Positions 1-64,000 of a DNA stretch of 64,000 bases are shown piece by piece; position 1 is the first letter of the stretch; each line of letters starts with the position of its first letter. The stretch is from assembly GCA_021202635.1 (NCBI GenBank), contig JAJQCQ010000079.1, positions 66,233-130,232 on the forward strand, in the 5' to 3' direction. The notes beneath the pieces are model-generated. The model had not been told where the DNA came from, did not search any database, and was given only the letters and a program-made list of their open reading frames with translations. The position numbers and the translations under genes were made by a program. The stretch is from Lachnospiraceae bacterium. Its GTDB lineage: Bacteria; Bacillota; Clostridia; Lachnospirales; Lachnospiraceae.

Positions 1-569
1 TGCCTACGCCGACACGCATCCAGCCTGCTTCCGCATCCGGCATTACCAGCCAGATTTCACCATTCTCACTGGTATAAGTGATCTCTACGACAGCCCCCGG
101 TACCAACGCTGCCAGTATTTCTTCCGTCATATCAAAGCCATCCTGTGACCAGCCGTCTCCGCTTGTCGCGAAGCCTTCAAAATTTACAAGGCCTTTGACA
201 GCCTTCATTTCCGCTGCTGTGCCGACCTTTACGCTGTATACCTCCCATGCGCCGGAGGCCTCGCACTGCATTCTTGCACCCCAGGTGCTGACATCATCGC
301 CACATACTGCCGCGATCTGCTCATAGGTGATCTGCGCGATGTTCGCGGAACCATTGTAGTACGCACTGTCGCTGCCGCTGCCGTCATAGTTGCCTACGCC
401 GACACGCATCCAGCCTGCTTCCGCATCCGGCATTACCAGCCAGATGTCGCCATTCTCACTGGAATAGGTGATTTCTACGACAGAACCCGGTACCAGCGCC
501 GCCAGGATTTCTTCCGTCATGTCAAAACCATCCTGTGACCAGCCGTCTCCGCTTGTCGCGAAGCCTTCG
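1..569. repeat. Tandem 390-bp repeat inside the secreted protein gene
   Basis: Positions 1-179 and 391-569 are nearly identical with only scattered changes, giving a period of exactly 390 bp (130 codons), so the frame is kept. The repeat codes for two copies of the Trp-rich module. Since the first copy reaches the window edge, more copies may follow to the left. Confidence 0.9.
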
Positions 570-1249
570 AACTCTACCGCGTCTGAAACTGCAAACAGGT
601 TCGAACGGTCTTCACCGGCAGCAGATACATACTCCGCTGTGGTGTCTGCCGCGAGTACGTTGCCGTCTGCGTCATAGAAGGTGATGTCATCGATATAGAA
701 GGTCGCCGCGTCATCCCCCTTGTAATCCTTACCCGTGTCATCCTCTACCGAAAGTACAAGGTAGCTGCCTGCTGTAAAGCTGAGTCCGTCGTCCGGGTCT
801 ACGGTGTAGCTGATGGTCTTCGGGTTGCCGCTCTCCAGATAGATGGACCACTCGGAATAATCCTTGCTCAGGTCCTCGCCCAGGAACGCGTAAATACAGC
901 CAGCCGCTGAATAAAACGTTCCGCCCGGGTTGGTCATGCCGATGGTCATTTCCACGGTGCTCAGCTCAGAGATCGCATCTCCTAACAGAGCGTCCACCTG
1001 GATCGCCACGTACTTCACGCTTGCGTCGGAAGCGATCTCCAGTGCTGTGGAACCATTGTAGTCCACCAGGGAAAGAGTCGCGTCTGCCGCCGCGCTGTTG
1101 ATCGTTTTGTCGTTGCCGACAAAGCCATACAGCCCGTCCTCAAAGTCGATACTCACTGCCGCGCTCTCCTCCGCGTAAACCGCGCCTGAGGAAAGTCCCA
1201 GTACCATTGCCGCTGTCATCGACAGCGCGATGATTTTTCTTGCCTTCAT
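1..1249 (-). CDS. Secreted repeat protein, probably carbohydrate-binding (3' end outside window)
   Basis: Reading is open from an ATG at 1249, preceded by a GGAGG site, to the window edge (416 codons, no stop), so the C-terminus is missing. Residues 1-26 form a signal peptide ending VYA-EE. Residues about 30-200 look like a beta-sandwich module ending in the YIDDITFYDADG pattern common in carbohydrate-binding domains. Residues about 226-355 form a module rich in Trp and Gly (SGDGW, GDIWLVMP, GWMRVG), and a second near-identical copy starts at about 356. Such aromatic-rich tandem modules usually bind polysaccharide. As last gene of an operon headed by a mannanase it may be a mannan-degrading or mannan-binding enzyme whose catalytic domain lies beyond the window. 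That role is inference; no catalytic motif is visible. Confidence 0.75.
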   Translation of the reverse strand, partial: MKARKIIALSMTAAMVLGLSSGAVYAEESAAVSIDFEDGLYGFVGNDKTINSAAADATLSLVDYNGSTALEIASDASVKYVAIQVDALLGDAISELSTVEMTIGMTNPGGTFYSAAGCIYAFLGEDLSKDYSEWSIYLESGNPKTISYTVDPDDGLSFTAGSYLVLSVEDDTGKDYKGDDAATFYIDDITFYDADGNVLAADTTAEYVSAAGEDRSNLFAVSDAVEFEGFATSGDGWSQDGFDMTEEILAALVPGSVVEITYSSENGDIWLVMPDAEAGWMRVGVGNYDGSGSDSAYYNGSANIAQITYEQIAAVCGDDVSTWGARMQCEASGAWEVYSVKVGTAAEMKAVKGLVNFEGFATSGDGWSQDGFDMTEEILAALVPGAVVEITYTSENGEIWLVMPDAEAGWMRVGVG

Positions 1250-1446
1250 CTCTTTTCCTCCTTTTTGGAAAAATATTTATGCAGGAAACGGCATCTTGCC
1301 ATCTCCTGTTGCGCCGGCCGCCGGATTCGGTTCCCTGACGGCCGTGTGCATCAATGTAATTACTGGATGCTCTCTGCTTCTCGTAAATAAATACACGGAA
1401 GCAGCCGGTCCCTGCTTTTACCGGTCTGGTATGCGAAGCACATTTT

Positions 1447-2502
1447 TTATCCAACGATACCGCTTCGCTCTACGCCCTCAATAAACTGCTTCTGCAGCAG
1501 GACATAGATAATCACAATCGGTATCATAACCAGCACAATACCCGCGTCCAGATACAGCTCCAGAATACTTGGGTCGTAGATCTTTTCCACGTTCGAGATC
1601 GACGCCTCAATGGTGGAGATTTTTTTACTGATAACAATGTTATCACTGATCAGAAACAGCTTGGCATAGAACGTATCGTTGTACTGCCATACCATCGAGA
1701 AGATCGCCACGGTGACGACCGACGGCAGCGCGTTGATCAGCATGATGCGGAAATACGTATACCAGATACCGCAGCCGTCCACGAGCGCCGCCTCTTCGAT
1801 TTCTTTCGGAAGCCCGTGGAAGAACTGGTTGAAAATATAAATATAAAGACCTGACCGCAGACCGCAGCCGAAGGCGGTCATGATATACATCGGAATCGGT
1901 GTGGACAGCAGGTTGACTGCCGAGCCGGTCACCGCCCTGATGATTCCAAAGACGTCAAATTTCGCGAATGTCATGTACAGCGGAAGCATGATCGTATTGG
2001 TAGGAATGACAATCATCACGACCACACAGCCGAAGAGGATTTTCTTAAACGGAAAATCAAACCGTGCGAATCCGTAGCCGACCATCGAGCAGACAAAGAC
2101 CTGAATCAGCATCAGCGACAGCGAATAAATCAGGGAATTCCGCATCGTTGTACTGTAATTCAGATACTGAAACGCCATCTTATAACGCTCCAGCGTCGGC
2201 TCCTGCGGGATCAGATACACCATCGGATTGTAGTAATCCGAGTTGGAGAAAAAAGAACTGCTGATGATACCCAGCACCGGACCGATGATGACATAGCAGA
2301 CGCCGACGATGAGGATCAGCTGAAATACAAACAGAACGAATTTTTTCAGATTCACAGCCCAGCGGGTCATGTCATTGACAAACTGCGCGTCCGAGGTAAA
2401 GCTTTTCAGCAGCTTCTCCGGAGAGCCGGACTTCTTCTGGCTCTTCGCGCGATTTCTTTTCTCCGCTTTTGCGTTCGCTTTGGCATTTGCACTTGCGCTC
2501 AT
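1447..2502 (-). CDS. Carbohydrate ABC transporter permease, MalG type
   Basis: 351-residue inner-membrane permease of the MalG/UgpE class. About six hydrophobic segments follow a long Lys/Ala-rich cytoplasmic N-terminus (residues 1-45) that is unusual for the family. The EAA loop that docks the ATPase reads EEAALVDGCGIWYTYFRIML near residue 235. It follows the partner permease (2521-3447) by about 20 bp and precedes the secreted repeat protein, so the three are probably co-transcribed. Substrate is not readable from the sequence; the locus suggests manno-oligosaccharides. No ATPase gene lies in the cluster. Confidence 0.93.
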   Translation of the reverse strand: MSASANAKANAKAEKRNRAKSQKKSGSPEKLLKSFTSDAQFVNDMTRWAVNLKKFVLFVFQLILIVGVCYVIIGPVLGIISSSFFSNSDYYNPMVYLIPQEPTLERYKMAFQYLNYSTTMRNSLIYSLSLMLIQVFVCSMVGYGFARFDFPFKKILFGCVVVMIVIPTNTIMLPLYMTFAKFDVFGIIRAVTGSAVNLLSTPIPMYIMTAFGCGLRSGLYIYIFNQFFHGLPKEIEEAALVDGCGIWYTYFRIMLINALPSVVTVAIFSMVWQYNDTFYAKLFLISDNIVISKKISTIEASISNVEKIYDPSILELYLDAGIVLVMIPIVIIYVLLQKQFIEGVERSGIVG

Positions 2503-2520
2503 TTCTTTTTCCTCCTCTCT

Positions 2521-3447
2521 TTAGTTATAGTAGAACGTCCGCTTCTGGATCCATCCGCAGACAATCACCAGAATCAGACAGGTAATCGCGGTGGAACAGA
2601 GGCTGAACACGGAGCTTAGTCCGTAGTTCATATCCGTAAAGGCTGTGGTATAGGCCAGATCAACCACCTCGGAATTCGTGAAGCTGTCTACGACCGTATA
2701 AACCACATTGGTCACAATGTGCGGCATGACCATCGGGAAGGTGACCTTCCAGAAGGTCTCATATGCCGTCGAGCCTTCGATCTTTGCCACCTCATAGAAG
2801 GAGGTCGGAATCGACTGCAGCGCCGCGATGAAAATGATGATCTGCACACCAGAGGCACTGACGATATCGCTGATCCGTGATACCGCACCGGAGACGTATT
2901 CGATCAGCACCTGCGGAATACCCAGGGAGGCAAACATCTGGATGTAATAGGCAATCCCTACGCCTCCGGAGGTTTCGGCCGCCATCTCCGCGCTGGCGCT
3001 GGTGATCCCGCCGCTCATCATGCTTCTGGCCAGATCCATCGCGTCCACGATGGCGCCGGAATTCAGAATCACCGGCAGGAAGAAGATCGCACGCACCAGC
3101 GTCCTGCCTTTAAACTTCTGATTGAGCAGCATCGCCATAAACAGGCTGAAAAACGTAATCAGAGGCACATCAATCAGCATATTTCCGATCGAGGTCGTCA
3201 GCACCTGCTTATAGGAGGCGTGCACGCGGAAGGCGTAAATATAATTCTCCAGTCCCACAAAATCCAGCGTATAGCCGCCGCCCGTCGCTACGGTCAGGTC
3301 GGACAGCGAAAACTGAACGGACATCACCAGGCTTCTGGCGTAGAACCAGATGAAACCAATCAGCCAGGGCAGGATAAAGATGAAGCCCACGATGCTGCGT
3401 TTTCTCGTCAAAGTCAGAAATTTCTTTTTCGTCTTCATCTCTCTCAC
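2521..3447 (-). CDS. Carbohydrate ABC transporter permease, MalF/LplB type
   Basis: 308-residue partner permease of the preceding MalG-type protein. Six or so transmembrane spans are visible, starting with SIVGFIFILPWLIGFIWF near residue 20. The EAA motif is YEVAKIEGSTAYETFWKVTF near residue 228. Its start overlaps the stop of the DUF5696 gene by four bases (ATGA), which points to translational coupling. It is more like the LplB/permease-I branch seen in Lachnospiraceae and Paenibacillus glycan loci than MalF of enterics (no long periplasmic P2 loop). Confidence 0.93.
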   Translation of the reverse strand: MREMKTKKKFLTLTRKRSIVGFIFILPWLIGFIWFYARSLVMSVQFSLSDLTVATGGGYTLDFVGLENYIYAFRVHASYKQVLTTSIGNMLIDVPLITFFSLFMAMLLNQKFKGRTLVRAIFFLPVILNSGAIVDAMDLARSMMSGGITSASAEMAAETSGGVGIAYYIQMFASLGIPQVLIEYVSGAVSRISDIVSASGVQIIIFIAALQSIPTSFYEVAKIEGSTAYETFWKVTFPMVMPHIVTNVVYTVVDSFTNSEVVDLAYTTAFTDMNYGLSSVFSLCSTAITCLILVIVCGWIQKRTFYYN

Positions 3448-6038
3448 ACCCCTTCCACCGTATAGCTTCTCGCCGGAACCTTTACTCCGTCTGCCGTCTC
3501 ATCCTTCGTACCGGTATTCACGTAAATCGTCACGCCATTGGAGTAAGTAACCGCCCGGACATTGCTGCTTAAAATTTCATGGCTGACAATCTCCGCGCCG
3601 TTGACATATTTCAGCGCCTCGTTGACTTCGTTGTAGACATACAGCGCGTCGTCCGACCAGGTACTGTAGGTGGTCGAATAGAAGTAATTCACACTGGTGT
3701 TTTTAATCTCACTGGACGACTGGTACGAGAACATATAGTGCGGAGAAGCGCCGTTCTCGATCAGGCTGAGGATAATATTCGTCTCGTCGCTGGTGTCGCT
3801 TAAGTTGATCACATCTCCGGAGTAATCGACATATCCGTGAAGCAGCATCGCATAGAACGGGACATCCTCATCGATGATGTAATAATCATTTCCGGTCAGC
3901 GGCACATTGATGATGTCATCCGCATAGCCGAAGGAGTAGTCATTCGCATTATTCAGCATCACGTTCTTTCCGGTCTCTTCGATTTCCGAAAGAGAGCCGA
4001 TCACGACATCGAGGGCCTCCTCACGGTCAATGACATTCGTCCGCTTCTTATCGGAATGCAGCTCGTTCGCGAGATCCCGAAGTGAGATGCCGCTGATGTC
4101 ATAATTCTCCATCTTTGATGTAAACGAGCTGATATAGCGCACCAGGAACTTCGGTGAAATCAGCGCGTACAGATTGGAGTTATATCCCAGCCCGGACGTC
4201 TGCCGGAGCGTCGTCGGATTCACCAGTCCAAAATCTACGATATAGCCGGAGCCATAGTAGCGGGAGCTCTCATTGCTGAACGAATAGCGTTTGCTGATCT
4301 CCGTTACCTTCTGAAAAGCCACATCAGCGTAGAAGGTACCGCCGCTCTCACTTAAGGCTTCACTTAATGCCTCCAGTGCGGACTTACTGCCCAGACTGGA
4401 AGGAATGTTGATCTGGTCGACGACACTGTGATAGTAGCCGCCATTCATCCAGCCCTGGAAGTTCAGCACCTGGTTCGTGATTCCGTTTGCCAGAAGATCC
4501 TCCGATATTTCCTGCGCCTGTTCAAACGTCGTCATCGCGTAAATGCCATTGTACTGCGCACCCAGAATATACTTTGTCATTGTCACGCCGCCCAGGATAT
4601 CATAATAAAATTTGATATCTTCTCCGGAAGCATCCTCCTGCGCAGTCAGGACACCCTCTTCCACCAGACGGTTCCGGTAATAATTTGCGGCACCGGAATA
4701 GCTTGCGTCGTCCTCGGTCAGCATCGTGTAGCGAATGGTCAGATTTGCGTCATAAAAGTCTGCTTCCACCACCGGAAGGTCTGCCTCATTGCCGGTCGTT
4801 CCGAACATGGAAAGCTTTTCATTTCCGCGCAGGACAAAGGTTGCGTAGACATAATTGTAGCTGTTGATCTTGCCGGACACACCCGCAGAGATATAAGTCA
4901 GGGAAGCGCCGTCCTCAATCGTCGCGAAAACTGCCGACTCCTCCCGGAACAGCCCGAAGAGCGCCATTTTCGCATTCTCCGTATTTTCCATCACCGTGTA
5001 CTCCGCCATCAGCGGGTCAATGCCGTAGACATATTCGGAATAGTTGGCGACCGAGGTCCCGTTTTTGCCATTGTTAAAATAAATCAGGGAACCGGAGCCG
5101 TTCGGCACCAGCATATAGCCGTCCTCTTCTGTTCCGGCCGCGCCAAAATACCGAAGCATCTGAATGCGGTAAATCGAGCCGCCGCCGTTCTCCACCACCT
5201 CACTCATCGGAATGGTTGCTTCTACGCCATCATTTACCAGGCGGTATTCCAGCGGGATTTCAAAGGAAATTGGCACCGCGCCCTCGATTCCGGAGCCTTC
5301 CATCTCACGAAGATAGTCTTCTTCGGTAAACCCGGCCTCCTCGAAATATTTGTTCAGCTTTCGAAGCTGAGAAGCACCCTTTTTCGCGGACTCCAGCAGC
5401 TCCAGATAGCCATCCGCCAGCCCATCCGTCGTGCCGGTGGTGTACTTCTTTGCTACCTCCTTCGCGTCATCCTCCGAAAGCTTCGACATGACATCATTCA
5501 GCGTCTCTTCGCTGATGTATTCCGGCACCAGACCAGTTGAGGAAGACATATCACCGATGGTATAGATAAAACGGATGCCGTCCTCAAGCGACTCGACCTC
5601 CAGCTGCCCCAGAGATGTGCAGTAAGTGTAGGAATCGTAGGTACCGGTTGTTCTTGATGTATTGTAATAATCCACGATCAGCTGCGATCTCATGTAATTT
5701 TTGTTTGTCTCATTCGCGACCGCATCCTCATCCACGCCCACCGGATTGGAATAGGTAATCTCGCCGTTGCGCTTATCTACAATGGCAACCTCCCCGGACT
5801 CCGTATTCGCGTAAAGCTTCAGCGTGTCATTCTCGGCCGCCAGCACCATTCCCTCTACATCACTCTCTTCCTCCGAAAGGGATGTGAATTCCACGCCCTC
5901 CTCATAGTCATAAGAGGTCAGGTAATCCCGGTAGACATTGTAAGAATAGTAATGAAAATACCACCATCCCAGCAGCGAAGCCGCCGTAATCAGGACGATT
6001 CCTATCAGACCGAGAAGGATTTTTCTGCTCTTGCTCAT
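3444..6038 (-). CDS. DUF5696 domain protein, membrane-anchored extracellular
   Basis: 864 residues. An N-terminal hydrophobic segment (about 8-28, ILLGLIGIVLITAASLLGWW) without a lipobox acts as signal or anchor; the rest is hydrophilic, with many Ser, Tyr, Asp and Asn, as expected outside the cell. The family, as I recall it, is found next to sugar ABC permeases in Firmicutes and has no proven function. Residues about 440-720 (TMTKYILGAQYNGIYAMTTF onward; FQGWMNGGYYHS) resemble a TIM-barrel glycosidase-like fold, so a glycan-processing or glycan-holding role at the membrane is possible, but I see no certain catalytic pair. The four-base overlap with the following permease argues for a stoichiometric partner of that transporter. 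Confidence 0.85.
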   Translation of the reverse strand: MSKSRKILLGLIGIVLITAASLLGWWYFHYYSYNVYRDYLTSYDYEEGVEFTSLSEEESDVEGMVLAAENDTLKLYANTESGEVAIVDKRNGEITYSNPVGVDEDAVANETNKNYMRSQLIVDYYNTSRTTGTYDSYTYCTSLGQLEVESLEDGIRFIYTIGDMSSSTGLVPEYISEETLNDVMSKLSEDDAKEVAKKYTTGTTDGLADGYLELLESAKKGASQLRKLNKYFEEAGFTEEDYLREMEGSGIEGAVPISFEIPLEYRLVNDGVEATIPMSEVVENGGGSIYRIQMLRYFGAAGTEEDGYMLVPNGSGSLIYFNNGKNGTSVANYSEYVYGIDPLMAEYTVMENTENAKMALFGLFREESAVFATIEDGASLTYISAGVSGKINSYNYVYATFVLRGNEKLSMFGTTGNEADLPVVEADFYDANLTIRYTMLTEDDASYSGAANYYRNRLVEEGVLTAQEDASGEDIKFYYDILGGVTMTKYILGAQYNGIYAMTTFEQAQEISEDLLANGITNQVLNFQGWMNGGYYHSVVDQINIPSSLGSKSALEALSEALSESGGTFYADVAFQKVTEISKRYSFSNESSRYYGSGYIVDFGLVNPTTLRQTSGLGYNSNLYALISPKFLVRYISSFTSKMENYDISGISLRDLANELHSDKKRTNVIDREEALDVVIGSLSEIEETGKNVMLNNANDYSFGYADDIINVPLTGNDYYIIDEDVPFYAMLLHGYVDYSGDVINLSDTSDETNIILSLIENGASPHYMFSYQSSSEIKNTSVNYFYSTTYSTWSDDALYVYNEVNEALKYVNGAEIVSHEILSSNVRAVTYSNGVTIYVNTGTKDETADGVKVPARSYTVEGV

Positions 6039-6053
6039 CTTTTCTCCTCCCCC

Positions 6054-6686
6054 TTATGTTCTGAAAATCAGTTCCTGATAGATGCTGTAGAAGAAGCTGT
6101 ATACCTCACTGACCAGATCCGCCATCAGCAGAATGATAAAGATAATGATCAGCATGGCTACAAACGTCAGGAAAATCGTGATGAGTGTCTTCCCCAGCGT
6201 GAAGTTCTGCACAGTCATAATCCCCATCAGCATCATAATCAGCCCGTAGGCAATCCCAATGGCCAGAACCATCCAGTAAAACGCTTCCTCCCCATCCGCC
6301 ACAAACAGGCTGAGGAGCGTCGCCAGGTTAAAGCAAACAATCATCGGTGTCATCGCGTAGCCTATCGCGGTCGCAATGTCCTTCATACGTCCCTCGCCTT
6401 CCATCAGGCAGGTGATTGACCAGTTACTTACGCAGAACAGCAGATACAGAAGCAGGACCGCTCCCAGCTCGGTCAGACTGTTCACCGTTCTCGGGTCCGT
6501 GTCATTGACCACGAAGCTTGCCAGCAGACGGTTCGCGGAAAAGCTGAAGGAGAACAGAATCACCAGCACAACCGCGATCGGCACGCTTCCGCGCCCGCGG
6601 TGGCGGATCTCATAGTAGGCGTCCATCGGGTGGCTCACCGTATAAAAGGCATATTTCCATTTTTCAGCTGAAAATAATCCAGACAT
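6054..6686 (-). CDS. YIP1-family integral membrane protein
   Basis: 210 residues with five predicted membrane segments (for example SVPIAVVLVILFSFSFSA, near 34-51, and TLITIFLTFVAMLIIIFIIL near the C-terminus). The layout fits bacterial YIP1/Yip1-like proteins. The start ATG follows directly on the TAA stop of the NHL-protein gene (TAAATG), so the two are translationally linked. In this context it is likely an assembly or partner subunit of the NHL protein or the neighbouring permeases; this is inference from position only. Confidence 0.8.
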   Translation of the reverse strand: MSGLFSAEKWKYAFYTVSHPMDAYYEIRHRGRGSVPIAVVLVILFSFSFSANRLLASFVVNDTDPRTVNSLTELGAVLLLYLLFCVSNWSITCLMEGEGRMKDIATAIGYAMTPMIVCFNLATLLSLFVADGEEAFYWMVLAIGIAYGLIMMLMGIMTVQNFTLGKTLITIFLTFVAMLIIIFIILLMADLVSEVYSFFYSIYQELIFRT

Positions 6687-8201
6687 TTACGCAAGCCCTC
6701 CTTCCTGTGATTTTGGTTTCTTTCGCTTTTTTAATACCTGCCGGATCACAACCCAGATCACAATCAGAGCCACCAGAGCGGTCAGAATGCCGCCTATATT
6801 CTCTGTCAGAATCTCATTTCGGTATCGTTTCCAGGCAATGGAATAATACTTCTGGTTCATGCCGAGCTTTAAATATTTCATCGCCAGCTGATTCTCCCCG
6901 GCGGTCAGATAGGCCTTGCCGATACCGGTGTTCGCCAGCTCATTGTTCTCATCGAGCTCCAGCACCCGCTCCCAGAGCGCCACGGCCTGCGTCTCATCGC
7001 CGTCGTAACGCAGCCCGGTCGCCTCGTTGATCAGCGAGCCGTATTCCGTCGCTGAGAAAATCATAATCGAGCCATAATACGCGTCCAGGACAATCAGGCT
7101 GTCGCCAATTTCATCAATCGCAATCGGTGTATTAAACGTGCCCTCCTGGGTTCCCAGACCGCCGAAGATATAGAGCAGGTTGCCCTCCCGGTCATAGGTG
7201 AAAATACGTCCGCGCTTGCGGTCCAGTACCGAATAGATGCCCTTGCCGCGGTAGGTCACATCTGTGAATTCCGATACGCCCGCATAGGTACCATACGTAC
7301 CGGTCGTCAGGTCGCCCCCGACGTTTCCGTTTTCCCCTTTCTGGATGACGTCCTCACCGCTTGGGTTCAGCCGCCGTACTCCCTGCTCCCCGTCTGAATC
7401 GATGTTGGACGCGTAGACAAAGCCGTCTTCATCGACATCGATGCCGGTAAATTCGGTCGGGATATAAAGCTGCTGGTTCGCGCGCTCTTCCTTGCTCGCC
7501 AGTCTTCTCCAGAACTTCTCCCAAAGGGTAATCTTTACTTCAATGGTGCCAAAATAACCGATAAAGGAGCCTTCACTGTCAAACACCAGAATTCCCTCAA
7601 ACGCATTTTTGGCGATGACATAGATTCGATCCGCATAATCGACCGCCACCTTCAGCGGGATAAAATCGAACCCCTCCTCAAGTATGTTCGACTGCGGATT
7701 ATCTACAATCTTGACAAACTCGCCTTCCGTGGTCAGTACAACAATCCGCTTGTTGTTGGAATCGGCCACGTAAAGATCCCCGTTTTCTGAGACAAACACA
7801 CCATAGGGAGCATTAAAGGTATCCTCTTCCCCGTCGCGCTCAAAGGTCTCAATCACCCGCACCACCTCATCCATATCGGAATTGAGGATCACGACACGGT
7901 TGTTCCCGGTGTCCGCCACATAGACCTGACCGTCCTCTGCCACATAGAGATCCTGCGGCTCGGAAAAGTTCCCGATTCCAAGGGAATCTCCCGTCACAGA
8001 GCCGTTTGGCACGTAAGGAGCCGGGGTATACACAATATCATTCCAATACGTGTAATTGTAAGAGTCATACGGCAGTTCATCCGCCAGCGCCTGCAGCGGC
8101 GTCAGAACCAGGATCAGCAAAGCGGAAAACAGGCAGAGGATTCTGCTTTGAAAACCGCGCCGCGGGCGGGACGTGTTATGCAATTTCTTTTTTACGCTCA
8201 T
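6687..8201 (-). CDS. Secreted, membrane-tethered NHL-repeat beta-propeller protein
   Basis: 504 residues. A signal peptide covers residues 1-40 (cut after LQALA). NHL repeats fill about 75-385, with the recurring pattern F..P.gv.v...G.lYVADs.N.Rvvvl (VYVADTGNNRVVIL, LYVADSNNKRIVVL). Residues about 395-465 look like a TPR hairpin pair (AVALWERVLELDENNELANT). A single span, ILTALVALIVIWVVI, near 475 is followed by a basic tail KKRKKPK, giving an outside propeller and inside tail. NHL propellers mostly bind proteins or glycans. Lying between two permease pairs, it may be a surface receptor or scaffold for the importer. No enzyme motif is seen. Confidence 0.85.
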   Translation of the reverse strand: MSVKKKLHNTSRPRRGFQSRILCLFSALLILVLTPLQALADELPYDSYNYTYWNDIVYTPAPYVPNGSVTGDSLGIGNFSEPQDLYVAEDGQVYVADTGNNRVVILNSDMDEVVRVIETFERDGEEDTFNAPYGVFVSENGDLYVADSNNKRIVVLTTEGEFVKIVDNPQSNILEEGFDFIPLKVAVDYADRIYVIAKNAFEGILVFDSEGSFIGYFGTIEVKITLWEKFWRRLASKEERANQQLYIPTEFTGIDVDEDGFVYASNIDSDGEQGVRRLNPSGEDVIQKGENGNVGGDLTTGTYGTYAGVSEFTDVTYRGKGIYSVLDRKRGRIFTYDREGNLLYIFGGLGTQEGTFNTPIAIDEIGDSLIVLDAYYGSIMIFSATEYGSLINEATGLRYDGDETQAVALWERVLELDENNELANTGIGKAYLTAGENQLAMKYLKLGMNQKYYSIAWKRYRNEILTENIGGILTALVALIVIWVVIRQVLKKRKKPKSQEGGLA

Positions 8202-8216
8202 TCCATCCCCTCCCGT

Positions 8217-9137
8217 TTATTCTTTCATACCGGAGGTCGTCATCGTCTCCAGTACGTTGCTCTGACAGATCAGGAAGAAAGAGATCGGCACAATCGCGAT
8301 GATAAAGGTCACCGCAGCGGCCGCACCCGCTCTTGCTGTTCCGCCGGCCGAAATCTGCTGCAGCGCGTATTGCAAAGGCTTCAGCTGCTCATCCCGGAGA
8401 AACAGACTTCCTGTATTGCCCCACATCTGCTGGAACTGGAAAATCGCCAGTGTCAGCCAGGCCGGTTTTACGTTCGGCATCACAATGCTCCAGAAAATTC
8501 TCCATTCACTTGCGCCGTCCAGCCGGGCCGACTCCAGCAGGGCATCCGGGATCTGTTCCATGAACTGCTTCATCAGATACAGGCCCATGCCATAAGCGAA
8601 CGCCGGCAGAATCAGCGCCGCGTAGGTGTTGTTGATGTGCAGCCAGCTGATGATCAGATATTGCGGAATCTGAGTCACCTGCCAGGAGAACATCATAGAG
8701 AGCACGACCGCAGAGAACAGAATGTTCTTTCCCGGAAAATCACGCTTGGCCAGCGGATAAGCTGCCAGGGAGGCAAAAAGGACGTGTCCGACCATTCCTC
8801 CGCCGGTAATGATGATCGTATTCAGTATGTATCTCGAAAACGGCACCCAGGAATCATTCATGATCACAAACAGATCGACAAAATTATCCAGGGACGGGTT
8901 CCGCACAAAAATCTTTGGCGGATACTGAAACAGCTCGTCCAACGGCTTTAAGGCATTGTTGATAATCATAACCAGCGGCAGCGCCATGAAGACGCCGCAG
9001 ATCGCCATGATCACAAACAGCAGCGAGTTCCCGGCCACCGAGCGGTTCAGCTTTTTCTCTTTCGGCCGCTTCCAGAATGGAATCTTACGGAGATTTTTTT
9101 TGAGGGCAGCCTCTTCGGAAGTTCTTGCTCTGCTCAT
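8217..9137 (-). CDS. Carbohydrate ABC transporter permease, MalG/UgpE type
   Basis: 306-residue permease of the second transporter pair. Six spans are seen, beginning NSLLFVIMAICGVFMALPLV near residue 39. The EAA loop reads LESARLDGASEWRIFWSIVM near residue 200. Its start overlaps the stop of the partner permease by four bases (9134-9137). The two permease pairs of this locus are not close copies of each other, so they are probably two different importers or an assembly of four membrane subunits. Confidence 0.94.
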   Translation of the reverse strand: MSRARTSEEAALKKNLRKIPFWKRPKEKKLNRSVAGNSLLFVIMAICGVFMALPLVMIINNALKPLDELFQYPPKIFVRNPSLDNFVDLFVIMNDSWVPFSRYILNTIIITGGGMVGHVLFASLAAYPLAKRDFPGKNILFSAVVLSMMFSWQVTQIPQYLIISWLHINNTYAALILPAFAYGMGLYLMKQFMEQIPDALLESARLDGASEWRIFWSIVMPNVKPAWLTLAIFQFQQMWGNTGSLFLRDEQLKPLQYALQQISAGGTARAGAAAAVTFIIAIVPISFFLICQSNVLETMTTSGMKE

Positions 9138-10168
9138 TCGCCTACCCTCCTTAATACTTTCTGTACCAGCTTATTCGTGCCGACCATCATCAGAAACAGC
9201 ACGGTCGCGATCGCGGAGGCGTACCCCATCTCAAATCGCGTCGAACCGTAATCCATCAGATGAGTCACGACCGTCGCGCCCGCGTAATTGACCGACGGAT
9301 TGCCCGCCAGCTGGATGGAAATATCCACTACGGCAAAGGACTGTGTGATCTGCATGACGGCGCCGAACATCAGCTGCGGCTTCATCGCCGGAAGTGTCAC
9401 ATACCAGAGCTCCTGCCAGCGGTTCTTGATACCGTCGAGCGCAGCGGCCTCATAAAGGTTCTTATCTACCGTCTGCAGACCGGCAATGAAAGACAGGAAG
9501 CCGGTACCCAAAGACAGCCACAGCTGCACGACAATCAGCACCGGCAGCACATACTTTTCTGTTTTCAGCCAGCTGATGGCCTCATCGATCACGCCCAGCC
9601 GCAGAAGAATACCATTCAGGTAGCCATAGCGGTCGCCGGTCAGAATCAGGTTCCACACCATATAGGCGTTGCCGCAGATGCTCGGCGCGTAGAAAATCAG
9701 CGTCAGGAAGGTACGCAGGGGGCCCTTAAAATCATTGATAATCCACGCGAACAGCAGGCAGAGAAGATAACTGATCGGTCCTGTGATCACCGCAAAAATC
9801 AGCGTGTTCTTCAGTGCGATCATGAAGATGTCATCTTCCAGAAACAGCTTGATATAATTGTTCCAGCCGTTGAATGTCGGCATTTCCAGCATATTGAAGT
9901 AAGTAAAGCTCAAGACGATCGACATCACAACCGGCAGCACCGTAAACAGGAAAAACAGGATAAAATACGGTGCCAGCATCGCGTAGCAGGTCTTATTTTT
10001 TTTGATCTGGTAGCGAAGCGTCTTTTGCTTTGCCGCGATCTGGGCAGCGTCGTCGAAACGCGCAGCGTTTTCTGCATCGGCGACGCGACCTGCCGCCGAG
10101 CTTTTGCGAGGGGGCGTTTCCACTTCATTGGATACAGCCGCAGAACCCGGGTCACTCGTTCCACTCAT
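9134..10168 (-). CDS. Carbohydrate ABC transporter permease, MalF/UgpA type
   Basis: 344 residues from the chosen ATG at 10168 (MSGTSDPG), which has an AAGGAG site eight bases upstream; the open frame continues upstream but would run into the 3' end of the binding-protein gene without a better site. A hydrophilic N-terminus of about 65 residues precedes six spans (CYAMLAPYFILFFLFTVLPV). The EAA motif is YEAAALDGIKNRWQELWYVT. Partner of the permease at 8217 and of the binding protein at 10233. Confidence 0.93.
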   Translation of the reverse strand: MSGTSDPGSAAVSNEVETPPRKSSAAGRVADAENAARFDDAAQIAAKQKTLRYQIKKNKTCYAMLAPYFILFFLFTVLPVVMSIVLSFTYFNMLEMPTFNGWNNYIKLFLEDDIFMIALKNTLIFAVITGPISYLLCLLFAWIINDFKGPLRTFLTLIFYAPSICGNAYMVWNLILTGDRYGYLNGILLRLGVIDEAISWLKTEKYVLPVLIVVQLWLSLGTGFLSFIAGLQTVDKNLYEAAALDGIKNRWQELWYVTLPAMKPQLMFGAVMQITQSFAVVDISIQLAGNPSVNYAGATVVTHLMDYGSTRFEMGYASAIATVLFLMMVGTNKLVQKVLRRVGE

Positions 10169-10232
10169 ACTCTCGTTCTCCTTCCCCTTGCGTTTCACCG
10201 CCATTTTCAGATGGCCGGTGAAACGCGACCGT

Positions 10233-13200
10233 TTAATCTGCCACCGACAATCCCAGCTCGGTGCGTTTATAGGTAATCTCCGCATTGATGTAGAGTACCT
10301 TGTCCATCAGTTCCTCCCGCGGCGAGGCCGTATCCAGGTTCGTCACTACCGTGTAGAAGGCGTTATACACATTTCTCCACGAATAGTAGCCGCCCGGCAC
10401 CTGCGGGATGCCGTCCACCCATTCGAAGGCAGCCTTCAGCGCCTCCATGTCGTCGATCGGCCACGCCATGTTTTCAAAGGCCTCCAGGTTTGCGGTCGGC
10501 ACACGCGCGGCCGAACCCATCAGACTCTCCATTTCACGTCCATACTGTGTCTGGACATCTGCGGACGTCCACCACTTCAGAAACTCCCAGCATTCCTCCG
10601 GATAGTCCGTGCTCGCCATAATCATACTCGCCAGACCGGTGCAGGCCACACTGTGATCAACCGTACCGTCCTCCTGCTCAGTACCCGGAATCTGCGTGAA
10701 ACTCCAGAGACCGTCGATATCCGGCGCGGATACGACAAGATTGTTGTAAACCGTATAGTCGGCGATCATGATCGGACATTCTCCGGTACGGAACCGCTCT
10801 TCTACGCTCGTCTCATAGTCCAGGCCGTAGTCTGTGTAGTATTCACAGAATTCCTTAAAGACATTCACTGCCGTGTCGGAATCCAGTGCGGAAGCCGTGC
10901 CGTCCTCCGAGTAATAAGAACCGCCATACTGGTAAAGCAGGGAAGCAAAAAGCTGTTCAGTCGGAAGCATACCGAATTCCATCTGGTTCTGCGCAAGCAC
11001 CGTCATCACGACCTTCACGTCATCCCAGGTCTCCGGCACCTCCAGTCCCAGCTCCGCCAGAATATCTTTCCGGTAGAACATCACCGGGAAGGTAGTCGTC
11101 TCCGGCAGTGCGTATGTCGCACCTTCAAACTGCAGCGACTCCATGGCCGCGTCAGAGAAACGCTCCGTCACCTCCTCCAGATCATCAAACTGGGAAAGGT
11201 CCAGCACAGCGTTGCGAATCCCATAGTTGACCGGCGTATCATTGCCTGTGTTCAGAACCGCCCCGGCGACACCATTCGTATTCGCCACCTGAATCGCGAC
11301 GTCAGGGCCCTCTCCGGCAAGCTCCGCCTTTAAGAGTGTACTCATATCTACCAGCTGAACGTTTACATTGATGTTGTACTCACTGGTAAAGGTCTCATCA
11401 ATCATGGACTTAATCACGTTTGCCTGGTCCCGGCCGGTACCGATCCACAAAGTGATGGTCGCACCCTCGTCTGAGTTCTCCGCCACATTGCCGATCTGAT
11501 TGTAGTCGATGACAAACGAATAATACAGGCGGCTGCACTCATACACAACTCTGTCAAGAATCGATGTATTCTCATAGGTAATCGTCTGATCCGCCGAATA
11601 TATATTGATGCGGTCGATCGCCAGCGGCTGTTCGATTACCTGGGTAATCCAGTTGCCGCAGGCACGGACATTCGTCTTATAGGAGCTGATCGTCCGCACG
11701 AAATACTCCGCGTCATCGATCAGATCATCCAGCTGATCCCGCATCGTGATCAGAACCGTCTCTTTATCCGACTTTTCTCCGATCAGTGCTTCGAGCGCCT
11801 CAATCGCCGCATCCAGCTGATCCCGCACGGCTACCAGCTCATCGTGCAGACCCGGCAGAGTACTCTCAATCTGGTAGTCACGGTAGGTATCCGGCGACAC
11901 GCCAGTGATCTTGATGATCTCGCGGTAAATGCTGTTCAGCTGTGTCACGCAGTCCTGTACCTCGCTGATAATGTCTGAGAAATCGCCCAGTACCACCTCC
12001 ATGCGGATCGTGTGATGCCCTTCTTCTAAATAGAAGGAATAGGCATTCCCCTCCTCATCAGAGAGCACATCCTCCCGCCAGCTGGAGCTATAGGTGAAGC
12101 CGTAGGATTCCATCTCGGAAAACGGCACTTCCCCGTCAATCGTGATCCGCCGCGATACATAAATGCCCCGCACAGTATTCTGTGCGTCATAGAGCGAGAT
12201 ATTGTAATAACCACTCTCCGGCACGTCAAATTCCCATTCAATCCACTGCCCGACCAGACGCCAGGAATTGCCGCCGATGGTATTGTTCAGCAGCTCCTTC
12301 GCGCTCGAAGGGGATACGGACGGAGAGGACTGATCCTGAACCGGATAAAGCATCTGAGAGGAAGACTTTGTCGCATTTTCACCCTCAATCGTGATGCTGA
12401 CACCCGATGTAGCCTGCGCACCAGCCGCATCCTGCTCCGCCTTTACTTCCTCATAGGAAGCCGTTTCTTCCGTCTTACAGAAGGTGATCGAGTGAACCAC
12501 CATCGGTTCACGCTCAGACAAAAGCGAAAGCGTATGCTCTCCCTCGGTCAGATAAACCGTCAGAGGAGAGGTGATATAACCATCGCTGTCATAGACATAG
12601 CTGCTGATCCATTCCGGTGCTTCTGTCATGCTCGGCTTGTTGTCGTTGCCCTGGTTATCCTTGCCCCATTCGTAGGTAGCGGAGCCGCTCTCATCCGGCT
12701 CGCCCTCCTCTGCATCGTAAACCCATACGCGGTTGAAGGAAACCAGCGCCAGCTCCTCATACGGCAGCTCGCCATCGATAAAAATCGCACGTTCAATCGA
12801 TGAGCCCTTCCCCTCAATGGGATAATACTCCAGAACCATGCTGTAGAAGCCCTCTTCTTCCACCGTAAATGTAAACTCCGCCAGAGAATCCTCGCTCGTA
12901 TATACGCTGTCCCCTTCCAGACCTTCATAATCCGTGTAAATCACCGGATCAACGGTCTCATCGGACTCATCGTAGCGCTCCAGGTCATCTGCCGTCACGA
13001 CAATCTCGGTATCCGGGTAGACCTCGTCATACATTGTCAGATATTCCTTGTAACCCGGAATGGAGTCGTCCACGGTGTAGGTGCTGACAAGCTCGTCAAA
13101 CTCATCCATCGTCATGTTGGTCGCCGCAGTATTCGTCGCAGCCATCATGGAAAATACCAGCACTCCGACCAGCATATGAAGCAGTCTGGACAGTCTGCGA

Positions 13201-13295
13201 TTTCTGTAGATAGCCGCAGGCCGCCTCCGTTTTCCGGAAAACACGGCGGATGCCGTGCGCCTGCTTGTTTTAGGAACTGCCATAGAAGATGCCAT
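10233..13295 (-). CDS. Giant sugar-binding protein fused to N-terminal carbohydrate-binding-like modules
   Basis: 1020 residues, more than twice a normal family-1 solute-binding protein. A basic N-terminus is followed by one hydrophobic segment (about 36-56, LLHMLVGVLVFSMMAATNTA) without a lipobox Cys, so it is secreted or held by this segment. Two jelly-roll-like modules follow at about 95-280 and 300-440; both carry the patterns FTVEEEGFYSMVLEYYPI and FDVPESGYYNISLYDAQ and end with TIR or HTLSL strands. A helical linker spans about 440-590. Residues about 605-1020 form a type-1 binding protein (TITLWIGTGRDQ, GPDVAIQV, TTFPVMFYRKDILAELGL, ECWEFLKWWTS). It presumably feeds the permeases at 9134 and 8217. 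Start chosen for AAAGGAAAGGG upstream. Confidence 0.9.
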   Translation of the reverse strand: MASSMAVPKTSRRTASAVFSGKRRRPAAIYRNRRLSRLLHMLVGVLVFSMMAATNTAATNMTMDEFDELVSTYTVDDSIPGYKEYLTMYDEVYPDTEIVVTADDLERYDESDETVDPVIYTDYEGLEGDSVYTSEDSLAEFTFTVEEEGFYSMVLEYYPIEGKGSSIERAIFIDGELPYEELALVSFNRVWVYDAEEGEPDESGSATYEWGKDNQGNDNKPSMTEAPEWISSYVYDSDGYITSPLTVYLTEGEHTLSLLSEREPMVVHSITFCKTEETASYEEVKAEQDAAGAQATSGVSITIEGENATKSSSQMLYPVQDQSSPSVSPSSAKELLNNTIGGNSWRLVGQWIEWEFDVPESGYYNISLYDAQNTVRGIYVSRRITIDGEVPFSEMESYGFTYSSSWREDVLSDEEGNAYSFYLEEGHHTIRMEVVLGDFSDIISEVQDCVTQLNSIYREIIKITGVSPDTYRDYQIESTLPGLHDELVAVRDQLDAAIEALEALIGEKSDKETVLITMRDQLDDLIDDAEYFVRTISSYKTNVRACGNWITQVIEQPLAIDRINIYSADQTITYENTSILDRVVYECSRLYYSFVIDYNQIGNVAENSDEGATITLWIGTGRDQANVIKSMIDETFTSEYNINVNVQLVDMSTLLKAELAGEGPDVAIQVANTNGVAGAVLNTGNDTPVNYGIRNAVLDLSQFDDLEEVTERFSDAAMESLQFEGATYALPETTTFPVMFYRKDILAELGLEVPETWDDVKVVMTVLAQNQMEFGMLPTEQLFASLLYQYGGSYYSEDGTASALDSDTAVNVFKEFCEYYTDYGLDYETSVEERFRTGECPIMIADYTVYNNLVVSAPDIDGLWSFTQIPGTEQEDGTVDHSVACTGLASMIMASTDYPEECWEFLKWWTSADVQTQYGREMESLMGSAARVPTANLEAFENMAWPIDDMEALKAAFEWVDGIPQVPGGYYSWRNVYNAFYTVVTNLDTASPREELMDKVLYINAEITYKRTELGLSVAD

Positions 13296-13320
13296 CTTTC
13301 CCTTTCCTTTCTGTAGATTC

Positions 13321-14103
13321 TTATATATCGTGCTTCCTGTTTCTTACTGGTTTATCCCTCACTCCCGGACTGCCCTCCTGCGAAAATCCTTTTTGTCCGT
13401 CATGCGGGTCTTTTGTCTTTTTCGTTTTTTTCGCCTTCTCTGATTTTCCGGTCTCATAGTACCAGGCGTCCCTGGCCAGTCCCTCTTCCGGCTTCGGCAT
13501 ATATGCAAGCAGTGCCGGTTCCACCATAAAAGTGATCACCAGGCACCAGAGCCCCGGCACAAACAGGATACAGGGCATCGGCAGAACATAAAACTGCAGC
13601 CAGGCAATCCCCGCTGTCCCCACCATAATCACCACCGTGCAGGGCAAAAAACGGATACACATCAGAAACGCCAGCTTCCAGCAGTTCATCAGTTTCATCT
13701 CAAACCGTGAAAATACCGGAAATACATAAACCGCCACTCCGGCGCTTACCAGCATCAGCACGTGATAAACCGTCACCATATGCGACCGCTCATTTACCTG
13801 CGAATATCGCCGCCCCAGATAAAGCAATCCAAACCAGATCGCAATCTCCAGGGTCAGCAGAATCCCCTTTTTCATCGTGCGCCTCATCGAGCCAAAGTAC
13901 TCCCCCACCGGAGTACCGCGCTGCCGCCGGATGCTCTTGATCGTCGCGTAATAAAACGAAGTCAGTGCAGAACCGATGGTAACAATGGGAATGCAGCTGA
14001 TAAGAAAGAGGATGTTCACCAGAATCAGTTCCCCTGCCCTGCCGAGCAAATCCATAAATTTCCCGTCCCAGCTAAAAAAGGCGTCCAGTTTTTTTCGCAT
14101 CAT
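13321..14103 (-). CDS. yesL: YesL-family (DUF624) membrane protein
   Basis: About 260 residues from an ATG pair at 14103/14100 (the frame is open further upstream but with no better site). Four to five spans; the N-terminal block WDGKFMDLLGRAGELILVN followed by SCIPIVTIGSALTSFYY is the DUF624/YesL signature. YesL proteins accompany pectin and other glycan ABC importers in Firmicutes; their function is unproven. The C-terminus is a Lys/Ser-rich cytoplasmic tail. It lies between the mannanase and the binding protein. Confidence 0.85.
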   Translation of the reverse strand: MMRKKLDAFFSWDGKFMDLLGRAGELILVNILFLISCIPIVTIGSALTSFYYATIKSIRRQRGTPVGEYFGSMRRTMKKGILLTLEIAIWFGLLYLGRRYSQVNERSHMVTVYHVLMLVSAGVAVYVFPVFSRFEMKLMNCWKLAFLMCIRFLPCTVVIMVGTAGIAWLQFYVLPMPCILFVPGLWCLVITFMVEPALLAYMPKPEEGLARDAWYYETGKSEKAKKTKKTKDPHDGQKGFSQEGSPGVRDKPVRNRKHDI

Positions 14104-14178
14104 GCTTCCAGCTTTCTTATTAATTAATAACGATTCAGAACAGCAGGCCACAAATCTGCGCTTAGAGCCGCCTTCTGG

Positions 14179-15723
14179 TCAATTATCCCGAATCGGATAG
14201 GCTGTCAGATCCGGCAGCTCGTCGAGTGTGAGAACCACGTCGCTCTCGTACGCCTTAACGAGCATCTCACTCTCTGTATACTGGTCGTTGTAGGCGTAAA
14301 TCGACATGCTTTTTGCGACAAACTCGCTTCCCCAGGTACACCAGAACCCCCACATCGCTCCGTCGCGCACCGCAAGCTCCGGATCAAAGACACAGCCATT
14401 CTCTGAGAGTACCACCATCTTCGCCGGGCTGGTGTAATTCACTGCCCGCAGGTAGGTGTCCACCTGCGAAGTGTACACATGCTCGCCCGGATAAATGTCC
14501 TCACCGATGATATCCACATATTCATCGCCCGGGTACCATTCGGCGTCCTGCCCGTTCCACAGCCAGATCAGGTTATTCAGGCCATATACGTTCGTCAGCT
14601 GATCGTAGAGTAAAATGTAGAGCTGCTTATACGCTTCCGCGCCCGAGGCGCCCCACCAGAACCAGCCGCCGCTCGCCTCATGCAGCGGACGCCACAGGAC
14701 GGGCACCCCCGCATCCTGTAAAATCAGAAGCTGTTCTGCGATCGCCGCTATGTCATCCAGCAGAAGCTGATAGCCTTCCTCATCCTCGCCGTTCATGATT
14801 GCCGCGAGGTCAATATTGGTGCCTTCCACGTAAAAGCCGTTGTACCACTCGCCGGTCAGATATTTTGTCGGCGCGTTCCAGTGCCAGCAGAATGTCACAA
14901 TCCCCCCGTTCTCCCAGAACTGGATTGCGTACTGGGTCGCATTCGAGGTACTGCCGTTCTCCGCCCTTGAAGGGGAATATTCAATGAAATCAAGTCCAAG
15001 AATTGCCGGGTATTTACCTGTCTCCCGGTAGACCACTGTGAATTCCTTTCCGTACTGCCCGTCCTCGGAATACTGTCCGGAAAGGATCGAGCTGCCGTAA
15101 TTGTCCGCCAGAAAGCTCATCAGCCGCTTCGCGTTGTCCGTCGCATTCTCATTGACAAGCGCCGCAGACACCTGATATATCGAAGAATCGATCACTTCAG
15201 ATGGGGTGACCTCCAGACGGTCCAGATACACCCATCCCCAATATTCTGCATAAGTGATCTCATGCATCCCCGCTGCGAGGTACGCCCGCTGCAGGATGGA
15301 ATCCGTAAAGGATTCCTCTTCTATACTGACCGTGCCGAGGTTTTCCCCGTCCACGAGCACATAATTCTCTTTGTAGCCGCCCATGCTGGCAGTCACAAAA
15401 TTCAAATCGTAAAAGCCGTCCGCATCCACAGACACCGTAAACGTGCAGGCGTCGCCCTCTGCGGCAAAACCTGTGACATAGCCGTCGCCCTCATAGCCGG
15501 ACACCTGTGTATCTGTATGTACACTGCCCTCACAGAGCGCATCTTCTGCCTCATAGACCTGAGTGTTTTCCACGTCTTCTGTCAGCACACCCGTCTCCGG
15601 GGAAGCTTCCTCCACGTCTTCTGTCAACGCATTCCCTTCTGTCAGTTCCTCCGCCATCACCACAGAGGACGACAGTATCACCGCGAACAGACTCGCGATC
15701 CCGCACCAAACATATCTTCTCAT
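14179..15723 (-). CDS. Secreted GH26 beta-mannanase with N-terminal CBM35-like module
   Basis: 514 residues. Signal peptide 1-24 (VVMA-EE), then an acidic linker, a CBM35-like module at about 55-170 (QVYEAEDA, GYVTGF, GFYDLNFV, YLDRLEV), then a GH26 barrel from about 195. The acid/base is Glu349 in WRPLHEASGGWFWWG and the nucleophile is Glu441 in VVLSENG; both are in the expected GH26 contexts. The enzyme cuts beta-1,4-mannan outside the cell. As first gene of the operon, with a promoter and palindrome upstream, it sets the likely substrate of the locus. Exo or endo mode cannot be told. Confidence 0.93.
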   Translation of the reverse strand: MRRYVWCGIASLFAVILSSSVVMAEELTEGNALTEDVEEASPETGVLTEDVENTQVYEAEDALCEGSVHTDTQVSGYEGDGYVTGFAAEGDACTFTVSVDADGFYDLNFVTASMGGYKENYVLVDGENLGTVSIEEESFTDSILQRAYLAAGMHEITYAEYWGWVYLDRLEVTPSEVIDSSIYQVSAALVNENATDNAKRLMSFLADNYGSSILSGQYSEDGQYGKEFTVVYRETGKYPAILGLDFIEYSPSRAENGSTSNATQYAIQFWENGGIVTFCWHWNAPTKYLTGEWYNGFYVEGTNIDLAAIMNGEDEEGYQLLLDDIAAIAEQLLILQDAGVPVLWRPLHEASGGWFWWGASGAEAYKQLYILLYDQLTNVYGLNNLIWLWNGQDAEWYPGDEYVDIIGEDIYPGEHVYTSQVDTYLRAVNYTSPAKMVVLSENGCVFDPELAVRDGAMWGFWCTWGSEFVAKSMSIYAYNDQYTESEMLVKAYESDVVLTLDELPDLTAYPIRDN

Positions 15724-15839
15724 CCCTGTACCAAACCCTGTCTTTTTCTTCCCTGTTCTGGCACTCCCTGCCCAGGATGCAAAGGCATCTGGCAGGAAAG
15801 GCCGGTTACTGCTCTTTCCATCCCCTGTTACTCTGTTAA

Positions 15840-15886
15840 GTAACTTAATTGAGTTACAGTATAGCGGAAACGCGGTCTTATGTCGT
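15840..15886 (-). promoter_or_regulatory. Candidate promoter and operator palindrome for the mannan operon
   Basis: On the minus strand ACGACA (15881-15886) and TATACT (15858-15863) are 17 bp apart, a plausible -35/-10 pair. Immediately downstream, covering the expected start point, lies an 18-bp near-perfect palindrome at 15840-15857 with arms GTAACT and AGTTAC and one mismatched pair. That placement suits a repressor site. The untranslated leader to the mannanase start would be about 130 bases. Confidence 0.5.
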
Positions 15887-16151
15887 TACAGTTTTGTGCG
15901 ATATATCATTTATTTGTGCGTTTATTTGGCAATTTCGGCTATATGAACAAAGTTTTTGTGTCCAATTTGTGAATTATTACTATTCATTATTTTCGTGTTT
16001 CGTTTTCAGTCAGACACTTTTCCATCTGATGTTAGTTAACAAAAATACGCTTGTTAACCATAGACTTTCCGCTATTTTTGTGATAGACTTTTTTCGGTTC
16101 CACAGGAAAACGAATCGCTCTGTGATAACGATAAGAAATGAGAGTTCAGAT

Positions 16152-16742
16152 ATGCAGATTACCGAATTATTTCCATCCACCCTGCAAATTGCTTTAATGG
16201 AATATTCCGACGGCGCCCTAAAGGACTTTATGCCGGATTTTTATACCTCCCTGCCGGATTTACAGGAGCATCTGCTCTATCCATGCGCAGGCGGTACCCG
16301 TCAGATCCATCGTCCGGACTCCTTTGCGTTTCAGGACGTGGATGGTTATCTTTTCCTGTATACCAGAAAAGGGCAGGGTGTCATCCACACGGAGGGCGAC
16401 AGCCTGCCTCTTAACGAGAAAAGCCTGCTGTTCTGGGACTGCAGAGATTATCTACAGCTGCGCCCGGTTACCCCCGAATGGACGGTCTACCTGCTCTTTT
16501 TTCAGGGGGATGCCGTCTCTGTCTACTATGAAGAGATCTGCAAGCTCCGTTTTCCGGTCTTTTCCCTCTCGGAACACGCCCTGATCGCAGACAACCTCCG
16601 GAGAATCACTGAGCTTGGCATGACAACCTCGCCACACCACGCCTTCGAGGAAAACCGGCTTCTGACGGATATTCTCTCTGATCTGCTGCTGGATCTGCAT
16701 ATGGGACAGTCTGGCAGTAAAGCAGCCCCCCATATCTCCTGA
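16152..16742 (+). CDS. AraC-type regulator, N-terminal sensor part (frameshifted gene)
   Basis: Cupin-like sensor half of an AraC/XylS-type regulator, 196 codons from the ATG at 16152 (frame open further upstream, but homology-like sequence begins here). It contains the DGYLFLYTRKGQG and SLLFWDC patterns typical of the cupin domain of Lachnospiraceae AraC proteins. The frame hits TGA at 16740, just after a run of six C at 16726-16731; shifting back one base at this run restores PPYLLKIKGVFDMAY, the usual linker into the HTH half. One C is therefore missing, or the ribosome must slip. Divergent from the mannan operon, which it probably controlled. Confidence 0.8.
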   Translation: MQITELFPSTLQIALMEYSDGALKDFMPDFYTSLPDLQEHLLYPCAGGTRQIHRPDSFAFQDVDGYLFLYTRKGQGVIHTEGDSLPLNEKSLLFWDCRDYLQLRPVTPEWTVYLLFFQGDAVSVYYEEICKLRFPVFSLSEHALIADNLRRITELGMTTSPHHAFEENRLLTDILSDLLLDLHMGQSGSKAAPHIS

Positions 16743-16753
16743 AAATCAAAGGT

Positions 16754-17068
16754 GTGTTCGATATGGCGTATTCAGAAGAACACTCTATCACAGAGCTGGC
16801 TGCCGGGGCCGGAGTCAGCCGCTACCGCCTCAGCCGGGAGTTTTCTGAGTATTTCGGGCAGACGCCCGTCCGCTATCTGAACAGCGTCCGCCTCTCGCAC
16901 GCCTGTACACTGCTGGAAACCACGAATCTGCACGTCCATGAGATCGCCTCCGCCGTCGGCATCGACAGTGTCACGCATTTTATCAACCTCTTCAAGGCAA
17001 AGACCGGGATGACCCCGGCGACGTACCGGGACAGCTATCACGCATTCCGGGATTCCGAACCGTCCTGA
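16754..17068 (+). CDS. AraC-type regulator, C-terminal DNA-binding part (frameshifted gene)
   Basis: Second half of the split AraC gene, in the frame one base behind the first. It holds both helix-turn-helix motifs: SITELAAGAGVSRYRLSREF and VHEIASAVGIDSVTHFINLF, followed by the hallmark KAKTGMTPATYRDS. A GTG at 16754 could start it, but no convincing ribosome site precedes it, and the frame is open back through the C-run. Alone it could bind DNA but would lack the sensor. Confidence 0.8.
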   Translation: MFDMAYSEEHSITELAAGAGVSRYRLSREFSEYFGQTPVRYLNSVRLSHACTLLETTNLHVHEIASAVGIDSVTHFINLFKAKTGMTPATYRDSYHAFRDSEPS

Positions 17069-17086
17069 TGACCCTGCGGCTTTCTC

Positions 17087-17335
17087 TTAGCCCTGCGTCA
17101 GAATCGACCGCACATGACTGATCTCCTCCGCTGTCGCTTTCGCTGCCGGTATATAATACTGCTTGCTTCTGGCAATCCGGTAAATCTCCTCCTGGGACTG
17201 CTCACACTGATTGCGGAACTGCTTCAGCGTCTGTTTCAGCTGCACATTCTCTGTCTGCGGGATCATTTCTCCGTAACGTCCCAGTTCACTGTTGATGCTC
17301 TCCAGCGTATCCGATACCATTGTCTTCTCATCCAT
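17087..17335 (-). CDS. Small CotF-type spore coat-like protein
   Basis: 82 residues from the ATG at 17335, chosen because AAGGAG lies nine bases upstream (an ATG six bases earlier is too close). All-helical, Gln/Glu-rich, with LKQTLKQFRNQCEQSQEEIY. The pattern fits the short coat-protein family (COG5577/CotF-like) common in clostridial spore formers. It follows a related 61-residue gene by 15 bp. Confidence 0.65.
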   Translation of the reverse strand: MDEKTMVSDTLESINSELGRYGEMIPQTENVQLKQTLKQFRNQCEQSQEEIYRIARSKQYYIPAAKATAEEISHVRSILTQG

Positions 17336-17350
17336 GATCATTATCTCCTT

Positions 17351-17536
17351 TTACTGTAAAAACTGCATCAGCTGCTGTCTGCTCTGATTCGCTGACTGTG
17401 CTGATTTCTGGAAAAACTGCTGAATTTCCGGGTCCGTGGCCTGTTCCGCGTAAGCCTGCATCTTACACTGTGTGGTCGAAAATCCGCCGATCAGATGGCG
17501 CAGGTTCTGTAAATCAAGTTCTGAAATTTCATTCAT
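17351..17536 (-). CDS. Small coat-like protein, partner of the downstream CotF-type gene
   Basis: 61 residues with a strong AAGGAGGAG site. Helical, Gln-rich (QQFFQKSAQSANQSRQQL), with the ELDLQNLRHLIGG start typical of the small members of the CotF/COG5577 group that travel as pairs. Probably spore coat or inner-coat related; expression during sporulation is expected but no clear sporulation-sigma promoter was found. Confidence 0.65.
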   Translation of the reverse strand: MNEISELDLQNLRHLIGGFSTTQCKMQAYAEQATDPEIQQFFQKSAQSANQSRQQLMQFLQ

Positions 17537-17661
17537 AGCTAAGCTCCTCCTTTTTGAAGTTCACAGCACCAGTATCTCCCATAAGGATAAAATTTATACA
17601 TAAAATGTTTCGATTTTCTCTTTTCATACTCCCGGAAAGCTGATAAACTTGGGAGTGACAG

Positions 17662-17699
17662 TTCAGAACAGCAGGCGGTCTGCGGCCTGCTGTTCTGAA
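17662..17699. repeat. Perfect 15-bp inverted repeat with TTCAGAACAG terminus
   Basis: Arms TTCAGAACAGCAGGC (17662-17676) and its exact complement (17685-17699) enclose GGTCTGCG. The right arm plus loop is identical over 24 bases to a copy at 30292-30315. No T-run follows, so it is not a normal terminator. It sits about 60 bp before luxS. Confidence 0.85.
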
Positions 17700-17756
17700 T
17701 AGTTGCAACTGGAAATGGAAACAGGAGAAGTATCAAATGATAAGGAGTCTTTTATT

Positions 17757-18224
17757 ATGGAAAGAATTGCAAGCTTTACAATCAATCATCTGAAGCTGCT
17801 TCCCGGCTTATATGTCTCGCGGAGAGACCAAAAGGGAGACTGTACGGTAACGACGTTTGATCTGCGCATCACCGCCCCCAACCGGGAGCCGGTGATTGAT
17901 ATGCCGGCGCTCCACACCATTGAGCATATAGCTGCCACATACCTGAGAAACTGTGCGCAGAAGAATGAGATTGTTTATTTTGGACCGATGGGCTGCCGTA
18001 CCGGCTGCTACCTCGTGATGTTTGGCGATCGGAACCCGGAGGACATTTTTGATCTGGTGATTGCCATGTGCGATTTTATTCTCAGCTACGAGGGGGAAAT
18101 CCCCGGCGCCCAGCCGGATCAGTGCGGGAACTATTCCGAGCAGAACCTGAATATGGCAAAATACTATATCCGACAATATCGCCGTGAGCTAAACGACAAC
18201 CGGAGATTTCGATATCCGGAATAA
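17757..18224 (+). CDS. luxS: S-ribosylhomocysteine lyase LuxS
   Basis: 155 residues from the ATG at 17757, which has AAGGAG nine bases upstream. LuxS splits S-ribosylhomocysteine into homocysteine and the AI-2 precursor DPD in the activated-methyl cycle. Metal ligands are His53 and His57 in HTIEH and Cys123 in DQCGNY; Glu56 and Cys84 (GCRTGC) are the catalytic pair. Length is normal for the family. The gene stands alone before lexA. Confidence 0.97.
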   Translation: MERIASFTINHLKLLPGLYVSRRDQKGDCTVTTFDLRITAPNREPVIDMPALHTIEHIAATYLRNCAQKNEIVYFGPMGCRTGCYLVMFGDRNPEDIFDLVIAMCDFILSYEGEIPGAQPDQCGNYSEQNLNMAKYYIRQYRRELNDNRRFRYPE

Positions 18225-18234
18225 AAACATTTGT

Positions 18235-18281
18235 TTGCTTTTTGGGTTGCTCTGTGCTATACTGGGGGAAACATATGTACG
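18235..18281 (+). promoter_or_regulatory. lexA promoter with overlapping LexA box
   Basis: TTGCTT (18235-18240) and TATACT (18258-18263) are 17 bp apart. GAAACATATGTACG at 18268-18281 matches the Gram-positive LexA box (CGAAC-N4-GTTCG) with an imperfect right arm and covers the expected transcription start, as for autorepression. Confidence 0.7.
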
Positions 18282-18295
18282 AGAGGTAAGAAATT

Positions 18296-18907
18296 ATGCC
18301 AGGACCGATTACACCAAAACAGCAGGAAATCCTTGATTATATCAAAAGTGAGATTCTCAGCCGCGGCTTTCCCCCCGCGGTGCGCGAAATCTGCCAGGCG
18401 GTACACCTGAAGTCGACCTCCTCTGTTCACTCTCATCTGGAATCCCTTGAGAAGAACGGTTATATTCGCAGAGACCCGACCAAACCGCGGGCGATTGAGA
18501 TTCTCGATGAGTCGTTTAACCTCACACGCCGCGAGATGGTCAGTGTGCCGATTGTCGGAACCGTCGCGGCCGGGCAGCCGATTCTCGCTGAACAGAACAT
18601 TGACAGTTACTTCCCCATCCCGGCGGAATATATGCCGAATGAACAGTCCTTCATTCTTCGGGTGAAGGGAGAAAGCATGGTGAATGCCGGCATCCTCGAT
18701 GGAGACTGTGTGCTCGTCCGTCAGCAGGTGACCGCGGACAATGGGGATATTGTTGTCGCGCTTCTGGATGATTCCGCTACAGTCAAGACCTTTTATAAAG
18801 AAAAGGATCATATCCGTCTGCAGCCGGAGAATGATACCATGGACCCGATCCTTGTCCATGACGTACAGATTCTTGGAAAAGTATTTGGTGTGTTCCGCTT
18901 CTTCTGA
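18296..18907 (+). CDS. lexA: SOS repressor LexA
   Basis: 203 residues. N-terminal winged helix (residues 1-65, [20 protein letters not shown]) and C-terminal S24 self-cleavage domain. Cleavage would fall between Ala92 and Gly93 (TVAAGQP); the catalytic dyad is Ser127 (GESM) and Lys164 (ATVKTF). It represses DNA-damage genes until RecA filaments trigger self-cleavage. Promoter and box lie upstream, and a terminator follows. Confidence 0.97.
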
Positions 18908-18945
18908 GCGGCACGCCATGCAAAAGGAAACACCATGCAAAAGAG

Positions 18946-19007
18946 AAACCCTCCATGAACGATTTTCAGGCAGAAACTGTCGCAGGATCGCTCATAGAGG
19001 GTTTTTT
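18946..19007 (+). terminator. Rho-independent terminator after lexA
   Basis: AAACCCTC and ATGA-CGAT arms at 18946-18963 pair with ATCG-TCAT and GAGGG at 18987-19001, followed by TTTTTT. The loop is long (about 23 bases). Confidence 0.75.
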
Positions 19008-19066
19008 CGGGGTAAATGCGGTATCTGTTCAGAACAGCAGGTGAATCTGAACTGTTACCACAAATC

Positions 19067-19867
19067 TTATAATTCAAATCGATTCTCCAGGCCATCCAGC
19101 AGATCCTTCGGCAATGCCAGATGGAACCCATTCGGGTTCAGAAGAAAGCCGGTGGCGTCCTTCAGCAGAAGCTTGGAAAGACTCTCGAAGGGCACTGCGA
19201 TCGCCTGAAATTTATTCTCTTTATTGAACTTGCTCATCTCGGTCGGATCCGTGAATATCGGCTGGAACGCGTCCCCGTTTTTATTTTTCAAAAGCGGCAG
19301 GCGGTACTTCTTCTGCTTCAGCTTCTCCGCGTCGCTCTCCGGACCTTCAAACATCTCAATCGGCATCACGTAGCGGCTCTTCATCAGATTTACCGCCAGC
19401 TCTTCCTCCAGATCAGCCAGATCCGTTTTCTCCTCATCCGGAACAGGCCGGGATGCCTCCTGCATAAAGTAAAGGGCCGTCAGCTGCAGCTGGGGATTAA
19501 AAATCGGCTGCCTGTCTTTCGGAAGCTTTGTATAATCCGGACGATGCACCAGCTCCTCCAGACCGAGCGGTTCCTGCCCGCTTCCGCTGACAAATACGAG
19601 TTCATTGATCCCCATGGAAAATAAGGTAGCGAAAAAATTCAGGAACTTTTTGTTCGGGTATTTGACCCCCTTCAGTGCGATCTTTTTCTCCGTATACGGC
19701 TTCGCAAATGCCTGCAGCTGCTCCTCCGTATCAAACAGCCAGATCTGGTCGTTATAGGTCTCCGGATCACAGGTCACAAAGGGCATGTTCGTGAACGTAC
19801 AATACGCGACGATCAGGCTCTCCTTTTTCTGAATACTTCTCACTAAAAATTTCTTATCTGCTGCCAT
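19067..19867 (-). CDS. SseB-family protein
   Basis: 266 residues from the ATG at 19867 (GGGAGG five bases upstream; open frame extends a little further). The N-terminal half carries the SseB N-domain pattern (FVTCDPETYNDQIWLFDTEE) and the C-terminal part a second SseB-like segment (AIAVPFESLSKLLLKDATGF). In Firmicutes these are cytosolic proteins of unknown role; no secretion signal is seen. Convergent to lexA. Confidence 0.75.
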   Translation of the reverse strand: MAADKKFLVRSIQKKESLIVAYCTFTNMPFVTCDPETYNDQIWLFDTEEQLQAFAKPYTEKKIALKGVKYPNKKFLNFFATLFSMGINELVFVSGSGQEPLGLEELVHRPDYTKLPKDRQPIFNPQLQLTALYFMQEASRPVPDEEKTDLADLEEELAVNLMKSRYVMPIEMFEGPESDAEKLKQKKYRLPLLKNKNGDAFQPIFTDPTEMSKFNKENKFQAIAVPFESLSKLLLKDATGFLLNPNGFHLALPKDLLDGLENRFEL

Positions 19868-20005
19868 AGCTTCCTCCCGTCTCGCAAGTATCGTTGCAGT
19901 CTCATTTTCCAAAAAGCTCCGTCGCTGTTACCGGTCACACCTTCATCCGGTTTCCGTCGTTTTTCCTCTGCAGGTATGACCAGCAACGCAGCTTCACAGC
20001 TCCAT

Positions 20006-20386
20006 TTATTCTAAGTCCTCTATCCGCATGGACTTGCCGTCCCGCCAGATCCGCTCCAGATCATAAAAAAGGCGGTTTTCTGTATCAAAGATATGGACGA
20101 TCACATCTCCAAAATCAATGAGAATCCAGTTCGCGCTGCGGTACCCTTCTGTCTGCTTTGCCGGGTAGCCCGCTTTGTGCAGCTGTTCTTCGACATTATC
20201 CGCCATCGCCTGCACCTGATTGCGGTTCGTACCGGAAGCAATGATAAAATAATCCGCCACTACGGAAACTTCTTCAATATTGATAATCTTCACGTCTTCT
20301 GCTTTTTTCTCAAGAAGCGCGTCACAGGCCAGCTTCGCCTTTTTCTTCGCGATCGTCTTCGCGTCTTTCTCTGCCATTTCTGCCAT
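20006..20386 (-). CDS. rsfS: Ribosome silencing factor RsfS
   Basis: 126 residues. RsfS (Iojap/YbeB family) binds L14 of the large subunit and blocks subunit joining in starvation. Family motifs are ADYFIIASGTNRNQVQAMAD, SANWILIDFGDVIVHIF and YDLERIW. Start ATG directly abuts the TAA of yqeK. Last gene of the rplU-to-rsfS run. Confidence 0.96.
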   Translation of the reverse strand: MAEMAEKDAKTIAKKKAKLACDALLEKKAEDVKIINIEEVSVVADYFIIASGTNRNQVQAMADNVEEQLHKAGYPAKQTEGYRSANWILIDFGDVIVHIFDTENRLFYDLERIWRDGKSMRIEDLE

Positions 20387-20980
20387 TTAGTCGTCCTCCC
20401 TTTCTCCGATCAGATTTTCATAGTAATTATAAGCCACAACGGACTGATTATCAAGACTGGCTTTTGTCTGTTCCAGATAAGAGAGCGTATCCCGAAGGGT
20501 CAGATAAACCGCCATATCCAGATCAGAAAAGGCAAGCGCACGGATTCTTCTCAGATTCGGGGCTTTTGCACGTCCCGGCTCTATATAGTCAGAGAGAAAT
20601 ACGATTTTCTCCATCAGTGACATATCTGGCTTGCCCGTAGTATGACAGCGGATCGCGCTGAGGATTTCCATATCTTCTACTCCATATTTGTCCTTCGCAA
20701 TACAGGCGCCAAGCTTTGCATGCAGAAGCTGCGGGGCGGCACGTTCCGCCTCAGAGACAGAGAGCTTGTAGTGTTCACACAGTTTGATCTTCTGCGGGTT
20801 CGGAATGCATTTGGCACAATCATGCAATAGCCCCGCCACGCCGGTGCGCTCCAGATCCTCCCCATGGCACATGGCCAGAGCCATTGCTGTGTACATCACC
20901 CCCTGCGTATGCACATAGCGCGGTTCGTCCAGCTCTTTTTTCAGTCTCTTCTGCATCTTTGAGATATTATAGCCGCTCAT
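20387..20980 (-). CDS. yqeK: HD-domain hydrolase YqeK (bis(5'-nucleosyl)-tetraphosphatase, symmetrical)
   Basis: 197 residues with the HD-superfamily residues His23 (RYVHTQGV), LLHDCAK, and later HAKLGA and HTTGKPDMS. The family hydrolyses Ap4A to two ADP. Lies between nadD and rsfS, the standard Firmicute order; spacing to nadD is only nine bases. Confidence 0.93.
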   Translation of the reverse strand: MSGYNISKMQKRLKKELDEPRYVHTQGVMYTAMALAMCHGEDLERTGVAGLLHDCAKCIPNPQKIKLCEHYKLSVSEAERAAPQLLHAKLGACIAKDKYGVEDMEILSAIRCHTTGKPDMSLMEKIVFLSDYIEPGRAKAPNLRRIRALAFSDLDMAVYLTLRDTLSYLEQTKASLDNQSVVAYNYYENLIGEREDD

Positions 20981-20989
20981 ACACGCATC

Positions 20990-21637
20990 TTAGCCCCCGT
21001 AAATCCCGTTTTCCTCAATATACTCCATTACCGCATCCGGTACAAGTCCCCGGATGGATTCATGCTCCCGGCAGCGCCTTCGCAGATCTGTAGAAGAAAT
21101 CTGCATTTTGGGAAGATCCAGCAAAACAATTCTCGCTCCAAACGTCTCCTTCAGCTCGTCCATTTTTCGCCGGATTGTCTCTGAAGCCAGATCATCCCGC
21201 CCGGTCGCAACCAGCACACAGTTCTCGCAAATGGTATCCGGATGATACCAGGTATCAAATGCCATCAGAGAATCCCCGCCGATGATAAAATAAAATTCCG
21301 TCCCGGGTTCGCGCTTTTTCATGCGAACAATCGTATCCCTGGTATAAGTCAGACCTCCCCGCAGCATTTCCTCCGCGTCAAGTAAAAAATACGGGCAGCC
21401 GCGGATCGCCAGCTGTACCATATCCAGGCGCTGCGCATCTGTTGCTCCATCCCGGCGATGCTGCTTGTGCGGAGGATTTCCGGAAGGCAAAAAGAGAACC
21501 GTCTCCAGGGACAATTGCCTGCGGGCGCATTCGGCCAGCTTCAGATGGCCATTGTGAATCGGGTCGAATGTGCCGCCCATAATTCCTTTGCGCTGCTTCT
21601 TCACTTCCATACACTGCTCTGTCTGTGCTGCGTCCAC
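20990..21637 (-). CDS. nadD: Nicotinate-nucleotide adenylyltransferase NadD
   Basis: 215 residues from a GTG at 21637 (GGAG nine bases before); an ATG at 21610 is an alternative start giving MEVKKQRKGIMGG. Makes deamido-NAD from nicotinate mononucleotide and ATP. Nucleotidyltransferase motifs: GGTFDPIHNGHL near the N-terminus and ISSTDLRRR near the C-terminus. Operon neighbour of yqeK and yhbY. Confidence 0.95.
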   Translation of the reverse strand: MDAAQTEQCMEVKKQRKGIMGGTFDPIHNGHLKLAECARRQLSLETVLFLPSGNPPHKQHRRDGATDAQRLDMVQLAIRGCPYFLLDAEEMLRGGLTYTRDTIVRMKKREPGTEFYFIIGGDSLMAFDTWYHPDTICENCVLVATGRDDLASETIRRKMDELKETFGARIVLLDLPKMQISSTDLRRRCREHESIRGLVPDAVMEYIEENGIYGG

Positions 21638-21661
21638 TTCCTGTGCTCCGTTCCTTCCTGG

Positions 21662-21955
21662 TTACTTTGGCAGTTCTATTTTTCTTTTATCGTCTTTTCC
21701 AGGCCGGTAAAGCACAATCTTTTTTCCGATCACCTGCACAACCTGAGAGCGGGTGCGATCGGCCAGCACCTGTGCCAGCTCGTGTGGATCATCCATGCAG
21801 TTTTGCAGTACTCCTACCTTTATCAATTCACGCGCTGCAAGCGCTTCCTCTACTGCCGCCGTCACCTCCGGCGTCAGAGAGGATTTTCCAATCTGAAAGA
21901 CAGGCTCCATCGTCATCGCAAGGCTTTTCAGATAAGCCCGTTGTTTACTCGTCAT
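21662..21955 (-). CDS. yhbY: YhbY-family CRM-domain RNA-binding protein
   Basis: 97 residues, a single CRM domain: TSKQRAYLKSLA at the start, FQIGKSSLTPEV, and a C-terminal IGKKIVLYRPG. Associates with pre-50S ribosomes in homologues. Six bases separate it from obg. Confidence 0.95.
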   Translation of the reverse strand: MTSKQRAYLKSLAMTMEPVFQIGKSSLTPEVTAAVEEALAARELIKVGVLQNCMDDPHELAQVLADRTRSQVVQVIGKKIVLYRPGKDDKRKIELPK

Positions 21956-21961
21956 TTTCGC

Positions 21962-23317
<1,356 letters not shown>

Positions 23318-23325
23318 TACCTGAA

Positions 23326-23613
23326 TTATTCAGCTGCAACAGGATGAACAGATACCTGTTTTTTATCTCTTCCAAGCCGTTCAAAACGTACAACTCCGTC
23401 CGCAGTTGCAAACAGTGTGTCGTCTCCGCCCCGTCCAACATTCAAACCAGGATGGATCTTCGTACCGCGCTGTCTGTAAAGAATGTTTCCGGCTTTTACA
23501 AACTGTCCATCTGCTCTCTTCGCACCAAGTCTTTTGGCCTCGGAATCTCTGCCGTTCTTTGTAGAACCGACTCCCTTTTTGTGAGCGAAGAACTGAAGGT
23601 TCATATTCAACAT
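23326..23613 (-). CDS. rpmA: 50S ribosomal protein L27 with Prp-cleavable extension
   Basis: 95 residues. The N-terminus [21 protein letters not shown] has the Firmicute extension cut after the two Phe by Prp, exposing the residues that reach the peptidyl-transferase centre. The prp gene is directly upstream. Confidence 0.97.
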
Positions 23614-23616
23614 TCG

Positions 23617-23952
23617 TCACACCTCCTCAAATGTAAGGGTAATATATTTCTCTCCATATTCAGCCTGTATACTTCGAATTCCAAGCACCAGGCTGTCCAT
23701 CAGCAGAGAAGACTTTTCACTGACCGTATCCGGAAATTCCATTTTCAGATATCCGCCATCCTCAGACAGCTCCTGTCTGAAAGAATCCTCTGTGAAGGTC
23801 TCAATCGAATTCACCGTATTCAGCGCCAGCACGGACACTGCTGCACAGACAAGATCACTGCCCGCTTCGGCATATTCGGCATGGCCTTCAAAGGAAAATC
23901 CTCTGTACTGATGCTCTGACTGCCACACAGTAAAAACGATCATTTTCGTCAA
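23617..23952 (-). CDS. prp: Ribosomal-processing cysteine protease Prp
   Basis: 111 residues. Catalytic His24 in FEGHAEYA and Cys36 in [10 protein letters not shown]. Removes the N-terminal extension of L27. Start overlaps the stop of rplU by four bases and it lies between rplU and rpmA as in other Firmicutes. Confidence 0.95.
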
Positions 23953-24254
23953 CCATTAATCTTTTCAATCTTTACCTGTGTGTACTGCTGTCTGTGACCG
24001 TTTTTCTTATGGTAACCCGTCTTTCTCTTGTACTTGTAAACGATGACTTTCTTCGCTTTAGCGTTGCAGACAACCGTCGCTGTCACTGTCGCGCCGGCAA
24101 CATCTGCGCCGACCTTCAGACCATCATCACTTACTGCAAGCACCTGATCAAACGTAACAGTCTCTCCAGCCTCCACTCCAAGCTTCTCTACTCGAATGAT
24201 ATCGCCCTCGGCTACTTTGTACTGTTTACCACCTGTTGCAATAATTGCGTACAT
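23949..24254 (-). CDS. rplU: 50S ribosomal protein L21
   Basis: 101 residues from the ATG at 24254 ([14 protein letters not shown]), with AGGAGG upstream; the longer open frame covers leader sequence. C-terminus [17 protein letters not shown] is typical. First gene of the ribosomal/GTPase operon. Confidence 0.97.
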
Positions 24255-24335
24255 ATGGCACACCTCCTGTCTATCATTACTCGCCAAATACGGTGACCGA
24301 CTGTGCGGTACTTCAACCTCTTTGTGCGGCATACT
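24255..24335 (-). ncRNA. Candidate L21 leader of the rplU mRNA
   Basis: The roughly 80-base leader between the predicted start point and rplU holds paired CCGCACA blocks and a region like the Firmicute L21 leader, thought to be an autoregulatory structure bound by L21. I judge by position and length; folding was not computed. Confidence 0.45.
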
Positions 24336-24340
24336 GACCT

Positions 24341-24369
24341 ATCATAACACACGATTTAAACTGCGTCAA
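24341..24369 (-). promoter_or_regulatory. Strong sigma-A type promoter of rplU
   Basis: TTGACG (24364-24369) and TATGAT (24341-24346) on the minus strand, spaced 17 bp, in the gap after the kinase stop. Confidence 0.85.
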
Positions 24370-24385
24370 TTCCTTTTTCGTCTTT

Positions 24386-25138
24386 TTAACTGTTCTTTTT
24401 TGACGCATCTTCGGAAGAGGCACCGTACGGTTCCCCATAGGGTGAGCCGTAGTATTTCCCATATTTTCCGTACTTTCCGTATTTTCCATATTTCCCGTAA
24501 TAGGAATTCTTTGAATAATCAACCTTATTCAAAACAACGCCAAGGATCGGCGTATTGGTTTTTTCCAGCTGCTGCTTAATGTCCTGTTCGAAGCGATAGC
24601 TGTTCCAGCCTTCCTCAATCACTATGATCGAACCATCGCATTTGCTGGCAATGATCGCGCTGTCTACTACGCTGCCAAGTGGCGGGGAGTCAATGAGAAT
24701 ATAATCATAGCTCTCTCTGAGCGCCGCCAGCATATGGTCAAAATAGCTGCTGCTCAGAAGCTCTGATGGGTTTGGCGGAACCGGGCCAGCAAACGCAATA
24801 TAGAAATTCGGAACATTCGTCTGGCAGATAATATCAACCAGCGATGCCTGTTTCGAAAGGAAATGCGTCAGTCCCTTCATATTACCTGCCACATCTACGC
24901 GCCCAAGCAGCGCGGATTTTCTCAGATCTGCATCGAGCAAAAGTACCTTTTTCCCAATCTCAGAAAGAGAAATCGCCAGATTCAGGATCACATAGGTCTT
25001 TCCCTCGTTCTGTGTGCAGGAAGTAAATACAATCGCCTTTTTATCTCCGCCGCAGAACTGAAGATTTGTACGAAGGGATTTGCAGGCCTCTGCGCTGTAA
25101 TAATTCAATTCCGGTTTTTTGATCTCTATATATTTCAT
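24386..25138 (-). CDS. Bacterial tyrosine kinase (CpsD/CapB/EpsB type)
   Basis: 250 residues from the ATG at 25138 (GGAAGG upstream). Walker A is SCTQNEGKTY (40-49; usual is GEGKS/T), Walker A' is VLLLDADLRK and Walker B is ILIDSPPLG. The C-terminus holds a run of GKY repeats and in all over ten Tyr after residue 220, the autophosphorylation cluster. With the adjacent YveK-like activator it would regulate polysaccharide polymerisation. No glycosyltransferase or export genes are near, so its target pathway is elsewhere. Confidence 0.93.
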   Translation of the reverse strand: MKYIEIKKPELNYYSAEACKSLRTNLQFCGGDKKAIVFTSCTQNEGKTYVILNLAISLSEIGKKVLLLDADLRKSALLGRVDVAGNMKGLTHFLSKQASLVDIICQTNVPNFYIAFAGPVPPNPSELLSSSYFDHMLAALRESYDYILIDSPPLGSVVDSAIIASKCDGSIIVIEEGWNSYRFEQDIKQQLEKTNTPILGVVLNKVDYSKNSYYGKYGKYGKYGKYGKYYGSPYGEPYGASSEDASKKNS

Positions 25139-25142
25139 CGAT

Positions 25143-25895
25143 TCAGCCCTTCCTCTTTTTGCTTCCGCGCTCGCGTTTCTTACGCTGCTTCTTTTCACGC
25201 ACAAGGGATTCATCCAGCGGCATGGAACCCAGAACACTGAGTCCCAGATACCTCTCTACATCTTCGGTAGTCTTAACCTTATCATCCAGGATGAAGATCA
25301 CAACCAGCACTCCAAGGGTCGCCACCATACCAAGAAGCGCCGCAATCAGCACATTCTTCGTAAGGCTCGGACTGGACTTCTCTGTCGGTATATTCGCCTC
25401 ATCGACGACATTGACCGACTCCAGCTCCATAATCTCTTTAATATGAGTCACGGAAGCCTGACAGATCGCCTGCGCGATATCCCTTGCCATATAGGGGTCC
25501 GGATCCGTAACACTGATCGACACAACACGTGTGTCCGACTGTGCCGACACGGTCACCACCGAAAGAAGCTCATCGTAATCCATGTCAAGGCCGAGCTGGG
25601 CGATCACCGCCTCAATCACCGTCCGGCTCTGAATCATCTCTATGTAGTCCTCAGTCAGATACGTACTGCTCGTTATATCGCTGCTCGTAACGCTGTCCGT
25701 CGACTGACGGTTCAACACGTAAATCTTCGCGGTTGACGTATACTGTGGGGTAATAAACCACGCCGTAACAATAAAAGAAAGAATCGAGCATATACCAACA
25801 ACCAGAATTACATATCCAATCTTGCTAAGTATAAAAGAGACTATTTCCCCAAGGTCTATGGTTATTTCGTCATTGTTTTGTACTTCTGTTTCCAT
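25143..25895 (-). CDS. YveK/Wzz-type polysaccharide chain-length regulator
   Basis: 250 residues from the ATG at 25895 (AGGAGG upstream). Two membrane spans (about 25-47 and 183-205, VLIAALLGMVATLGVLVVIF) flank an extracellular Wzz domain (YTSTAKIYVLNRQ). The basic C-terminal tail (REKKQRKKRERGSKKRK) contacts and activates the kinase in this family. Gap to the kinase is four bases. Confidence 0.93.
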   Translation of the reverse strand: METEVQNNDEITIDLGEIVSFILSKIGYVILVVGICSILSFIVTAWFITPQYTSTAKIYVLNRQSTDSVTSSDITSSTYLTEDYIEMIQSRTVIEAVIAQLGLDMDYDELLSVVTVSAQSDTRVVSISVTDPDPYMARDIAQAICQASVTHIKEIMELESVNVVDEANIPTEKSSPSLTKNVLIAALLGMVATLGVLVVIFILDDKVKTTEDVERYLGLSVLGSMPLDESLVREKKQRKKRERGSKKRKG

Positions 25896-26064
25896 TTTGC
25901 CCTCCTGTAAGTAATGCACCCGCCGTAAACCCATTCACAGCTTTCCCGGGTGTTTTTGCTTATAGTTTCCTCCTCCCGATCTCATAACGTCTGCACTTCA
26001 GACTTTAACGTACTGATTATATACTCTCTCTCCTCTTTTGTAAAGAATTTATTTTGTAGCACCA

Positions 26065-26228
26065 GTTTAGAACAGCATCGAAATGAAAGGACAGCCTGTG
26101 CAGGTTTACCTGCTAAAGGCTGTATTTTCATTTCGGGATGGGCGAAACGCCCATCCAGCCACAGATATGTGACGCGTAAGCGGCATATAGCCTGCGAAGC
26201 AGGCGATCTGTGGCTTGATGTTCTAAAC
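26065..26228. repeat. Structured 164-bp intergenic element with perfect 10-bp terminal inverted repeats
   Basis: Bounded by GTTTAGAACA (26065-26074) and its complement TGTTCTAAAC (26219-26228). Inside: a long arm AAATGAAAGGACAGCC against GGCTGTATTTTCATTT capped by GCAGG-TTTA-CCTGC; a hairpin GATGGGCG-AAA-CGCCCATC; and a possible three-way junction in which GCCACAG and CTGTGGC enclose CGC-GTAA-GCG and GCCTGC-GAA-GCAGGC hairpins. No open frame. It lies in the gap between tmcAL and yveK. Confidence 0.8.
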
Positions 26229-26237
26229 GTCCCGTGC

Positions 26238-26266
26238 AGAACAGCATCGAAATGAAAGGACAGCCT
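26238..26266. repeat. Second copy of the left end of the 26-kb element
   Basis: 29 bases identical to 26069-26097 (begins AGAACAGCATCG). It abuts the stop codon of tmcAL and lacks the rest of the element. Confidence 0.85.
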
Positions 26267-27582
26267 CACAGCCTTACCGGACTGATCTCCTGCTCTGTCC
26301 GGAACGGTATGCCATATTTTTCCGCCCGGATGGCGCGGTACAGATGAGAAGCCGCTACATCCATGGACCACATCTGTCTGCCGGGATCCGACAGCTGTTT
26401 CCCGGCAGACGCAGCCCTGGAAATCAGGGGCAGTGCGCTTTTTTGTCTGATTTCATGCAAAAGAGGCGCAGCTTCCCGGCGGAAGCCAAGGATATGCGCG
26501 TAAAAAACATATCCTTCCCGGCAAAAAGACGCAACGGTTTCTTTCCGGATATCCAGAATAAGGTGCAGCAGAGCACGGCGAATGCGCGCTTCGGTAATCT
26601 GCTTTGTTTTCAGAAGAGCCGTGATCTCGCGGAAACGTTTTCCTATACACTGGAAGCGCAGACGATGAACCCGCTCCGCCAGATCCCCGGACAGATCAAA
26701 AACGGCATCCAGATTGTCCCCATCGATCAGCCGGTACGTCAGCAGCGGAAGCAGATCATCCGGAAAAATCGGGCAGGTGCCGGCTTCTGCAAACAGGGCG
26801 CGGATGCGGTCCGGAATATACCCGTCCAGAGAATGGACGTCTCCTTTTTCCAGACATTCTCTGATCGCGCCCGCCGAACAGTACTCGCCGGTCAATGCCT
26901 GTTCCGAATAAGAGCTTCCTCTGCGCGGCAGCGGAAGCGGACAGATTCTGGAATGTATTTTTTTCAGTGCCTTACAATATTCAACACCCAGGATGCTGTT
27001 GGGCGTCGAAAGCAAAGCGGAAAGCGTATTGCGGTCTTTTTTCGCTTCATCGGATGAATCTTTTGTGTGCCTGATCTCTTTCCCGCACACACCGATATAG
27101 CGGTTCAGCGCTTCCTCGCGTGCCCGCGGAAACGGCAGCCCCAGGCGCAGGCCTTCCCGCAGTGCAAGCCGATAGGGCTCCGGCTCCTCTAGTAAAATCT
27201 CCGCGACCGTCTGGAAGCTTCCGCAATCCATGGCCGCGGATACTTCTGCACTCCCGGAAGCTTCGCCCGGCTCCGCGCCAAAACAAAGCGTGTCAACGAC
27301 TCCCAGGCCATCCAGCAGACGAACAGCGCCCTCCGCAAAATATTCCGCACTGCCTGTCGCATAACAGACGGGCAATTCGATCACCAGATCCGCGCCGCAG
27401 CGCAGCGCCATTTCCGTACGGATATATTTGTCAAAAATGGCCGGAGCTCCACGCTGCACATAATCCGGACTCATCACAACTACCGCAAAATCCGCGTCTG
27501 AAAGCTCTTTTGCCTTCCGGAGATGGTATTCATGTCCGGTATGAAACGGGTTATACTCCGCTATAATTCCGACTGTACGCAT
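26266..27582 (-). CDS. tmcAL: tRNA(Met) cytidine acetate ligase TmcAL
   Basis: 438 residues. Makes N4-acetylcytidine at the wobble position of elongator tRNA-Met from acetate and ATP. N-terminal nucleotidyltransferase motif AEYNPFHTGHEYHL and the family pattern VVVMSPDYVQRGAPAIFDKY; later RRGSSYSEQAL. Length is slightly above the usual 400. Once called YlbM. Confidence 0.94.
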   Translation of the reverse strand: MRTVGIIAEYNPFHTGHEYHLRKAKELSDADFAVVVMSPDYVQRGAPAIFDKYIRTEMALRCGADLVIELPVCYATGSAEYFAEGAVRLLDGLGVVDTLCFGAEPGEASGSAEVSAAMDCGSFQTVAEILLEEPEPYRLALREGLRLGLPFPRAREEALNRYIGVCGKEIRHTKDSSDEAKKDRNTLSALLSTPNSILGVEYCKALKKIHSRICPLPLPRRGSSYSEQALTGEYCSAGAIRECLEKGDVHSLDGYIPDRIRALFAEAGTCPIFPDDLLPLLTYRLIDGDNLDAVFDLSGDLAERVHRLRFQCIGKRFREITALLKTKQITEARIRRALLHLILDIRKETVASFCREGYVFYAHILGFRREAAPLLHEIRQKSALPLISRAASAGKQLSDPGRQMWSMDVAASHLYRAIRAEKYGIPFRTEQEISPVRL

Positions 27583-27670
27583 GGATCATTACTCCGAAAT
27601 GTATCTTAGTTTGTTACTGTTCACGCCCCGACCACGCACTTGCTGCCTGGTCAGAGTGTGACCTGTAATC

Positions 27671-29035
27671 TTAGTTTTTAAAGCTGTGGATCGGTGCCGG
27701 GATTCTGCCTTCGCGGCGGATGAAGGCTTCACATGAGAACGAATTGACCGGCATAATCGGCGCATAGCCCAGCAGGCCGCCAAACTCTACCATATCACCA
27801 ACATCTTTTCCGATCACGGGAATCAGGCGGACCGCCGTGGTTTTCTGGTTTACCATACCGATGGCCATCTCATCTGCGATGATACCGGAAATCGTTGATG
27901 CGCTCGTACTGCCCGGAATCGCAATCATGTCAAGGCCAACCGAGCAGACGCAGGTCATCGCTTCCAGCTTTTCCAGAGAAAGCGCTCCGGCCTGTACCGC
28001 GTCAATCATTCCCTGGTCCTCACTGACCGGGATAAACGCGCCGCTTAAGCCCCCGACGTAAGAGGACGCCATGACCCCGCCTTTTTTCACCTGATCATTC
28101 AGAAGCGCCAGCGCCGCGGTCGTCCCCGGCGCTCCCGCATGCTCCAGGCCAATCTCACAGAGAATATCAGCCACGCTGTCCCCGATCGCCGGTGTCGGTG
28201 CGAGGGACAGATCAATGATCCCAAATGGAATGCCCAGTCTTCTGGAGGCTTCCTGGGCAACCAGCTGTCCGACACGGGTCACCTTAAAAGCAGTCTTTTT
28301 TATCGTCTCGCAAAGCGTCTCAAAATCCGCGCCGCGCACTTCCTCCAGCGCATGCTTTACCACGCCGGGACCGCTGACCCCGACATTGATCACGGCATCT
28401 CCTTCCGTCACTCCGTGAAAGGCGCCTGCCATGAAAGGATTATCATCCGGCGCATTGCAGAAAACAACCAGCTTCGCACATCCCAGGGAATCCGCTTCGC
28501 AGGTCAGCCTGGCGGTCTCTAAAATCACCTCTCCAAGCAGCCGGACCGCATCCATATCAATGCCGCACTTTGTAGAACCGACATTCACGGAGCTGCACAC
28601 ACGCTCTGTCCCGGCCAGTGCCTGCGGAATGGAACGGATCAGATATTCATCCGCCTTTGTCATGCCCTTGGAGACCAGGGCGGAATAACCGCCGAGGAAA
28701 TTCACCCCCACCTCTTTCGCTGCACGGTCGAGCGTCTGGGCGATCGTCACATAATCCTCCGACGAATGACACGCGCTGCCGCCCACAAGCGCAATCGGCG
28801 TCACAGAAATCCGCTTGTTGACAATCGGAATCCCATACTCGTGCTCGATCTCCTCCCCGGTGGAAACCAGATTTTTTGCCACGCTGGTGATTTTCCGGTA
28901 GATATTGTCATTCAGCGCAGCCAGATCATCTGTGATACAGTCCAGCAGGCTGATGCCCAGGGTAATCGTCCGGACATCCAGATTCTCCTGCGTGATCATT
29001 TTATTTGTCTCGCTTACCTCAAATATATTTATCAT
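27671..29035 (-). CDS. PFL-like family protein (UPF0210)
   Basis: 454 residues from the ATG at 29035, with GGAG six bases upstream; an ATG 12 bases earlier has no site. Family signatures [34 protein letters not shown] and GNPG-like [28 protein letters not shown] match UPF0210/DUF711 proteins, structurally similar to pyruvate formate-lyase but without the glycyl radical motif. Always paired with a small ACT protein, as here. Function unknown. Confidence 0.93.
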
Positions 29036-29051
29036 GCCATTCTCCATCCGA

Positions 29052-29324
29052 TCAGATTCGATGCATCATATTAAAAATATCCTCATGCTGGCAGCGAATC
29101 GAAACTCCAATCTGCTCCCCCACTTTCTCCAGCTCCTGCGCAATCTGTGCACCGCTCTTTGGCGACTGGGTCGCATCTGTCACCATCATCATATTGAAAT
29201 ATCCCTGAACAATCGTCTGCGAGATATCGAGAATATTGACATTGTTCTCAGCCAGATACGTGCACACCTTTGCGATAATGCCCACCGTATCTTTTCCAAC
29301 TACGGTAATGATTGTTTTTTTCAT
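29052..29324 (-). CDS. ACT-domain protein (UPF0237)
   Basis: 90 residues, a single ACT domain: [20 protein letters not shown] and [20 protein letters not shown]. Probably senses a small ligand such as an amino acid and regulates the PFL-like partner 17 bases downstream. Confidence 0.94.
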
Positions 29325-29439
29325 ACATTGCTCCTTTTACTGAATCGTTTCCATATGCTCCTTATATCGTCGTCATGCTTCAGACTGCACACCGGGATGA
29401 TACGACGGCCTTCTCCGTGCTCCGCACTGCCTTGTATCA

Positions 29440-30237
29440 TCACACTGCGATCATCTCTGACGGGCGGTCTCTTCCGGCGATGCGGATCGGGAAATCCGTT
29501 CCCTTAAACGGATTGTCTCCCAGTGTAATTTCCTCCGTGACTGTCATCAGCGCCAGGTCCTCCAGATTGTTTTCCTGGCTCAGATGGCCCAGCAGAATTC
29601 CCTTCATATTCTCATGCAGAATTTCACCGACCAGGCGTCCGGCATTGTCATTGGAAAGATGACCCTTCCGTCCGAGAATCCGCTGCTTCAGGTAGTAGGG
29701 ATACCTCCCGACCTGAAGCATGTTGATATCGTGATTGGACTCGATCAGAACCGCGTCCAGCTGTTGCAGATGATCCACGACGTAATCATCATAATACCCG
29801 AGATCCGTCGCTACCGCAATGCTTTTTCCCTCATGACTGAGCCGATAGGCAACCGGCTCTGCCGCGTCATGAGAAACACGGAATGGAAGCACATCCAGAT
29901 CCTGAATCAGGAAATGCTGATCCGGCGTGACCTCGTGAAACAGGGTCTCATCCACTGTCCCCAGCATATGATTGCCGAGCATCTCATTTTTCGTTCCCGC
30001 AGAACAGTATACCGGAATCCCATATTTGTGGGCCAGTACCCCCAGCCCTTTGATGTGATCCGAATGCTCATGCGTAATCAGGATCGCGTCAATCTCCTCC
30101 GGCTTGCGGTCCATCTCTCTCAAACCGGCTACTACTCTCTTTCCACTGATGCCGGCGTCAATCAGCACACTGGTGTGCTCCGTCCCCGCAAAAATGCAGT
30201 TCCCGCTGCTGCCGCTGGCTATGCTGCAAAAATTCAT
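29440..30237 (-). CDS. Metallo-beta-lactamase-fold hydrolase, WalJ/YycJ type
   Basis: 265 residues from the ATG at 30237 (AAGGA upstream). Metal motif THEHSDHIKG, plus the start FCSIASGSSGNC typical of the YycJ group, and ESNHDINML and GHLSQENN in the second half. The family are 5'-3' exonuclease-like enzymes linked to cell-wall and DNA repair control. No walRK genes are adjacent. Confidence 0.9.
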   Translation of the reverse strand: MNFCSIASGSSGNCIFAGTEHTSVLIDAGISGKRVVAGLREMDRKPEEIDAILITHEHSDHIKGLGVLAHKYGIPVYCSAGTKNEMLGNHMLGTVDETLFHEVTPDQHFLIQDLDVLPFRVSHDAAEPVAYRLSHEGKSIAVATDLGYYDDYVVDHLQQLDAVLIESNHDINMLQVGRYPYYLKQRILGRKGHLSNDNAGRLVGEILHENMKGILLGHLSQENNLEDLALMTVTEEITLGDNPFKGTDFPIRIAGRDRPSEMIAV

Positions 30238-30272
30238 CTGTATCAATCCTTATTTATGTATTTGTAGCAATT

Positions 30273-30314
30273 TCGAACAGGCAGACTGTGAGGTCTGCGG
30301 CCTGCTGTTCTGAA
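30273..30314. repeat. Inverted repeat of the TTCAGAACAG family
   Basis: Left end TTCGAACAG, inner hairpin GCAGAC-TGTGAG-GTCTGC, right end CCTGCTGTTCTGAA. Shares 24 identical bases (right half) with the copy at 17677-17700. Gap 30238-30404 holds no gene apart from this element. Confidence 0.8.
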
Positions 30315-30404
30315 TCGCTATACTCTATGCGGCAATCCTTTTTACAAAATATGCCCCAGACTTTTGCATACTACCACAAAATGTAGGAACAATCAATTCC
30401 ATTT

Positions 30405-31082
30405 TTACGTATTACGGTACGATTCTATTGTACACTCTGGAAAAAGGGTTTTTATTCTTTCATCGATCTGGGCGCAGGTACACGTCATATCCTCCCTGCT
30501 GTTGTCAATCACCACCTGACAGCGGCGGCGGAATTCTTCTTCCCTCAGCTGGTTCCGCATGATCTGACGTATCTTTTCGGGGGAATACCCCCGCGATCCC
30601 ATCAGGCGCTTTGCGCGGACTGTCTCATCCGCATAAATATACCAGACTTCATCGCAGATTTCATCATAGTGATCCTCCAGAAGCAGTGCCGCTTCGATCA
30701 CGAGAAAGGCTCCCGCCAGAGTCTGTGCGCGAAAAGAAGCAATTTCCTCCAGAATCCGCTTCTTCACCGCCGGGTGAACAATCGCGTTCAGCTGTTCCAT
30801 TTTTTGGCGGTCCGCGTATACGATGGCGCCCAGCCGTCCCCGGTCAATGGTACCGTCTTCCGCCAGAATTTCAGTGCCAAATGTCTCAGTAATGCGCTTC
30901 CAGCAGAGCTCTCCCGGCTGCTGCACCAGGTGCCCGATCCGATCTGCCTCCAGAATACGGGCGCCATATTGTTTATTTAAATAGGAAAGAACCGTACTTT
31001 TCCCGGCTCCGACCCCACCGGTGATTCCCAGAACCTTTCTGTTTTCTTTGCAGCAGCAATTCCCGTCTTTATTTTGCCTCAT
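30405..31082 (-). CDS. coaE: Dephospho-CoA kinase CoaE
   Basis: 225 residues from the ATG at 31082, which lies inside the last codons of polA (14-base overlap) and has GGAAG seven bases upstream. Last step of CoA synthesis. P-loop GGVGAGKST, then LEADRIGH and RGYSPEKIRQIMRNQL. The Cys-Cys-Cys stretch (GNCCCKEN) before the P-loop is an oddity of this protein. Confidence 0.95.
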   Translation of the reverse strand: MRQNKDGNCCCKENRKVLGITGGVGAGKSTVLSYLNKQYGARILEADRIGHLVQQPGELCWKRITETFGTEILAEDGTIDRGRLGAIVYADRQKMEQLNAIVHPAVKKRILEEIASFRAQTLAGAFLVIEAALLLEDHYDEICDEVWYIYADETVRAKRLMGSRGYSPEKIRQIMRNQLREEEFRRRCQVVIDNSREDMTCTCAQIDERIKTLFPECTIESYRNT

Positions 31083-33759
31083 ACCAGTTCTTCCCATCAT
31101 GAATATCCACTTCCAACCGTACGCGAAGCTGCGCCGCGTTCTGCATTTCGCGCACCATGATCTCCCGCACCTCAGCCTGCTCTTCTATTGCGGTTTCCAC
31201 CAAAAGCTCATCGTGTACCTGAAGAATCAGCCTCGATTTCATCTTCCGGCTGTGCAGGCAGGCATTCACCCGGTTCATCGCGATTTTGATGATATCGGCC
31301 GCAGTGCCCTGAATCGGGGCATTCATGGCGACTCTCTCGCCAAAGGAGCGCTGCATAAAGTTGGATGATTTCAGTTCAGGCATCGGACGGCGGCGGCCAA
31401 ACATGGTCGTCACATAGCCGTCTCTTTTGGCGTCCGCCACAGACTTGTCCTGAAACTGTTTGATTCCCGGGTAGGTTTTAAAGTATTGCTCGATGTATTC
31501 CTTTGCCTCCTTTTGCGTAATGCTCAGGTTCTGGCTGAGGCCAAACGAGCTGATGCCATAGACAATGCCGAAATTCACCGCTTTCGCGTTGCGGCGCAGC
31601 TGCGGTGTCACCTCCTCCGGGGCGACATGGAAGACCTTCGCGGCAGTAGCCGTATGGACATCCTGCGCCTCCTGATAGGCCTGAATCAGATCCTCATCGT
31701 TTGAAAAATGTGCCAGCACACGCAGCTCAATCTGGGAATAATCAGCGTCCAGGAATACGTAACCGTCATCCGGCACAAACACCTTGCGGATCAGACGCCC
31801 CAGCTCCATGCGGATCGGAATATTCTGCAGGTTCGGGTCTGTGCTGCTGATCCGTCCGGTCGCGGTGATCGTCTGATGAAACTTTCCATGAATCCTGCCG
31901 TCGTCGGAAATAAAATTTGCCAGCCCGTCCGCATAGGTCGATTTGAGCTTTGCCATCTGGCGGTACTCCAGGATATCCGATACAATCGGGTAATCCGGCG
32001 CGAGCTTATCCAGCACATCCGCCGCCGTAGAATAACCGGATTTCGTCTTTTTCCCATGCGGGAGCTGAAGCTTTTCAAAAAGAATCACGCCGAGCTGCTT
32101 CGGAGAATTGATATTAAACGCCTCACCCGCCTGTTCATAAATGGAAGCTTCCAGCTCCCCTATGCGTCCGGTCAGCTGTTCTCCGTAATGCTTTAATTCC
32201 TGTGCCTGCACGCGAATCCCCGCGCGCTCCATATCTGCAAGCGTAAAGACCAGCGGCATCTCTATGTCATCAAACAGAGCCTTCATGCCCATCGATACCA
32301 GCCGCTCTTCCATCACCGGACAGGCTTTCCAGAGAACCAGTGCCAGGCGGCAGGCCCAGGAGAGAAATTCGTCCGGTTTTTCTTCCATCGCCTGCGTCAG
32401 GGAGTTTTTCCCAAAAAGCTCCGTGCGGGAAGGAATCATCCAGTCCAGATATTCCTTCGCAATATCCTGATCGTCATAGCTGTCCTTGAGCGGATTCACC
32501 AGATACGCTGCGATGGCCGTATCAAACAGACTGCACTGCGTCTGTTTCTCCACACCGGAATCTGCCTTCGGAAGCGGGAATCCAGGCGTATCCGTGTTCA
32601 AATAGGGCAGCTGTTCTTTCAGATGCAGGGTAACGGACCTTCCTCCGGCCGCAATCAGTTCTGAAAGCTTCGCACAGAGATACTCCTTCGTCAGGAAACC
32701 GCAGCACTCCAGAAAGGCAGCTTCCCCCTCCGTACCGCAAAGAGCGATTCCCAGAAAAGACTCTCCCTCTGTCAGCAGATAAAAAGCGTTCATGCCTCCG
32801 CTCAGCCGGGAAAACATCTCTTCCGCCTCATTCAGATCACGGATCGCACAAAAATGCTCCGTCTCCCCGGGCTTCTCCTCCTCTATCTGAAAACGGCCAA
32901 GTAAATTTTTGAACTCCAGCATGCGGCAGAGCTGCAGCGCGTCTGCGGTGTAAAGAACGCCCAGTCTGGCCTCTTCTTTTTTCAGCTCCACCGGTGCGGC
33001 AAGATCAATCGTAGCGAGCACCTTACTTATCTGCGCCAGATCATAATGCTCCCGCAGCGCGTTGCGCGCCCGCGCCGGCGTAATCTCTTCGATGTGCGCA
33101 TATGCCTCCTCGATCGAGCCAAACTGCGCGATGAGCTTTGTCGCTGTCTTCTCTCCGATACTCGGTACGCCCGGAATATTATCCGACGCGTCCCCCATCA
33201 GCGCCTTCACGTCGATAAATTCCGTCGGGGTCACCTGATAGCGCTCCTTCACATCCTTCGCGTAATAATCCTCGATCTCCGTCCCGGTTGCCTTTGTCTT
33301 GGGAATCCGCACCAGAATATCATCCGTCGCCAGCTGCAGAAGGTCCCGATCGCCGGATAGAATCGTCACAGAAAGACCCTCTTCCTGCATTTGCCTGGAT
33401 ACCGTCCCCAGAATATCGTCCGCCTCATACCCGGGAAGCTCAAGCACCGGGATTTCCATCGCCCGCAGCATCTCTTTCATCAGAGGCACCTGTTCGTGCA
33501 GCTCCTGCGGCATAGGCTTGCGCGTTCCCTTATACTCTGCGTACATCTTGTGGCGGAAAGTCGGCTCCTTGCGGTCAAATGCCACCGCCGCATAGGATGC
33601 CTGCTCTTCCTCAAATACCTTCAACACAATATTCAGAAAGCCATAGACTGCGTTCGTGTGCAGTCCCTCACTGTTTGTAAGATCCGGCAAACCATAAAAT
33701 GCCCGGTTCAAAATGCTGTGCCCGTCTATCAGGACCATTTTCTCTTTCTTCTCCGACAT
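31069..33759 (-). CDS. polA: DNA polymerase I
   Basis: 896 residues. 5'-nuclease domain about 1-290 (LIDGHSILNRAFYGL, GDASDNIPGVPSIGEKT), a 3'-5' exonuclease-like domain about 310-490 in which the first DxE motif is absent (AFYLLTEGES), so proofreading is probably lost as in many Firmicutes, and the polymerase domain with motif A DADYSQIELRVLAHFS, motif B RRNAKAVNFGIVYGIS and motif C QVHDELLVE. Fills gaps in repair and lagging-strand maturation. Overlaps coaE. Confidence 0.97.
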   Translation of the reverse strand: MSEKKEKMVLIDGHSILNRAFYGLPDLTNSEGLHTNAVYGFLNIVLKVFEEEQASYAAVAFDRKEPTFRHKMYAEYKGTRKPMPQELHEQVPLMKEMLRAMEIPVLELPGYEADDILGTVSRQMQEEGLSVTILSGDRDLLQLATDDILVRIPKTKATGTEIEDYYAKDVKERYQVTPTEFIDVKALMGDASDNIPGVPSIGEKTATKLIAQFGSIEEAYAHIEEITPARARNALREHYDLAQISKVLATIDLAAPVELKKEEARLGVLYTADALQLCRMLEFKNLLGRFQIEEEKPGETEHFCAIRDLNEAEEMFSRLSGGMNAFYLLTEGESFLGIALCGTEGEAAFLECCGFLTKEYLCAKLSELIAAGGRSVTLHLKEQLPYLNTDTPGFPLPKADSGVEKQTQCSLFDTAIAAYLVNPLKDSYDDQDIAKEYLDWMIPSRTELFGKNSLTQAMEEKPDEFLSWACRLALVLWKACPVMEERLVSMGMKALFDDIEMPLVFTLADMERAGIRVQAQELKHYGEQLTGRIGELEASIYEQAGEAFNINSPKQLGVILFEKLQLPHGKKTKSGYSTAADVLDKLAPDYPIVSDILEYRQMAKLKSTYADGLANFISDDGRIHGKFHQTITATGRISSTDPNLQNIPIRMELGRLIRKVFVPDDGYVFLDADYSQIELRVLAHFSNDEDLIQAYQEAQDVHTATAAKVFHVAPEEVTPQLRRNAKAVNFGIVYGISSFGLSQNLSITQKEAKEYIEQYFKTYPGIKQFQDKSVADAKRDGYVTTMFGRRRPMPELKSSNFMQRSFGERVAMNAPIQGTAADIIKIAMNRVNACLHSRKMKSRLILQVHDELLVETAIEEQAEVREIMVREMQNAAQLRVRLEVDIHDGKNWYEAK

Positions 33760-33861
33760 CTGCTGTCTCCTCTTCCAAATCTATAGCCATACCGCTCTGT
33801 CCGTATGATGGCCGTGATTCCTCCGCTCACATTACAGTTCACACCCTGACCAGCAGCCCGC

Positions 33862-34377
33862 TCACTCTGCGTCCGGCCCTGTCTCACCATCTGCTGTGCG
33901 GACCACTCCTGTCTCCATTTCATCTGTCTCGGAAACAGACATCTCCGATTCTGTCTCCGTCAGCAATTGATCCGCGGTATCCTCCCGCTCCCGCATATAC
34001 AGGTGGAGGATCGCGCGCTCAAAAATGCTGTCCGAGCCAAGTCCCTGTTTCATCTGAACGCCCGTATAAATACTAAGGATCAAAAGCACTTCCGCTACCG
34101 CCAGAACAACTGCATGAAAAATTCTGGAAGCCTTCCTGCGGAAAATACTGCGTTTTGCAGAACGGATGTCCTCGGCAAGCAATTTTTTAAAATCGTATTC
34201 ATCGTGAGCGCCGGTGTCAATCGCGACGATCGCTTTGTAAACCATGAAGTAGGTATCCAGCTCCTCCATACAGTCTTCACAGGATTCCACATGATTCAGA
34301 AACGCTTCCATCTCACGCTCTGACAGTTCTTTTTTCACAAATGGCACGACCATGCGCCTGGCTTCATTGCATTTCAT
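33862..34377 (-). CDS. Anti-sigma-factor-like zinc-finger membrane protein
   Basis: 171 residues. Cys3, His29, Cys33 and Cys36 form the HxxxCxxC zinc-binding anti-sigma pattern (NHVESCEDC). One membrane span at about 86-108 (IFHAVVLAVAEVLLILSIY), and an acidic C-terminal tail. No sigma factor gene is adjacent, so the partner is either distant or absent. Confidence 0.75.
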   Translation of the reverse strand: MKCNEARRMVVPFVKKELSEREMEAFLNHVESCEDCMEELDTYFMVYKAIVAIDTGAHDEYDFKKLLAEDIRSAKRSIFRRKASRIFHAVVLAVAEVLLILSIYTGVQMKQGLGSDSIFERAILHLYMREREDTADQLLTETESEMSVSETDEMETGVVRTADGETGPDAE

Positions 34378-34634
34378 CGCGCACCCTCTCTCTGCATGCG
34401 GCAGACTGTATCAGCCTGATACAATTCGCCCCTCATCCATTGCTTCCATTTCGTTTCCTATGGCGAAAGGATACCACAAATAGTGTTTTTATTCAACGTC
34501 AATTTAACGGCTGGAAATTTCCTGCCGCGGCACCCGTATTCTTTTTTTATAAAAACCATCTGTACGTCCGAACGGTTTTCTGGTAAACTGTCAGTAACCA
34601 TTCAGAACCTGATAAAAGAAAGAGGTACCCGGAT

Positions 34635-35405
34635 ATGAAGGAAAAATTATACACCATTCCGCTCAATGACGCGGTAAATGAAAGTGATGAATGCCCGTTT
34701 TGTTTCATTGAACGCAAGCTGGAACAGGACGCCATTGACTTTACGATCGGCAGCGGCTCTTCCTACATGGAAAGCGATATCCGCGAGCAAACCGACAAAA
34801 TCGGCTTCTGCCGCGATCACCTGAAAAAAATGTATGACTATGGCAACACCCTTGGCAACGCCCTGATCATGAAAACCCACTACCAGAGGATCATGAAGGA
34901 AATGCACGAGCAGTTTGCCTCGTATACGCCGGGAAAGACACAGAAAATCAATCTTTTCCACCGGAAAAGCCAGGACGGAGGCGAAAATAAGAATCCCATC
35001 CAGTCCTGGACAGAATCAAAAGACTGCAGCTGCTACATCTGCCAGACGGTTCAGCCAACCTTTGAGCGCTATATCGAGACCTTCTTTTATCTTTACCGGC
35101 AGGACGAGGCTTTCAAGGCAAAAATACTGAACGGCAAGGGCTTTTGTCTGCATCATTTCGGCACCCTCTGCCAGAATGCGGATCATTATCTGAATGAGAA
35201 GGAACGAGCCGAATTCTATCCCGCCATGTTCGGCGTGATGGAGAAGAATTTCGCCCGCATCGAGGAAGATATCTCCTGGCTGGTCGACAAATTCGACTAC
35301 CGCAACCGCGACGCGGACTGGAAGAATTCGCAGGACGCCCTGACGCGTGGGATGCAGAAGCTGCGCGGCGGTTATCCGATTGATCCGCCGTATAAGGCGA
35401 AATGA
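34635..35405 (+). CDS. DUF6062 family protein with paired Cys motifs
   Basis: 256 residues, soluble. Two halves carry like motifs: CPFCFIERKLEQDA with GFCRDHLKKMYDYGN in the first, and SCYICQTVQPTFERY with GFCLHHF in the second, so a metal or redox site per half is likely. Family of unknown function in Clostridia. Nothing else recognisable lies in the 257-bp gap before it (34378-34634). Confidence 0.75.
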   Translation: MKEKLYTIPLNDAVNESDECPFCFIERKLEQDAIDFTIGSGSSYMESDIREQTDKIGFCRDHLKKMYDYGNTLGNALIMKTHYQRIMKEMHEQFASYTPGKTQKINLFHRKSQDGGENKNPIQSWTESKDCSCYICQTVQPTFERYIETFFYLYRQDEAFKAKILNGKGFCLHHFGTLCQNADHYLNEKERAEFYPAMFGVMEKNFARIEEDISWLVDKFDYRNRDADWKNSQDALTRGMQKLRGGYPIDPPYKAK

Positions 35406-35514
35406 AATATGATGATAAAAATCATAGAAGCACGAAGTTCGGAAGTGATCAGTTTATGGTATGACACATTCGGGCAGATTACCTATTTTTGTTAGTCAGA
35501 CAGGAGGAATTTTT

Positions 35515-36435
35515 ATGGGCAGAGCAGGAGGAGGCGGCGGTGGCCGCTCTGGCGGAGGGCACACCGGTGGCGGGCGCGCCGGCGGTGGATTTTCAGGCGG
35601 CGGACGCGCCGGTGGCGGGCATAGCAGCTCCGGTTTCGGAAGAACAGGCAGCACCTCCGGACGGGCGGGCGCCGGCAGCAATATGGGAGGTGCCGCTCCG
35701 AGGGGCGGTGCCGGCGGGATGGGCAATCCCGGCGGCGGCATGGGAGGCCGCGGCTTTCGAAATGTTCCCCCGCCGCGCGGTCCGCGGCGTGGTTTCTGGG
35801 GGAGGTTCCGGCCCTTCTGGGGAGGCGGCGGATATTACCGCGGCGGTGGTTGCGGCGGATGCATGACCGCAATCCTTATCGTAGTGATTGTCATCGTTCT
35901 GGGCGTGGTCTCTTTTACCGGTTCATCCGAAAGGATGGAACAAAGAACAGAAACCACCATAGATACTACAGGAAACGTCCCCTCCTCCGGCACCAGCCGG
36001 GAAAAGATAGACACCGATCTGATTTTTGACAGTAACTGCATCCTTGACGAGCTCGGATGGTTTGAAGATGCAGATGCAGCCGGGGAAAGTCTGGAGGATT
36101 TCTTCAATGCGACCGGCGTACAGCCCTACATATACTTTAAAGATTACGACGAATCGCTGACCACCGATTCCGAAAAGGAAGAATACGCCCAGCAGTGGTA
36201 CGAGGACAACATCGACAACGAAGGCACCTTCCTCTTCATTTACTTTGCGGAAGAGGATACCGACAACGATGTTGGTTATATGTACTACGTCTGCGGCTAC
36301 GACATCGAAGCCGTCATGGACGAGGAAGCCTGTGAACTCTTCTGGGATTATGTAGACGAATACTGGTATTCCGATCTTTCTACCGATGACATGGTTACCG
36401 AAATCTTCAATTCCCTCGCCGACGCTATCATGTGA
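35515..36435 (+). CDS. Membrane protein with glycine-rich N-terminus
   Basis: 306 residues from the ATG at 35515 (CAGGAGG upstream). Residues 1-118 are nearly all Gly, Arg, Ala and Pro with GGGRAGGG-type repeats; one span (about 120-142, TAILIVVIVIVLGVVSF) follows a CGGCM motif; the outer part (about 165-306) is acidic with many Tyr and Trp and resembles the TPM/YgcG-type fold of some membrane-anchored proteins. Topology would put the Gly-rich region inside. Function unknown. The unusual composition makes the opposite strands look open. Confidence 0.75.
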   Translation: MGRAGGGGGGRSGGGHTGGGRAGGGFSGGGRAGGGHSSSGFGRTGSTSGRAGAGSNMGGAAPRGGAGGMGNPGGGMGGRGFRNVPPPRGPRRGFWGRFRPFWGGGGYYRGGGCGGCMTAILIVVIVIVLGVVSFTGSSERMEQRTETTIDTTGNVPSSGTSREKIDTDLIFDSNCILDELGWFEDADAAGESLEDFFNATGVQPYIYFKDYDESLTTDSEKEEYAQQWYEDNIDNEGTFLFIYFAEEDTDNDVGYMYYVCGYDIEAVMDEEACELFWDYVDEYWYSDLSTDDMVTEIFNSLADAIM

Positions 36436-36458
36436 ATTAACAATTCAGACCTATCAAT

Positions 36459-36645
36459 CGAACAGGAGCCGAGTGATCGGCTCCTGTTCGCCGCGCGGGG
36501 CGTGTGCAGCGTATGCTGCTTCATTCCTTACACGCCCCTGCGCATAAAAAATGAAAAAACAGCCCCTCGCCGGGTGGCATCCCGTCCAAAGAACGGACGG
36601 GATATTCCGTGCAGATTTATCTGCTAAGGGCTGTCTTTTCATTTT
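36459..36645. repeat. Structured intergenic element, terminator-like, with covarying hairpins
   Basis: Hairpin 1 (36459-36490) is a perfect 14-bp stem, CGAACAGGAGCCGA, with loop GTGA. Hairpin 2 (36497-36538) has outer arms GGGGCGTGT/ACACGCCCC, inner hairpin GCAGC-GTAT-GCTGC and a one-sided bulge containing ATTCCTT. Then ATCCCGTCC-AAAGAAC-GGACGGGAT (36579-36603 region), and an outer arm AAAATGAAAAAACAGCCC (36547-36564) against GGGCTGTCTTTTCATTTT (36628-36645) capped by GCAGA-TTTA-TCTGC. U-rich tracts on both sides may let it end both the upstream plus-strand gene and carB. Confidence 0.8.
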
Positions 36646-36659
36646 GGGTTTTATCAGAC

Positions 36660-39600
36660 TTATTCTGCGTCCGTAATCTCCGAATGCAGCTGCTGCAGGG
36701 ATTTCACTTCTCCATTTCCATGCTCTTTCACGTAGCGGATGCCGCGCGCGGTCACCCTGGCGGCCGCCATGGTCGTCATGTAAGGAATTTTCGCCTTGAT
36801 CGCGGCCTTCCGCAGATAGCTGTCATCGTGGGCGCTCTCTTTGCCGACCGGCGTATTGACAATCATGTCGATATTGCCGTTCGTGATCAGGTCCAGGATG
36901 TTCGGTCTGCCCTCATAGAGCTTTTTCACCTTCTCCGCCTCGATGCCATTCTCCGTCAGCAGATCATAGGTCGTACCGGTTGCGAGAATCCGGAAACCAT
37001 CCTCCACAAAGCTTCTGGCGATCTCGACCACCTCCGGCTTATCTTTCCTGCTGACGGAGATCAGTACCGTACCGGAAAGCGGCAGCTTCGTCTGCGTCGC
37101 CTCCTGCGCTTTGAAAAAGGCCTCGCCATAGTCCGGGGAGAGTCCGAGCACCTCACCGGTCGAGCGCATCTCCGGGCCAAGGAGCGGGTCAACCTCGGGG
37201 AACATATTGAACGGAAATACCGCCTCTTTGACGCCATAATAAGGAATATTCAGTTCCTTTAAGGACGCGACCGGCGATGGGCGCCCGGTGATCTCGGAGG
37301 TCACGATATCCGTCGCCAGCGGCACCATACGGATGTTGCACACCTTGGATACCAGCGGCACCGTGCGGGATGCGCGCGGGTTTGCCTCCAGGACGAACAC
37401 TCTGCCGTTCTCAATCGCGTACTGCATATTCATCAGACCCTTTACATGCATCTCTTCCGCGATCTTCTTGGTATATTCTTTGATAGTCCTTACATTCTCC
37501 TCCGAGATATGCACAGAAGGAATGATGCACGCGGAGTCGCCCGAGTGAATCCCGGCCAGCTCAATGTGCTCCATCACGGCAGGCACGAATGCGTGCGTGC
37601 CGTCGCTGATCGCATCCGCCTCACATTCCAGCGCATGGTTCAGGAAGCGGTCAATCAGGATCGGCCGATCCGGCGTTACGCCGACGGCGGCTGCCATGTA
37701 ATTCTCCATACTGTCGTCATCATACACGACTTCCATGCCTCTGCCGCCAAGAACATAGGACGGACGCACCATCACCGGATAGCCGATCTCTTTTGCGATG
37801 GCCTTCGCCTCGTCAGCATTCACAGCCATCCCTGATTCCGGCATCGGGATATGCAGCTTCTCCATCATCGCACGGAACTGGTCACGGTCTTCCGCCAGGT
37901 CAATAACAGACGGCGCAGTTCCCAGAATCTTCACACCATTCCGCTCCAGATCGGCCGCCAGATTCAGCGGAGTCTGTCCGCCAAACTGCGCGATGACGCC
38001 GAGCGGCTTTTCCTTCTTATAGGTGCTGAGCACATCCTCCAGCGTCAGCGGCTCAAAATACAGCTTATCAGAGGTATCGTAGTCCGTCGAAACCGTCTCC
38101 GGGTTACAGTTGACGATAATCGTCTCAAAGCCAAGCTTTTTCAGCGCCAGAGAGGCATGAACGCAACAGTAGTCAAACTCAATTCCCTGCCCGATACGGT
38201 TCGGTCCGCCGCCAAGAATCATGATCTTCGGCCGGTCTTCTTTGATCGGGTTCTTATCCGGTGCGTTATAGGTCGAATAATAGTAAGCGGAATCCTGCGT
38301 ACCGCTCACATGCACGCCCTCCCAGGCTTCCTCCACACCAAGCGCAATCCGGCGATTCCGGATATCGTCCTCCGGCACCTCCAGAATCTGGCTCAGATAT
38401 TTGTCGGAGAAACCATCCTTTTTCGCTGCAATGAGGGCATCATCTGCCGGAAGCTGCCCTTTATTCACGCAGAGCGCTTCCTCTTCTTCCACCAGCTCCT
38501 TCATCTGCCCGATGAAATATTTCTTTACCTTTGTGATCTCATAAATCTCATCTACGGTCGCCCCCTTGCGCAGCGCCTCATACATCACAAAATGACGCTC
38601 GCTCGACGGCGTAATCAGCATAGAGAGCAGTTCTTCCCTAGACTTCGTATCAAAGTCCTTTGCGTGGCCAAGTCCATAGCGCCCGGTCTCCAGCGAGCGG
38701 ATCGCTTTCTGGAAGGCTTCTTTGTAGGTCTTTCCGATGCTCATGACCTCTCCGACCGCGCGCATCTGCGTGCCAAGCTTATCCTCTACGCCATTGAACT
38801 TTTCAAAAGCCCAGCGCGCGAATTTGATCACCACATAATCGCCATCCGGCACATATTTATCCAGCGTCCCGTACTTTCCGCAGGGAATCTCCGAAAGGGA
38901 AAGTCCGGAGGCCAGCATTGCCGACACCAGCGCGATCGGGAAACCGGTCGCCTTCGAAGCGAGTGTGGAGGAACGCGAGGTCCGCGGATTGATTTCAATC
39001 ACGACAATCCGGTCTGTCACCGGATCATGCGCAAACTGCACATTCGTACCGCCGATGACCTGCACTGACTCTACGATACGATAAGCCTGCTCCTGAAGGC
39101 GTTTCTGTACATCTTCCGAAATCGTCAGCATCGGCGCCGCGCAGAACGAATCACCGGTATGAACGCCCATCGGGTCAATGTTCTCAATGAAGCAGACCGT
39201 AATCATATTGTTGTCCTTGTCACGGATCACTTCCAGCTCCAGCTCTTCCCAACCAAGCACGGACTCTTCCACCAGCACCTGCCCGACCAGACTTGCCTGT
39301 AAGCCGCGCGCGCAGACCGTCTTCAGCTCTTCACGGTTGTACACCAGGCCTCCGCCCGCACCGCCCATGGTATAGGCCGGACGAAGCACCACCGGATACC
39401 CCAGCTCATCCGCAATCGCGAGCGCCTCCTCCACGCTGTAGGACACCTGGCTTCTCGCCATCTCAATGCCCAGCGCATTCATCGTATTCTTAAACTCAAT
39501 GCGGTCTTCGCCACGCTCAATTGCGTCCACCTGCACGCCGATGACCTGCACGCCATATTTATCCAGGATTCCCTGCGACGCCAGCTCCGAGCAGAGGTTC

Positions 39601-39887
39601 AGGCCGGACTGTCCGCCCAGGTTCGGCAGCAGTGCGTCCGGACGTTCCTTTGCGATGATCTGCTCCAGACGGGAAACATTCAGCGGTTCAATATAGGTGA
39701 CGTCCGCAATCTCCGGGTCTGTCATAATCGTCGCCGGGTTCGAGTTGACCAGCACAATCTCATATCCCAGCTTTTTCAATGCCTTGCAGGCCTGCGTGCC
39801 GGAATAGTCAAACTCACACGCCTGGCCGATGATAATCGGGCCGGAGCCAATAATCAGTACCTTATGAATATCTGTTCTCTGTGACAC
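36660..39887 (-). CDS. carB: Carbamoyl-phosphate synthase large subunit
   Basis: 1075 residues from a GTG at 39887 (VSQRTDIHKV), with GGGAGG seven bases upstream. Two ATP-grasp halves (SGPIIIGQACEFDYSG; GGGPNRIGQGIEFDYCC) and a C-terminal MGS-like regulatory domain. Makes carbamoyl phosphate for pyrimidines and arginine. The small subunit gene carA is not next to it, which is less common; a leader hairpin lies upstream. Confidence 0.96.
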   Translation of the reverse strand: MSQRTDIHKVLIIGSGPIIIGQACEFDYSGTQACKALKKLGYEIVLVNSNPATIMTDPEIADVTYIEPLNVSRLEQIIAKERPDALLPNLGGQSGLNLCSELASQGILDKYGVQVIGVQVDAIERGEDRIEFKNTMNALGIEMARSQVSYSVEEALAIADELGYPVVLRPAYTMGGAGGGLVYNREELKTVCARGLQASLVGQVLVEESVLGWEELELEVIRDKDNNMITVCFIENIDPMGVHTGDSFCAAPMLTISEDVQKRLQEQAYRIVESVQVIGGTNVQFAHDPVTDRIVVIEINPRTSRSSTLASKATGFPIALVSAMLASGLSLSEIPCGKYGTLDKYVPDGDYVVIKFARWAFEKFNGVEDKLGTQMRAVGEVMSIGKTYKEAFQKAIRSLETGRYGLGHAKDFDTKSREELLSMLITPSSERHFVMYEALRKGATVDEIYEITKVKKYFIGQMKELVEEEEALCVNKGQLPADDALIAAKKDGFSDKYLSQILEVPEDDIRNRRIALGVEEAWEGVHVSGTQDSAYYYSTYNAPDKNPIKEDRPKIMILGGGPNRIGQGIEFDYCCVHASLALKKLGFETIIVNCNPETVSTDYDTSDKLYFEPLTLEDVLSTYKKEKPLGVIAQFGGQTPLNLAADLERNGVKILGTAPSVIDLAEDRDQFRAMMEKLHIPMPESGMAVNADEAKAIAKEIGYPVMVRPSYVLGGRGMEVVYDDDSMENYMAAAVGVTPDRPILIDRFLNHALECEADAISDGTHAFVPAVMEHIELAGIHSGDSACIIPSVHISEENVRTIKEYTKKIAEEMHVKGLMNMQYAIENGRVFVLEANPRASRTVPLVSKVCNIRMVPLATDIVTSEITGRPSPVASLKELNIPYYGVKEAVFPFNMFPEVDPLLGPEMRSTGEVLGLSPDYGEAFFKAQEATQTKLPLSGTVLISVSRKDKPEVVEIARSFVEDGFRILATGTTYDLLTENGIEAEKVKKLYEGRPNILDLITNGNIDMIVNTPVGKESAHDDSYLRKAAIKAKIPYMTTMAAARVTARGIRYVKEHGNGEVKSLQQLHSEITDAE

Positions 39888-39912
39888 TGTGTGTCCTCCC
39901 TCATACAATCTA

Positions 39913-39939
39913 CGAGCCTGACACTTTCTGTCAGGCTCG
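39913..39939 (-). promoter_or_regulatory. Hairpin in the carB leader
   Basis: CGAGCCTGACA and its exact complement form an 11-bp stem with a five-base loop, 26 bases before the carB start. No U-run follows, so it is either a processing site, a weak terminator for leuS, or part of pyrimidine or arginine control; undecided. Confidence 0.5.
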
Positions 39940-40007
39940 CCAAAACACGTTGCACGTGTGTGATCTACGTTCCTGTAGTCCTTATGGTTTTCTATCGTTC
40001 CGAAGCA

Positions 40008-42422
40008 TTACTTTACAACAATATTTACAATCTTCTTCGGCACATAGATTTCCTTCACTACTGTGCCGGTCAGCTTCGCACCAAGCGCCTCGCGGCCCTT
40101 TGCAATCGCCTCTTCCTTTGAGATATCTACCGGAATGGAGATAACCACTTTGGTCTTGCCATTGATCTGCACCGGAATCTCGATCTCATCGTCCTTCATG
40201 GCGTCCGCATCCGCCTCCGGCCATGAGGTATGGAAGACGGAATCCGTATGTCCGTACATCTCCCAGAGCTCTTCCGTAATGTGCGGCGCAAACGGCGCAA
40301 GCAGCTGGATAAAAGTCTCGATGGTCTCACGGTCAACGCCGCCGGATTTTCTTGATACGTCGATCAGCTTATTGTTGTACTCCATGAAACCGGAAATAAC
40401 GGTATTCAGGCTGAAGCTCTCCAGACGCTGGGTGATGTCATACACCAGCTTGTGGCGGATCTTGACCATCTCTTTGGTCTCTGCCACGTTCGCTTCCAGA
40501 CTGTCGCAGGCAAGCTTCCAGAAACGGTTCAGGAAACGGTAGACGCCATCGATCCCGCGGTCGTCCCATTCCGCATCCAATTCCGGCGGTCCCACAAAGA
40601 GCTCATACATACGCAGTGAGTCGCAGCCATAGTCGCGCACCAGGTCATCCGGAGACACCACATTCCCCTTAGACTTACTCATCTTAATGCCGTTCTTACC
40701 GGTGATCATGCCCTGGTTGAACAGCTTCTGGAACGGCTCGTCAAAGTCGATCACGCCGATATCGCACAGGAACTTCGTATAAAAACGGGAGTACAGAAGA
40801 TGCAGTACTGCGTGCTCCACGCCGCCGATATACATGTCAACCGGCAGATATTTGTCCGCTTTCTCTCTGGAAACCAGCTCTTTGTCATTTTTATTATCCA
40901 CATAGCGCAGGAAATACCAGGACGATCCCGCCCACTGAGGCATGGTATTCGTCTCGCGCTTTGCGTCCGCACCGCAGACCGGGCACTTGCAGTTCACCCA
41001 CTCATCGATCGCGGCCAGCGGAGATTCGCCCGTACCGGTCGGCTCATAAGACTCTACCTCCGGCAGGCGCAGCGGCAGCTCCTCCTCCGGCACCGGAACA
41101 TTCCCGCAGTGCGGGCAGTGGATAATCGGGATCGGCTCGCCCCAATAGCGCTGGCGGGAGAATACCCAGTCGCGCAGCTTATAATTCACCGTCGCGCGGC
41201 CGATGCCCATCTCCTCAATGATATGCGGCGCTTCTTTTTTGAGCACCGCCGATTCCATACCATTCCAGTCGCCGGAATTGATCATCGTGCCGGATGCGGC
41301 GGTATACGCCTCGGTCATATTTTCAATCTCCTGGCCATCCTTTGCGATCACCTGAATGATCGGAATGTTAAATTTGGTCGCAAACTCAAAGTCACGGTCG
41401 TCATGCGCCGGTACGCACATGATCGCGCCGGTACCGTAATCCGCCAGCACATAGTCGGAAAGCCAGATCGGAATCTTCTTGCCGTTCAGCGGGTTGATCG
41501 CGTAGGAGCCGGTGAACACACCCGTCTTCTCCTTGTCCTGCATACGGTCAACATTGGAACGCATGGAAGAATCAAAGATATACTTCTCCACGTCCGCTTT
41601 CGTCTCCGGCGTCGCCAGAGAAACAGCCAGCGCATGCTCCGGAGCAAGTACCATAAAGGTCGCGCCGTGCAGTGTATCCGGACGGGTCGTGTAGACCGTA
41701 ATCTTTTCCTCTCTTCCATCAATGGGGAACTCTACCTCAGCGCCGTAGGATTTGCCAATCCAGTCGGTCTGCATCTTCTTTACCTTCTCCGGCCAGTCCA
41801 GCTTGTCCAGATCGTTCAGCAGACGATCCGCATATTTTGTGATCCGCAGCATCCACTGGCGCATATTCTTCTTCGTCACCGGAGAGCCGCAGCGCTCACA
41901 GCAGCCATTGACAACCTCCTCATTCGCCAGGCCGGTCTTGCAGGACGGGCACCAGTTGATCGGGAACTCCTTCTCATAGGCCAGGCCATTTTTAAACATC
42001 TGGACAAAGATCCACTGCGTCCACTTATAAAACTCCGGGTCCGTCGTATTGACCTCGCGGTCCCAGTCATAGATCGCGGAGATGTCGTTGATCTGTTTTT
42101 TGATATTCTTTACATTCTCAGCGGTCGAAATTGCCGGATGGATGTGCTTTTTAATCGCGTAGTTCTCCGCCGGAAGGCCAAACGCATCCCATCCCATCGG
42201 ATGAATCAGGTAATACCCCTGCATCAGCTTATATCTGCTCCAGACGTCCGAGATCACGTATCCTCTCCAGTGACCTACATGAAGTCCGTTTCCGGACGGG
42301 TATGGAAACATATCCAGGCAATAATATTTCGGCTTCTTGCCATCGTCCACATTCACCGGGTGCTCCTCCCAGTGTGCTCTCCACTTCTGTTCGATGGCTC
42401 TGTGATTATACGGTGCTGCCAT
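40008..42422 (-). CDS. leuS: Leucyl-tRNA synthetase
   Basis: 804 residues from the ATG at 42422 (AGGAGGAG upstream; open frame begins earlier). Class I: HIGH-type motif PSGNGLHVGHWRGY, editing domain (TTRPDTLHGATF), KMSKS motif (IKMSKSKGN). CPSCKTG with CCERCG and CPHCGN with CPVCGA are zinc-binding insertions. Confidence 0.97.
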   Translation of the reverse strand: MAAPYNHRAIEQKWRAHWEEHPVNVDDGKKPKYYCLDMFPYPSGNGLHVGHWRGYVISDVWSRYKLMQGYYLIHPMGWDAFGLPAENYAIKKHIHPAISTAENVKNIKKQINDISAIYDWDREVNTTDPEFYKWTQWIFVQMFKNGLAYEKEFPINWCPSCKTGLANEEVVNGCCERCGSPVTKKNMRQWMLRITKYADRLLNDLDKLDWPEKVKKMQTDWIGKSYGAEVEFPIDGREEKITVYTTRPDTLHGATFMVLAPEHALAVSLATPETKADVEKYIFDSSMRSNVDRMQDKEKTGVFTGSYAINPLNGKKIPIWLSDYVLADYGTGAIMCVPAHDDRDFEFATKFNIPIIQVIAKDGQEIENMTEAYTAASGTMINSGDWNGMESAVLKKEAPHIIEEMGIGRATVNYKLRDWVFSRQRYWGEPIPIIHCPHCGNVPVPEEELPLRLPEVESYEPTGTGESPLAAIDEWVNCKCPVCGADAKRETNTMPQWAGSSWYFLRYVDNKNDKELVSREKADKYLPVDMYIGGVEHAVLHLLYSRFYTKFLCDIGVIDFDEPFQKLFNQGMITGKNGIKMSKSKGNVVSPDDLVRDYGCDSLRMYELFVGPPELDAEWDDRGIDGVYRFLNRFWKLACDSLEANVAETKEMVKIRHKLVYDITQRLESFSLNTVISGFMEYNNKLIDVSRKSGGVDRETIETFIQLLAPFAPHITEELWEMYGHTDSVFHTSWPEADADAMKDDEIEIPVQINGKTKVVISIPVDISKEEAIAKGREALGAKLTGTVVKEIYVPKKIVNIVVK

Positions 42423-42504
42423 TTTTTTCACTCCTCCTAATTCCTGTCCCGCATTGGTTTTTATGTGGGACGCAGGCCGCGCCATTGCGCGCTTATTCCC
42501 CGCT

Positions 42505-42534
42505 ATTCTATGCCCGAACAGCGGTTTTTGTCAA
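42505..42534 (-). promoter_or_regulatory. leuS promoter
   Basis: TTGACA (42529-42534) and TAGAAT (42505-42510) on the minus strand, 18 bp apart. The leader to leuS is only about 75 bases, too short for a T-box. Confidence 0.7.
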
Positions 42535-42541
42535 GTTATTG

Positions 42542-42886
42542 TTATCCTTTCTGCATAGCCAATTCATTGCTCACGGCATTCTCCACGAAACTGTTAAGGC
42601 TGATCTGATGCGATGCCGCAAAAACCGCCGCTGCTCTGTGAAGCTCTGGGGAAATTCGCACATTAAAACTGCCTTTGTATGCTTTCTCAGGCTCTTTCCC
42701 ATCCGCTTCACATAATGCCAGATAATCATCCACAGCGCCATGAAAGTCTTCGACCAGTTCCTTTGCTGTTTCTCCCTCATAAGAAACCAGAGCACGAATC
42801 CCCATAACTTTTCCATAAAACATGCCGTCTGCTTCAGAAAACTCAACACTCCCAATATATCCTTTATAATTCATTATATTATTCAT
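42542..42886 (-). CDS. hicB: HicB-type antitoxin
   Basis: 114 residues. Degraded RNase-H-like HicB fold at the N-terminus (GYIGSVEFSEADGMFYGKV, LVEDFHGAVDDYL) and a ribbon-helix-helix at the C-terminus (FNVRISPELHRAAAVFAASH). It neutralises HicA and represses the operon. Overlaps hicA by four bases (ATGA). Confidence 0.9.
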   Translation of the reverse strand: MNNIMNYKGYIGSVEFSEADGMFYGKVMGIRALVSYEGETAKELVEDFHGAVDDYLALCEADGKEPEKAYKGSFNVRISPELHRAAAVFAASHQISLNSFVENAVSNELAMQKG

Positions 42887-43137
42887 AAAAGCCCCTCCTC
42901 TTCTAACTTTTCAGTTAATTGCTTTACCTGATATTCTAAGAGTTCTTTCCTCGGATGTGGTTTATGAAGTAAAATTGGTGTTCTGCCATCGCAAATAAAC
43001 ATAACTCTGGAGCCACTGGTTTTACCTTTATTAGTTCTAAAATAATCAAAGTACCCAAATAAACGCTCTGCCTCTTCAAACGTAAAATCCTTTGGTTTGG
43101 ATTTTAGCTTTTCTATCAGTTTGTCTTTCTGTCCCAC
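42883..43137 (-). CDS. hicA: HicA-type mRNA interferase toxin
   Basis: 84 residues from the GTG at 43137, seven bases after GGGAGG (an ATG six bases earlier lies too close to the site). HicA double-stranded-RNA-binding-like fold: GQKDKLIEKLKSKPKDFTFE and the active His segment PILLHKPHPRKEL. Cuts mRNA and tmRNA when free of HicB. Toxin-first order is usual for HicAB. Confidence 0.9.
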   Translation of the reverse strand: MGQKDKLIEKLKSKPKDFTFEEAERLFGYFDYFRTNKGKTSGSRVMFICDGRTPILLHKPHPRKELLEYQVKQLTEKLEEEGLL

Positions 43138-43181
43138 GGGCATTCCTCCCTCTTAAAAAAGTTCTCTTTCCTCATGTTATT

Positions 43182-43224
43182 AAAATATCACATTCCAAAA
43201 CTATTTGCAACTATTTTTAGTTGC
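43182..43224 (-). promoter_or_regulatory. hicAB promoter with palindromic operator
   Basis: TTGCAA (43205-43210) and TATTTT (43182-43187) on the minus strand, 17 bp apart. The perfect palindrome GCAACTA-N4-TAGTTGC at 43207-43224 overlaps the -35, as expected for HicB autorepression. The rest of the gap up to 43401 is AT-rich with nothing recognised. Confidence 0.65.
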
Positions 43225-43401
43225 TTTCATATAAAAACTATACTTTTCATTATACATCAATCAGCGGAATACTTTCTCATCCACAAAAAAATCCTGTGGC
43301 AATTTTCTGCAAATTGCGTTATCCTGTTCTGAAAGACGATTACCGTGTATCATCCTTTTCGGTTCTTAACCGTACAATCCTTTTGCAATACCGAGGCTAA
43401 A

Positions 43402-44514
43402 ATGGACAGAACAATCCGTTACCAGATTCAAAAAGAAGATGCCGGAATTCGCGTAGAACAGTTTCTCCGGCGCAGATTCTATTCCAGGCAAAACCTGGCA
43501 CAGTTAAAAAAAGAAGGTGCCACCTGGCGAAACAGCCAGGCCTGTCCTCTGAAAGAAACGCTCTCCTGCGGGGATATTCTGGAGGTGTATATCCGCGAGG
43601 ATTCCTGTTCAGAGAACATTCCGGCTGCAGCCATCCCCCTCTCCATTGTCTACGAAGATGAGGATATTCTGGTTGTAAACAAACCCGCTGGTCTTCCCAT
43701 GCATCCCTCCAGGGACAATTTCTATTATTCGCTGGCAAATGCTGCGATGTACTACTACAGAAACAGCGGCCGCTTTGTCTTTCGCTGCACCAATCGGCTT
43801 GACCGGGATACCTCCGGCCTGACCGTGATTGCAAAGCATCCCGTCAGCGCAAGCGTTCTCGGTTCCATGGTGAAATCGAAGGGAGACGGATCGCGGCCGG
43901 TAATGGAGCGGGAGTACCTTGCGATCGCCTGCGGCGCTGTCACACCGGCAGACGATACTATTTGCGCGCCGCTTGCACGCAAAGAAAACGCTCTGTCTTT
44001 GCATGCATTCCATCCCATGGCGGCGCCGGAACGGTCCATTGAACGCTGTGTCGATTTCGAACATGGAGAACGAGCCGTCACACACTACCGCGTCCTTGAG
44101 ACCAAAAATGGGTACAGCCTCCTCTCCCTCCTTCTGGAGACAGGCCGTACCCATCAGATTCGTGTCCATATGGCATACCTTGGGTATCCGCTTGCCGGAG
44201 ATTACCTGTATCATCCGGCCTGCAGGGTAGCCGCCATCCGGACATATCCTGCTGCGCAGCTGCAGATTCAGGAATCACCGAAGAATCCTGTTTCCACACG
44301 GATTTCCACGCAGATTTCCTCTGTCACCGTGCCCATGGAACTCACCGGTATTTCCCGACAGGCGCTCCATGCATACCGCTTAGCATTTCCGCATCCCATG
44401 ACGGGGAAACGCCTGGAATTCACCGCTCCGCTGCCTGAGGATATGCAAAAATTCGGATTTAGCCGTCTTCTCTCCACTCCACATCAATCGGCGGAACACG
44501 TTCCTCTCTGGTAA
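43402..44514 (+). CDS. RluA-family pseudouridine synthase
   Basis: 370 residues from the ATG at 43402 (GAGG upstream; the frame is open before). An S4 RNA-binding domain at about 15-75 (GIRVEQFLRRRFYSRQNLAQL), then the catalytic domain with Asp in NRLDRDTSGL and the later motif LLETGRTHQIRVHMAYLGYP. Modifies 23S rRNA or tRNA; target not assignable. The 3' end overlaps the convergent GH115 gene by 56 bases. Confidence 0.9.
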   Translation: MDRTIRYQIQKEDAGIRVEQFLRRRFYSRQNLAQLKKEGATWRNSQACPLKETLSCGDILEVYIREDSCSENIPAAAIPLSIVYEDEDILVVNKPAGLPMHPSRDNFYYSLANAAMYYYRNSGRFVFRCTNRLDRDTSGLTVIAKHPVSASVLGSMVKSKGDGSRPVMEREYLAIACGAVTPADDTICAPLARKENALSLHAFHPMAAPERSIERCVDFEHGERAVTHYRVLETKNGYSLLSLLLETGRTHQIRVHMAYLGYPLAGDYLYHPACRVAAIRTYPAAQLQIQESPKNPVSTRISTQISSVTVPMELTGISRQALHAYRLAFPHPMTGKRLEFTAPLPEDMQKFGFSRLLSTPHQSAEHVPLW

Positions 44515-47500
44515 GAAAGATCCGATCCACGCGTATCCCTGACGCGACCGCATACACGGTAAGCATATGTTCTCCCGGGTCCAGCTCCGCCTCCGCGAGG
44601 AGCATCCACACCCAGTTCTGCTTTGTCCCATAATTAAACAGCCTGCCGTTTCCATACATCTTTTCCTGCGGTATCACCTTCCCGTCTATACCAATGGCCA
44701 CTCTGGCAGAAAACTCATCATCGTATTTCAACAGCATCCAGATTTGATAGCTCCCGCCCTCTGCCTGTATGCGGTAGTTGAGAGAGGGTGCCTGCAGAGC
44801 ATTTTCCCAGGAAAGCCCCTCTGCGGCAATGTGCATCGCCAGCCCCGTCCTTCCATCTGTCTCTGACTGTACATGCTCCCAGGCGATTCCCGCCGCATCC
44901 GGCAGCAGATATGCAGTTTCTGAATTCGCGAGAGCGCACTCACAGTCAATCCGGATCGCGCCACCCTTCTCCATAAACATACCCTGATGCATCTTGCGGA
45001 ACACATTTTTGGTGCCGTCAGCCTCACAACTGTATTTCTTTTCTCCCAGGGCTGTCTGCCGACGTACCACATTTTTCAGATACAGGCGGTTGCTCGCCCA
45101 GAACGTTTTCCCGGCGTAAATGACGTCCGGCAGCTCCGCCCGGGCACCGTCAAACAGTTTCTGGAACAGGTCTGCTACAGAAGACGCGTCAAAGGAAAAT
45201 TCATACGGTCCATGCTCTGGTTCTCTGTTGTGTTGTGCATGATAGCTCTCCTGCGGTCCAAGGTTCGAAGCCGTATACCCTTGCGTATAAATCACAATCT
45301 TCGAAAAGGACACATACCGATCCAGCGCCCGTATCCGCAGCATATGTCTGCCGGCAGCGATATACGGCAGACGGAGGTACAGCTTTTCTACATTATTCAT
45401 CACGTTGTTTTTCCAGCTTCCGCGCCATTCGTCCGTAGCGATCGATTCCAGAATGCCCGCGCTCTTGCCATCAAGGAGCACCTCCAGACGAATCCTTCCC
45501 GTGGAATTCAGGGATGGAAAGCGATAGAATTCCAGCAGAAATTCCCCTTCAGAAGTAAAGTACAGTTCATATTCCAGCAGAGCGCCTTTCTCTGCTTCCA
45601 TAAGACTGCCTTCATATCTTCCCAGGCAGTCAATTCTGTGCCAGCCTTCGTTTTCTGTAAAATGATCCGCAAGAACCGAAATGCATCCTCCGCCTTCTGT
45701 ATAACCGCTCTCCGCATGCCAGATTGCAGCGTATCGTTTGTCCTGTATTTCGCCCTCCTGCCGACTGATTTTCTGATTGTCCGCTGCCTGACAGCCTGCT
45801 CTCCAATTGTCCTCTTTCAGGCGCTCTGTCTCCTGCTGACCATGTTCCTGGCGCAGCACATCCTCTTTTGGAATCACCAGCGCCGGCTTACACGCCGGAT
45901 AAAGGGCCGTACAGGGCGGTCGGAATTCCTCCGGCGTCAGGATTCTGTCCCATTTTCCGCCGCACATTTTCTTATTATAATAATACAGCAGATCCCGCTT
46001 CCGGTCATCTGCTTCCCTGAAGAGCGCCGTGCAGGTGTCCGCGTCCACCATTCGTCCCTGATGGTACATCAAAGCGCTTCTGTCCGCATAATAGAAAGAA
46101 ACATTGATCAGATATCCGGCATAAATTTTCAGAGCAAACATCTGTAGAAACGAGTCTCTTTCCTCCTTTGGGAGAGACTGGTGGATCTTCACAGTACGTT
46201 CGAAAAGCTCCTCATATCGGAGCATACGGCGTGCCGCTTCATTCCCATACGCAGTCTGGGAAAAGACGTTCGCTTTCATATGTTCGACCTTCCGCACATT
46301 GGTAATCTGCGTAAAATCGCGGTAGATTGCCGCTGCTTCTTTTCCATGACCGCCTGTAAAATTCTGATCCATCCAGCCTTCTGTAAAGGCGCAGACATCC
46401 CCCGTCGTCGGTTCCTTTCTTCCGATTTCCCAGGCGTAGCGCAAAAAGAAAGTAATGTCCTGCTCCAGCGGCTTGATGGCTCCGGCATTTAATACCCAGA
46501 GCTTTCGGATTCCGTTTTCGTATGATTTTCGCAGTTCATTTTTCATATGTGCGAGCGGCGTGGAATTAAAAAACAGGTAGCTCATACCCGGATGCGCCCA
46601 ATAGGAAGCGTGATAGTACAAGCCGTGTCCTCCCGCGCGCATCTGTTCTTTTTCGTTCGGATAGCGGCGCATATAGCCAAAATTATCATTCGCCCAGATC
46701 AGAGTGATATCCTCCGGCAGATTCAGCCCCGCGTCATACAGGGACAAAACCTCTTTGTAAGGCACGAAAGTCTGGAAAGTATGTGCATTCCCTGTAACCT
46801 CTTTCAGGATTTCACGCTGATCCGTGATCACCTGTTCCAGAAGATTGACCTTTTGCTCCTGCTTCTCTTCCTCAGAAAGGTCCTTTCTGCCGTCGATCTT
46901 TTCCGCGACAAAGCCGCTGTCATGGATGCCGCGCATCCCTACAGTATAGCTCACCTCATACCCCAGGTTCTGCTCGACACTCCCTCTCCAGTAGCGCTGA
47001 ATCATCTCCCGGTTTCTTCCATCAATCGAATAATCATAGGAAACGTCCATGGCGTCATTTTTCTCACACCAGGGCGTCCACTCATTCTGATTGCTCCGAA
47101 GGAGCATATCGCAGTGAGAAGTCCCCACTACCATCCCCATCTCATTCGCGAGCCGGCCATTCTCCGAATCCATATTAAAGGCGTTGACGTGCATCGCCGG
47201 CCAGATATAATTTGCTTTCAGGCGCAGCAGCAGTTCAAAGACACGCGCATAGGTTTTCGGGCCGATGGTTGTTTCTTTCATATAAGCCTGGGACCAGGCT
47301 TCCAGCTCCTCCTCATCATTGATAAAAATACCCCGATACTGCACGGAGGGCGCGTCCGTCTTGTGAAAGCCTTTTTCGAGACAAATGTACGCTTTTCTTT
47401 TTACGGGCACGTCCGCAAACCAGTGCCAGGGAGATACGCCAATCATCTCACAGAATTCATAAATACCATAAATCGTTCCCCGCCGGTCCGCCCCGGCGAT

Positions 47501-47854
47501 ATACAGTACTCCATCCGCCACCAGCAGGGAAAATGCCTCCCAGATTCCGGTTCCTTTTTTATCAGTCACGTCAGAGTGATTCGGAAGCTCCGTGATTCCC
47601 AGTGTTCCTATCACAATCTTCTCCATATGTCTGCCATTCGCAGCTGCCTCACAATCCACGGCGGTTCCTCGCTTTACGACACCTCCGTTTTTCGCAGCAT
47701 CGTTCCCCTTCTCCGTCGCAAGCTTCGCCCGCGCTCCGCAGACACGTTCCAGATCCGCACACAGATTCTCCGCGGCCAGTCTGACCGCGGAATTTTCCCT
47801 TTCTGATAAATAAATGCTTATTTCCTCACTCTGGTTTATGATCAAACCTTCCAT
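44459..47854 (-). CDS. GH115 alpha-glucuronidase
   Basis: 1131 residues, no signal peptide, so cytoplasmic. The GH115 core is clear: GIYEFCEMIGVSPWHWFADV, VQYRGIFINDEEEL, LRLKANYIWPAMHVNAFN, TLIWANDNFGYMRRYP and AGAIKPLEQDITFFLRYAWE. The family removes (4-O-methyl)glucuronic acid from xylan or xylo-oligosaccharides. A Gly/Asp-rich insert follows about residue 690, and the C-terminal ~350 residues form one or two beta-sandwich modules. No transporter is adjacent. It overlaps the RluA-type gene at its 3' end. Confidence 0.93.
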   Translation of the reverse strand: MEGLIINQSEEISIYLSERENSAVRLAAENLCADLERVCGARAKLATEKGNDAAKNGGVVKRGTAVDCEAAANGRHMEKIVIGTLGITELPNHSDVTDKKGTGIWEAFSLLVADGVLYIAGADRRGTIYGIYEFCEMIGVSPWHWFADVPVKRKAYICLEKGFHKTDAPSVQYRGIFINDEEELEAWSQAYMKETTIGPKTYARVFELLLRLKANYIWPAMHVNAFNMDSENGRLANEMGMVVGTSHCDMLLRSNQNEWTPWCEKNDAMDVSYDYSIDGRNREMIQRYWRGSVEQNLGYEVSYTVGMRGIHDSGFVAEKIDGRKDLSEEEKQEQKVNLLEQVITDQREILKEVTGNAHTFQTFVPYKEVLSLYDAGLNLPEDITLIWANDNFGYMRRYPNEKEQMRAGGHGLYYHASYWAHPGMSYLFFNSTPLAHMKNELRKSYENGIRKLWVLNAGAIKPLEQDITFFLRYAWEIGRKEPTTGDVCAFTEGWMDQNFTGGHGKEAAAIYRDFTQITNVRKVEHMKANVFSQTAYGNEAARRMLRYEELFERTVKIHQSLPKEERDSFLQMFALKIYAGYLINVSFYYADRSALMYHQGRMVDADTCTALFREADDRKRDLLYYYNKKMCGGKWDRILTPEEFRPPCTALYPACKPALVIPKEDVLRQEHGQQETERLKEDNWRAGCQAADNQKISRQEGEIQDKRYAAIWHAESGYTEGGGCISVLADHFTENEGWHRIDCLGRYEGSLMEAEKGALLEYELYFTSEGEFLLEFYRFPSLNSTGRIRLEVLLDGKSAGILESIATDEWRGSWKNNVMNNVEKLYLRLPYIAAGRHMLRIRALDRYVSFSKIVIYTQGYTASNLGPQESYHAQHNREPEHGPYEFSFDASSVADLFQKLFDGARAELPDVIYAGKTFWASNRLYLKNVVRRQTALGEKKYSCEADGTKNVFRKMHQGMFMEKGGAIRIDCECALANSETAYLLPDAAGIAWEHVQSETDGRTGLAMHIAAEGLSWENALQAPSLNYRIQAEGGSYQIWMLLKYDDEFSARVAIGIDGKVIPQEKMYGNGRLFNYGTKQNWVWMLLAEAELDPGEHMLTVYAVASGIRVDRIFLTREERVPPIDVEWREDG

Positions 47855-47869
47855 CCTGCATCTGCTCCT

Positions 47870-49096
47870 TTAAATTAAATTGCTGGGAATAAAACAATTA
47901 TCAGCATCAATTGGAATCGGCTCTTCACACATGCATATAATGCCGCCCTTCCCTCTTTTCAGGGAAGCCTTGTCGATCACGCGGTATTTTTTTACCTCTC
48001 GTCGATCCGGGTTGGCACTTTTCTTGATTTCCAGTGGGTGAATCACATTATTTTCCTCGATAAACAGATCAATTTCTTTTGCGTTCGAATCACGAAAATA
48101 TGTGATATTCACCTTGGATTTTGCGTAGGCATAGTTTTTTACCAGCTCCATCACCACATAGTTTTCATAATAGTGACCGCTGGCAGCGCCGTTTCGCAGC
48201 GTGTCCGGCGTCAGCCACATGGAAAGCCAGGCACACAGGCCTGTATCACAAAAGTATAGTTTCGGGTTTTTGCTCAGGCGTTTCAATTCATTGTTGGAAT
48301 AAGGGGCAAGCAGATAGATGATGTGGAGCCCCACAAGCACTCTCAGCCACTCCTTTGCAGTGGAAGGAGCAATATCGGCAGACTCCGCAAGAGTCGCATA
48401 ATTTACCTGTTCCGCAACCAGAGAGGCGCAGCCAACAAGGAATTTGCGAAATTTCACAGCATCGGTAATCCCTCCGGCTTCTGTCACATCACGCATCAGG
48501 TATGTGTCCACGTAGGAATTAAAATACTCCTGCCTCAGTTCATCATCCACCCCCTGTATCTGCGGCATACCGCCCTCCCAAATGTGATGGAACACAGCAA
48601 TCACGTCGTTTTTGGGCAGTTTTTTCTGTCTTTCCTGCAGCGCAGGCAAGGAAAAATCCAGTTCCTTTTCAAAAACAAGTCCGGCCTTTTCCCGGGCAGA
48701 CAGACTGTACAGCTCCAGAATCCCGATTCTGCCTGCCAGTGTCTCACGGACTTTTTGCATCATCCCATACTGCTGAGAACCGGTCAGCCAAATCAATCCC
48801 GTTTCCTCGCTTTCGTCGCAGATCACCTTGATCTGTTCAAACAGCTCCGGAGCCTTTTGCACCTCATCAATTAAAATCGGCGGCTTGTAGGTCTGGAAAA
48901 ACAAAACAGGGTCTGTCTGCGCCAGCTCTCGAACCATCAGATTGTCCATGGTAACGTAGGTGCGTTCGCTGCTCTCTGACAGATGCTTCAGCATCGTGGT
49001 CTTTCCAACCTGACGGGCGCCGGTGATAAGAACAACTTTAAAAAAATCATTTAGTTTTAAGAACTTTCTCTCAAGCTCTCTTGTAATATATACCAT
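47870..49096 (-). CDS. AAA ATPase with DUF4143 domain (copy 1)
   Basis: 408 residues. Walker A ITGARQVGKTTM, Walker B PILIDEVQKA, sensor LTGSQQ, then the DUF4143 half (VDTYLMRDVTEAGGI, LYFCDTGLCAWLSMW) and a C-terminal PD-(D/E)xK-like motif EIDLFIE ... HPLEIKKS. Members of this group are mobile, multi-copy and of unproven function; DNA repair, defence or toxin-like roles have been suggested. Only 15 bp before GH115. Confidence 0.9.
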   Translation of the reverse strand: MVYITRELERKFLKLNDFFKVVLITGARQVGKTTMLKHLSESSERTYVTMDNLMVRELAQTDPVLFFQTYKPPILIDEVQKAPELFEQIKVICDESEETGLIWLTGSQQYGMMQKVRETLAGRIGILELYSLSAREKAGLVFEKELDFSLPALQERQKKLPKNDVIAVFHHIWEGGMPQIQGVDDELRQEYFNSYVDTYLMRDVTEAGGITDAVKFRKFLVGCASLVAEQVNYATLAESADIAPSTAKEWLRVLVGLHIIYLLAPYSNNELKRLSKNPKLYFCDTGLCAWLSMWLTPDTLRNGAASGHYYENYVVMELVKNYAYAKSKVNITYFRDSNAKEIDLFIEENNVIHPLEIKKSANPDRREVKKYRVIDKASLKRGKGGIICMCEEPIPIDADNCFIPSNLI

Positions 49097-49211
49097 AATG
49101 TCTCCTTGAATTTACGAAAATCGGTGATTGTTTTCTATTTTATCTTAAATTTAAAAAAAGTCAACGATCAATGGCATATAAAACTTGATTTATCTAAGCT
49201 GTTTCGGTACT

Positions 49212-49275
49212 GCCGCTGCTTTTGCCGCACGAATCAGAGCCTTCGATGAATTCTAATAATCGCCAGTTGTCATGC
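49212..49275 (-). pseudogene. Remnant of a membrane-protein gene, same family as 59416-60102
   Basis: Sixty-four bases match 59633-59697 closely. On the minus strand they read MTTGDY-stop-NSSKALIRAAKAAA against MTTGDYKSSSKALIQAAKAAA in the intact gene, so a stop has replaced a Lys codon. Nothing of the flanks is alignable; the rest of the gap (49097-49304) is AT-rich and empty. Confidence 0.7.
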
Positions 49276-49304
49276 ATAAACAATTCAGAAGAGGAACTCC
49301 ACAT

Positions 49305-50606
49305 CTATTCTATGCCATTCAGAAATCCCGCCAAAGCATACAGCGGAACATTCACCATCCAGTCCTGCTCCCGATAATCCGACATGGAGGATCGTATGGC
49401 AATGTCCGGCTGGTACTTCTGGCAATAGCTGCGCAGGCTTTTGGCATGCAGATTCTCTTCCGCTTTCACTTCCACAGGAATGATATGGCCATGCCGCTGC
49501 ACAACAAAATCAATCTCCCCGCTCGAATTCTCAGTCAAATAATAGTACAGATTCATTCCGGCTGCGGACAGTTCCTGAGCAACAAACTGTTCTGTCAATG
49601 CGCCTTTAAATTCCGTAAATACACGATTTCCTTCCAGCAAGGTACGGGCATCCAGGTCGCAAAGTGCAGACAAAAGTCCCACATCGAGAAAGTACAGTTT
49701 AAAGCTGTTCATTTCCATATAAGAAATAAGCGGCATTCCCGGTTTGTTGACACGGTATCCTTTATGAACCAGACCACAATCCAGGAGCCACTGGATTGCA
49801 AGTTCAAAATCTTTCGCACGGGCGCCCTCCCGAACTATACCATATACGAACTTCTTATTCTCCTTTGTCAGCTGCATCGGGATGGAATTCCACACCATCT
49901 GAATCCTCGGTACAGTTTCGGTTGGCGCGTGTTTTGAAAAATCATTCGCGTAATAAGCCAGAAGCTGCCGCTGCACATTCTGTACCTCATAAACGTCATC
50001 CGTTTCAAAATAAGTACAGACAGCTTCCGGCATCCCGCCTACATAATAATATTTTCTCAGAAAATCCGCATACTTTGAGGAAAATGCCGTAATCATCTGG
50101 AAATCATTCTTCTGCAGTAATTCAGCCAATTCCAATTCTCCCGCAGCCATCAGGAACTCTCTGAAAGTCAGGGGATATAAGCTCAAAAAATCCACTTTCC
50201 CCACTGGAAACGATGTCCCTTCGTGAAGAGCCACACCCAGAAGTGAACCAGCGGCAACTATGGCGTATTCCGGCGCATTTTCCTGAAAATACTTCAGCGC
50301 AGTCAGTGCTTTCGGAACTTCCTGAATCTCGTCAAATATAAGAAGTGTATCCTCTGGATTGATCTGCATCCGGCTTTCCACTTTCAGCGCTGACAATATC
50401 CTGGAAATATCAAAATCCATAGAAAAGACATTTTTCATGCGTTCATTGTTGTCGAAGCTGATATACACGGATTGCTTAAAATACCTTCTGCCGAATTCTT
50501 TCATAATCCACGTCTTCCCCACCTGTCTGGCTCCGCGGATCAGCAGCGGTTTTCTTGTCTTTTTCTCTTTCCATTTTATAAGCTCTTCCATTAGTAAACG
50601 TTCCAT
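49305..50606 (-). CDS. AAA ATPase with DUF4143 domain (copy 2)
   Basis: 433 residues from the ATG at 50606 (GGAGG eight bases upstream). Walker A LIRGARQVGKTWI, Walker B LLIFDEIQEVP, sensor AAGSLLG, then DUF4143 (YYVGGMPEAVCTYF, FLDVGLLSALCDLD) and the PD-(D/E)xK-like GEIDFVVQ ... PVEVKAEE. Diverged from copy 1 and not a recent duplicate. Confidence 0.9.
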   Translation of the reverse strand: MERLLMEELIKWKEKKTRKPLLIRGARQVGKTWIMKEFGRRYFKQSVYISFDNNERMKNVFSMDFDISRILSALKVESRMQINPEDTLLIFDEIQEVPKALTALKYFQENAPEYAIVAAGSLLGVALHEGTSFPVGKVDFLSLYPLTFREFLMAAGELELAELLQKNDFQMITAFSSKYADFLRKYYYVGGMPEAVCTYFETDDVYEVQNVQRQLLAYYANDFSKHAPTETVPRIQMVWNSIPMQLTKENKKFVYGIVREGARAKDFELAIQWLLDCGLVHKGYRVNKPGMPLISYMEMNSFKLYFLDVGLLSALCDLDARTLLEGNRVFTEFKGALTEQFVAQELSAAGMNLYYYLTENSSGEIDFVVQRHGHIIPVEVKAEENLHAKSLRSYCQKYQPDIAIRSSMSDYREQDWMVNVPLYALAGFLNGIE

Positions 50607-50688
50607 AAGCGCTTCCTCCATTATGCGGACTGCTGTTTCTGAATCATTCGGTACTGTCACAGCTAACCCGGATTGAAATCAAGAATAT

Positions 50689-50767
50689 CATTTTTCTGGT
50701 GGAATCACAAGATGGGTTCGCATTTTTCAGGTGGATTTTTAATGAAATTCTACATTTTTCAGGCGAA
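50689..50767. repeat. Three direct repeats with 32-bp period, possible IS end
   Basis: CATTTTTCTGGTGGA at 50689, CATTTTTCAGGTGGA at 50721 and CATTTTTCAGGCGAA at 50753, exactly 32 bp apart, with unlike spacers. Multiple spaced terminal repeats are typical of IS21-family ends, but no transposase is present; three units are too few and too diverged for a CRISPR array. Confidence 0.6.
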
Positions 50768-50779
50768 ATAGATGTTTGA

Positions 50780-50880
50780 ATAGGAATAAACTCCTTCCGC
50801 TCTCTGACAGAGACTTAAGCATAGTGTGCTTTCCAACCTGGCGGGAATCGGGGAAAATCTGAATAAGAACAGAAAAGAGT
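50780..50880 (-). pseudogene. Remnant of a third DUF4143 ATPase gene (P-loop region)
   Basis: Bases 50799-50873 resemble 48971-49034 of copy 1. The minus strand reads SRQVGKHTMLKSLSES against ARQVGKTTMLKHLSES, with the catalytic Thr lost and the flanks unlike. A fossil next to the 32-bp repeats. Confidence 0.65.
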
Positions 50881-50938
50881 ACCACCGACATCCGATGATA
50901 CTCTTTTACCAGCAATCCATTCAAAATAATTTTTCTTC

Positions 50939-51715
50939 TCACACCAGACTCAGTCCGCCGCTCACATCCAGCACGGTACCGGTGATATAAGACGTTTCCT
51001 CGCTCGCCAGGAAGCAGATCGCTCCCGCCAGGTCCTCCGGTGTTCCCATCCGGCCGGCCGGGATATATGGCAGCATGGAAGAAGTATCTTTCAGTATCGG
51101 TCCATGATCCGGTCCTTTGTGCGGCAGACGCTCGATGGCGCCCTTCTGGATACAATTGACTGTGATGCCCTCATTTGCCAGCCGCGCGGCGCAGTTTTTG
51201 GTCAGGGAGAGAACCGCGCCCTTTGCCACAGCGTTGGTGAAACCCTCCAGCTTTCCGCCTCTGGCGCCCTCTACGGTTGTCATAAAGATCACGCGCGGGC
51301 AGGCGCTCTTGCGCAGATACGGAAGCGCACATTTAAGCATTGTATAGCTTCCGCCAAGCAGAAGCCCGACGTCCTTTAGCAGCATCTGGGTGTCAACCGT
51401 GTCGATGCTGTCCTCAAAGCCATCTCCGCCCATGTTACAGATGATCACATCAATGGAGCCCTGCTCCTCGAAGATTTTCCGATAGACCTCCTCATCCGGC
51501 ACCGGCGGCGTCTGTGCGTTTCCGTCCTGGACTGCCACACATTTTCCCGAATAACCGAGTGTTTCCATCTCATCCATCAGTCCCTGCGCCTGCGCCGGCT
51601 GATGGGTCATCATGACTACATTCATCCCGGCCTGGCAGAGCGCTTTTACCGCCGCCACACCGTCTCCGCCGCTCGCACCTGCAAAGACACAGGTACGTCC
51701 TTTTAATGTCTGCAT
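50939..51715 (-). CDS. Short-chain dehydrogenase/reductase with altered active site
   Basis: 258 residues from the ATG at 51715 (GGAGG eight bases upstream). Rossmann fold with GASGGDGVAAV (classical TGxxxGIG changed), NMGG in place of NNAG, TT where the catalytic Ser normally sits, and NAVAK where YxxxK is expected, so the catalytic Tyr is Asn. The C-terminus (GRMGTPEDLAGAICFLAS, ITGTVLDVSGG) is canonical. It may be a non-catalytic binder or use another residue. Just downstream of an alpha/beta hydrolase and probably co-transcribed. Confidence 0.88.
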   Translation of the reverse strand: MQTLKGRTCVFAGASGGDGVAAVKALCQAGMNVVMMTHQPAQAQGLMDEMETLGYSGKCVAVQDGNAQTPPVPDEEVYRKIFEEQGSIDVIICNMGGDGFEDSIDTVDTQMLLKDVGLLLGGSYTMLKCALPYLRKSACPRVIFMTTVEGARGGKLEGFTNAVAKGAVLSLTKNCAARLANEGITVNCIQKGAIERLPHKGPDHGPILKDTSSMLPYIPAGRMGTPEDLAGAICFLASEETSYITGTVLDVSGGLSLV

Positions 51716-51807
51716 ATTCGAATCCTCCATCTATGCTGTATTTTCTAACCTCATGATCCAGCTTCTTTCAGACAGAAAGCGCCGGACACAGCAGTCTGTC
51801 CTATATC

Positions 51808-53103
51808 TTATGCGAATCTCTTCATCCACTTCGCCATATAGTCATACAACGCGTTCTCGGTATCCCCAAACTCTCCCGGCGTTTTCTCGGCGTCACGGTT
51901 CGGGAAGAACATATGGGTCGCGCCGCGCACAAAGGCGATGCTCACATCTTCCATCTTTGCACGCTCATAGATCATCTCGGAAGCCAGATACTCATACCCG
52001 CCGGTCATGCCCATAATCAGGGTCGGCACAGTAATGCCATCGATATTCCCGATCGGAGAAGCATAGCTGGATTTCCAGTCTACCCCGACAATACCGTCCT
52101 CACGCACCGCAAATTCATCCGTCGTGCGCAGCGCCTGGGAGCTTAAGAAGCCTTTAACGGTGTTCTTATTTACGCCCATTCCATAGGTATTGGAGAAGCA
52201 GCGGTCGCACTCCGGCGTGCGCAGGCTGTAAATGCGTTCGTGAGTCACACTTTCGTCGCCATGGACGAGGTCGTATTCCCCTTTTGTATGGCTTAACAGC
52301 CGGGTGTCTTCCGGCAGCAGCCGGTTGTTTGGCTTGGGCTGGTCGGCCGCCGTGATGAAGAACGGCTCGTCATCCACGTAGTTTCCCTCTCCTTTCTGAA
52401 TCTTTTCCAGGCGCTCCAGTGCCAGATCGATCAGTTTATCGTTTCTTGCTTTTTGTGCGGACTGATATTTTCTGATGAATTCCTCGCTATAATGCGCACC
52501 TGCCGGATCATAGCCGTTTGTCGGGTCGAAGATGTCATATTCCGGATTCAGCTTCATGCCGTTGCCTTCTTCTTCTACGGCCGGATCCATGCTCAGAAGC
52601 GACATTACGCCGTTGCCATAGTTTGCATCGATCAGCATCAGGCCATCCGCCGCAGCCGGTTTTTCTTTCAGCGTACATTTGTAAATCATCTCATCGCCCT
52701 GATAAATTTCCGGTCCATTTTCCGCGATGCTCTGATAGGCTGTCATCAGAGTCGCGCCTCCGCTGTGCCCCATCAGAATAATCTTTTCAATTTCCTTATT
52801 CTGGCGCAGATAGCGGATAGCGGAGTCAAGCATCTTAAATTTCCGGTCGATCTCGCCGCCCTCAACCGATTCACACGCAAGTACATGATACCCTCTCTCA
52901 GCAAGGGCCGGAGCCATCTTAAGCCCCATATAATTCTGGTCGCAGTGCATCATTACAACCGCGATCTGACTGGTTTCTGTCGGATTAATCGGCGCATATT
53001 CCATCGCGTGAGAATGACCCATATCCATCACAATCAGGGTCTCCTGGATGGTTTTATTTACCTCTTTTTCAATCTCTCCATTCCGTCCAATTCTTACAAT
53101 CAT
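51808..53103 (-). CDS. Alpha/beta hydrolase
   Basis: 431 residues with GGAGGAG upstream. Nucleophile Ser114 in LMGHSGGATL; a late His in GATHMFFPN fits the catalytic triad. An insert of about 200 residues follows the nucleophile elbow, longer than in simple hydrolases. No signal peptide. Substrate unknown; with the SDR and peptide transporter it may form a catabolic route. Confidence 0.85.
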   Translation of the reverse strand: MIVRIGRNGEIEKEVNKTIQETLIVMDMGHSHAMEYAPINPTETSQIAVVMMHCDQNYMGLKMAPALAERGYHVLACESVEGGEIDRKFKMLDSAIRYLRQNKEIEKIILMGHSGGATLMTAYQSIAENGPEIYQGDEMIYKCTLKEKPAAADGLMLIDANYGNGVMSLLSMDPAVEEEGNGMKLNPEYDIFDPTNGYDPAGAHYSEEFIRKYQSAQKARNDKLIDLALERLEKIQKGEGNYVDDEPFFITAADQPKPNNRLLPEDTRLLSHTKGEYDLVHGDESVTHERIYSLRTPECDRCFSNTYGMGVNKNTVKGFLSSQALRTTDEFAVREDGIVGVDWKSSYASPIGNIDGITVPTLIMGMTGGYEYLASEMIYERAKMEDVSIAFVRGATHMFFPNRDAEKTPGEFGDTENALYDYMAKWMKRFA

Positions 53104-53252
53104 ACGTCTCCTCCTGCCTTCGCTGCGTAAGTCAAAACCGCAGCCATAGATTAGCCAATTAAATTTTCATAATTTATTCTCGCGAAGCAACGAGCCAGGC
53201 AGACGCGTTTGCATCTGAGTATTTGACCGCAAACAGCGTAAGCCATTTTATG

Positions 53253-53693
53253 TCAATCGGTCTGCTGCTCCTCCCAATACGTCACCAGCTGTTCATACAG
53301 AGATTGCGTGGTCTCCGCATTGTCTATGTTAAACACAGCCGTTTTCTCTGCGTCCGAAATCACAATACAGGAGGTGATTTTCGTTGTGAAATAAGCATGA
53401 TAGGTTCCAAGAGATTCACTCTCCCAGGTTCCATACCCGTTTTTCTTATTTACAACGCCGCCGTCCACTGCAGAACCATAATCCGGCTCCTCTTCCAGTT
53501 CAATCGACACAATTTCCGAGAAGTAAAACACATCCGAGGTGTCGTTTTGTCCAGAAAAAGAAACCGTTCCCTCCTCATCGGAAAACCGGATGGATGCGGA
53601 CGACTGGGAGTAAAAGAAAAAATATACCGTCGCGCCCGCGAGAATCAGGAAAATAAGGATCATGTTTATTGTCTTTTGTTTTCCGGTGAACAT
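53253..53693 (-). CDS. Hypothetical membrane-anchored protein
   Basis: 146 residues. One N-terminal span (about 10-28, MILIFLILAGATVYFFFY), then a beta-rich outer domain with a PH-like strand pattern (SIRFSDEEGTVSF). No known family recognised. It sits between the ABC operon and the hydrolase on the same strand. Confidence 0.65.
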   Translation of the reverse strand: MFTGKQKTINMILIFLILAGATVYFFFYSQSSASIRFSDEEGTVSFSGQNDTSDVFYFSEIVSIELEEEPDYGSAVDGGVVNKKNGYGTWESESLGTYHAYFTTKITSCIVISDAEKTAVFNIDNAETTQSLYEQLVTYWEEQQTD

Positions 53694-53772
53694 TCTATCA
53701 CGCTCCTGACAAATTCAGATTGCTGGTACTCCTGCCATATTTTCCATGCTTTTACAAAGCCTGGCTGCTTCC

Positions 53773-54729
53773 TTAGCCGATCTCTTTGATGCGGCAGCAG
53801 GATACAAAGTGATCCTTCTCGACCTCTACCAGCTTCTGCGGCTGCAGGCAGGCCTCTGTCGCGTAAGGGCATCTGGAGGCAAAACGGCAGCCCGGCTTCG
53901 GATTGATCGGGCTGGTGATTTCGCCCTTAAGCTGGATGCGCTGCATCGGCTTGTGGATATCCGTGGAAGGAATTGCGGACAGCAATGCCTTCGTATACGG
54001 ATGCAGAGTATTATGGAAAAGCTCCTTTGTCGGACTCTTCTCTACCAGCTGTCCGAGGTACATGACACAGATGTTATCGGAAATGTGCCGGACGACCGAG
54101 AGATCATGAGTGACAAACATATATGCCATGCCCAGCTGCTCCTGCAGCTCCTGCAGCAGGTTCAGCACTGCCGCCTGTATTGACACATCCAGTGCGGATA
54201 CCGGCTCATCGCAGACAATGAATTCCGGCTGCAGCGCCAGTGCGCGGGCGATGCAGACTCTCTGGCGGCGGCCGCCGTCGAGCTCATGCGGATAAGCTTC
54301 CCGCAGACGTTCGTCGATACCGACCAGCTCCATCAGACGGTTCGCTTCCTCCTTCAGTTCCTTTTTGGAATGGAAGCGTCCGGACATTTTCAGCGGCTCG
54401 ATGACTGTATTTTCAATACGCAAACGAGGGTTCAGACTCGAATACGGGTCCTGGAAAACGATCTGCATCTTCTCACGGACTTTTTTCAGGTCATGTCCTT
54501 TCACATCTGTAATATCCTGTCCATTCAGATAGATTTTTCCCTCGGTGGAATCAAGCAGGTGGATCAGGGTACGACCGAGCGTACTCTTTCCGCAGCCGGA
54601 CTCTCCTACCACGCCAAGCGTCTCACCTTTCCGGATGGTAAAGCTGACGTCATCCACCGCGTGATTCGTTCCGGCAGGAACCTTAAAATATTTTTTCAGA
54701 TGCTCCACACGAATTAATTCTTCAGCCAT
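53773..54729 (-). CDS. oppF: Peptide ABC transporter ATPase, OppF type
   Basis: 318 residues. Walker [10 protein letters not shown], signature ELDGGRRQR (Asp for the usual Ser, as in a subgroup of OppF), Walker [13 protein letters not shown], and the C-terminal oligopeptide domain with [11 protein letters not shown] and Cys spacing. Overlaps oppD by eight bases. Powers uptake with OppD, B and C. Confidence 0.95.
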
Positions 54730-55705
54730 CTGCTTCTCCTCCCTTCCTTACGCATGCGCAGAAATGGCCTGGCGCCACCTCCCGCACGGGGATTTCTCCG
54801 GATCTGCACGCGTCCGTCGCATACGGACATCTCGGTGAGAACGCGCAGCCCTTTGGCAGGTTCGTCGGATCAGGCGGCATTCCCGCGATCGGTTTCAGCT
54901 TCTCATTATCATCCGTCATACTCGGCAGAGAAGCAAACAGTCCGTTCGTATACGGATGGGTCGGATGATCAAACAGATCCTCCTTGCTGCCGCTTTCTAC
55001 AATTTTTCCCGCGTAAATCACTGCCACGGTATCACAGGTCTGCGCAATTACGCCCAGATCGTGCGTGATCAGGATCATGGAGGTTTCAAATTTTACCTTT
55101 AATTCATTGATCAGATCCAGCACCTGTGCCTGAATCGTCACATCCAGAGCGGTCGTCGGCTCATCTGCCAGCAGAAGCTGCGGATTGCAGGCCAGCGCCA
55201 TCGCGATGACCACGCGCTGCTTCATCCCGCCGGAAAACTGGTGCGGATACTCTCCATAGCGCTCTGCCGGAATGCCTACCGTCTCCAGCATCTCACCGGC
55301 CTTTTTCATTCCGGTGGCGTTGTCATAGCTGTTGTGCAAAAGCAGAACCTCCAGAATCTGGTCACCAACCGTCATCAGCGGATTCAGCGCCGTCATCGGA
55401 TCCTGGAAAATCATCGCGATCTTACCGCCGCGCACATCCAGCATCTCATCCTCTGTTTTTTTCAGAAGATCCTCGCCTTCGAGAAAAATCTGTCCGCCCA
55501 GGACCTTTGCGGGCGGATCCGGAAGAATCCCCATGATTGCCTTAGCGATGGTAGTCTTCCCGGCGCCCGTCTCGCCAACCAGTCCGAGTATTTTTCCTTT
55601 TGGCACCGATAAACTCACACCGTTGACCGCATGCACGGTTTTGCGCGCCTGTGTATAGATCACTTCCAGATCTTTGACAGAAAGAAATTCTTTATTTTCA
55701 GCCAT
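54722..55705 (-). CDS. oppD: Peptide ABC transporter ATPase, OppD type
   Basis: 327 residues. Walker A GETGAGKTT, signature FSGGMKQRV, Walker B LLLADEPTTALD, and the C-terminal CAFSPRCPYATDAC motif of the oligopeptide ATPases. Next to oppC with 19 bp between. Confidence 0.95.
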   Translation of the reverse strand: MAENKEFLSVKDLEVIYTQARKTVHAVNGVSLSVPKGKILGLVGETGAGKTTIAKAIMGILPDPPAKVLGGQIFLEGEDLLKKTEDEMLDVRGGKIAMIFQDPMTALNPLMTVGDQILEVLLLHNSYDNATGMKKAGEMLETVGIPAERYGEYPHQFSGGMKQRVVIAMALACNPQLLLADEPTTALDVTIQAQVLDLINELKVKFETSMILITHDLGVIAQTCDTVAVIYAGKIVESGSKEDLFDHPTHPYTNGLFASLPSMTDDNEKLKPIAGMPPDPTNLPKGCAFSPRCPYATDACRSGEIPVREVAPGHFCACVRKGGEADG

Positions 55706-55724
55706 TTTTCCAATCCTCCTTCTA

Positions 55725-56591
55725 TCAGTCTCTCAGCTTCGGATCCAGCGCGTCCCGGATGCCGTCGCCCATCAGGTTGATCGCAAATACCGTCAGCATA
55801 ATCGCAATACCCGGAACCAGCAAAAGGTGCGGGTTCGTGCGGATGTATGAACGGCCGTCCGAAAGCATCGCGCCCCACTCCGGACTTGGCGGCTGGATAC
55901 CCAGACCAATGTAGGAAAGAGAGGCTGCCATAATCATGGTCGAGCCAATGCCCATCGTAGTCGTCACGATAATTGGCTGAATGACATTCGGCAGCAGATG
56001 TTTGAACATAATTACCAGACTGCTGCAGTTGATGGACTGCGCCGCCTCTATGTATTCCTTGGAGCGTTCCGTCAGAATCTGGCCGCGGATCATGCGCACT
56101 GTGCCCGGAACACCGCCCACGGTCAGAGCAATCACTGTCGGGAAAAATCCTTTTCCCAGAGCACTGGAAATCAGGATACACAGGAGTGTTCCCGGAAGTG
56201 CTGACCAGACATCCATCAGACGCATGATCAGAGTCTCCGTTATTCCGCCAAAGTAGCCGCCGATGGAACCGATCACTACACCGACAAACGCGCCGAACAC
56301 AGATGCAGCGATACCAAGTGCCAGAGAATAGCGGCCGCCATACATCAGACGGGTACACATATCACGCCCCAGCGAGTCACATCCGAGGATATGATTTGCC
56401 GATGGACCTGCGTACATATTCAGCAGATCGACGTCATTGACTCCATATGGGGAGAAAAACGGACCGATCAGGCAAAACAGCACGATCACAACAAACAGGA
56501 TTACGCCCAGCTTCGCGCTGAAGCTTTTTGTCATTCGCCTTATGAAATCCGCAAACGGATTTGTTCTGTAGCTTTTCTTCTCATTTGCCAT
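55725..56591 (-). CDS. oppC: Peptide ABC transporter permease, OppC type
   Basis: 288 residues. First span AKLGVILFVVIVLFCLIGPF, then the OppC pattern HILGCDSLGRDMCTRLMYGG, and the ATPase-docking loop KEYIEAAQSINCSSLVIMFK. Abuts oppB. Confidence 0.95.
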   Translation of the reverse strand: MANEKKSYRTNPFADFIRRMTKSFSAKLGVILFVVIVLFCLIGPFFSPYGVNDVDLLNMYAGPSANHILGCDSLGRDMCTRLMYGGRYSLALGIAASVFGAFVGVVIGSIGGYFGGITETLIMRLMDVWSALPGTLLCILISSALGKGFFPTVIALTVGGVPGTVRMIRGQILTERSKEYIEAAQSINCSSLVIMFKHLLPNVIQPIIVTTTMGIGSTMIMAASLSYIGLGIQPPSPEWGAMLSDGRSYIRTNPHLLLVPGIAIMLTVFAINLMGDGIRDALDPKLRD

Positions 56592-57539
56592 TTATCCCAC
56601 CTTCTTTCCTTTGCTGTACTGTGCTTTAATCCGCGGGTCAAGAAATGCGTAGCACAGATCCATGATCAGGATGGCGATCGACGCAAACAGCGCAAAGAAA
56701 ATTACGCAGGCACGCACCACCGGATAGTCGTGCTGATTCACGCCGGAGAGCAGATAAGCGCCAATACCGGGAATGGAGAATACGGATTCAATGACCGGAG
56801 AACCCGCGATTACCGTCGCCAGGCCGCCGCCCACACCCGTAATGATCGGCATCATGGCGTTCGGAAGCATATGCTTTCTGACAATCACGCCCTCCTTCTG
56901 TCCTTTCGAGCGGGCTGTCGTTACAAAGTCCGCGCGGATTACTTCGAGCATACTGCTGCGTGCCTGTCTGGCATTGATCGCAATACCGCCCAGGGAGCTG
57001 GAGATAATTGGAAGGATGTAACATTTCCAGCTGTCAATTCCATACGCAGGCAATATTTGCAGCTTCAGGGAGAAAAGTAATATCAGAAGAAGCGCGACAA
57101 AGAAATCCGGCGCCGATATGAACACCATGGCGATGATCATAACCGCGGAGTCCTGCCATTTTCCCTCGTGTGTCCCGGCAAAGATACCAAGCAGCGTACC
57201 GATCACAACATTGAGCACCATCGCGCTTAAACCGACAATCAGGGTGCGCGGCAGGCGAATAAGAAGCTCGTCAATCACCGGGCTGGAAAATACCCAGGAG
57301 GTACCAAAGTCGAGTCTCAGAAAGGTATTGAACATATAAGTGCCAAGCTGCTGCAGATAGGATTTGTCAATTCCCATCACAGCCCTCTTCTGCGCTATGG
57401 TTTCCGCGGAAGCCTCTTTTCCCAGAAGAAGGCTCGCCGGGTCTCCCGGAACCAGATAGGTGATTGTGAAAATAACCAGCCCCGCGCACCAGAGAATCAC
57501 GATCATACTTAAAATTCGTTTGATGACATATTTAACCAT
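56592..57539 (-). CDS. oppB: Peptide ABC transporter permease, OppB type
   Basis: 315 residues from the ATG at 57539 (AGGAGG six bases upstream). Start MVKYVIKRILSMIVILWCAG, then TYLVPGDPASLLLG and the loop RADFVTTARSKGQKEGVIVR. A 170-bp gap to the binding-protein gene holds GC-rich dyads but no clear terminator. Confidence 0.95.
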   Translation of the reverse strand: MVKYVIKRILSMIVILWCAGLVIFTITYLVPGDPASLLLGKEASAETIAQKRAVMGIDKSYLQQLGTYMFNTFLRLDFGTSWVFSSPVIDELLIRLPRTLIVGLSAMVLNVVIGTLLGIFAGTHEGKWQDSAVMIIAMVFISAPDFFVALLLILLFSLKLQILPAYGIDSWKCYILPIISSSLGGIAINARQARSSMLEVIRADFVTTARSKGQKEGVIVRKHMLPNAMMPIITGVGGGLATVIAGSPVIESVFSIPGIGAYLLSGVNQHDYPVVRACVIFFALFASIAILIMDLCYAFLDPRIKAQYSKGKKVG

Positions 57540-57709
57540 GAAAATCCTCCTATGCAATTGTGCCTGCCGCGTATTCCCTGTGTTTCGGGTCAGTGACAGG
57601 CAACATTGTCTGTATTCTGCTATATCAGGAGCCCCTTCGCCCTTATCGGCGCCGGTGAATCAGGGAAATTCCGGACTGCAGGGCTCCACATATCAGACGT
57701 TATTTTTGA

Positions 57710-59302
57710 TTACTCTACAGAAAAGCTCGCCGCGCCCGGAGTATAATATCCCTCACGGTAGAACATTTCAGAGATATCCTTCGTGTAGACAAGGCCGGAG
57801 CTGATCTTCGCTACCGGATAGAAGTACGCATGCTCTACCACATAATCCAGAACCTCTCTCATATGCTCCGCGTCATGCGTTGCATCCGCGGTTGCGGTCT
57901 CATACAGCTCCTGAAGCGTTTCATCCTCGATCAGGGAGAAGGTCAGTCCGCTGTTTACCTCATTGTCCATCATCAGATGCCAGCTGCCGACCATGTTGGA
58001 GCCGCCAAGTGTGTTGATCATGATATCCCACTCATCCGAATACTGCGGGCTGGTGATGGTGTTATAAGTATCATTTGTTACAGAGTTGATCTCAACATTG
58101 ATGCCAGCCTGGGCAAGCAGAAGCTGCATCATGGTTGCCGCCGCAACAGCTGCCTCGTTGTTTACACAAATCAGGGTCAGGGTCTCTCCCGCATAGCCGG
58201 AAGCTTCCACATATTCTTTTGCCTTGTCCAGGTCATATTCTGTGACAAAGGTATCTGTCAGCTCCAGGCTCTCATCATAATCGGTAAATGCTTCGGTTCC
58301 GAGCGTGGTGGCCGCTGTGTAAGAACCGCCCATTGCTGTGCAGATTGTCTCATTGTCTAAAGCATAGAACATCGCGCGGCGCAGATCCTCGTTTACTGTC
58401 TGCGCGTTCGGAGCGAAATACCAGAAGTCTCCCTGTGTGATAATCTCTACCTTATAATTTGCGGACTGTGCTCCGGTCTGGAACTCTTCCAGCATGGAAA
58501 GCGGAACATAGCTGCAGACATCCAGCGTACCGGTCTCCAGGCCGATCACCGCGGTGGAAGCCTCCGTCACAACGTCCAGCTCATAGGTCTGTACCGTAGC
58601 GGTATGTCTGCCGGAGAGTTCATCATGGCTCAGTCCCCAATAATCATCATTCGCTTCCATCACTACCTTCGAACCCGCGACAAATTCCGTCACCTTATAG
58701 CAGCCGGTACCGCACGGATCCGTCGTCATGCCATTGTGATCCTCGTACGCCTTTTCCGAGAAGATCAGCGTACGTACAAGCGGGAACTCTACTTCAGAAA
58801 TCGCCGGCGGCGTCTCTGTCCAGTGCATATAGAAAGTGTAATCATCAATGACTTCAATGGAATCAAAATAGTCAAAACGGATCGCCTGGCCGTTATTGAT
58901 CATCCACTCAAAGCAATATTTTACATCACTGGAGGTAATGTTGTTGCCATCCCAGTCATAAATATCACTGTTAAGAGTCACAAGCCAGCTTGCACCATCG
59001 TTCACTTCCTCATAACCGGAAGCCAGGCACGGAAGCAGCTCGCCGCTGTTGTCATCCGCGAAATCAAACAGGCTCTCATAAACGCCGTAAATCCAGTAAT
59101 AGCGGGAACCTACGTTCACATCGTCGCCTTCCAGATCCTGCGGATCCTCGGAGATCGCCACAACCAGCTTCTCATAACGGCCGTTGTCCAGGATCACGCC
59201 GCTCGCCGCTGACGCGCTGATGCCAAATCCTGACAGTGCTACCGCAACCATCCCTGCCGCGGAACCTTTTAAAAAGTCTCTTCTGCTGATTTCCTTCATC
59301 AT
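57710..59302 (-). CDS. Peptide-type solute-binding protein (family 5) with Tat-like signal
   Basis: 530 residues. N-terminus EISRRDFLKGSAAGMVAVAL has the twin-arginine motif SRRDFLK, with a cleavage site near SASA-ASG and no lipobox, which differs from the usual lipoprotein form. Family-5 features: DLEGDDVNVGSRYYW, VKYCFEWMINNGQAIRF and LRRAMFYALDNETI. Captures peptides, opines or nickel-type ligands for OppBCDF. Strong AAGGAGG upstream. Confidence 0.93.
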   Translation of the reverse strand: MMKEISRRDFLKGSAAGMVAVALSGFGISASAASGVILDNGRYEKLVVAISEDPQDLEGDDVNVGSRYYWIYGVYESLFDFADDNSGELLPCLASGYEEVNDGASWLVTLNSDIYDWDGNNITSSDVKYCFEWMINNGQAIRFDYFDSIEVIDDYTFYMHWTETPPAISEVEFPLVRTLIFSEKAYEDHNGMTTDPCGTGCYKVTEFVAGSKVVMEANDDYWGLSHDELSGRHTATVQTYELDVVTEASTAVIGLETGTLDVCSYVPLSMLEEFQTGAQSANYKVEIITQGDFWYFAPNAQTVNEDLRRAMFYALDNETICTAMGGSYTAATTLGTEAFTDYDESLELTDTFVTEYDLDKAKEYVEASGYAGETLTLICVNNEAAVAAATMMQLLLAQAGINVEINSVTNDTYNTITSPQYSDEWDIMINTLGGSNMVGSWHLMMDNEVNSGLTFSLIEDETLQELYETATADATHDAEHMREVLDYVVEHAYFYPVAKISSGLVYTKDISEMFYREGYYTPGAASFSVE

Positions 59303-59348
59303 TTTTGTTTTCCTCCTTGTGAAATAATGAATTGAGTTATAAATGCAA

Positions 59349-59363
59349 ACCGGCCATGCCGGT
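59349..59363 (-). terminator. Weak hairpin after the four-span membrane-protein gene
   Basis: ACCGGCATGGCCGGT followed by TTGCATTT on the minus strand. Short stem and poor U-run, so only a possible terminator. Confidence 0.35.
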
Positions 59364-59415
59364 CAGATTCCTGATGTAATCATTCTGTGCTGCTTTACAG
59401 ACAATTGTGTCTTTC

Positions 59416-60102
59416 TCACCGATACAGAATCTCCGTACCTTCCTCATCAGAGGGCCGCTCCGCCGCTTCTTCCACCCGGTACGGAATGCTGCGTTCCATC
59501 TGAAAAATTAATAAGGAAAGAACTGCTCCCGCCAGGAAATACGCCATATGCAGCGCATCTGTCCGTAAAAGCTGTCTCTGGGATAAAAGACAGCCAATCG
59601 CGGTAAATACCGCATCCGCTCCAAAGCAGGCCGCCGCTGCCTTTGCCGCCTGGATCAAAGCCTTCGACGAGCTCTTATAATCGCCAGTCGTCATGCGTTG
59701 CGGAGCAAACAGATATCCGGTCAGCAGCGTATAGCCCATATAAGTCAGAGATAAAATGGTCAGAAGTTCCGCAATCGCCAAATACCAGGCGGTGGCTGCG
59801 GTCTCCTGCGCTTCTATCGCTCCGGTATGGTAAACCAGCCAGGCCATGAGGACAAATGCAAGCAGAAAAAACAGCTTCATGATCATTCTCATCATTTTGG
59901 GAATCTCCTGAACGTAAACAGGCCCCGTATATTTCCGGATGATTTTTTTCTTACCCCTCTCATTGGTCGTACAATACTCCGTATAGTTTTCAAAGAACCG
60001 ATGGTAAGATAAACTGTGGTAGGAGCGGGAATCTGCTTCCTTCTCCCTGGCCTTCCTGTTCCGTTTGGCCTGTTTGCTCTCCCGTCCGTAAAGATTATTC
60101 AA
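59416..60102 (-). CDS. Hypothetical four-span membrane protein
   Basis: 228 residues from a TTG at 60102, chosen because GGAGG lies seven bases upstream (the TTG at 60108 is too close). Basic soluble N-terminus to about 70 (NNLYGRESKQAKRNRKAREK), then four spans (LFFLLAFVLMAWLVYHTG, YLAIAELLTILSLTYMGYTL, and two later), acidic C-terminus. A fossil of the same family lies at 49212. Function unknown. The gap 60109-60431 above it is AT-rich with no gene seen. Confidence 0.7.
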   Translation of the reverse strand: MNNLYGRESKQAKRNRKAREKEADSRSYHSLSYHRFFENYTEYCTTNERGKKKIIRKYTGPVYVQEIPKMMRMIMKLFFLLAFVLMAWLVYHTGAIEAQETAATAWYLAIAELLTILSLTYMGYTLLTGYLFAPQRMTTGDYKSSSKALIQAAKAAAACFGADAVFTAIGCLLSQRQLLRTDALHMAYFLAGAVLSLLIFQMERSIPYRVEEAAERPSDEEGTEILYR

Positions 60103-60431
60103 AGGCAAGTCCTCCTTTCGCTGTTCCTATCTTACGGATATCTATCCTATCCGCTTTTCCCCGGCTTCCGTTTCCGGGTTTGTTTTTCATTTCTTTTATC
60201 TGATGGCAATACTCTACCACATTTTGCGGCTTGGCATTAAATCACAAACCAAAGAGGTTGCTTCAAAAAATGCATCGTCAGTTTCACTTCTTTTCTGCTG
60301 ATTCGGCACTGATTTTCCGTCATTTTTGTTATTCGTGGATTGATTATGATTGGATAAGAAAAGAAAAATTATATCAATTGACTCATAGTAAGTCACAACA
60401 TGAATTACAGGATCGTTATGGAATGCAGAAC

Positions 60432-60574
60432 CCCCGCTTTACAGCGGGGAAATCGAGCAGGAGGCGACTCGTCGACTCCTGCTCGCCCGCGCCGGCCGCG
60501 TCTGGCGTTAGCCAGAAATATTCCTTGCGCGGACGTGCGCATTTTCCAGGCGCAGGGAGAAAATCTCCCTGCGC
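60432..60574. repeat. Structured intergenic element related to the one at 36.5 kb
   Basis: CCCCGC-TTTACA-GCGGGG (60432-60449); hairpin 1 CGAGCAGGAGGCGA-CTCG-TCGACTCCTGCTCG (60454-60485), same 14-4-14 geometry as at 36459; hairpin 2 (60496-60532) with inner CTGGC-GTTA-GCCAG, outer CCGCG/CGCGG and the same bulge ATTCCTT; then GCGCAGGGAGA-AAA-TCTCCCTGCGC (60550-60574). No U-run. Confidence 0.8.
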
Positions 60575-60580
60575 GATTCA

Positions 60581-61477
60581 TCAGATCATCGCATCAAAGG
60601 AAAGGTTCACATCTCCGTGGCGCACATGCCAGCGTTTCGCGAAATTGACAAACGCTTCAGCGGCTTTTGTGAGCGGAACGTCATTGCGGTAGCACATACA
60701 GACTTCATACTGCATCCGCGGCTCCAACGGGATGACCTTCACTCCCGGATATTCCGGCGTTGTGTCTGAGTTGCCATGCATCAGCGCAATGCCGATTTTT
60801 TCCTTTACCAGGCGCATCAGATCCGTCCCCACCGGGACAGATGCAGAGACTTCGCGCACAAAGCCTACCCGCCGGTAATGTTCCAGAAAGGTATCGTCAA
60901 AAACCACATCATCGCAGAGAGCCACAAACTGCTCCCCGCGCAGATCCTCCAGGCGAACGGACTCCCTGTCGGCAAGCGGATGGCCCTCATAGAGAATGGC
61001 CAGTACCTCTTCTTTATAGAATGGGATCGCATTCAGATCCTCGTGTGAGGACGTCATAGTGGAAAGAAACGCTACCTCAACCTGCCCAGAGCGCAGCTCG
61101 ATCTCAATGTTGGAGCATTTCTGATAATCAATATTGTAGGTCGGATACTCTTTCTTAAAATCAATCATCAGATCGATGATCTTCCCTTCCGACACAATCC
61201 GGATCACGTCCGGATCCTTCTCCTCCGGATGCAGCGACTGGTAGCACTGCGACTGCAGCATGGCGATTTTTTCTGCATATGGAAGAAAAAGCTTGCCATT
61301 TTCATTTAACGAAAACCCTCTCCTGGTACGATCAAATAACGGCACACCAAACTCTTCTTCGATCGACTGGATATGGCGAACAAGAGAGGACTGCGAAATA
61401 AACAGCTTCTCTGCCGCGGCATAGGAGCTTCCCAGCTTTGCCAGAGCGAGGAATTCCTGGATGTTTTTTGTCTCCAT
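60581..61477 (-). CDS. LysR-family transcription regulator
   Basis: 298 residues. N-terminal winged helix (IQEFLALAKLGSSYAAAEKL and FGVPLFDRTRRGFSL), then a periplasmic-binding-like effector domain. It lies downstream of the sugar symporter gene and upstream of the peptide transporter on the same strand, and may control either. Confidence 0.93.
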   Translation of the reverse strand: METKNIQEFLALAKLGSSYAAAEKLFISQSSLVRHIQSIEEEFGVPLFDRTRRGFSLNENGKLFLPYAEKIAMLQSQCYQSLHPEEKDPDVIRIVSEGKIIDLMIDFKKEYPTYNIDYQKCSNIEIELRSGQVEVAFLSTMTSSHEDLNAIPFYKEEVLAILYEGHPLADRESVRLEDLRGEQFVALCDDVVFDDTFLEHYRRVGFVREVSASVPVGTDLMRLVKEKIGIALMHGNSDTTPEYPGVKVIPLEPRMQYEVCMCYRNDVPLTKAAEAFVNFAKRWHVRHGDVNLSFDAMI

Positions 61478-61514
61478 ATTTCTTGATACCTCCCTGTTTT
61501 TTCACATTTGAATA

Positions 61515-61569
61515 TGCGGCAATACCACTGTGTACGTTCTTTTGCGTCACACTGTCTGGTATCGCCGCA
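61515..61569. promoter_or_regulatory. 55-base imperfect hairpin between the symporter and lysR
   Basis: Outer arms TGCGGCAATACCA and TGGTATCGCCGCA match at 12 of 13 positions; inner ACTGTG/CACACTGT extend the stem. It could be a regulator site before lysR or a transcript end for the symporter; the lack of a U-run disfavours a simple terminator. Confidence 0.5.
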
Positions 61570-61613
61570 AAACATATGTCCAGTCTACTCGATTTTAGTC
61601 AAAAAAGCAAGCG

Positions 61614-62957
61614 TTACTGCTTTTGCATTTCCGGAAGATATTTTTCTACATCCAGAAGTAAAATGCAAAGAAGAAGAATGACACAGGTAATGGCATCTAC
61701 CCAGATGTAGCTGAATTTCATGGCAGAAATCACTGCTGCAGACTGCGTTTCCAGTGTGGAATCATATCCGGCAGCAGCCAGCACCCACATCACGCTGGCT
61801 CCGCCGATGCCCATACCAATCTTCTGTCCCATAGACTGGGATGCGGACATCAGACCTTCCGCGTGGATGCCGGATTTCCACTCTACATAGTTAGCAGAAT
61901 CCGCGATAAACGCATAGATACCGGCAAACATCGGGCCTCCCGCGAAGCTCCGCAGAAACGCGCAGCCGAGGAGCAGTGTCTTGCTGGTCGGGTCAATGAG
62001 AACCAGCAGGAAGCTCAGAATCAGTCCCAGTGAGCATACGGACATGAAAGAACGCTTGGAAAAGCGTTTCGTCAGATAGGGTGTGACAGCCAGCATGATA
62101 ATGCTCGGAGCAACTCCCAGTCCCAGCAAAGTAGCGGTATACATGGAATCCCCCAGCACCCAGGTACAATAATAAATCGTACAGGATGCCGCGTTAGCGT
62201 TATAGACCAGAGTGCAGATACCGAAAATCAGGCAGCACCAGAAATATTTGCACTTCAATACCGCGCCGAACTGCTCCATAAGTGGCGGCGCCTGCTTCTT
62301 CTGACCGAAATTCTCCGTATGGCCGTCTTCTTCCATGTCTACCTTTTCCTGGCAGACGAGAGCCTCAATCAGAATCAGCACACCCGCGACGAGGCCTACG
62401 ATCACACTGGTGTACCGCCAGCCTATGTTCAGGTAAAGCACCGTGATGCCGCTCGCAGCTGCAATCTGCGCCAGGTTCTGCATAATGATCGCCACAGTGG
62501 AGGTCAGGGTGCGATCCTCGGAATCCCGCGTCATACGCGGCAGCAACGCCGTATGTGAAATACCGTAAATCGTGTATACAATCGCATTCAGGAAAATATA
62601 AGTAATATACGCGTAAACAAGCTTCATCTGCTCCGCCCAGTTTGCCGGGACATTGAGGATGAGAATGATGCCTGCCAGCATCAGAGGAGCTGCCACAAAA
62701 ATCCAGGGACGCGCCTTGCCCAGCTTCGTGTTGGTGCGATCTACCACACTGCCCATGGCAAAATCGCTGACCCCATCAAAAACACGGGCCACTACCATCA
62801 TGGTCGCGATGGCCATTGGTGCGATAAGCGCCGTGTCTGTATAGTAGGCCGTGATAAAGTTTGACATCAGCACACTCATAATATTGCCGCCACTCATACC
62901 GCAGCCATACGCCAGCTTCTGCGGAATGGGTACTTTTGTATTTTCGTTCGCTTTCAT
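61614..62957 (-). CDS. GPH-family glycoside/sugar:cation symporter
   Basis: 447 residues from the ATG at 62957 (AAAGGA upstream; the open frame is longer). Twelve spans. GPH signatures: FDGVSDFAMGSVVDRTNTKLGKARPW in the first cytoplasmic region and GKARPW-type loop, plus KRFSKRSF between halves. Takes up glycosides, pentosides or hexuronides with Na+ or H+. Forms a likely operon with the following dehydrogenase. Confidence 0.93.
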   Translation of the reverse strand: MKANENTKVPIPQKLAYGCGMSGGNIMSVLMSNFITAYYTDTALIAPMAIATMMVVARVFDGVSDFAMGSVVDRTNTKLGKARPWIFVAAPLMLAGIILILNVPANWAEQMKLVYAYITYIFLNAIVYTIYGISHTALLPRMTRDSEDRTLTSTVAIIMQNLAQIAAASGITVLYLNIGWRYTSVIVGLVAGVLILIEALVCQEKVDMEEDGHTENFGQKKQAPPLMEQFGAVLKCKYFWCCLIFGICTLVYNANAASCTIYYCTWVLGDSMYTATLLGLGVAPSIIMLAVTPYLTKRFSKRSFMSVCSLGLILSFLLVLIDPTSKTLLLGCAFLRSFAGGPMFAGIYAFIADSANYVEWKSGIHAEGLMSASQSMGQKIGMGIGGASVMWVLAAAGYDSTLETQSAAVISAMKFSYIWVDAITCVILLLCILLLDVEKYLPEMQKQ

Positions 62958-62985
62958 TTGATTTCCTTTCTTATTGCTATCGTAA

Positions 62986-63027
62986 CGATTCAGTACCTTC
63001 ACAGTTACGAGGTACTGTTCTGAATCG
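62986..63027. repeat. TTCAGAACAG-family inverted repeat
   Basis: Right arm AGGTACTGTTCTGAATCG (63010-63027) complements CGATTCAG-TACCT (62986-62998) except that the left arm lacks AACAG. Lies between the dehydrogenase stop and the symporter start. Confidence 0.75.
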
Positions 63028-63040
63028 TGATTCGCTATCT

Positions 63041-64000
63041 TCATTCAAACGGGAATACAACTCCCGCCTGTGCGCGCAGCTCTGTCATTATTTTTGAGAT
63101 AGCCAGCGTCTGCTCCCACGGAGCGTCCTCCGTCTGTGTTTTTCCTTCCCGGATCGCCTGCTCAATCTTGATCCATTCATGCTCGTAGCCTTTCACAAAC
63201 GGCACTTCGGAATTCACAATCAGCGGCGGAAGCTCCGGCTTCTCCCGAAGAGAGCCATCCGGATCGCGGATCTCCAAAACATTCGGATTTGATACCACAT
63301 CCATATAAATGCTGCCCTCTGTCCCGAAGATTTCACAGTACTCCTCTCGCTCATCCTCCGGTGTATTGATCGTGGAAACACATTCAATCTTTATCCCACC
63401 CGGATAGGTAATGGTATAATAATCTTTTGCGTCCACACCCGTCTCCAGCATCTCAAAATGCCCCTCGGCAGACTCGTAATCCGTTCCAAAATGGCAGGTC
63501 ATCCGGCTTAAAATATAAGGTCCCATATCCAGAAGCGAACCGCCTCCGGTTTCCAGCTTCTTTACACGCTCCAGGAACATGACGTTACCTTTGCTGATAA
63601 TTTTTGCACCCGTCAGACGGCCAATCTTTCCATCTTTGATGATGTGATCAATGATGTGTCGGGACGGCAGGAACGCCGGCCAGAGCGCTTCTGATAAGAA
63701 AACACCCTTTTCTTTCGCTTTATCTATCATCATTTTCGCCTGTGTGTAATTCACAGCAAACGGCTTCTCTACAACCACATTTTTTCCGTGTTCCAACGCT
63801 TTCAGACACAGATCCATATGTACGTGATTCGGAACCGCAATATATACGACATCCACCGCGTCGTCACTCATCAGCTCCTCATAGCTGTCATACACCTTCT
63901 GCCAGCCATATTTTTCCGCGAAAGGACGGCAGGACTCGGCAGACCGGCCTGCCACACCGTATTTCACAATTCGCTCATGATTCAGCTGACCCAAAATATC
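63041..64000 (-). CDS. Gfo/Idh/MocA-family oxidoreductase (5' end outside window)
   Basis: About 320 residues seen; the N-terminal Rossmann start lies beyond the edge (the first visible residues align to the region after the GxGxxG loop). Signatures: VDVVYIAVPNHVHMDLCLKA, GKNVVVEKPFAVNY (active Lys) and GGGSLLDMGPYILS. NAD(P)-dependent sugar or polyol dehydrogenase. With the GPH symporter next to it, it probably oxidises the imported sugar. Confidence 0.93.
   Translation of the reverse strand, partial: DILGQLNHERIVKYGVAGRSAESCRPFAEKYGWQKVYDSYEELMSDDAVDVVYIAVPNHVHMDLCLKALEHGKNVVVEKPFAVNYTQAKMMIDKAKEKGVFLSEALWPAFLPSRHIIDHIIKDGKIGRLTGAKIISKGNVMFLERVKKLETGGGSLLDMGPYILSRMTCHFGTDYESAEGHFEMLETGVDAKDYYTITYPGGIKIECVSTINTPEDEREEYCEIFGTEGSIYMDVVSNPNVLEIRDPDGSLREKPELPPLIVNSEVPFVKGYEHEWIKIEQAIREGKTQTEDAPWEQTLAISKIMTELRAQAGVVFPFE

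Follow-up and report, generated by a model that had tools for sequence, protein, structure and literature searches.

The window analysed here, a stretch of 64,000 nucleotides from a gut bacterium of the Lachnospiraceae, carries eleven co-directional genes on the minus strand at positions 1-15723 (Table 1). Pfam matches and a reading of the open reading frames (ORFs) confirmed the one-strand gene set listed in the first-pass annotation, comprising a GH26 enzyme, YesL, a 1020-residue solute-binding protein (SBP1), two permease pairs (P1A/P1B and P2A/P2B), an NHL protein, a YIP1 protein, and a DUF5696 protein. The tight joints described there were likewise found, with 4-base overlaps at P1A/P1B and DUF5696/P2A and direct abutment of the NHL and YIP1 ORFs. 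Five joints have gaps of 15-27 bp, and the CBM65 gene is preceded by a spacing of 197 bp. Read from its first start, the P1A ORF shares 53 bp with that of SBP1; the true start of P1A is probably internal to its ORF. The eleventh gene, encoding the CBM65-repeat protein, is cut by the window edge and runs on in locus L002, with an assembly gap, and the operon continues past the edge with a second solute-binding protein (SBP2), a LacI regulator, and a GH5 enzyme. On the divergent side, the stretch 15849-16742 has no Pfam match and, together with the ORF carrying the helix-turn-helix, seems to form one regulator gene split in two; the AraC-type protein is a likely regulator.

Table 1. Features of the operon and of its divergent neighbour.
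Feature	Position	Strand	Evidence and remarks
Secreted CBM65-repeat protein	2..1249	-	Pfam CBM65_1 142.3 bits, 2 stretches; cut by edge; accessory
P2B permease, MalG-like	1447..2502	-	Pfam BPD_transp_1; EAA-like loop; orthologous clade
P2A permease, MalF-like	2521..3447	-	Pfam BPD_transp_1; EAA-like loop; orthologous clade
DUF5696	3444..6038	-	Pfam 630.2 bits; N-terminal anchor (7-25), predicted GH129-fold ectodomain (about 65-864)
YIP1 protein	6054..6686	-	Pfam Yip1 54.3 bits; five hydrophobic segments
NHL propeller + TPR ectodomain	6687..8201	-	Pfam NHL 56.2 bits; signal peptide, C-terminal TM
P1B permease, MalG-like	8217..9137	-	Pfam BPD_transp_1; EAA-like loop; orthologous clade
P1A permease, MalF-like	9134..10285	-	Pfam BPD_transp_1; EAA-like loop; orthologous clade
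SBP1, 1020 aa	10233..13295	-	Pfam SBP_bac_8/1; PDB sequence match 5ysb 4e-17
YesL / DUF624 membrane protein	13321..14151	-	Pfam DUF624 37.8 bits (cut-off 24.2); accessory
GH26 glycosidase + N-terminal CBM35	14179..15723	-	Pfam 238.1 and 71.2 bits, above cut-offs; accessory, substrate-specific
AraC-type HTH	16754..17068	+	Pfam HTH_18 83.1 bits; divergent to operon

GH26, GH5, CBM65, solute-binding proteins, permeases, and LacI occur together here, as they do in Gram-positive glycan utilisation loci, and the permeases carry the EAA coupling loop of type I carbohydrate ABC importers. The locus is predicted, from these sequences, to be an uptake operon of the type I carbohydrate ABC importer kind for plant-wall polysaccharide or sugars, a reading in which both the glycan substrate and the direction of flow are deduced. 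Among relatives, an EAA-like loop lies at the shared column in P1A (100/100), P1B (100/100), P2A (128/130), and P2B (130/130), with a strict first E in 88, 98, 128, and 110 of them, respectively. SBP1 matches SBP_bac_8 with 74.2 bits, and SBP2 is recognised as a solute-binding protein with 46.2 bits. According to a predicted model and a fold search, SBP1 consists of an N-terminal hydrophobic segment, a CBM35/6-like domain (about 96-275), a second beta-sandwich (about 300-435), a helical region (439-554), and the SBP domain (about 610-1013), the last of which is modelled with low confidence.

None of the eleven genes matches an ABC ATPase family in Pfam, as the first-pass annotation had remarked. 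This is ordinary for such importers, because their ATPases are shared, and two relatives (L061 and L207) encode a UgpC-type ATPase directly upstream. Within this genome, the top-scoring MalK-like gene (C101, 3.5e-108) sits with permeases of its own. In L080 and L082, the gene immediately upstream of SBP1 encodes an ATPase of the LolD/MacB type, and L086 has an ATPase of similar size there. MsmX-type importers use an ordinary SBP. Systems of this type with a shared ATPase, such as YtcQP-YteP and YesOPQ of B. subtilis, resemble the present operon in their SBP, two MalFG-like permeases, and plant-wall glycans, but each has a single permease pair, and no NHL, YIP1, or DUF5696 partner is named for them in the accessible part of the source (PMC5730181).

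The NHL and YIP1 proteins are closely tied to each other. They are fused as a single protein in 47 of 138 loci; as the fusions make the two profiles overlap, the parts were separated by length, and five fusions were checked with Pfam. A C-terminal transmembrane segment, located at 468-486 in the window protein, is present in all 52 nonredundant separate NHL proteins.

The predicted model of DUF5696 matches the GH129 enzymes NagBb (5wzn) and ZgGH129 (5opq) over residues 65-864, although it is of middling confidence (pLDDT 67.6, pTM 0.66) and several loops of the barrel score under 50. On this match, the idea of an unknown fold was rejected, and, on the model, DUF5696 is a membrane-anchored GH129-fold ectodomain; a hydrophobic segment lies at the N-terminus of 86 of 87 proteins. 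We take the GH129 catalytic acid pair to be D435/E478 of NagBb, with positions counted on the alignment. Both positions are acidic in only 17 of 113 transporter-linked long DUF5696 proteins (31 when the alignment may shift by a few residues), whereas all 13 short stand-alone forms, a set that excludes L175, a cut long form, retain the pair. In contrast to the GH129 enzymes, the long proteins have mostly lost these acids, carry an N-terminal anchor, and are linked to permeases in a fixed way, and the transporter-linked DUF5696 is probably a catalytically dead pseudoglycosidase candidate.

Eight proteins form the conserved core, namely the CBM-fused SBP of about 1000 residues, permease pair 1, NHL, YIP1, DUF5696, and permease pair 2. 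Of the 138 loci with a long DUF5696, 100 have their genes in this order, as do 87 of the 114 nonredundant ones; the full set is not independent, since it contains the window itself, near copies, and some stretches that overlap. Chance or annotation artefact was rejected as the source of the gene set on these grounds. A permease lies directly 3' of the long DUF5696 in 137 of 138 loci, and DUF5696 adjoins 97 of 101 NHL matches, in a count of 101 NHL and 102 long-form rows that leaves out short forms and second pieces; three of the other four also adjoin it when read, and one lies at a contig end. NHL, YIP1, and DUF5696 accordingly belong with permeases, as had been proposed, and a scatter away from permeases, named beforehand as evidence to the contrary, is absent for long DUF5696 but is seen for the 13 short stand-alone proteins. 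The core parts are inherited together, the distance correlations among them having been computed without control for the species tree. The NHL part is present in 77 of 391 sampled genomes of the class (about a fifth), with at most four candidates per genome scored for NHL and at most three for DUF5696, and copy numbers are lower bounds. Departures from the usual order occur in L051, L070, L076, L114, L117, and L152, and outside the class it was found in only 10 of the 20 loci read. Defence-system models gave no match for NHL, YIP1, or DUF5696. One Paenibacillus cluster contains flavin oxidoreductases and no annotated glycosidase, and "glycan" may consequently be too narrow a substrate label.

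GH26, YesL, and CBM65 are accessory and stand outside this core. A search for the order NHL-YIP1-DUF5696-permease-permease beside YesL and CBM-fused binding proteins had been suggested; the order and the CBM-fused SBP are conserved, and YesL has a limited range. The YesL profile matches only the window, L052 and L055 (same family), and named relatives from a set of 33 loci (collected with the single window DUF5696 protein as query), although it was built from those same sequences and could miss remote DUF624 proteins; YesL as a linked core part was rejected on this narrow range. YesL and the SBP are fused in one ORF in L159. MusI is a DUF624 membrane protein beside the Mus importer and is needed for uptake; YesL scores 85.8 bits against NCBIfam MusI_fam, under the cut-off of 160. 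The accessible part of PMC10101108 names the MusEFGK2I maltose importer of Corynebacterium glutamicum, and MusI is not named there.

These observations suggest, with slightly better than even confidence in the full model, an eight-protein import machine as the heart of a polysaccharide-uptake operon. The CBM35/6-like domains of SBP1 would hold the glycan at the surface, and its SBP domain would pass the oligosaccharide to permease pair P1, while SBP2 would serve pair P2; a shared MalK/UgpC/MsmX-type ATPase, encoded elsewhere, would drive both MalFG-like pairs. The NHL-TPR protein on the outside and YIP1 in the membrane may work as a single unit in scaffolding or gating the permeases, and DUF5696 may be a glycan-binding or gating ectodomain beside them. 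In this last respect, it would perhaps work like 4F2hc/rBAT, the dead amylase-fold subunits, as an inactive glycosidase fold anchored next to a transporter; the traits seen in DUF5696 itself, from sequences and the model, are the N-terminal hydrophobic segment, the glycosidase fold, and the lost acids. 4F2hc/rBAT are of the GH13 rather than the GH129 kind and accompany an animal secondary transporter rather than an ABC system, and no transporter homology is claimed. A single ABC import supercomplex, in which NHL-YIP1 as a scaffold and a pseudoglycosidase of GH129 origin would hold together two distinct permease heterodimers, widespread in Firmicutes as a bacterial ABC-type counterpart of 4F2hc/rBAT, is a tentative extension that we hold to be possible but doubtful.

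Conserved order can also reflect co-regulation alone, and the encoding of SBP2 beyond the window edge makes two importers in one operon a live alternative, in which SBP1, P1A, and P1B would form importer A, and SBP2, P2A, and P2B importer B, with NHL, YIP1, and DUF5696 as subunits of B only and no supercomplex. B-type loci with no A nearby occur in L138, L139, and L143 (L142, cut by a contig end, is not counted), and L138 has an ordinary SBP immediately downstream; the A and B blocks are swapped in L145, L149, and L151; and profile matches place a second SBP directly after P2B in 20 of the 85 class loci (13+3+2+2), with further ones by Pfam. One expanded group of genomes also has the halves of the system apart from each other. 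In ten genomes, selected for B-only or swapped loci in themselves or in close relatives, SBP1 adjoins only 30 of 66 NHL genes, leaving 36 apart from it, whereas NHL adjoins 30 of 38 SBP1 genes (SBP1 pieces were merged by hand, and one NHL fragment of 119 bits was left out), so that the two halves can separate. The latter proportion, even in genomes chosen in this way, and the joint retention of A and B in most of the 138 loci speak against two independent importers, a reading that we consider unlikely.

It is improbable that NHL-YIP1 and DUF5696 are instead factors for permease biogenesis or stability, outside the working transporter: NHL-TPR and YIP1 may resemble scaffolds, the order is strict, and rBAT matters for the maturation of its transporter, according to the accessible part of PMC9110406, but the large ectodomain with its glycosidase fold, alongside an SBP fused to a CBM, suggests a part in handling the substrate. 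That DUF5696 is here an active glycosidase, trimming the glycan at the permease mouth, appears more improbable still, since, for all its GH129 fold, the retention of D655 at the first acid position, and the minority of proteins with both acids, the window protein has N696 at the second position, where just 29 of the 113 long proteins have D or E. The acid with the highest conservation, E761 (D or E in 95%), lies at neither catalytic position, and the short forms have it in addition to their acid pair.

The gene order is kept in many Firmicutes, and we could not find the set described in the open literature. Nothing was found there on DUF5696, within open papers only, so that its absence from print is unproven, and no open paper was found that joins YIP1, an NHL repeat, and an ABC transporter permease, that joins a YIP1 family protein, a solute-binding protein, and a permease, or that gives DUF624/YesL a role. 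The YIP1 passages in the accessible part of PMC13206771 concern human YIPF5. The import machine proposed here supplies DUF5696 with a fold and a probable role, and bacterial YIP1 proteins with a concrete partner. Firmicutes, to our knowledge, are without the SusCD outer-membrane machines of Bacteroidota, and how they import glycan fragments of large size is understood only in part. A conserved system that combines two channels with two membrane partners of its own would offer a testable element of fibre use in the gut and rumen.

A conserved importer is present in the Lachnospiraceae contig and its relatives; it can be filed as a variant of the type I carbohydrate ABC importers, and no description of it was found in the open literature searched. 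The window comes from a contig of 184,983 bases, and the closest named relatives of its genome are metagenome-assembled genomes of Lachnospiraceae. All eleven genes listed in the first-pass annotation lie on one strand, in the order GH26+CBM35, DUF624/YesL, the 1020-aa CBM-fused solute-binding protein (SBP1), the first permease pair (P1A, P1B), NHL, YIP1, DUF5696, the second permease pair (P2A, P2B), and a CBM65-repeat protein. The contig read past the window edge (L002) adds the rest of the CBM65 gene, a second solute-binding protein (SBP; 449 aa, twin-arginine signal), a LacI regulator, and a GH5 enzyme, so that the operon holds two SBPs for its two permease pairs.

Coordinates of the importer operon and of single features in the window and in homologous loci
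Locus	Position	Feature
Window	1-15723, minus strand	Importer operon, read from 15723 downward
Window	15849-17068	Divergent AraC-type regulator, seemingly split over two reading frames
Window	16754-17068	HTH part of this regulator
L002	16121-17482	CBM65-repeat gene, overlapping the window start; a run of unknown bases marks an assembly gap among similar repeats
L121	5825-7516	Short DUF5696 protein
L159	1906-5670	YesL and SBP1 in one 1254-aa frame; natural fusion or sequencing slip
L177	6539-9298	NHL protein of >900 aa, about twice the usual length; YIP1 still separate
L178	6568-9303	As L177
L204	2-6163	2054-aa open frame containing DUF5696 and running off the stretch; possible further fusion

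DUF5696 (PF18952) was found in 90 of 391 class genomes and 37 of 398 phylum genomes, and stretches of up to 20 kb were fetched around 100 class matches, 20 phylum loci, and 33 named loci. The resulting set of 138 loci includes the window's own (L003) and excludes L002, the 13 short-form loci (L120-L132), and L047, L175, and L184, which lack an uncut long form; in L047, several core genes are broken into pieces. The order that the first-pass annotation expected across Firmicutes, NHL-YIP1-DUF5696-permease-permease, is indeed conserved: SBP1-P1A-P1B-NHL/YIP1-DUF5696-P2A-P2B stand in a row on one strand in 100/138 loci (class 70/87, phylum 10/20, named 20/31; 87/114 with near copies removed). Many of the other 38 are truncated at contig or stretch ends or upset by ORF picking. 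Departures taken as real, a set that leaves out those in L051, L070, L076, and L152, comprise a swapped block order (L145; also L149 and L151, each with a short unrecognised ORF inside), a moved P1B (L071, L072), and an SBP1-P1 block absent nearby (L138, L139, L143); P2B was not found in L114 and L117, both from one genome. The same order, in NCBI annotation as distributed by PLSDB, occurs in the Butyrivibrio fibrisolvens D1 plasmid pNP243 and on a Paenibacillus cellulosilyticus plasmid (L207), where one 720-aa YIP1 protein replaces two genes. Two opposite-strand ORFs, possibly an insertion element, interrupt DUF5696 in L037.

A permease gene directly follows the long DUF5696 in 137/138 loci; NHL, YIP1, or a fusion of the two precedes DUF5696 in 133 loci, and three further loci have an edge at this point. 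A search of the 391 class genomes with the NHL-protein profile (E <= 1e-25) gave at least 101 matches, in 77 genomes and 50 of 223 genera, 97 of the 101 being closely followed, on the same strand, by a long DUF5696. Of the remaining four, L190, L191, and L192 have DUF5696 when the region is read, and the start of the fourth (G012) is 113 bases away from the end of its contig; conversely, the 6 of 102 long DUF5696 matches that have no NHL match all lie at a contig end (L042, L087, L193, and L194 as read, two by coordinate). The proposed linkage of NHL, YIP1, and DUF5696 to permeases thus holds for the long form, for which scattering without permeases, named beforehand as the refuting outcome, did not occur. 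The short stand-alone proteins keep the GH129-type acid pair in 13/13 cases and would appear to form a family of soluble glycosidases that still goes by a DUF name.

NHL and YIP1 form a single protein in 47/138 loci by length and position, and in 5/5 fusions tested Pfam matched NHL, TPR, and Yip1 within the same chain. When the state of the pair (fused in 32, separate in 55) is mapped onto a DUF5696 tree covering 87 nonredundant loci, it must change a minimum of 10 times, against an average of 26.2 for shuffles; this indicates that fusion or splitting happened several times, with clustering by descent.

In a set of 42 loci, each of the four permeases has a clade of its own, with the A types grouping together and the B types likewise, and an EAA-like coupling loop lies at a shared column in 100/100 P1A, 100/100 P1B, 128/130 P2A, and 130/130 P2B proteins. 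No ABC ATPase family matched any of the operon's eleven proteins, which agrees with the claimed absence of an ATPase. Most loci have none directly upstream of SBP1 and 4/138 do; UgpC-type ATPases occupy this position in L061 (460.5 bits against a cut-off of 432) and in P. cellulosilyticus (463.9 bits). An ABC ATPase also lies directly 5' of SBP1 in L080, L082, and L086, and is of LolD/MacB rather than MalK type in L080 and L082. The window's genome encodes a MalK-like protein (E 3.5e-108) whose gene adjoins its own permeases, and weaker MalK-like genes elsewhere; ATPases common to several importers are known in Bacillus (PMC5730181).

The eight core proteins, SBP1 to P2B, very probably constitute a functional unit. 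Over 84 loci, SBP1, DUF5696, and the four permeases have distance matrices that correlate at 0.85-0.94 (uncorrected for the species tree). A serious rival is that two importers share one operon, one half comprising SBP1 and the first permease pair, and the other comprising NHL-YIP1, DUF5696, and the second pair. In ten genomes, picked since they or close kin had loci with the second half only or with swapped halves, 30/38 SBP1 genes have an NHL gene nearby (in the usual order for 24, swapped for 6) and only 30/66 NHL genes lie near SBP1; the second half can therefore stand alone, and the two-importer reading stays serious. Of the four stretches read in these genomes, L202 and L203 have the full order, L204 has SBP1 through DUF5696 before its end, and L205 is cut within NHL. 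One physical assembly, as proposed, is mildly favoured, and one supercomplex uniting the two permease pairs is rather doubtful.

The substrate of the window operon may be beta-mannan or beta-glucan, to which the GH26+CBM35, GH5, and CBM65 families, presumably of these specificities, point. In L207, several LLM flavin oxidoreductases stand beside the importer instead, together with an NADPH-dependent oxidoreductase, and the substrate there is perhaps a sulfosugar or another non-glycan compound. When a random 85 of the 133 neighbours missed by profiles were typed, SBPs were the commonest downstream neighbours (14 SBP_bac_1), with one or two each of GH5, GH10, GH35, GH42, GH94, GH130, and pectate lyase and unrelated neighbours such as homoserine O-succinyltransferase (5), all counted among the best 25 of 96 families; L138 and L143 have GH106 and an apiosidase in their vicinity. 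As the downstream genes vary between loci, the core looks like a chassis with exchangeable enzymes.
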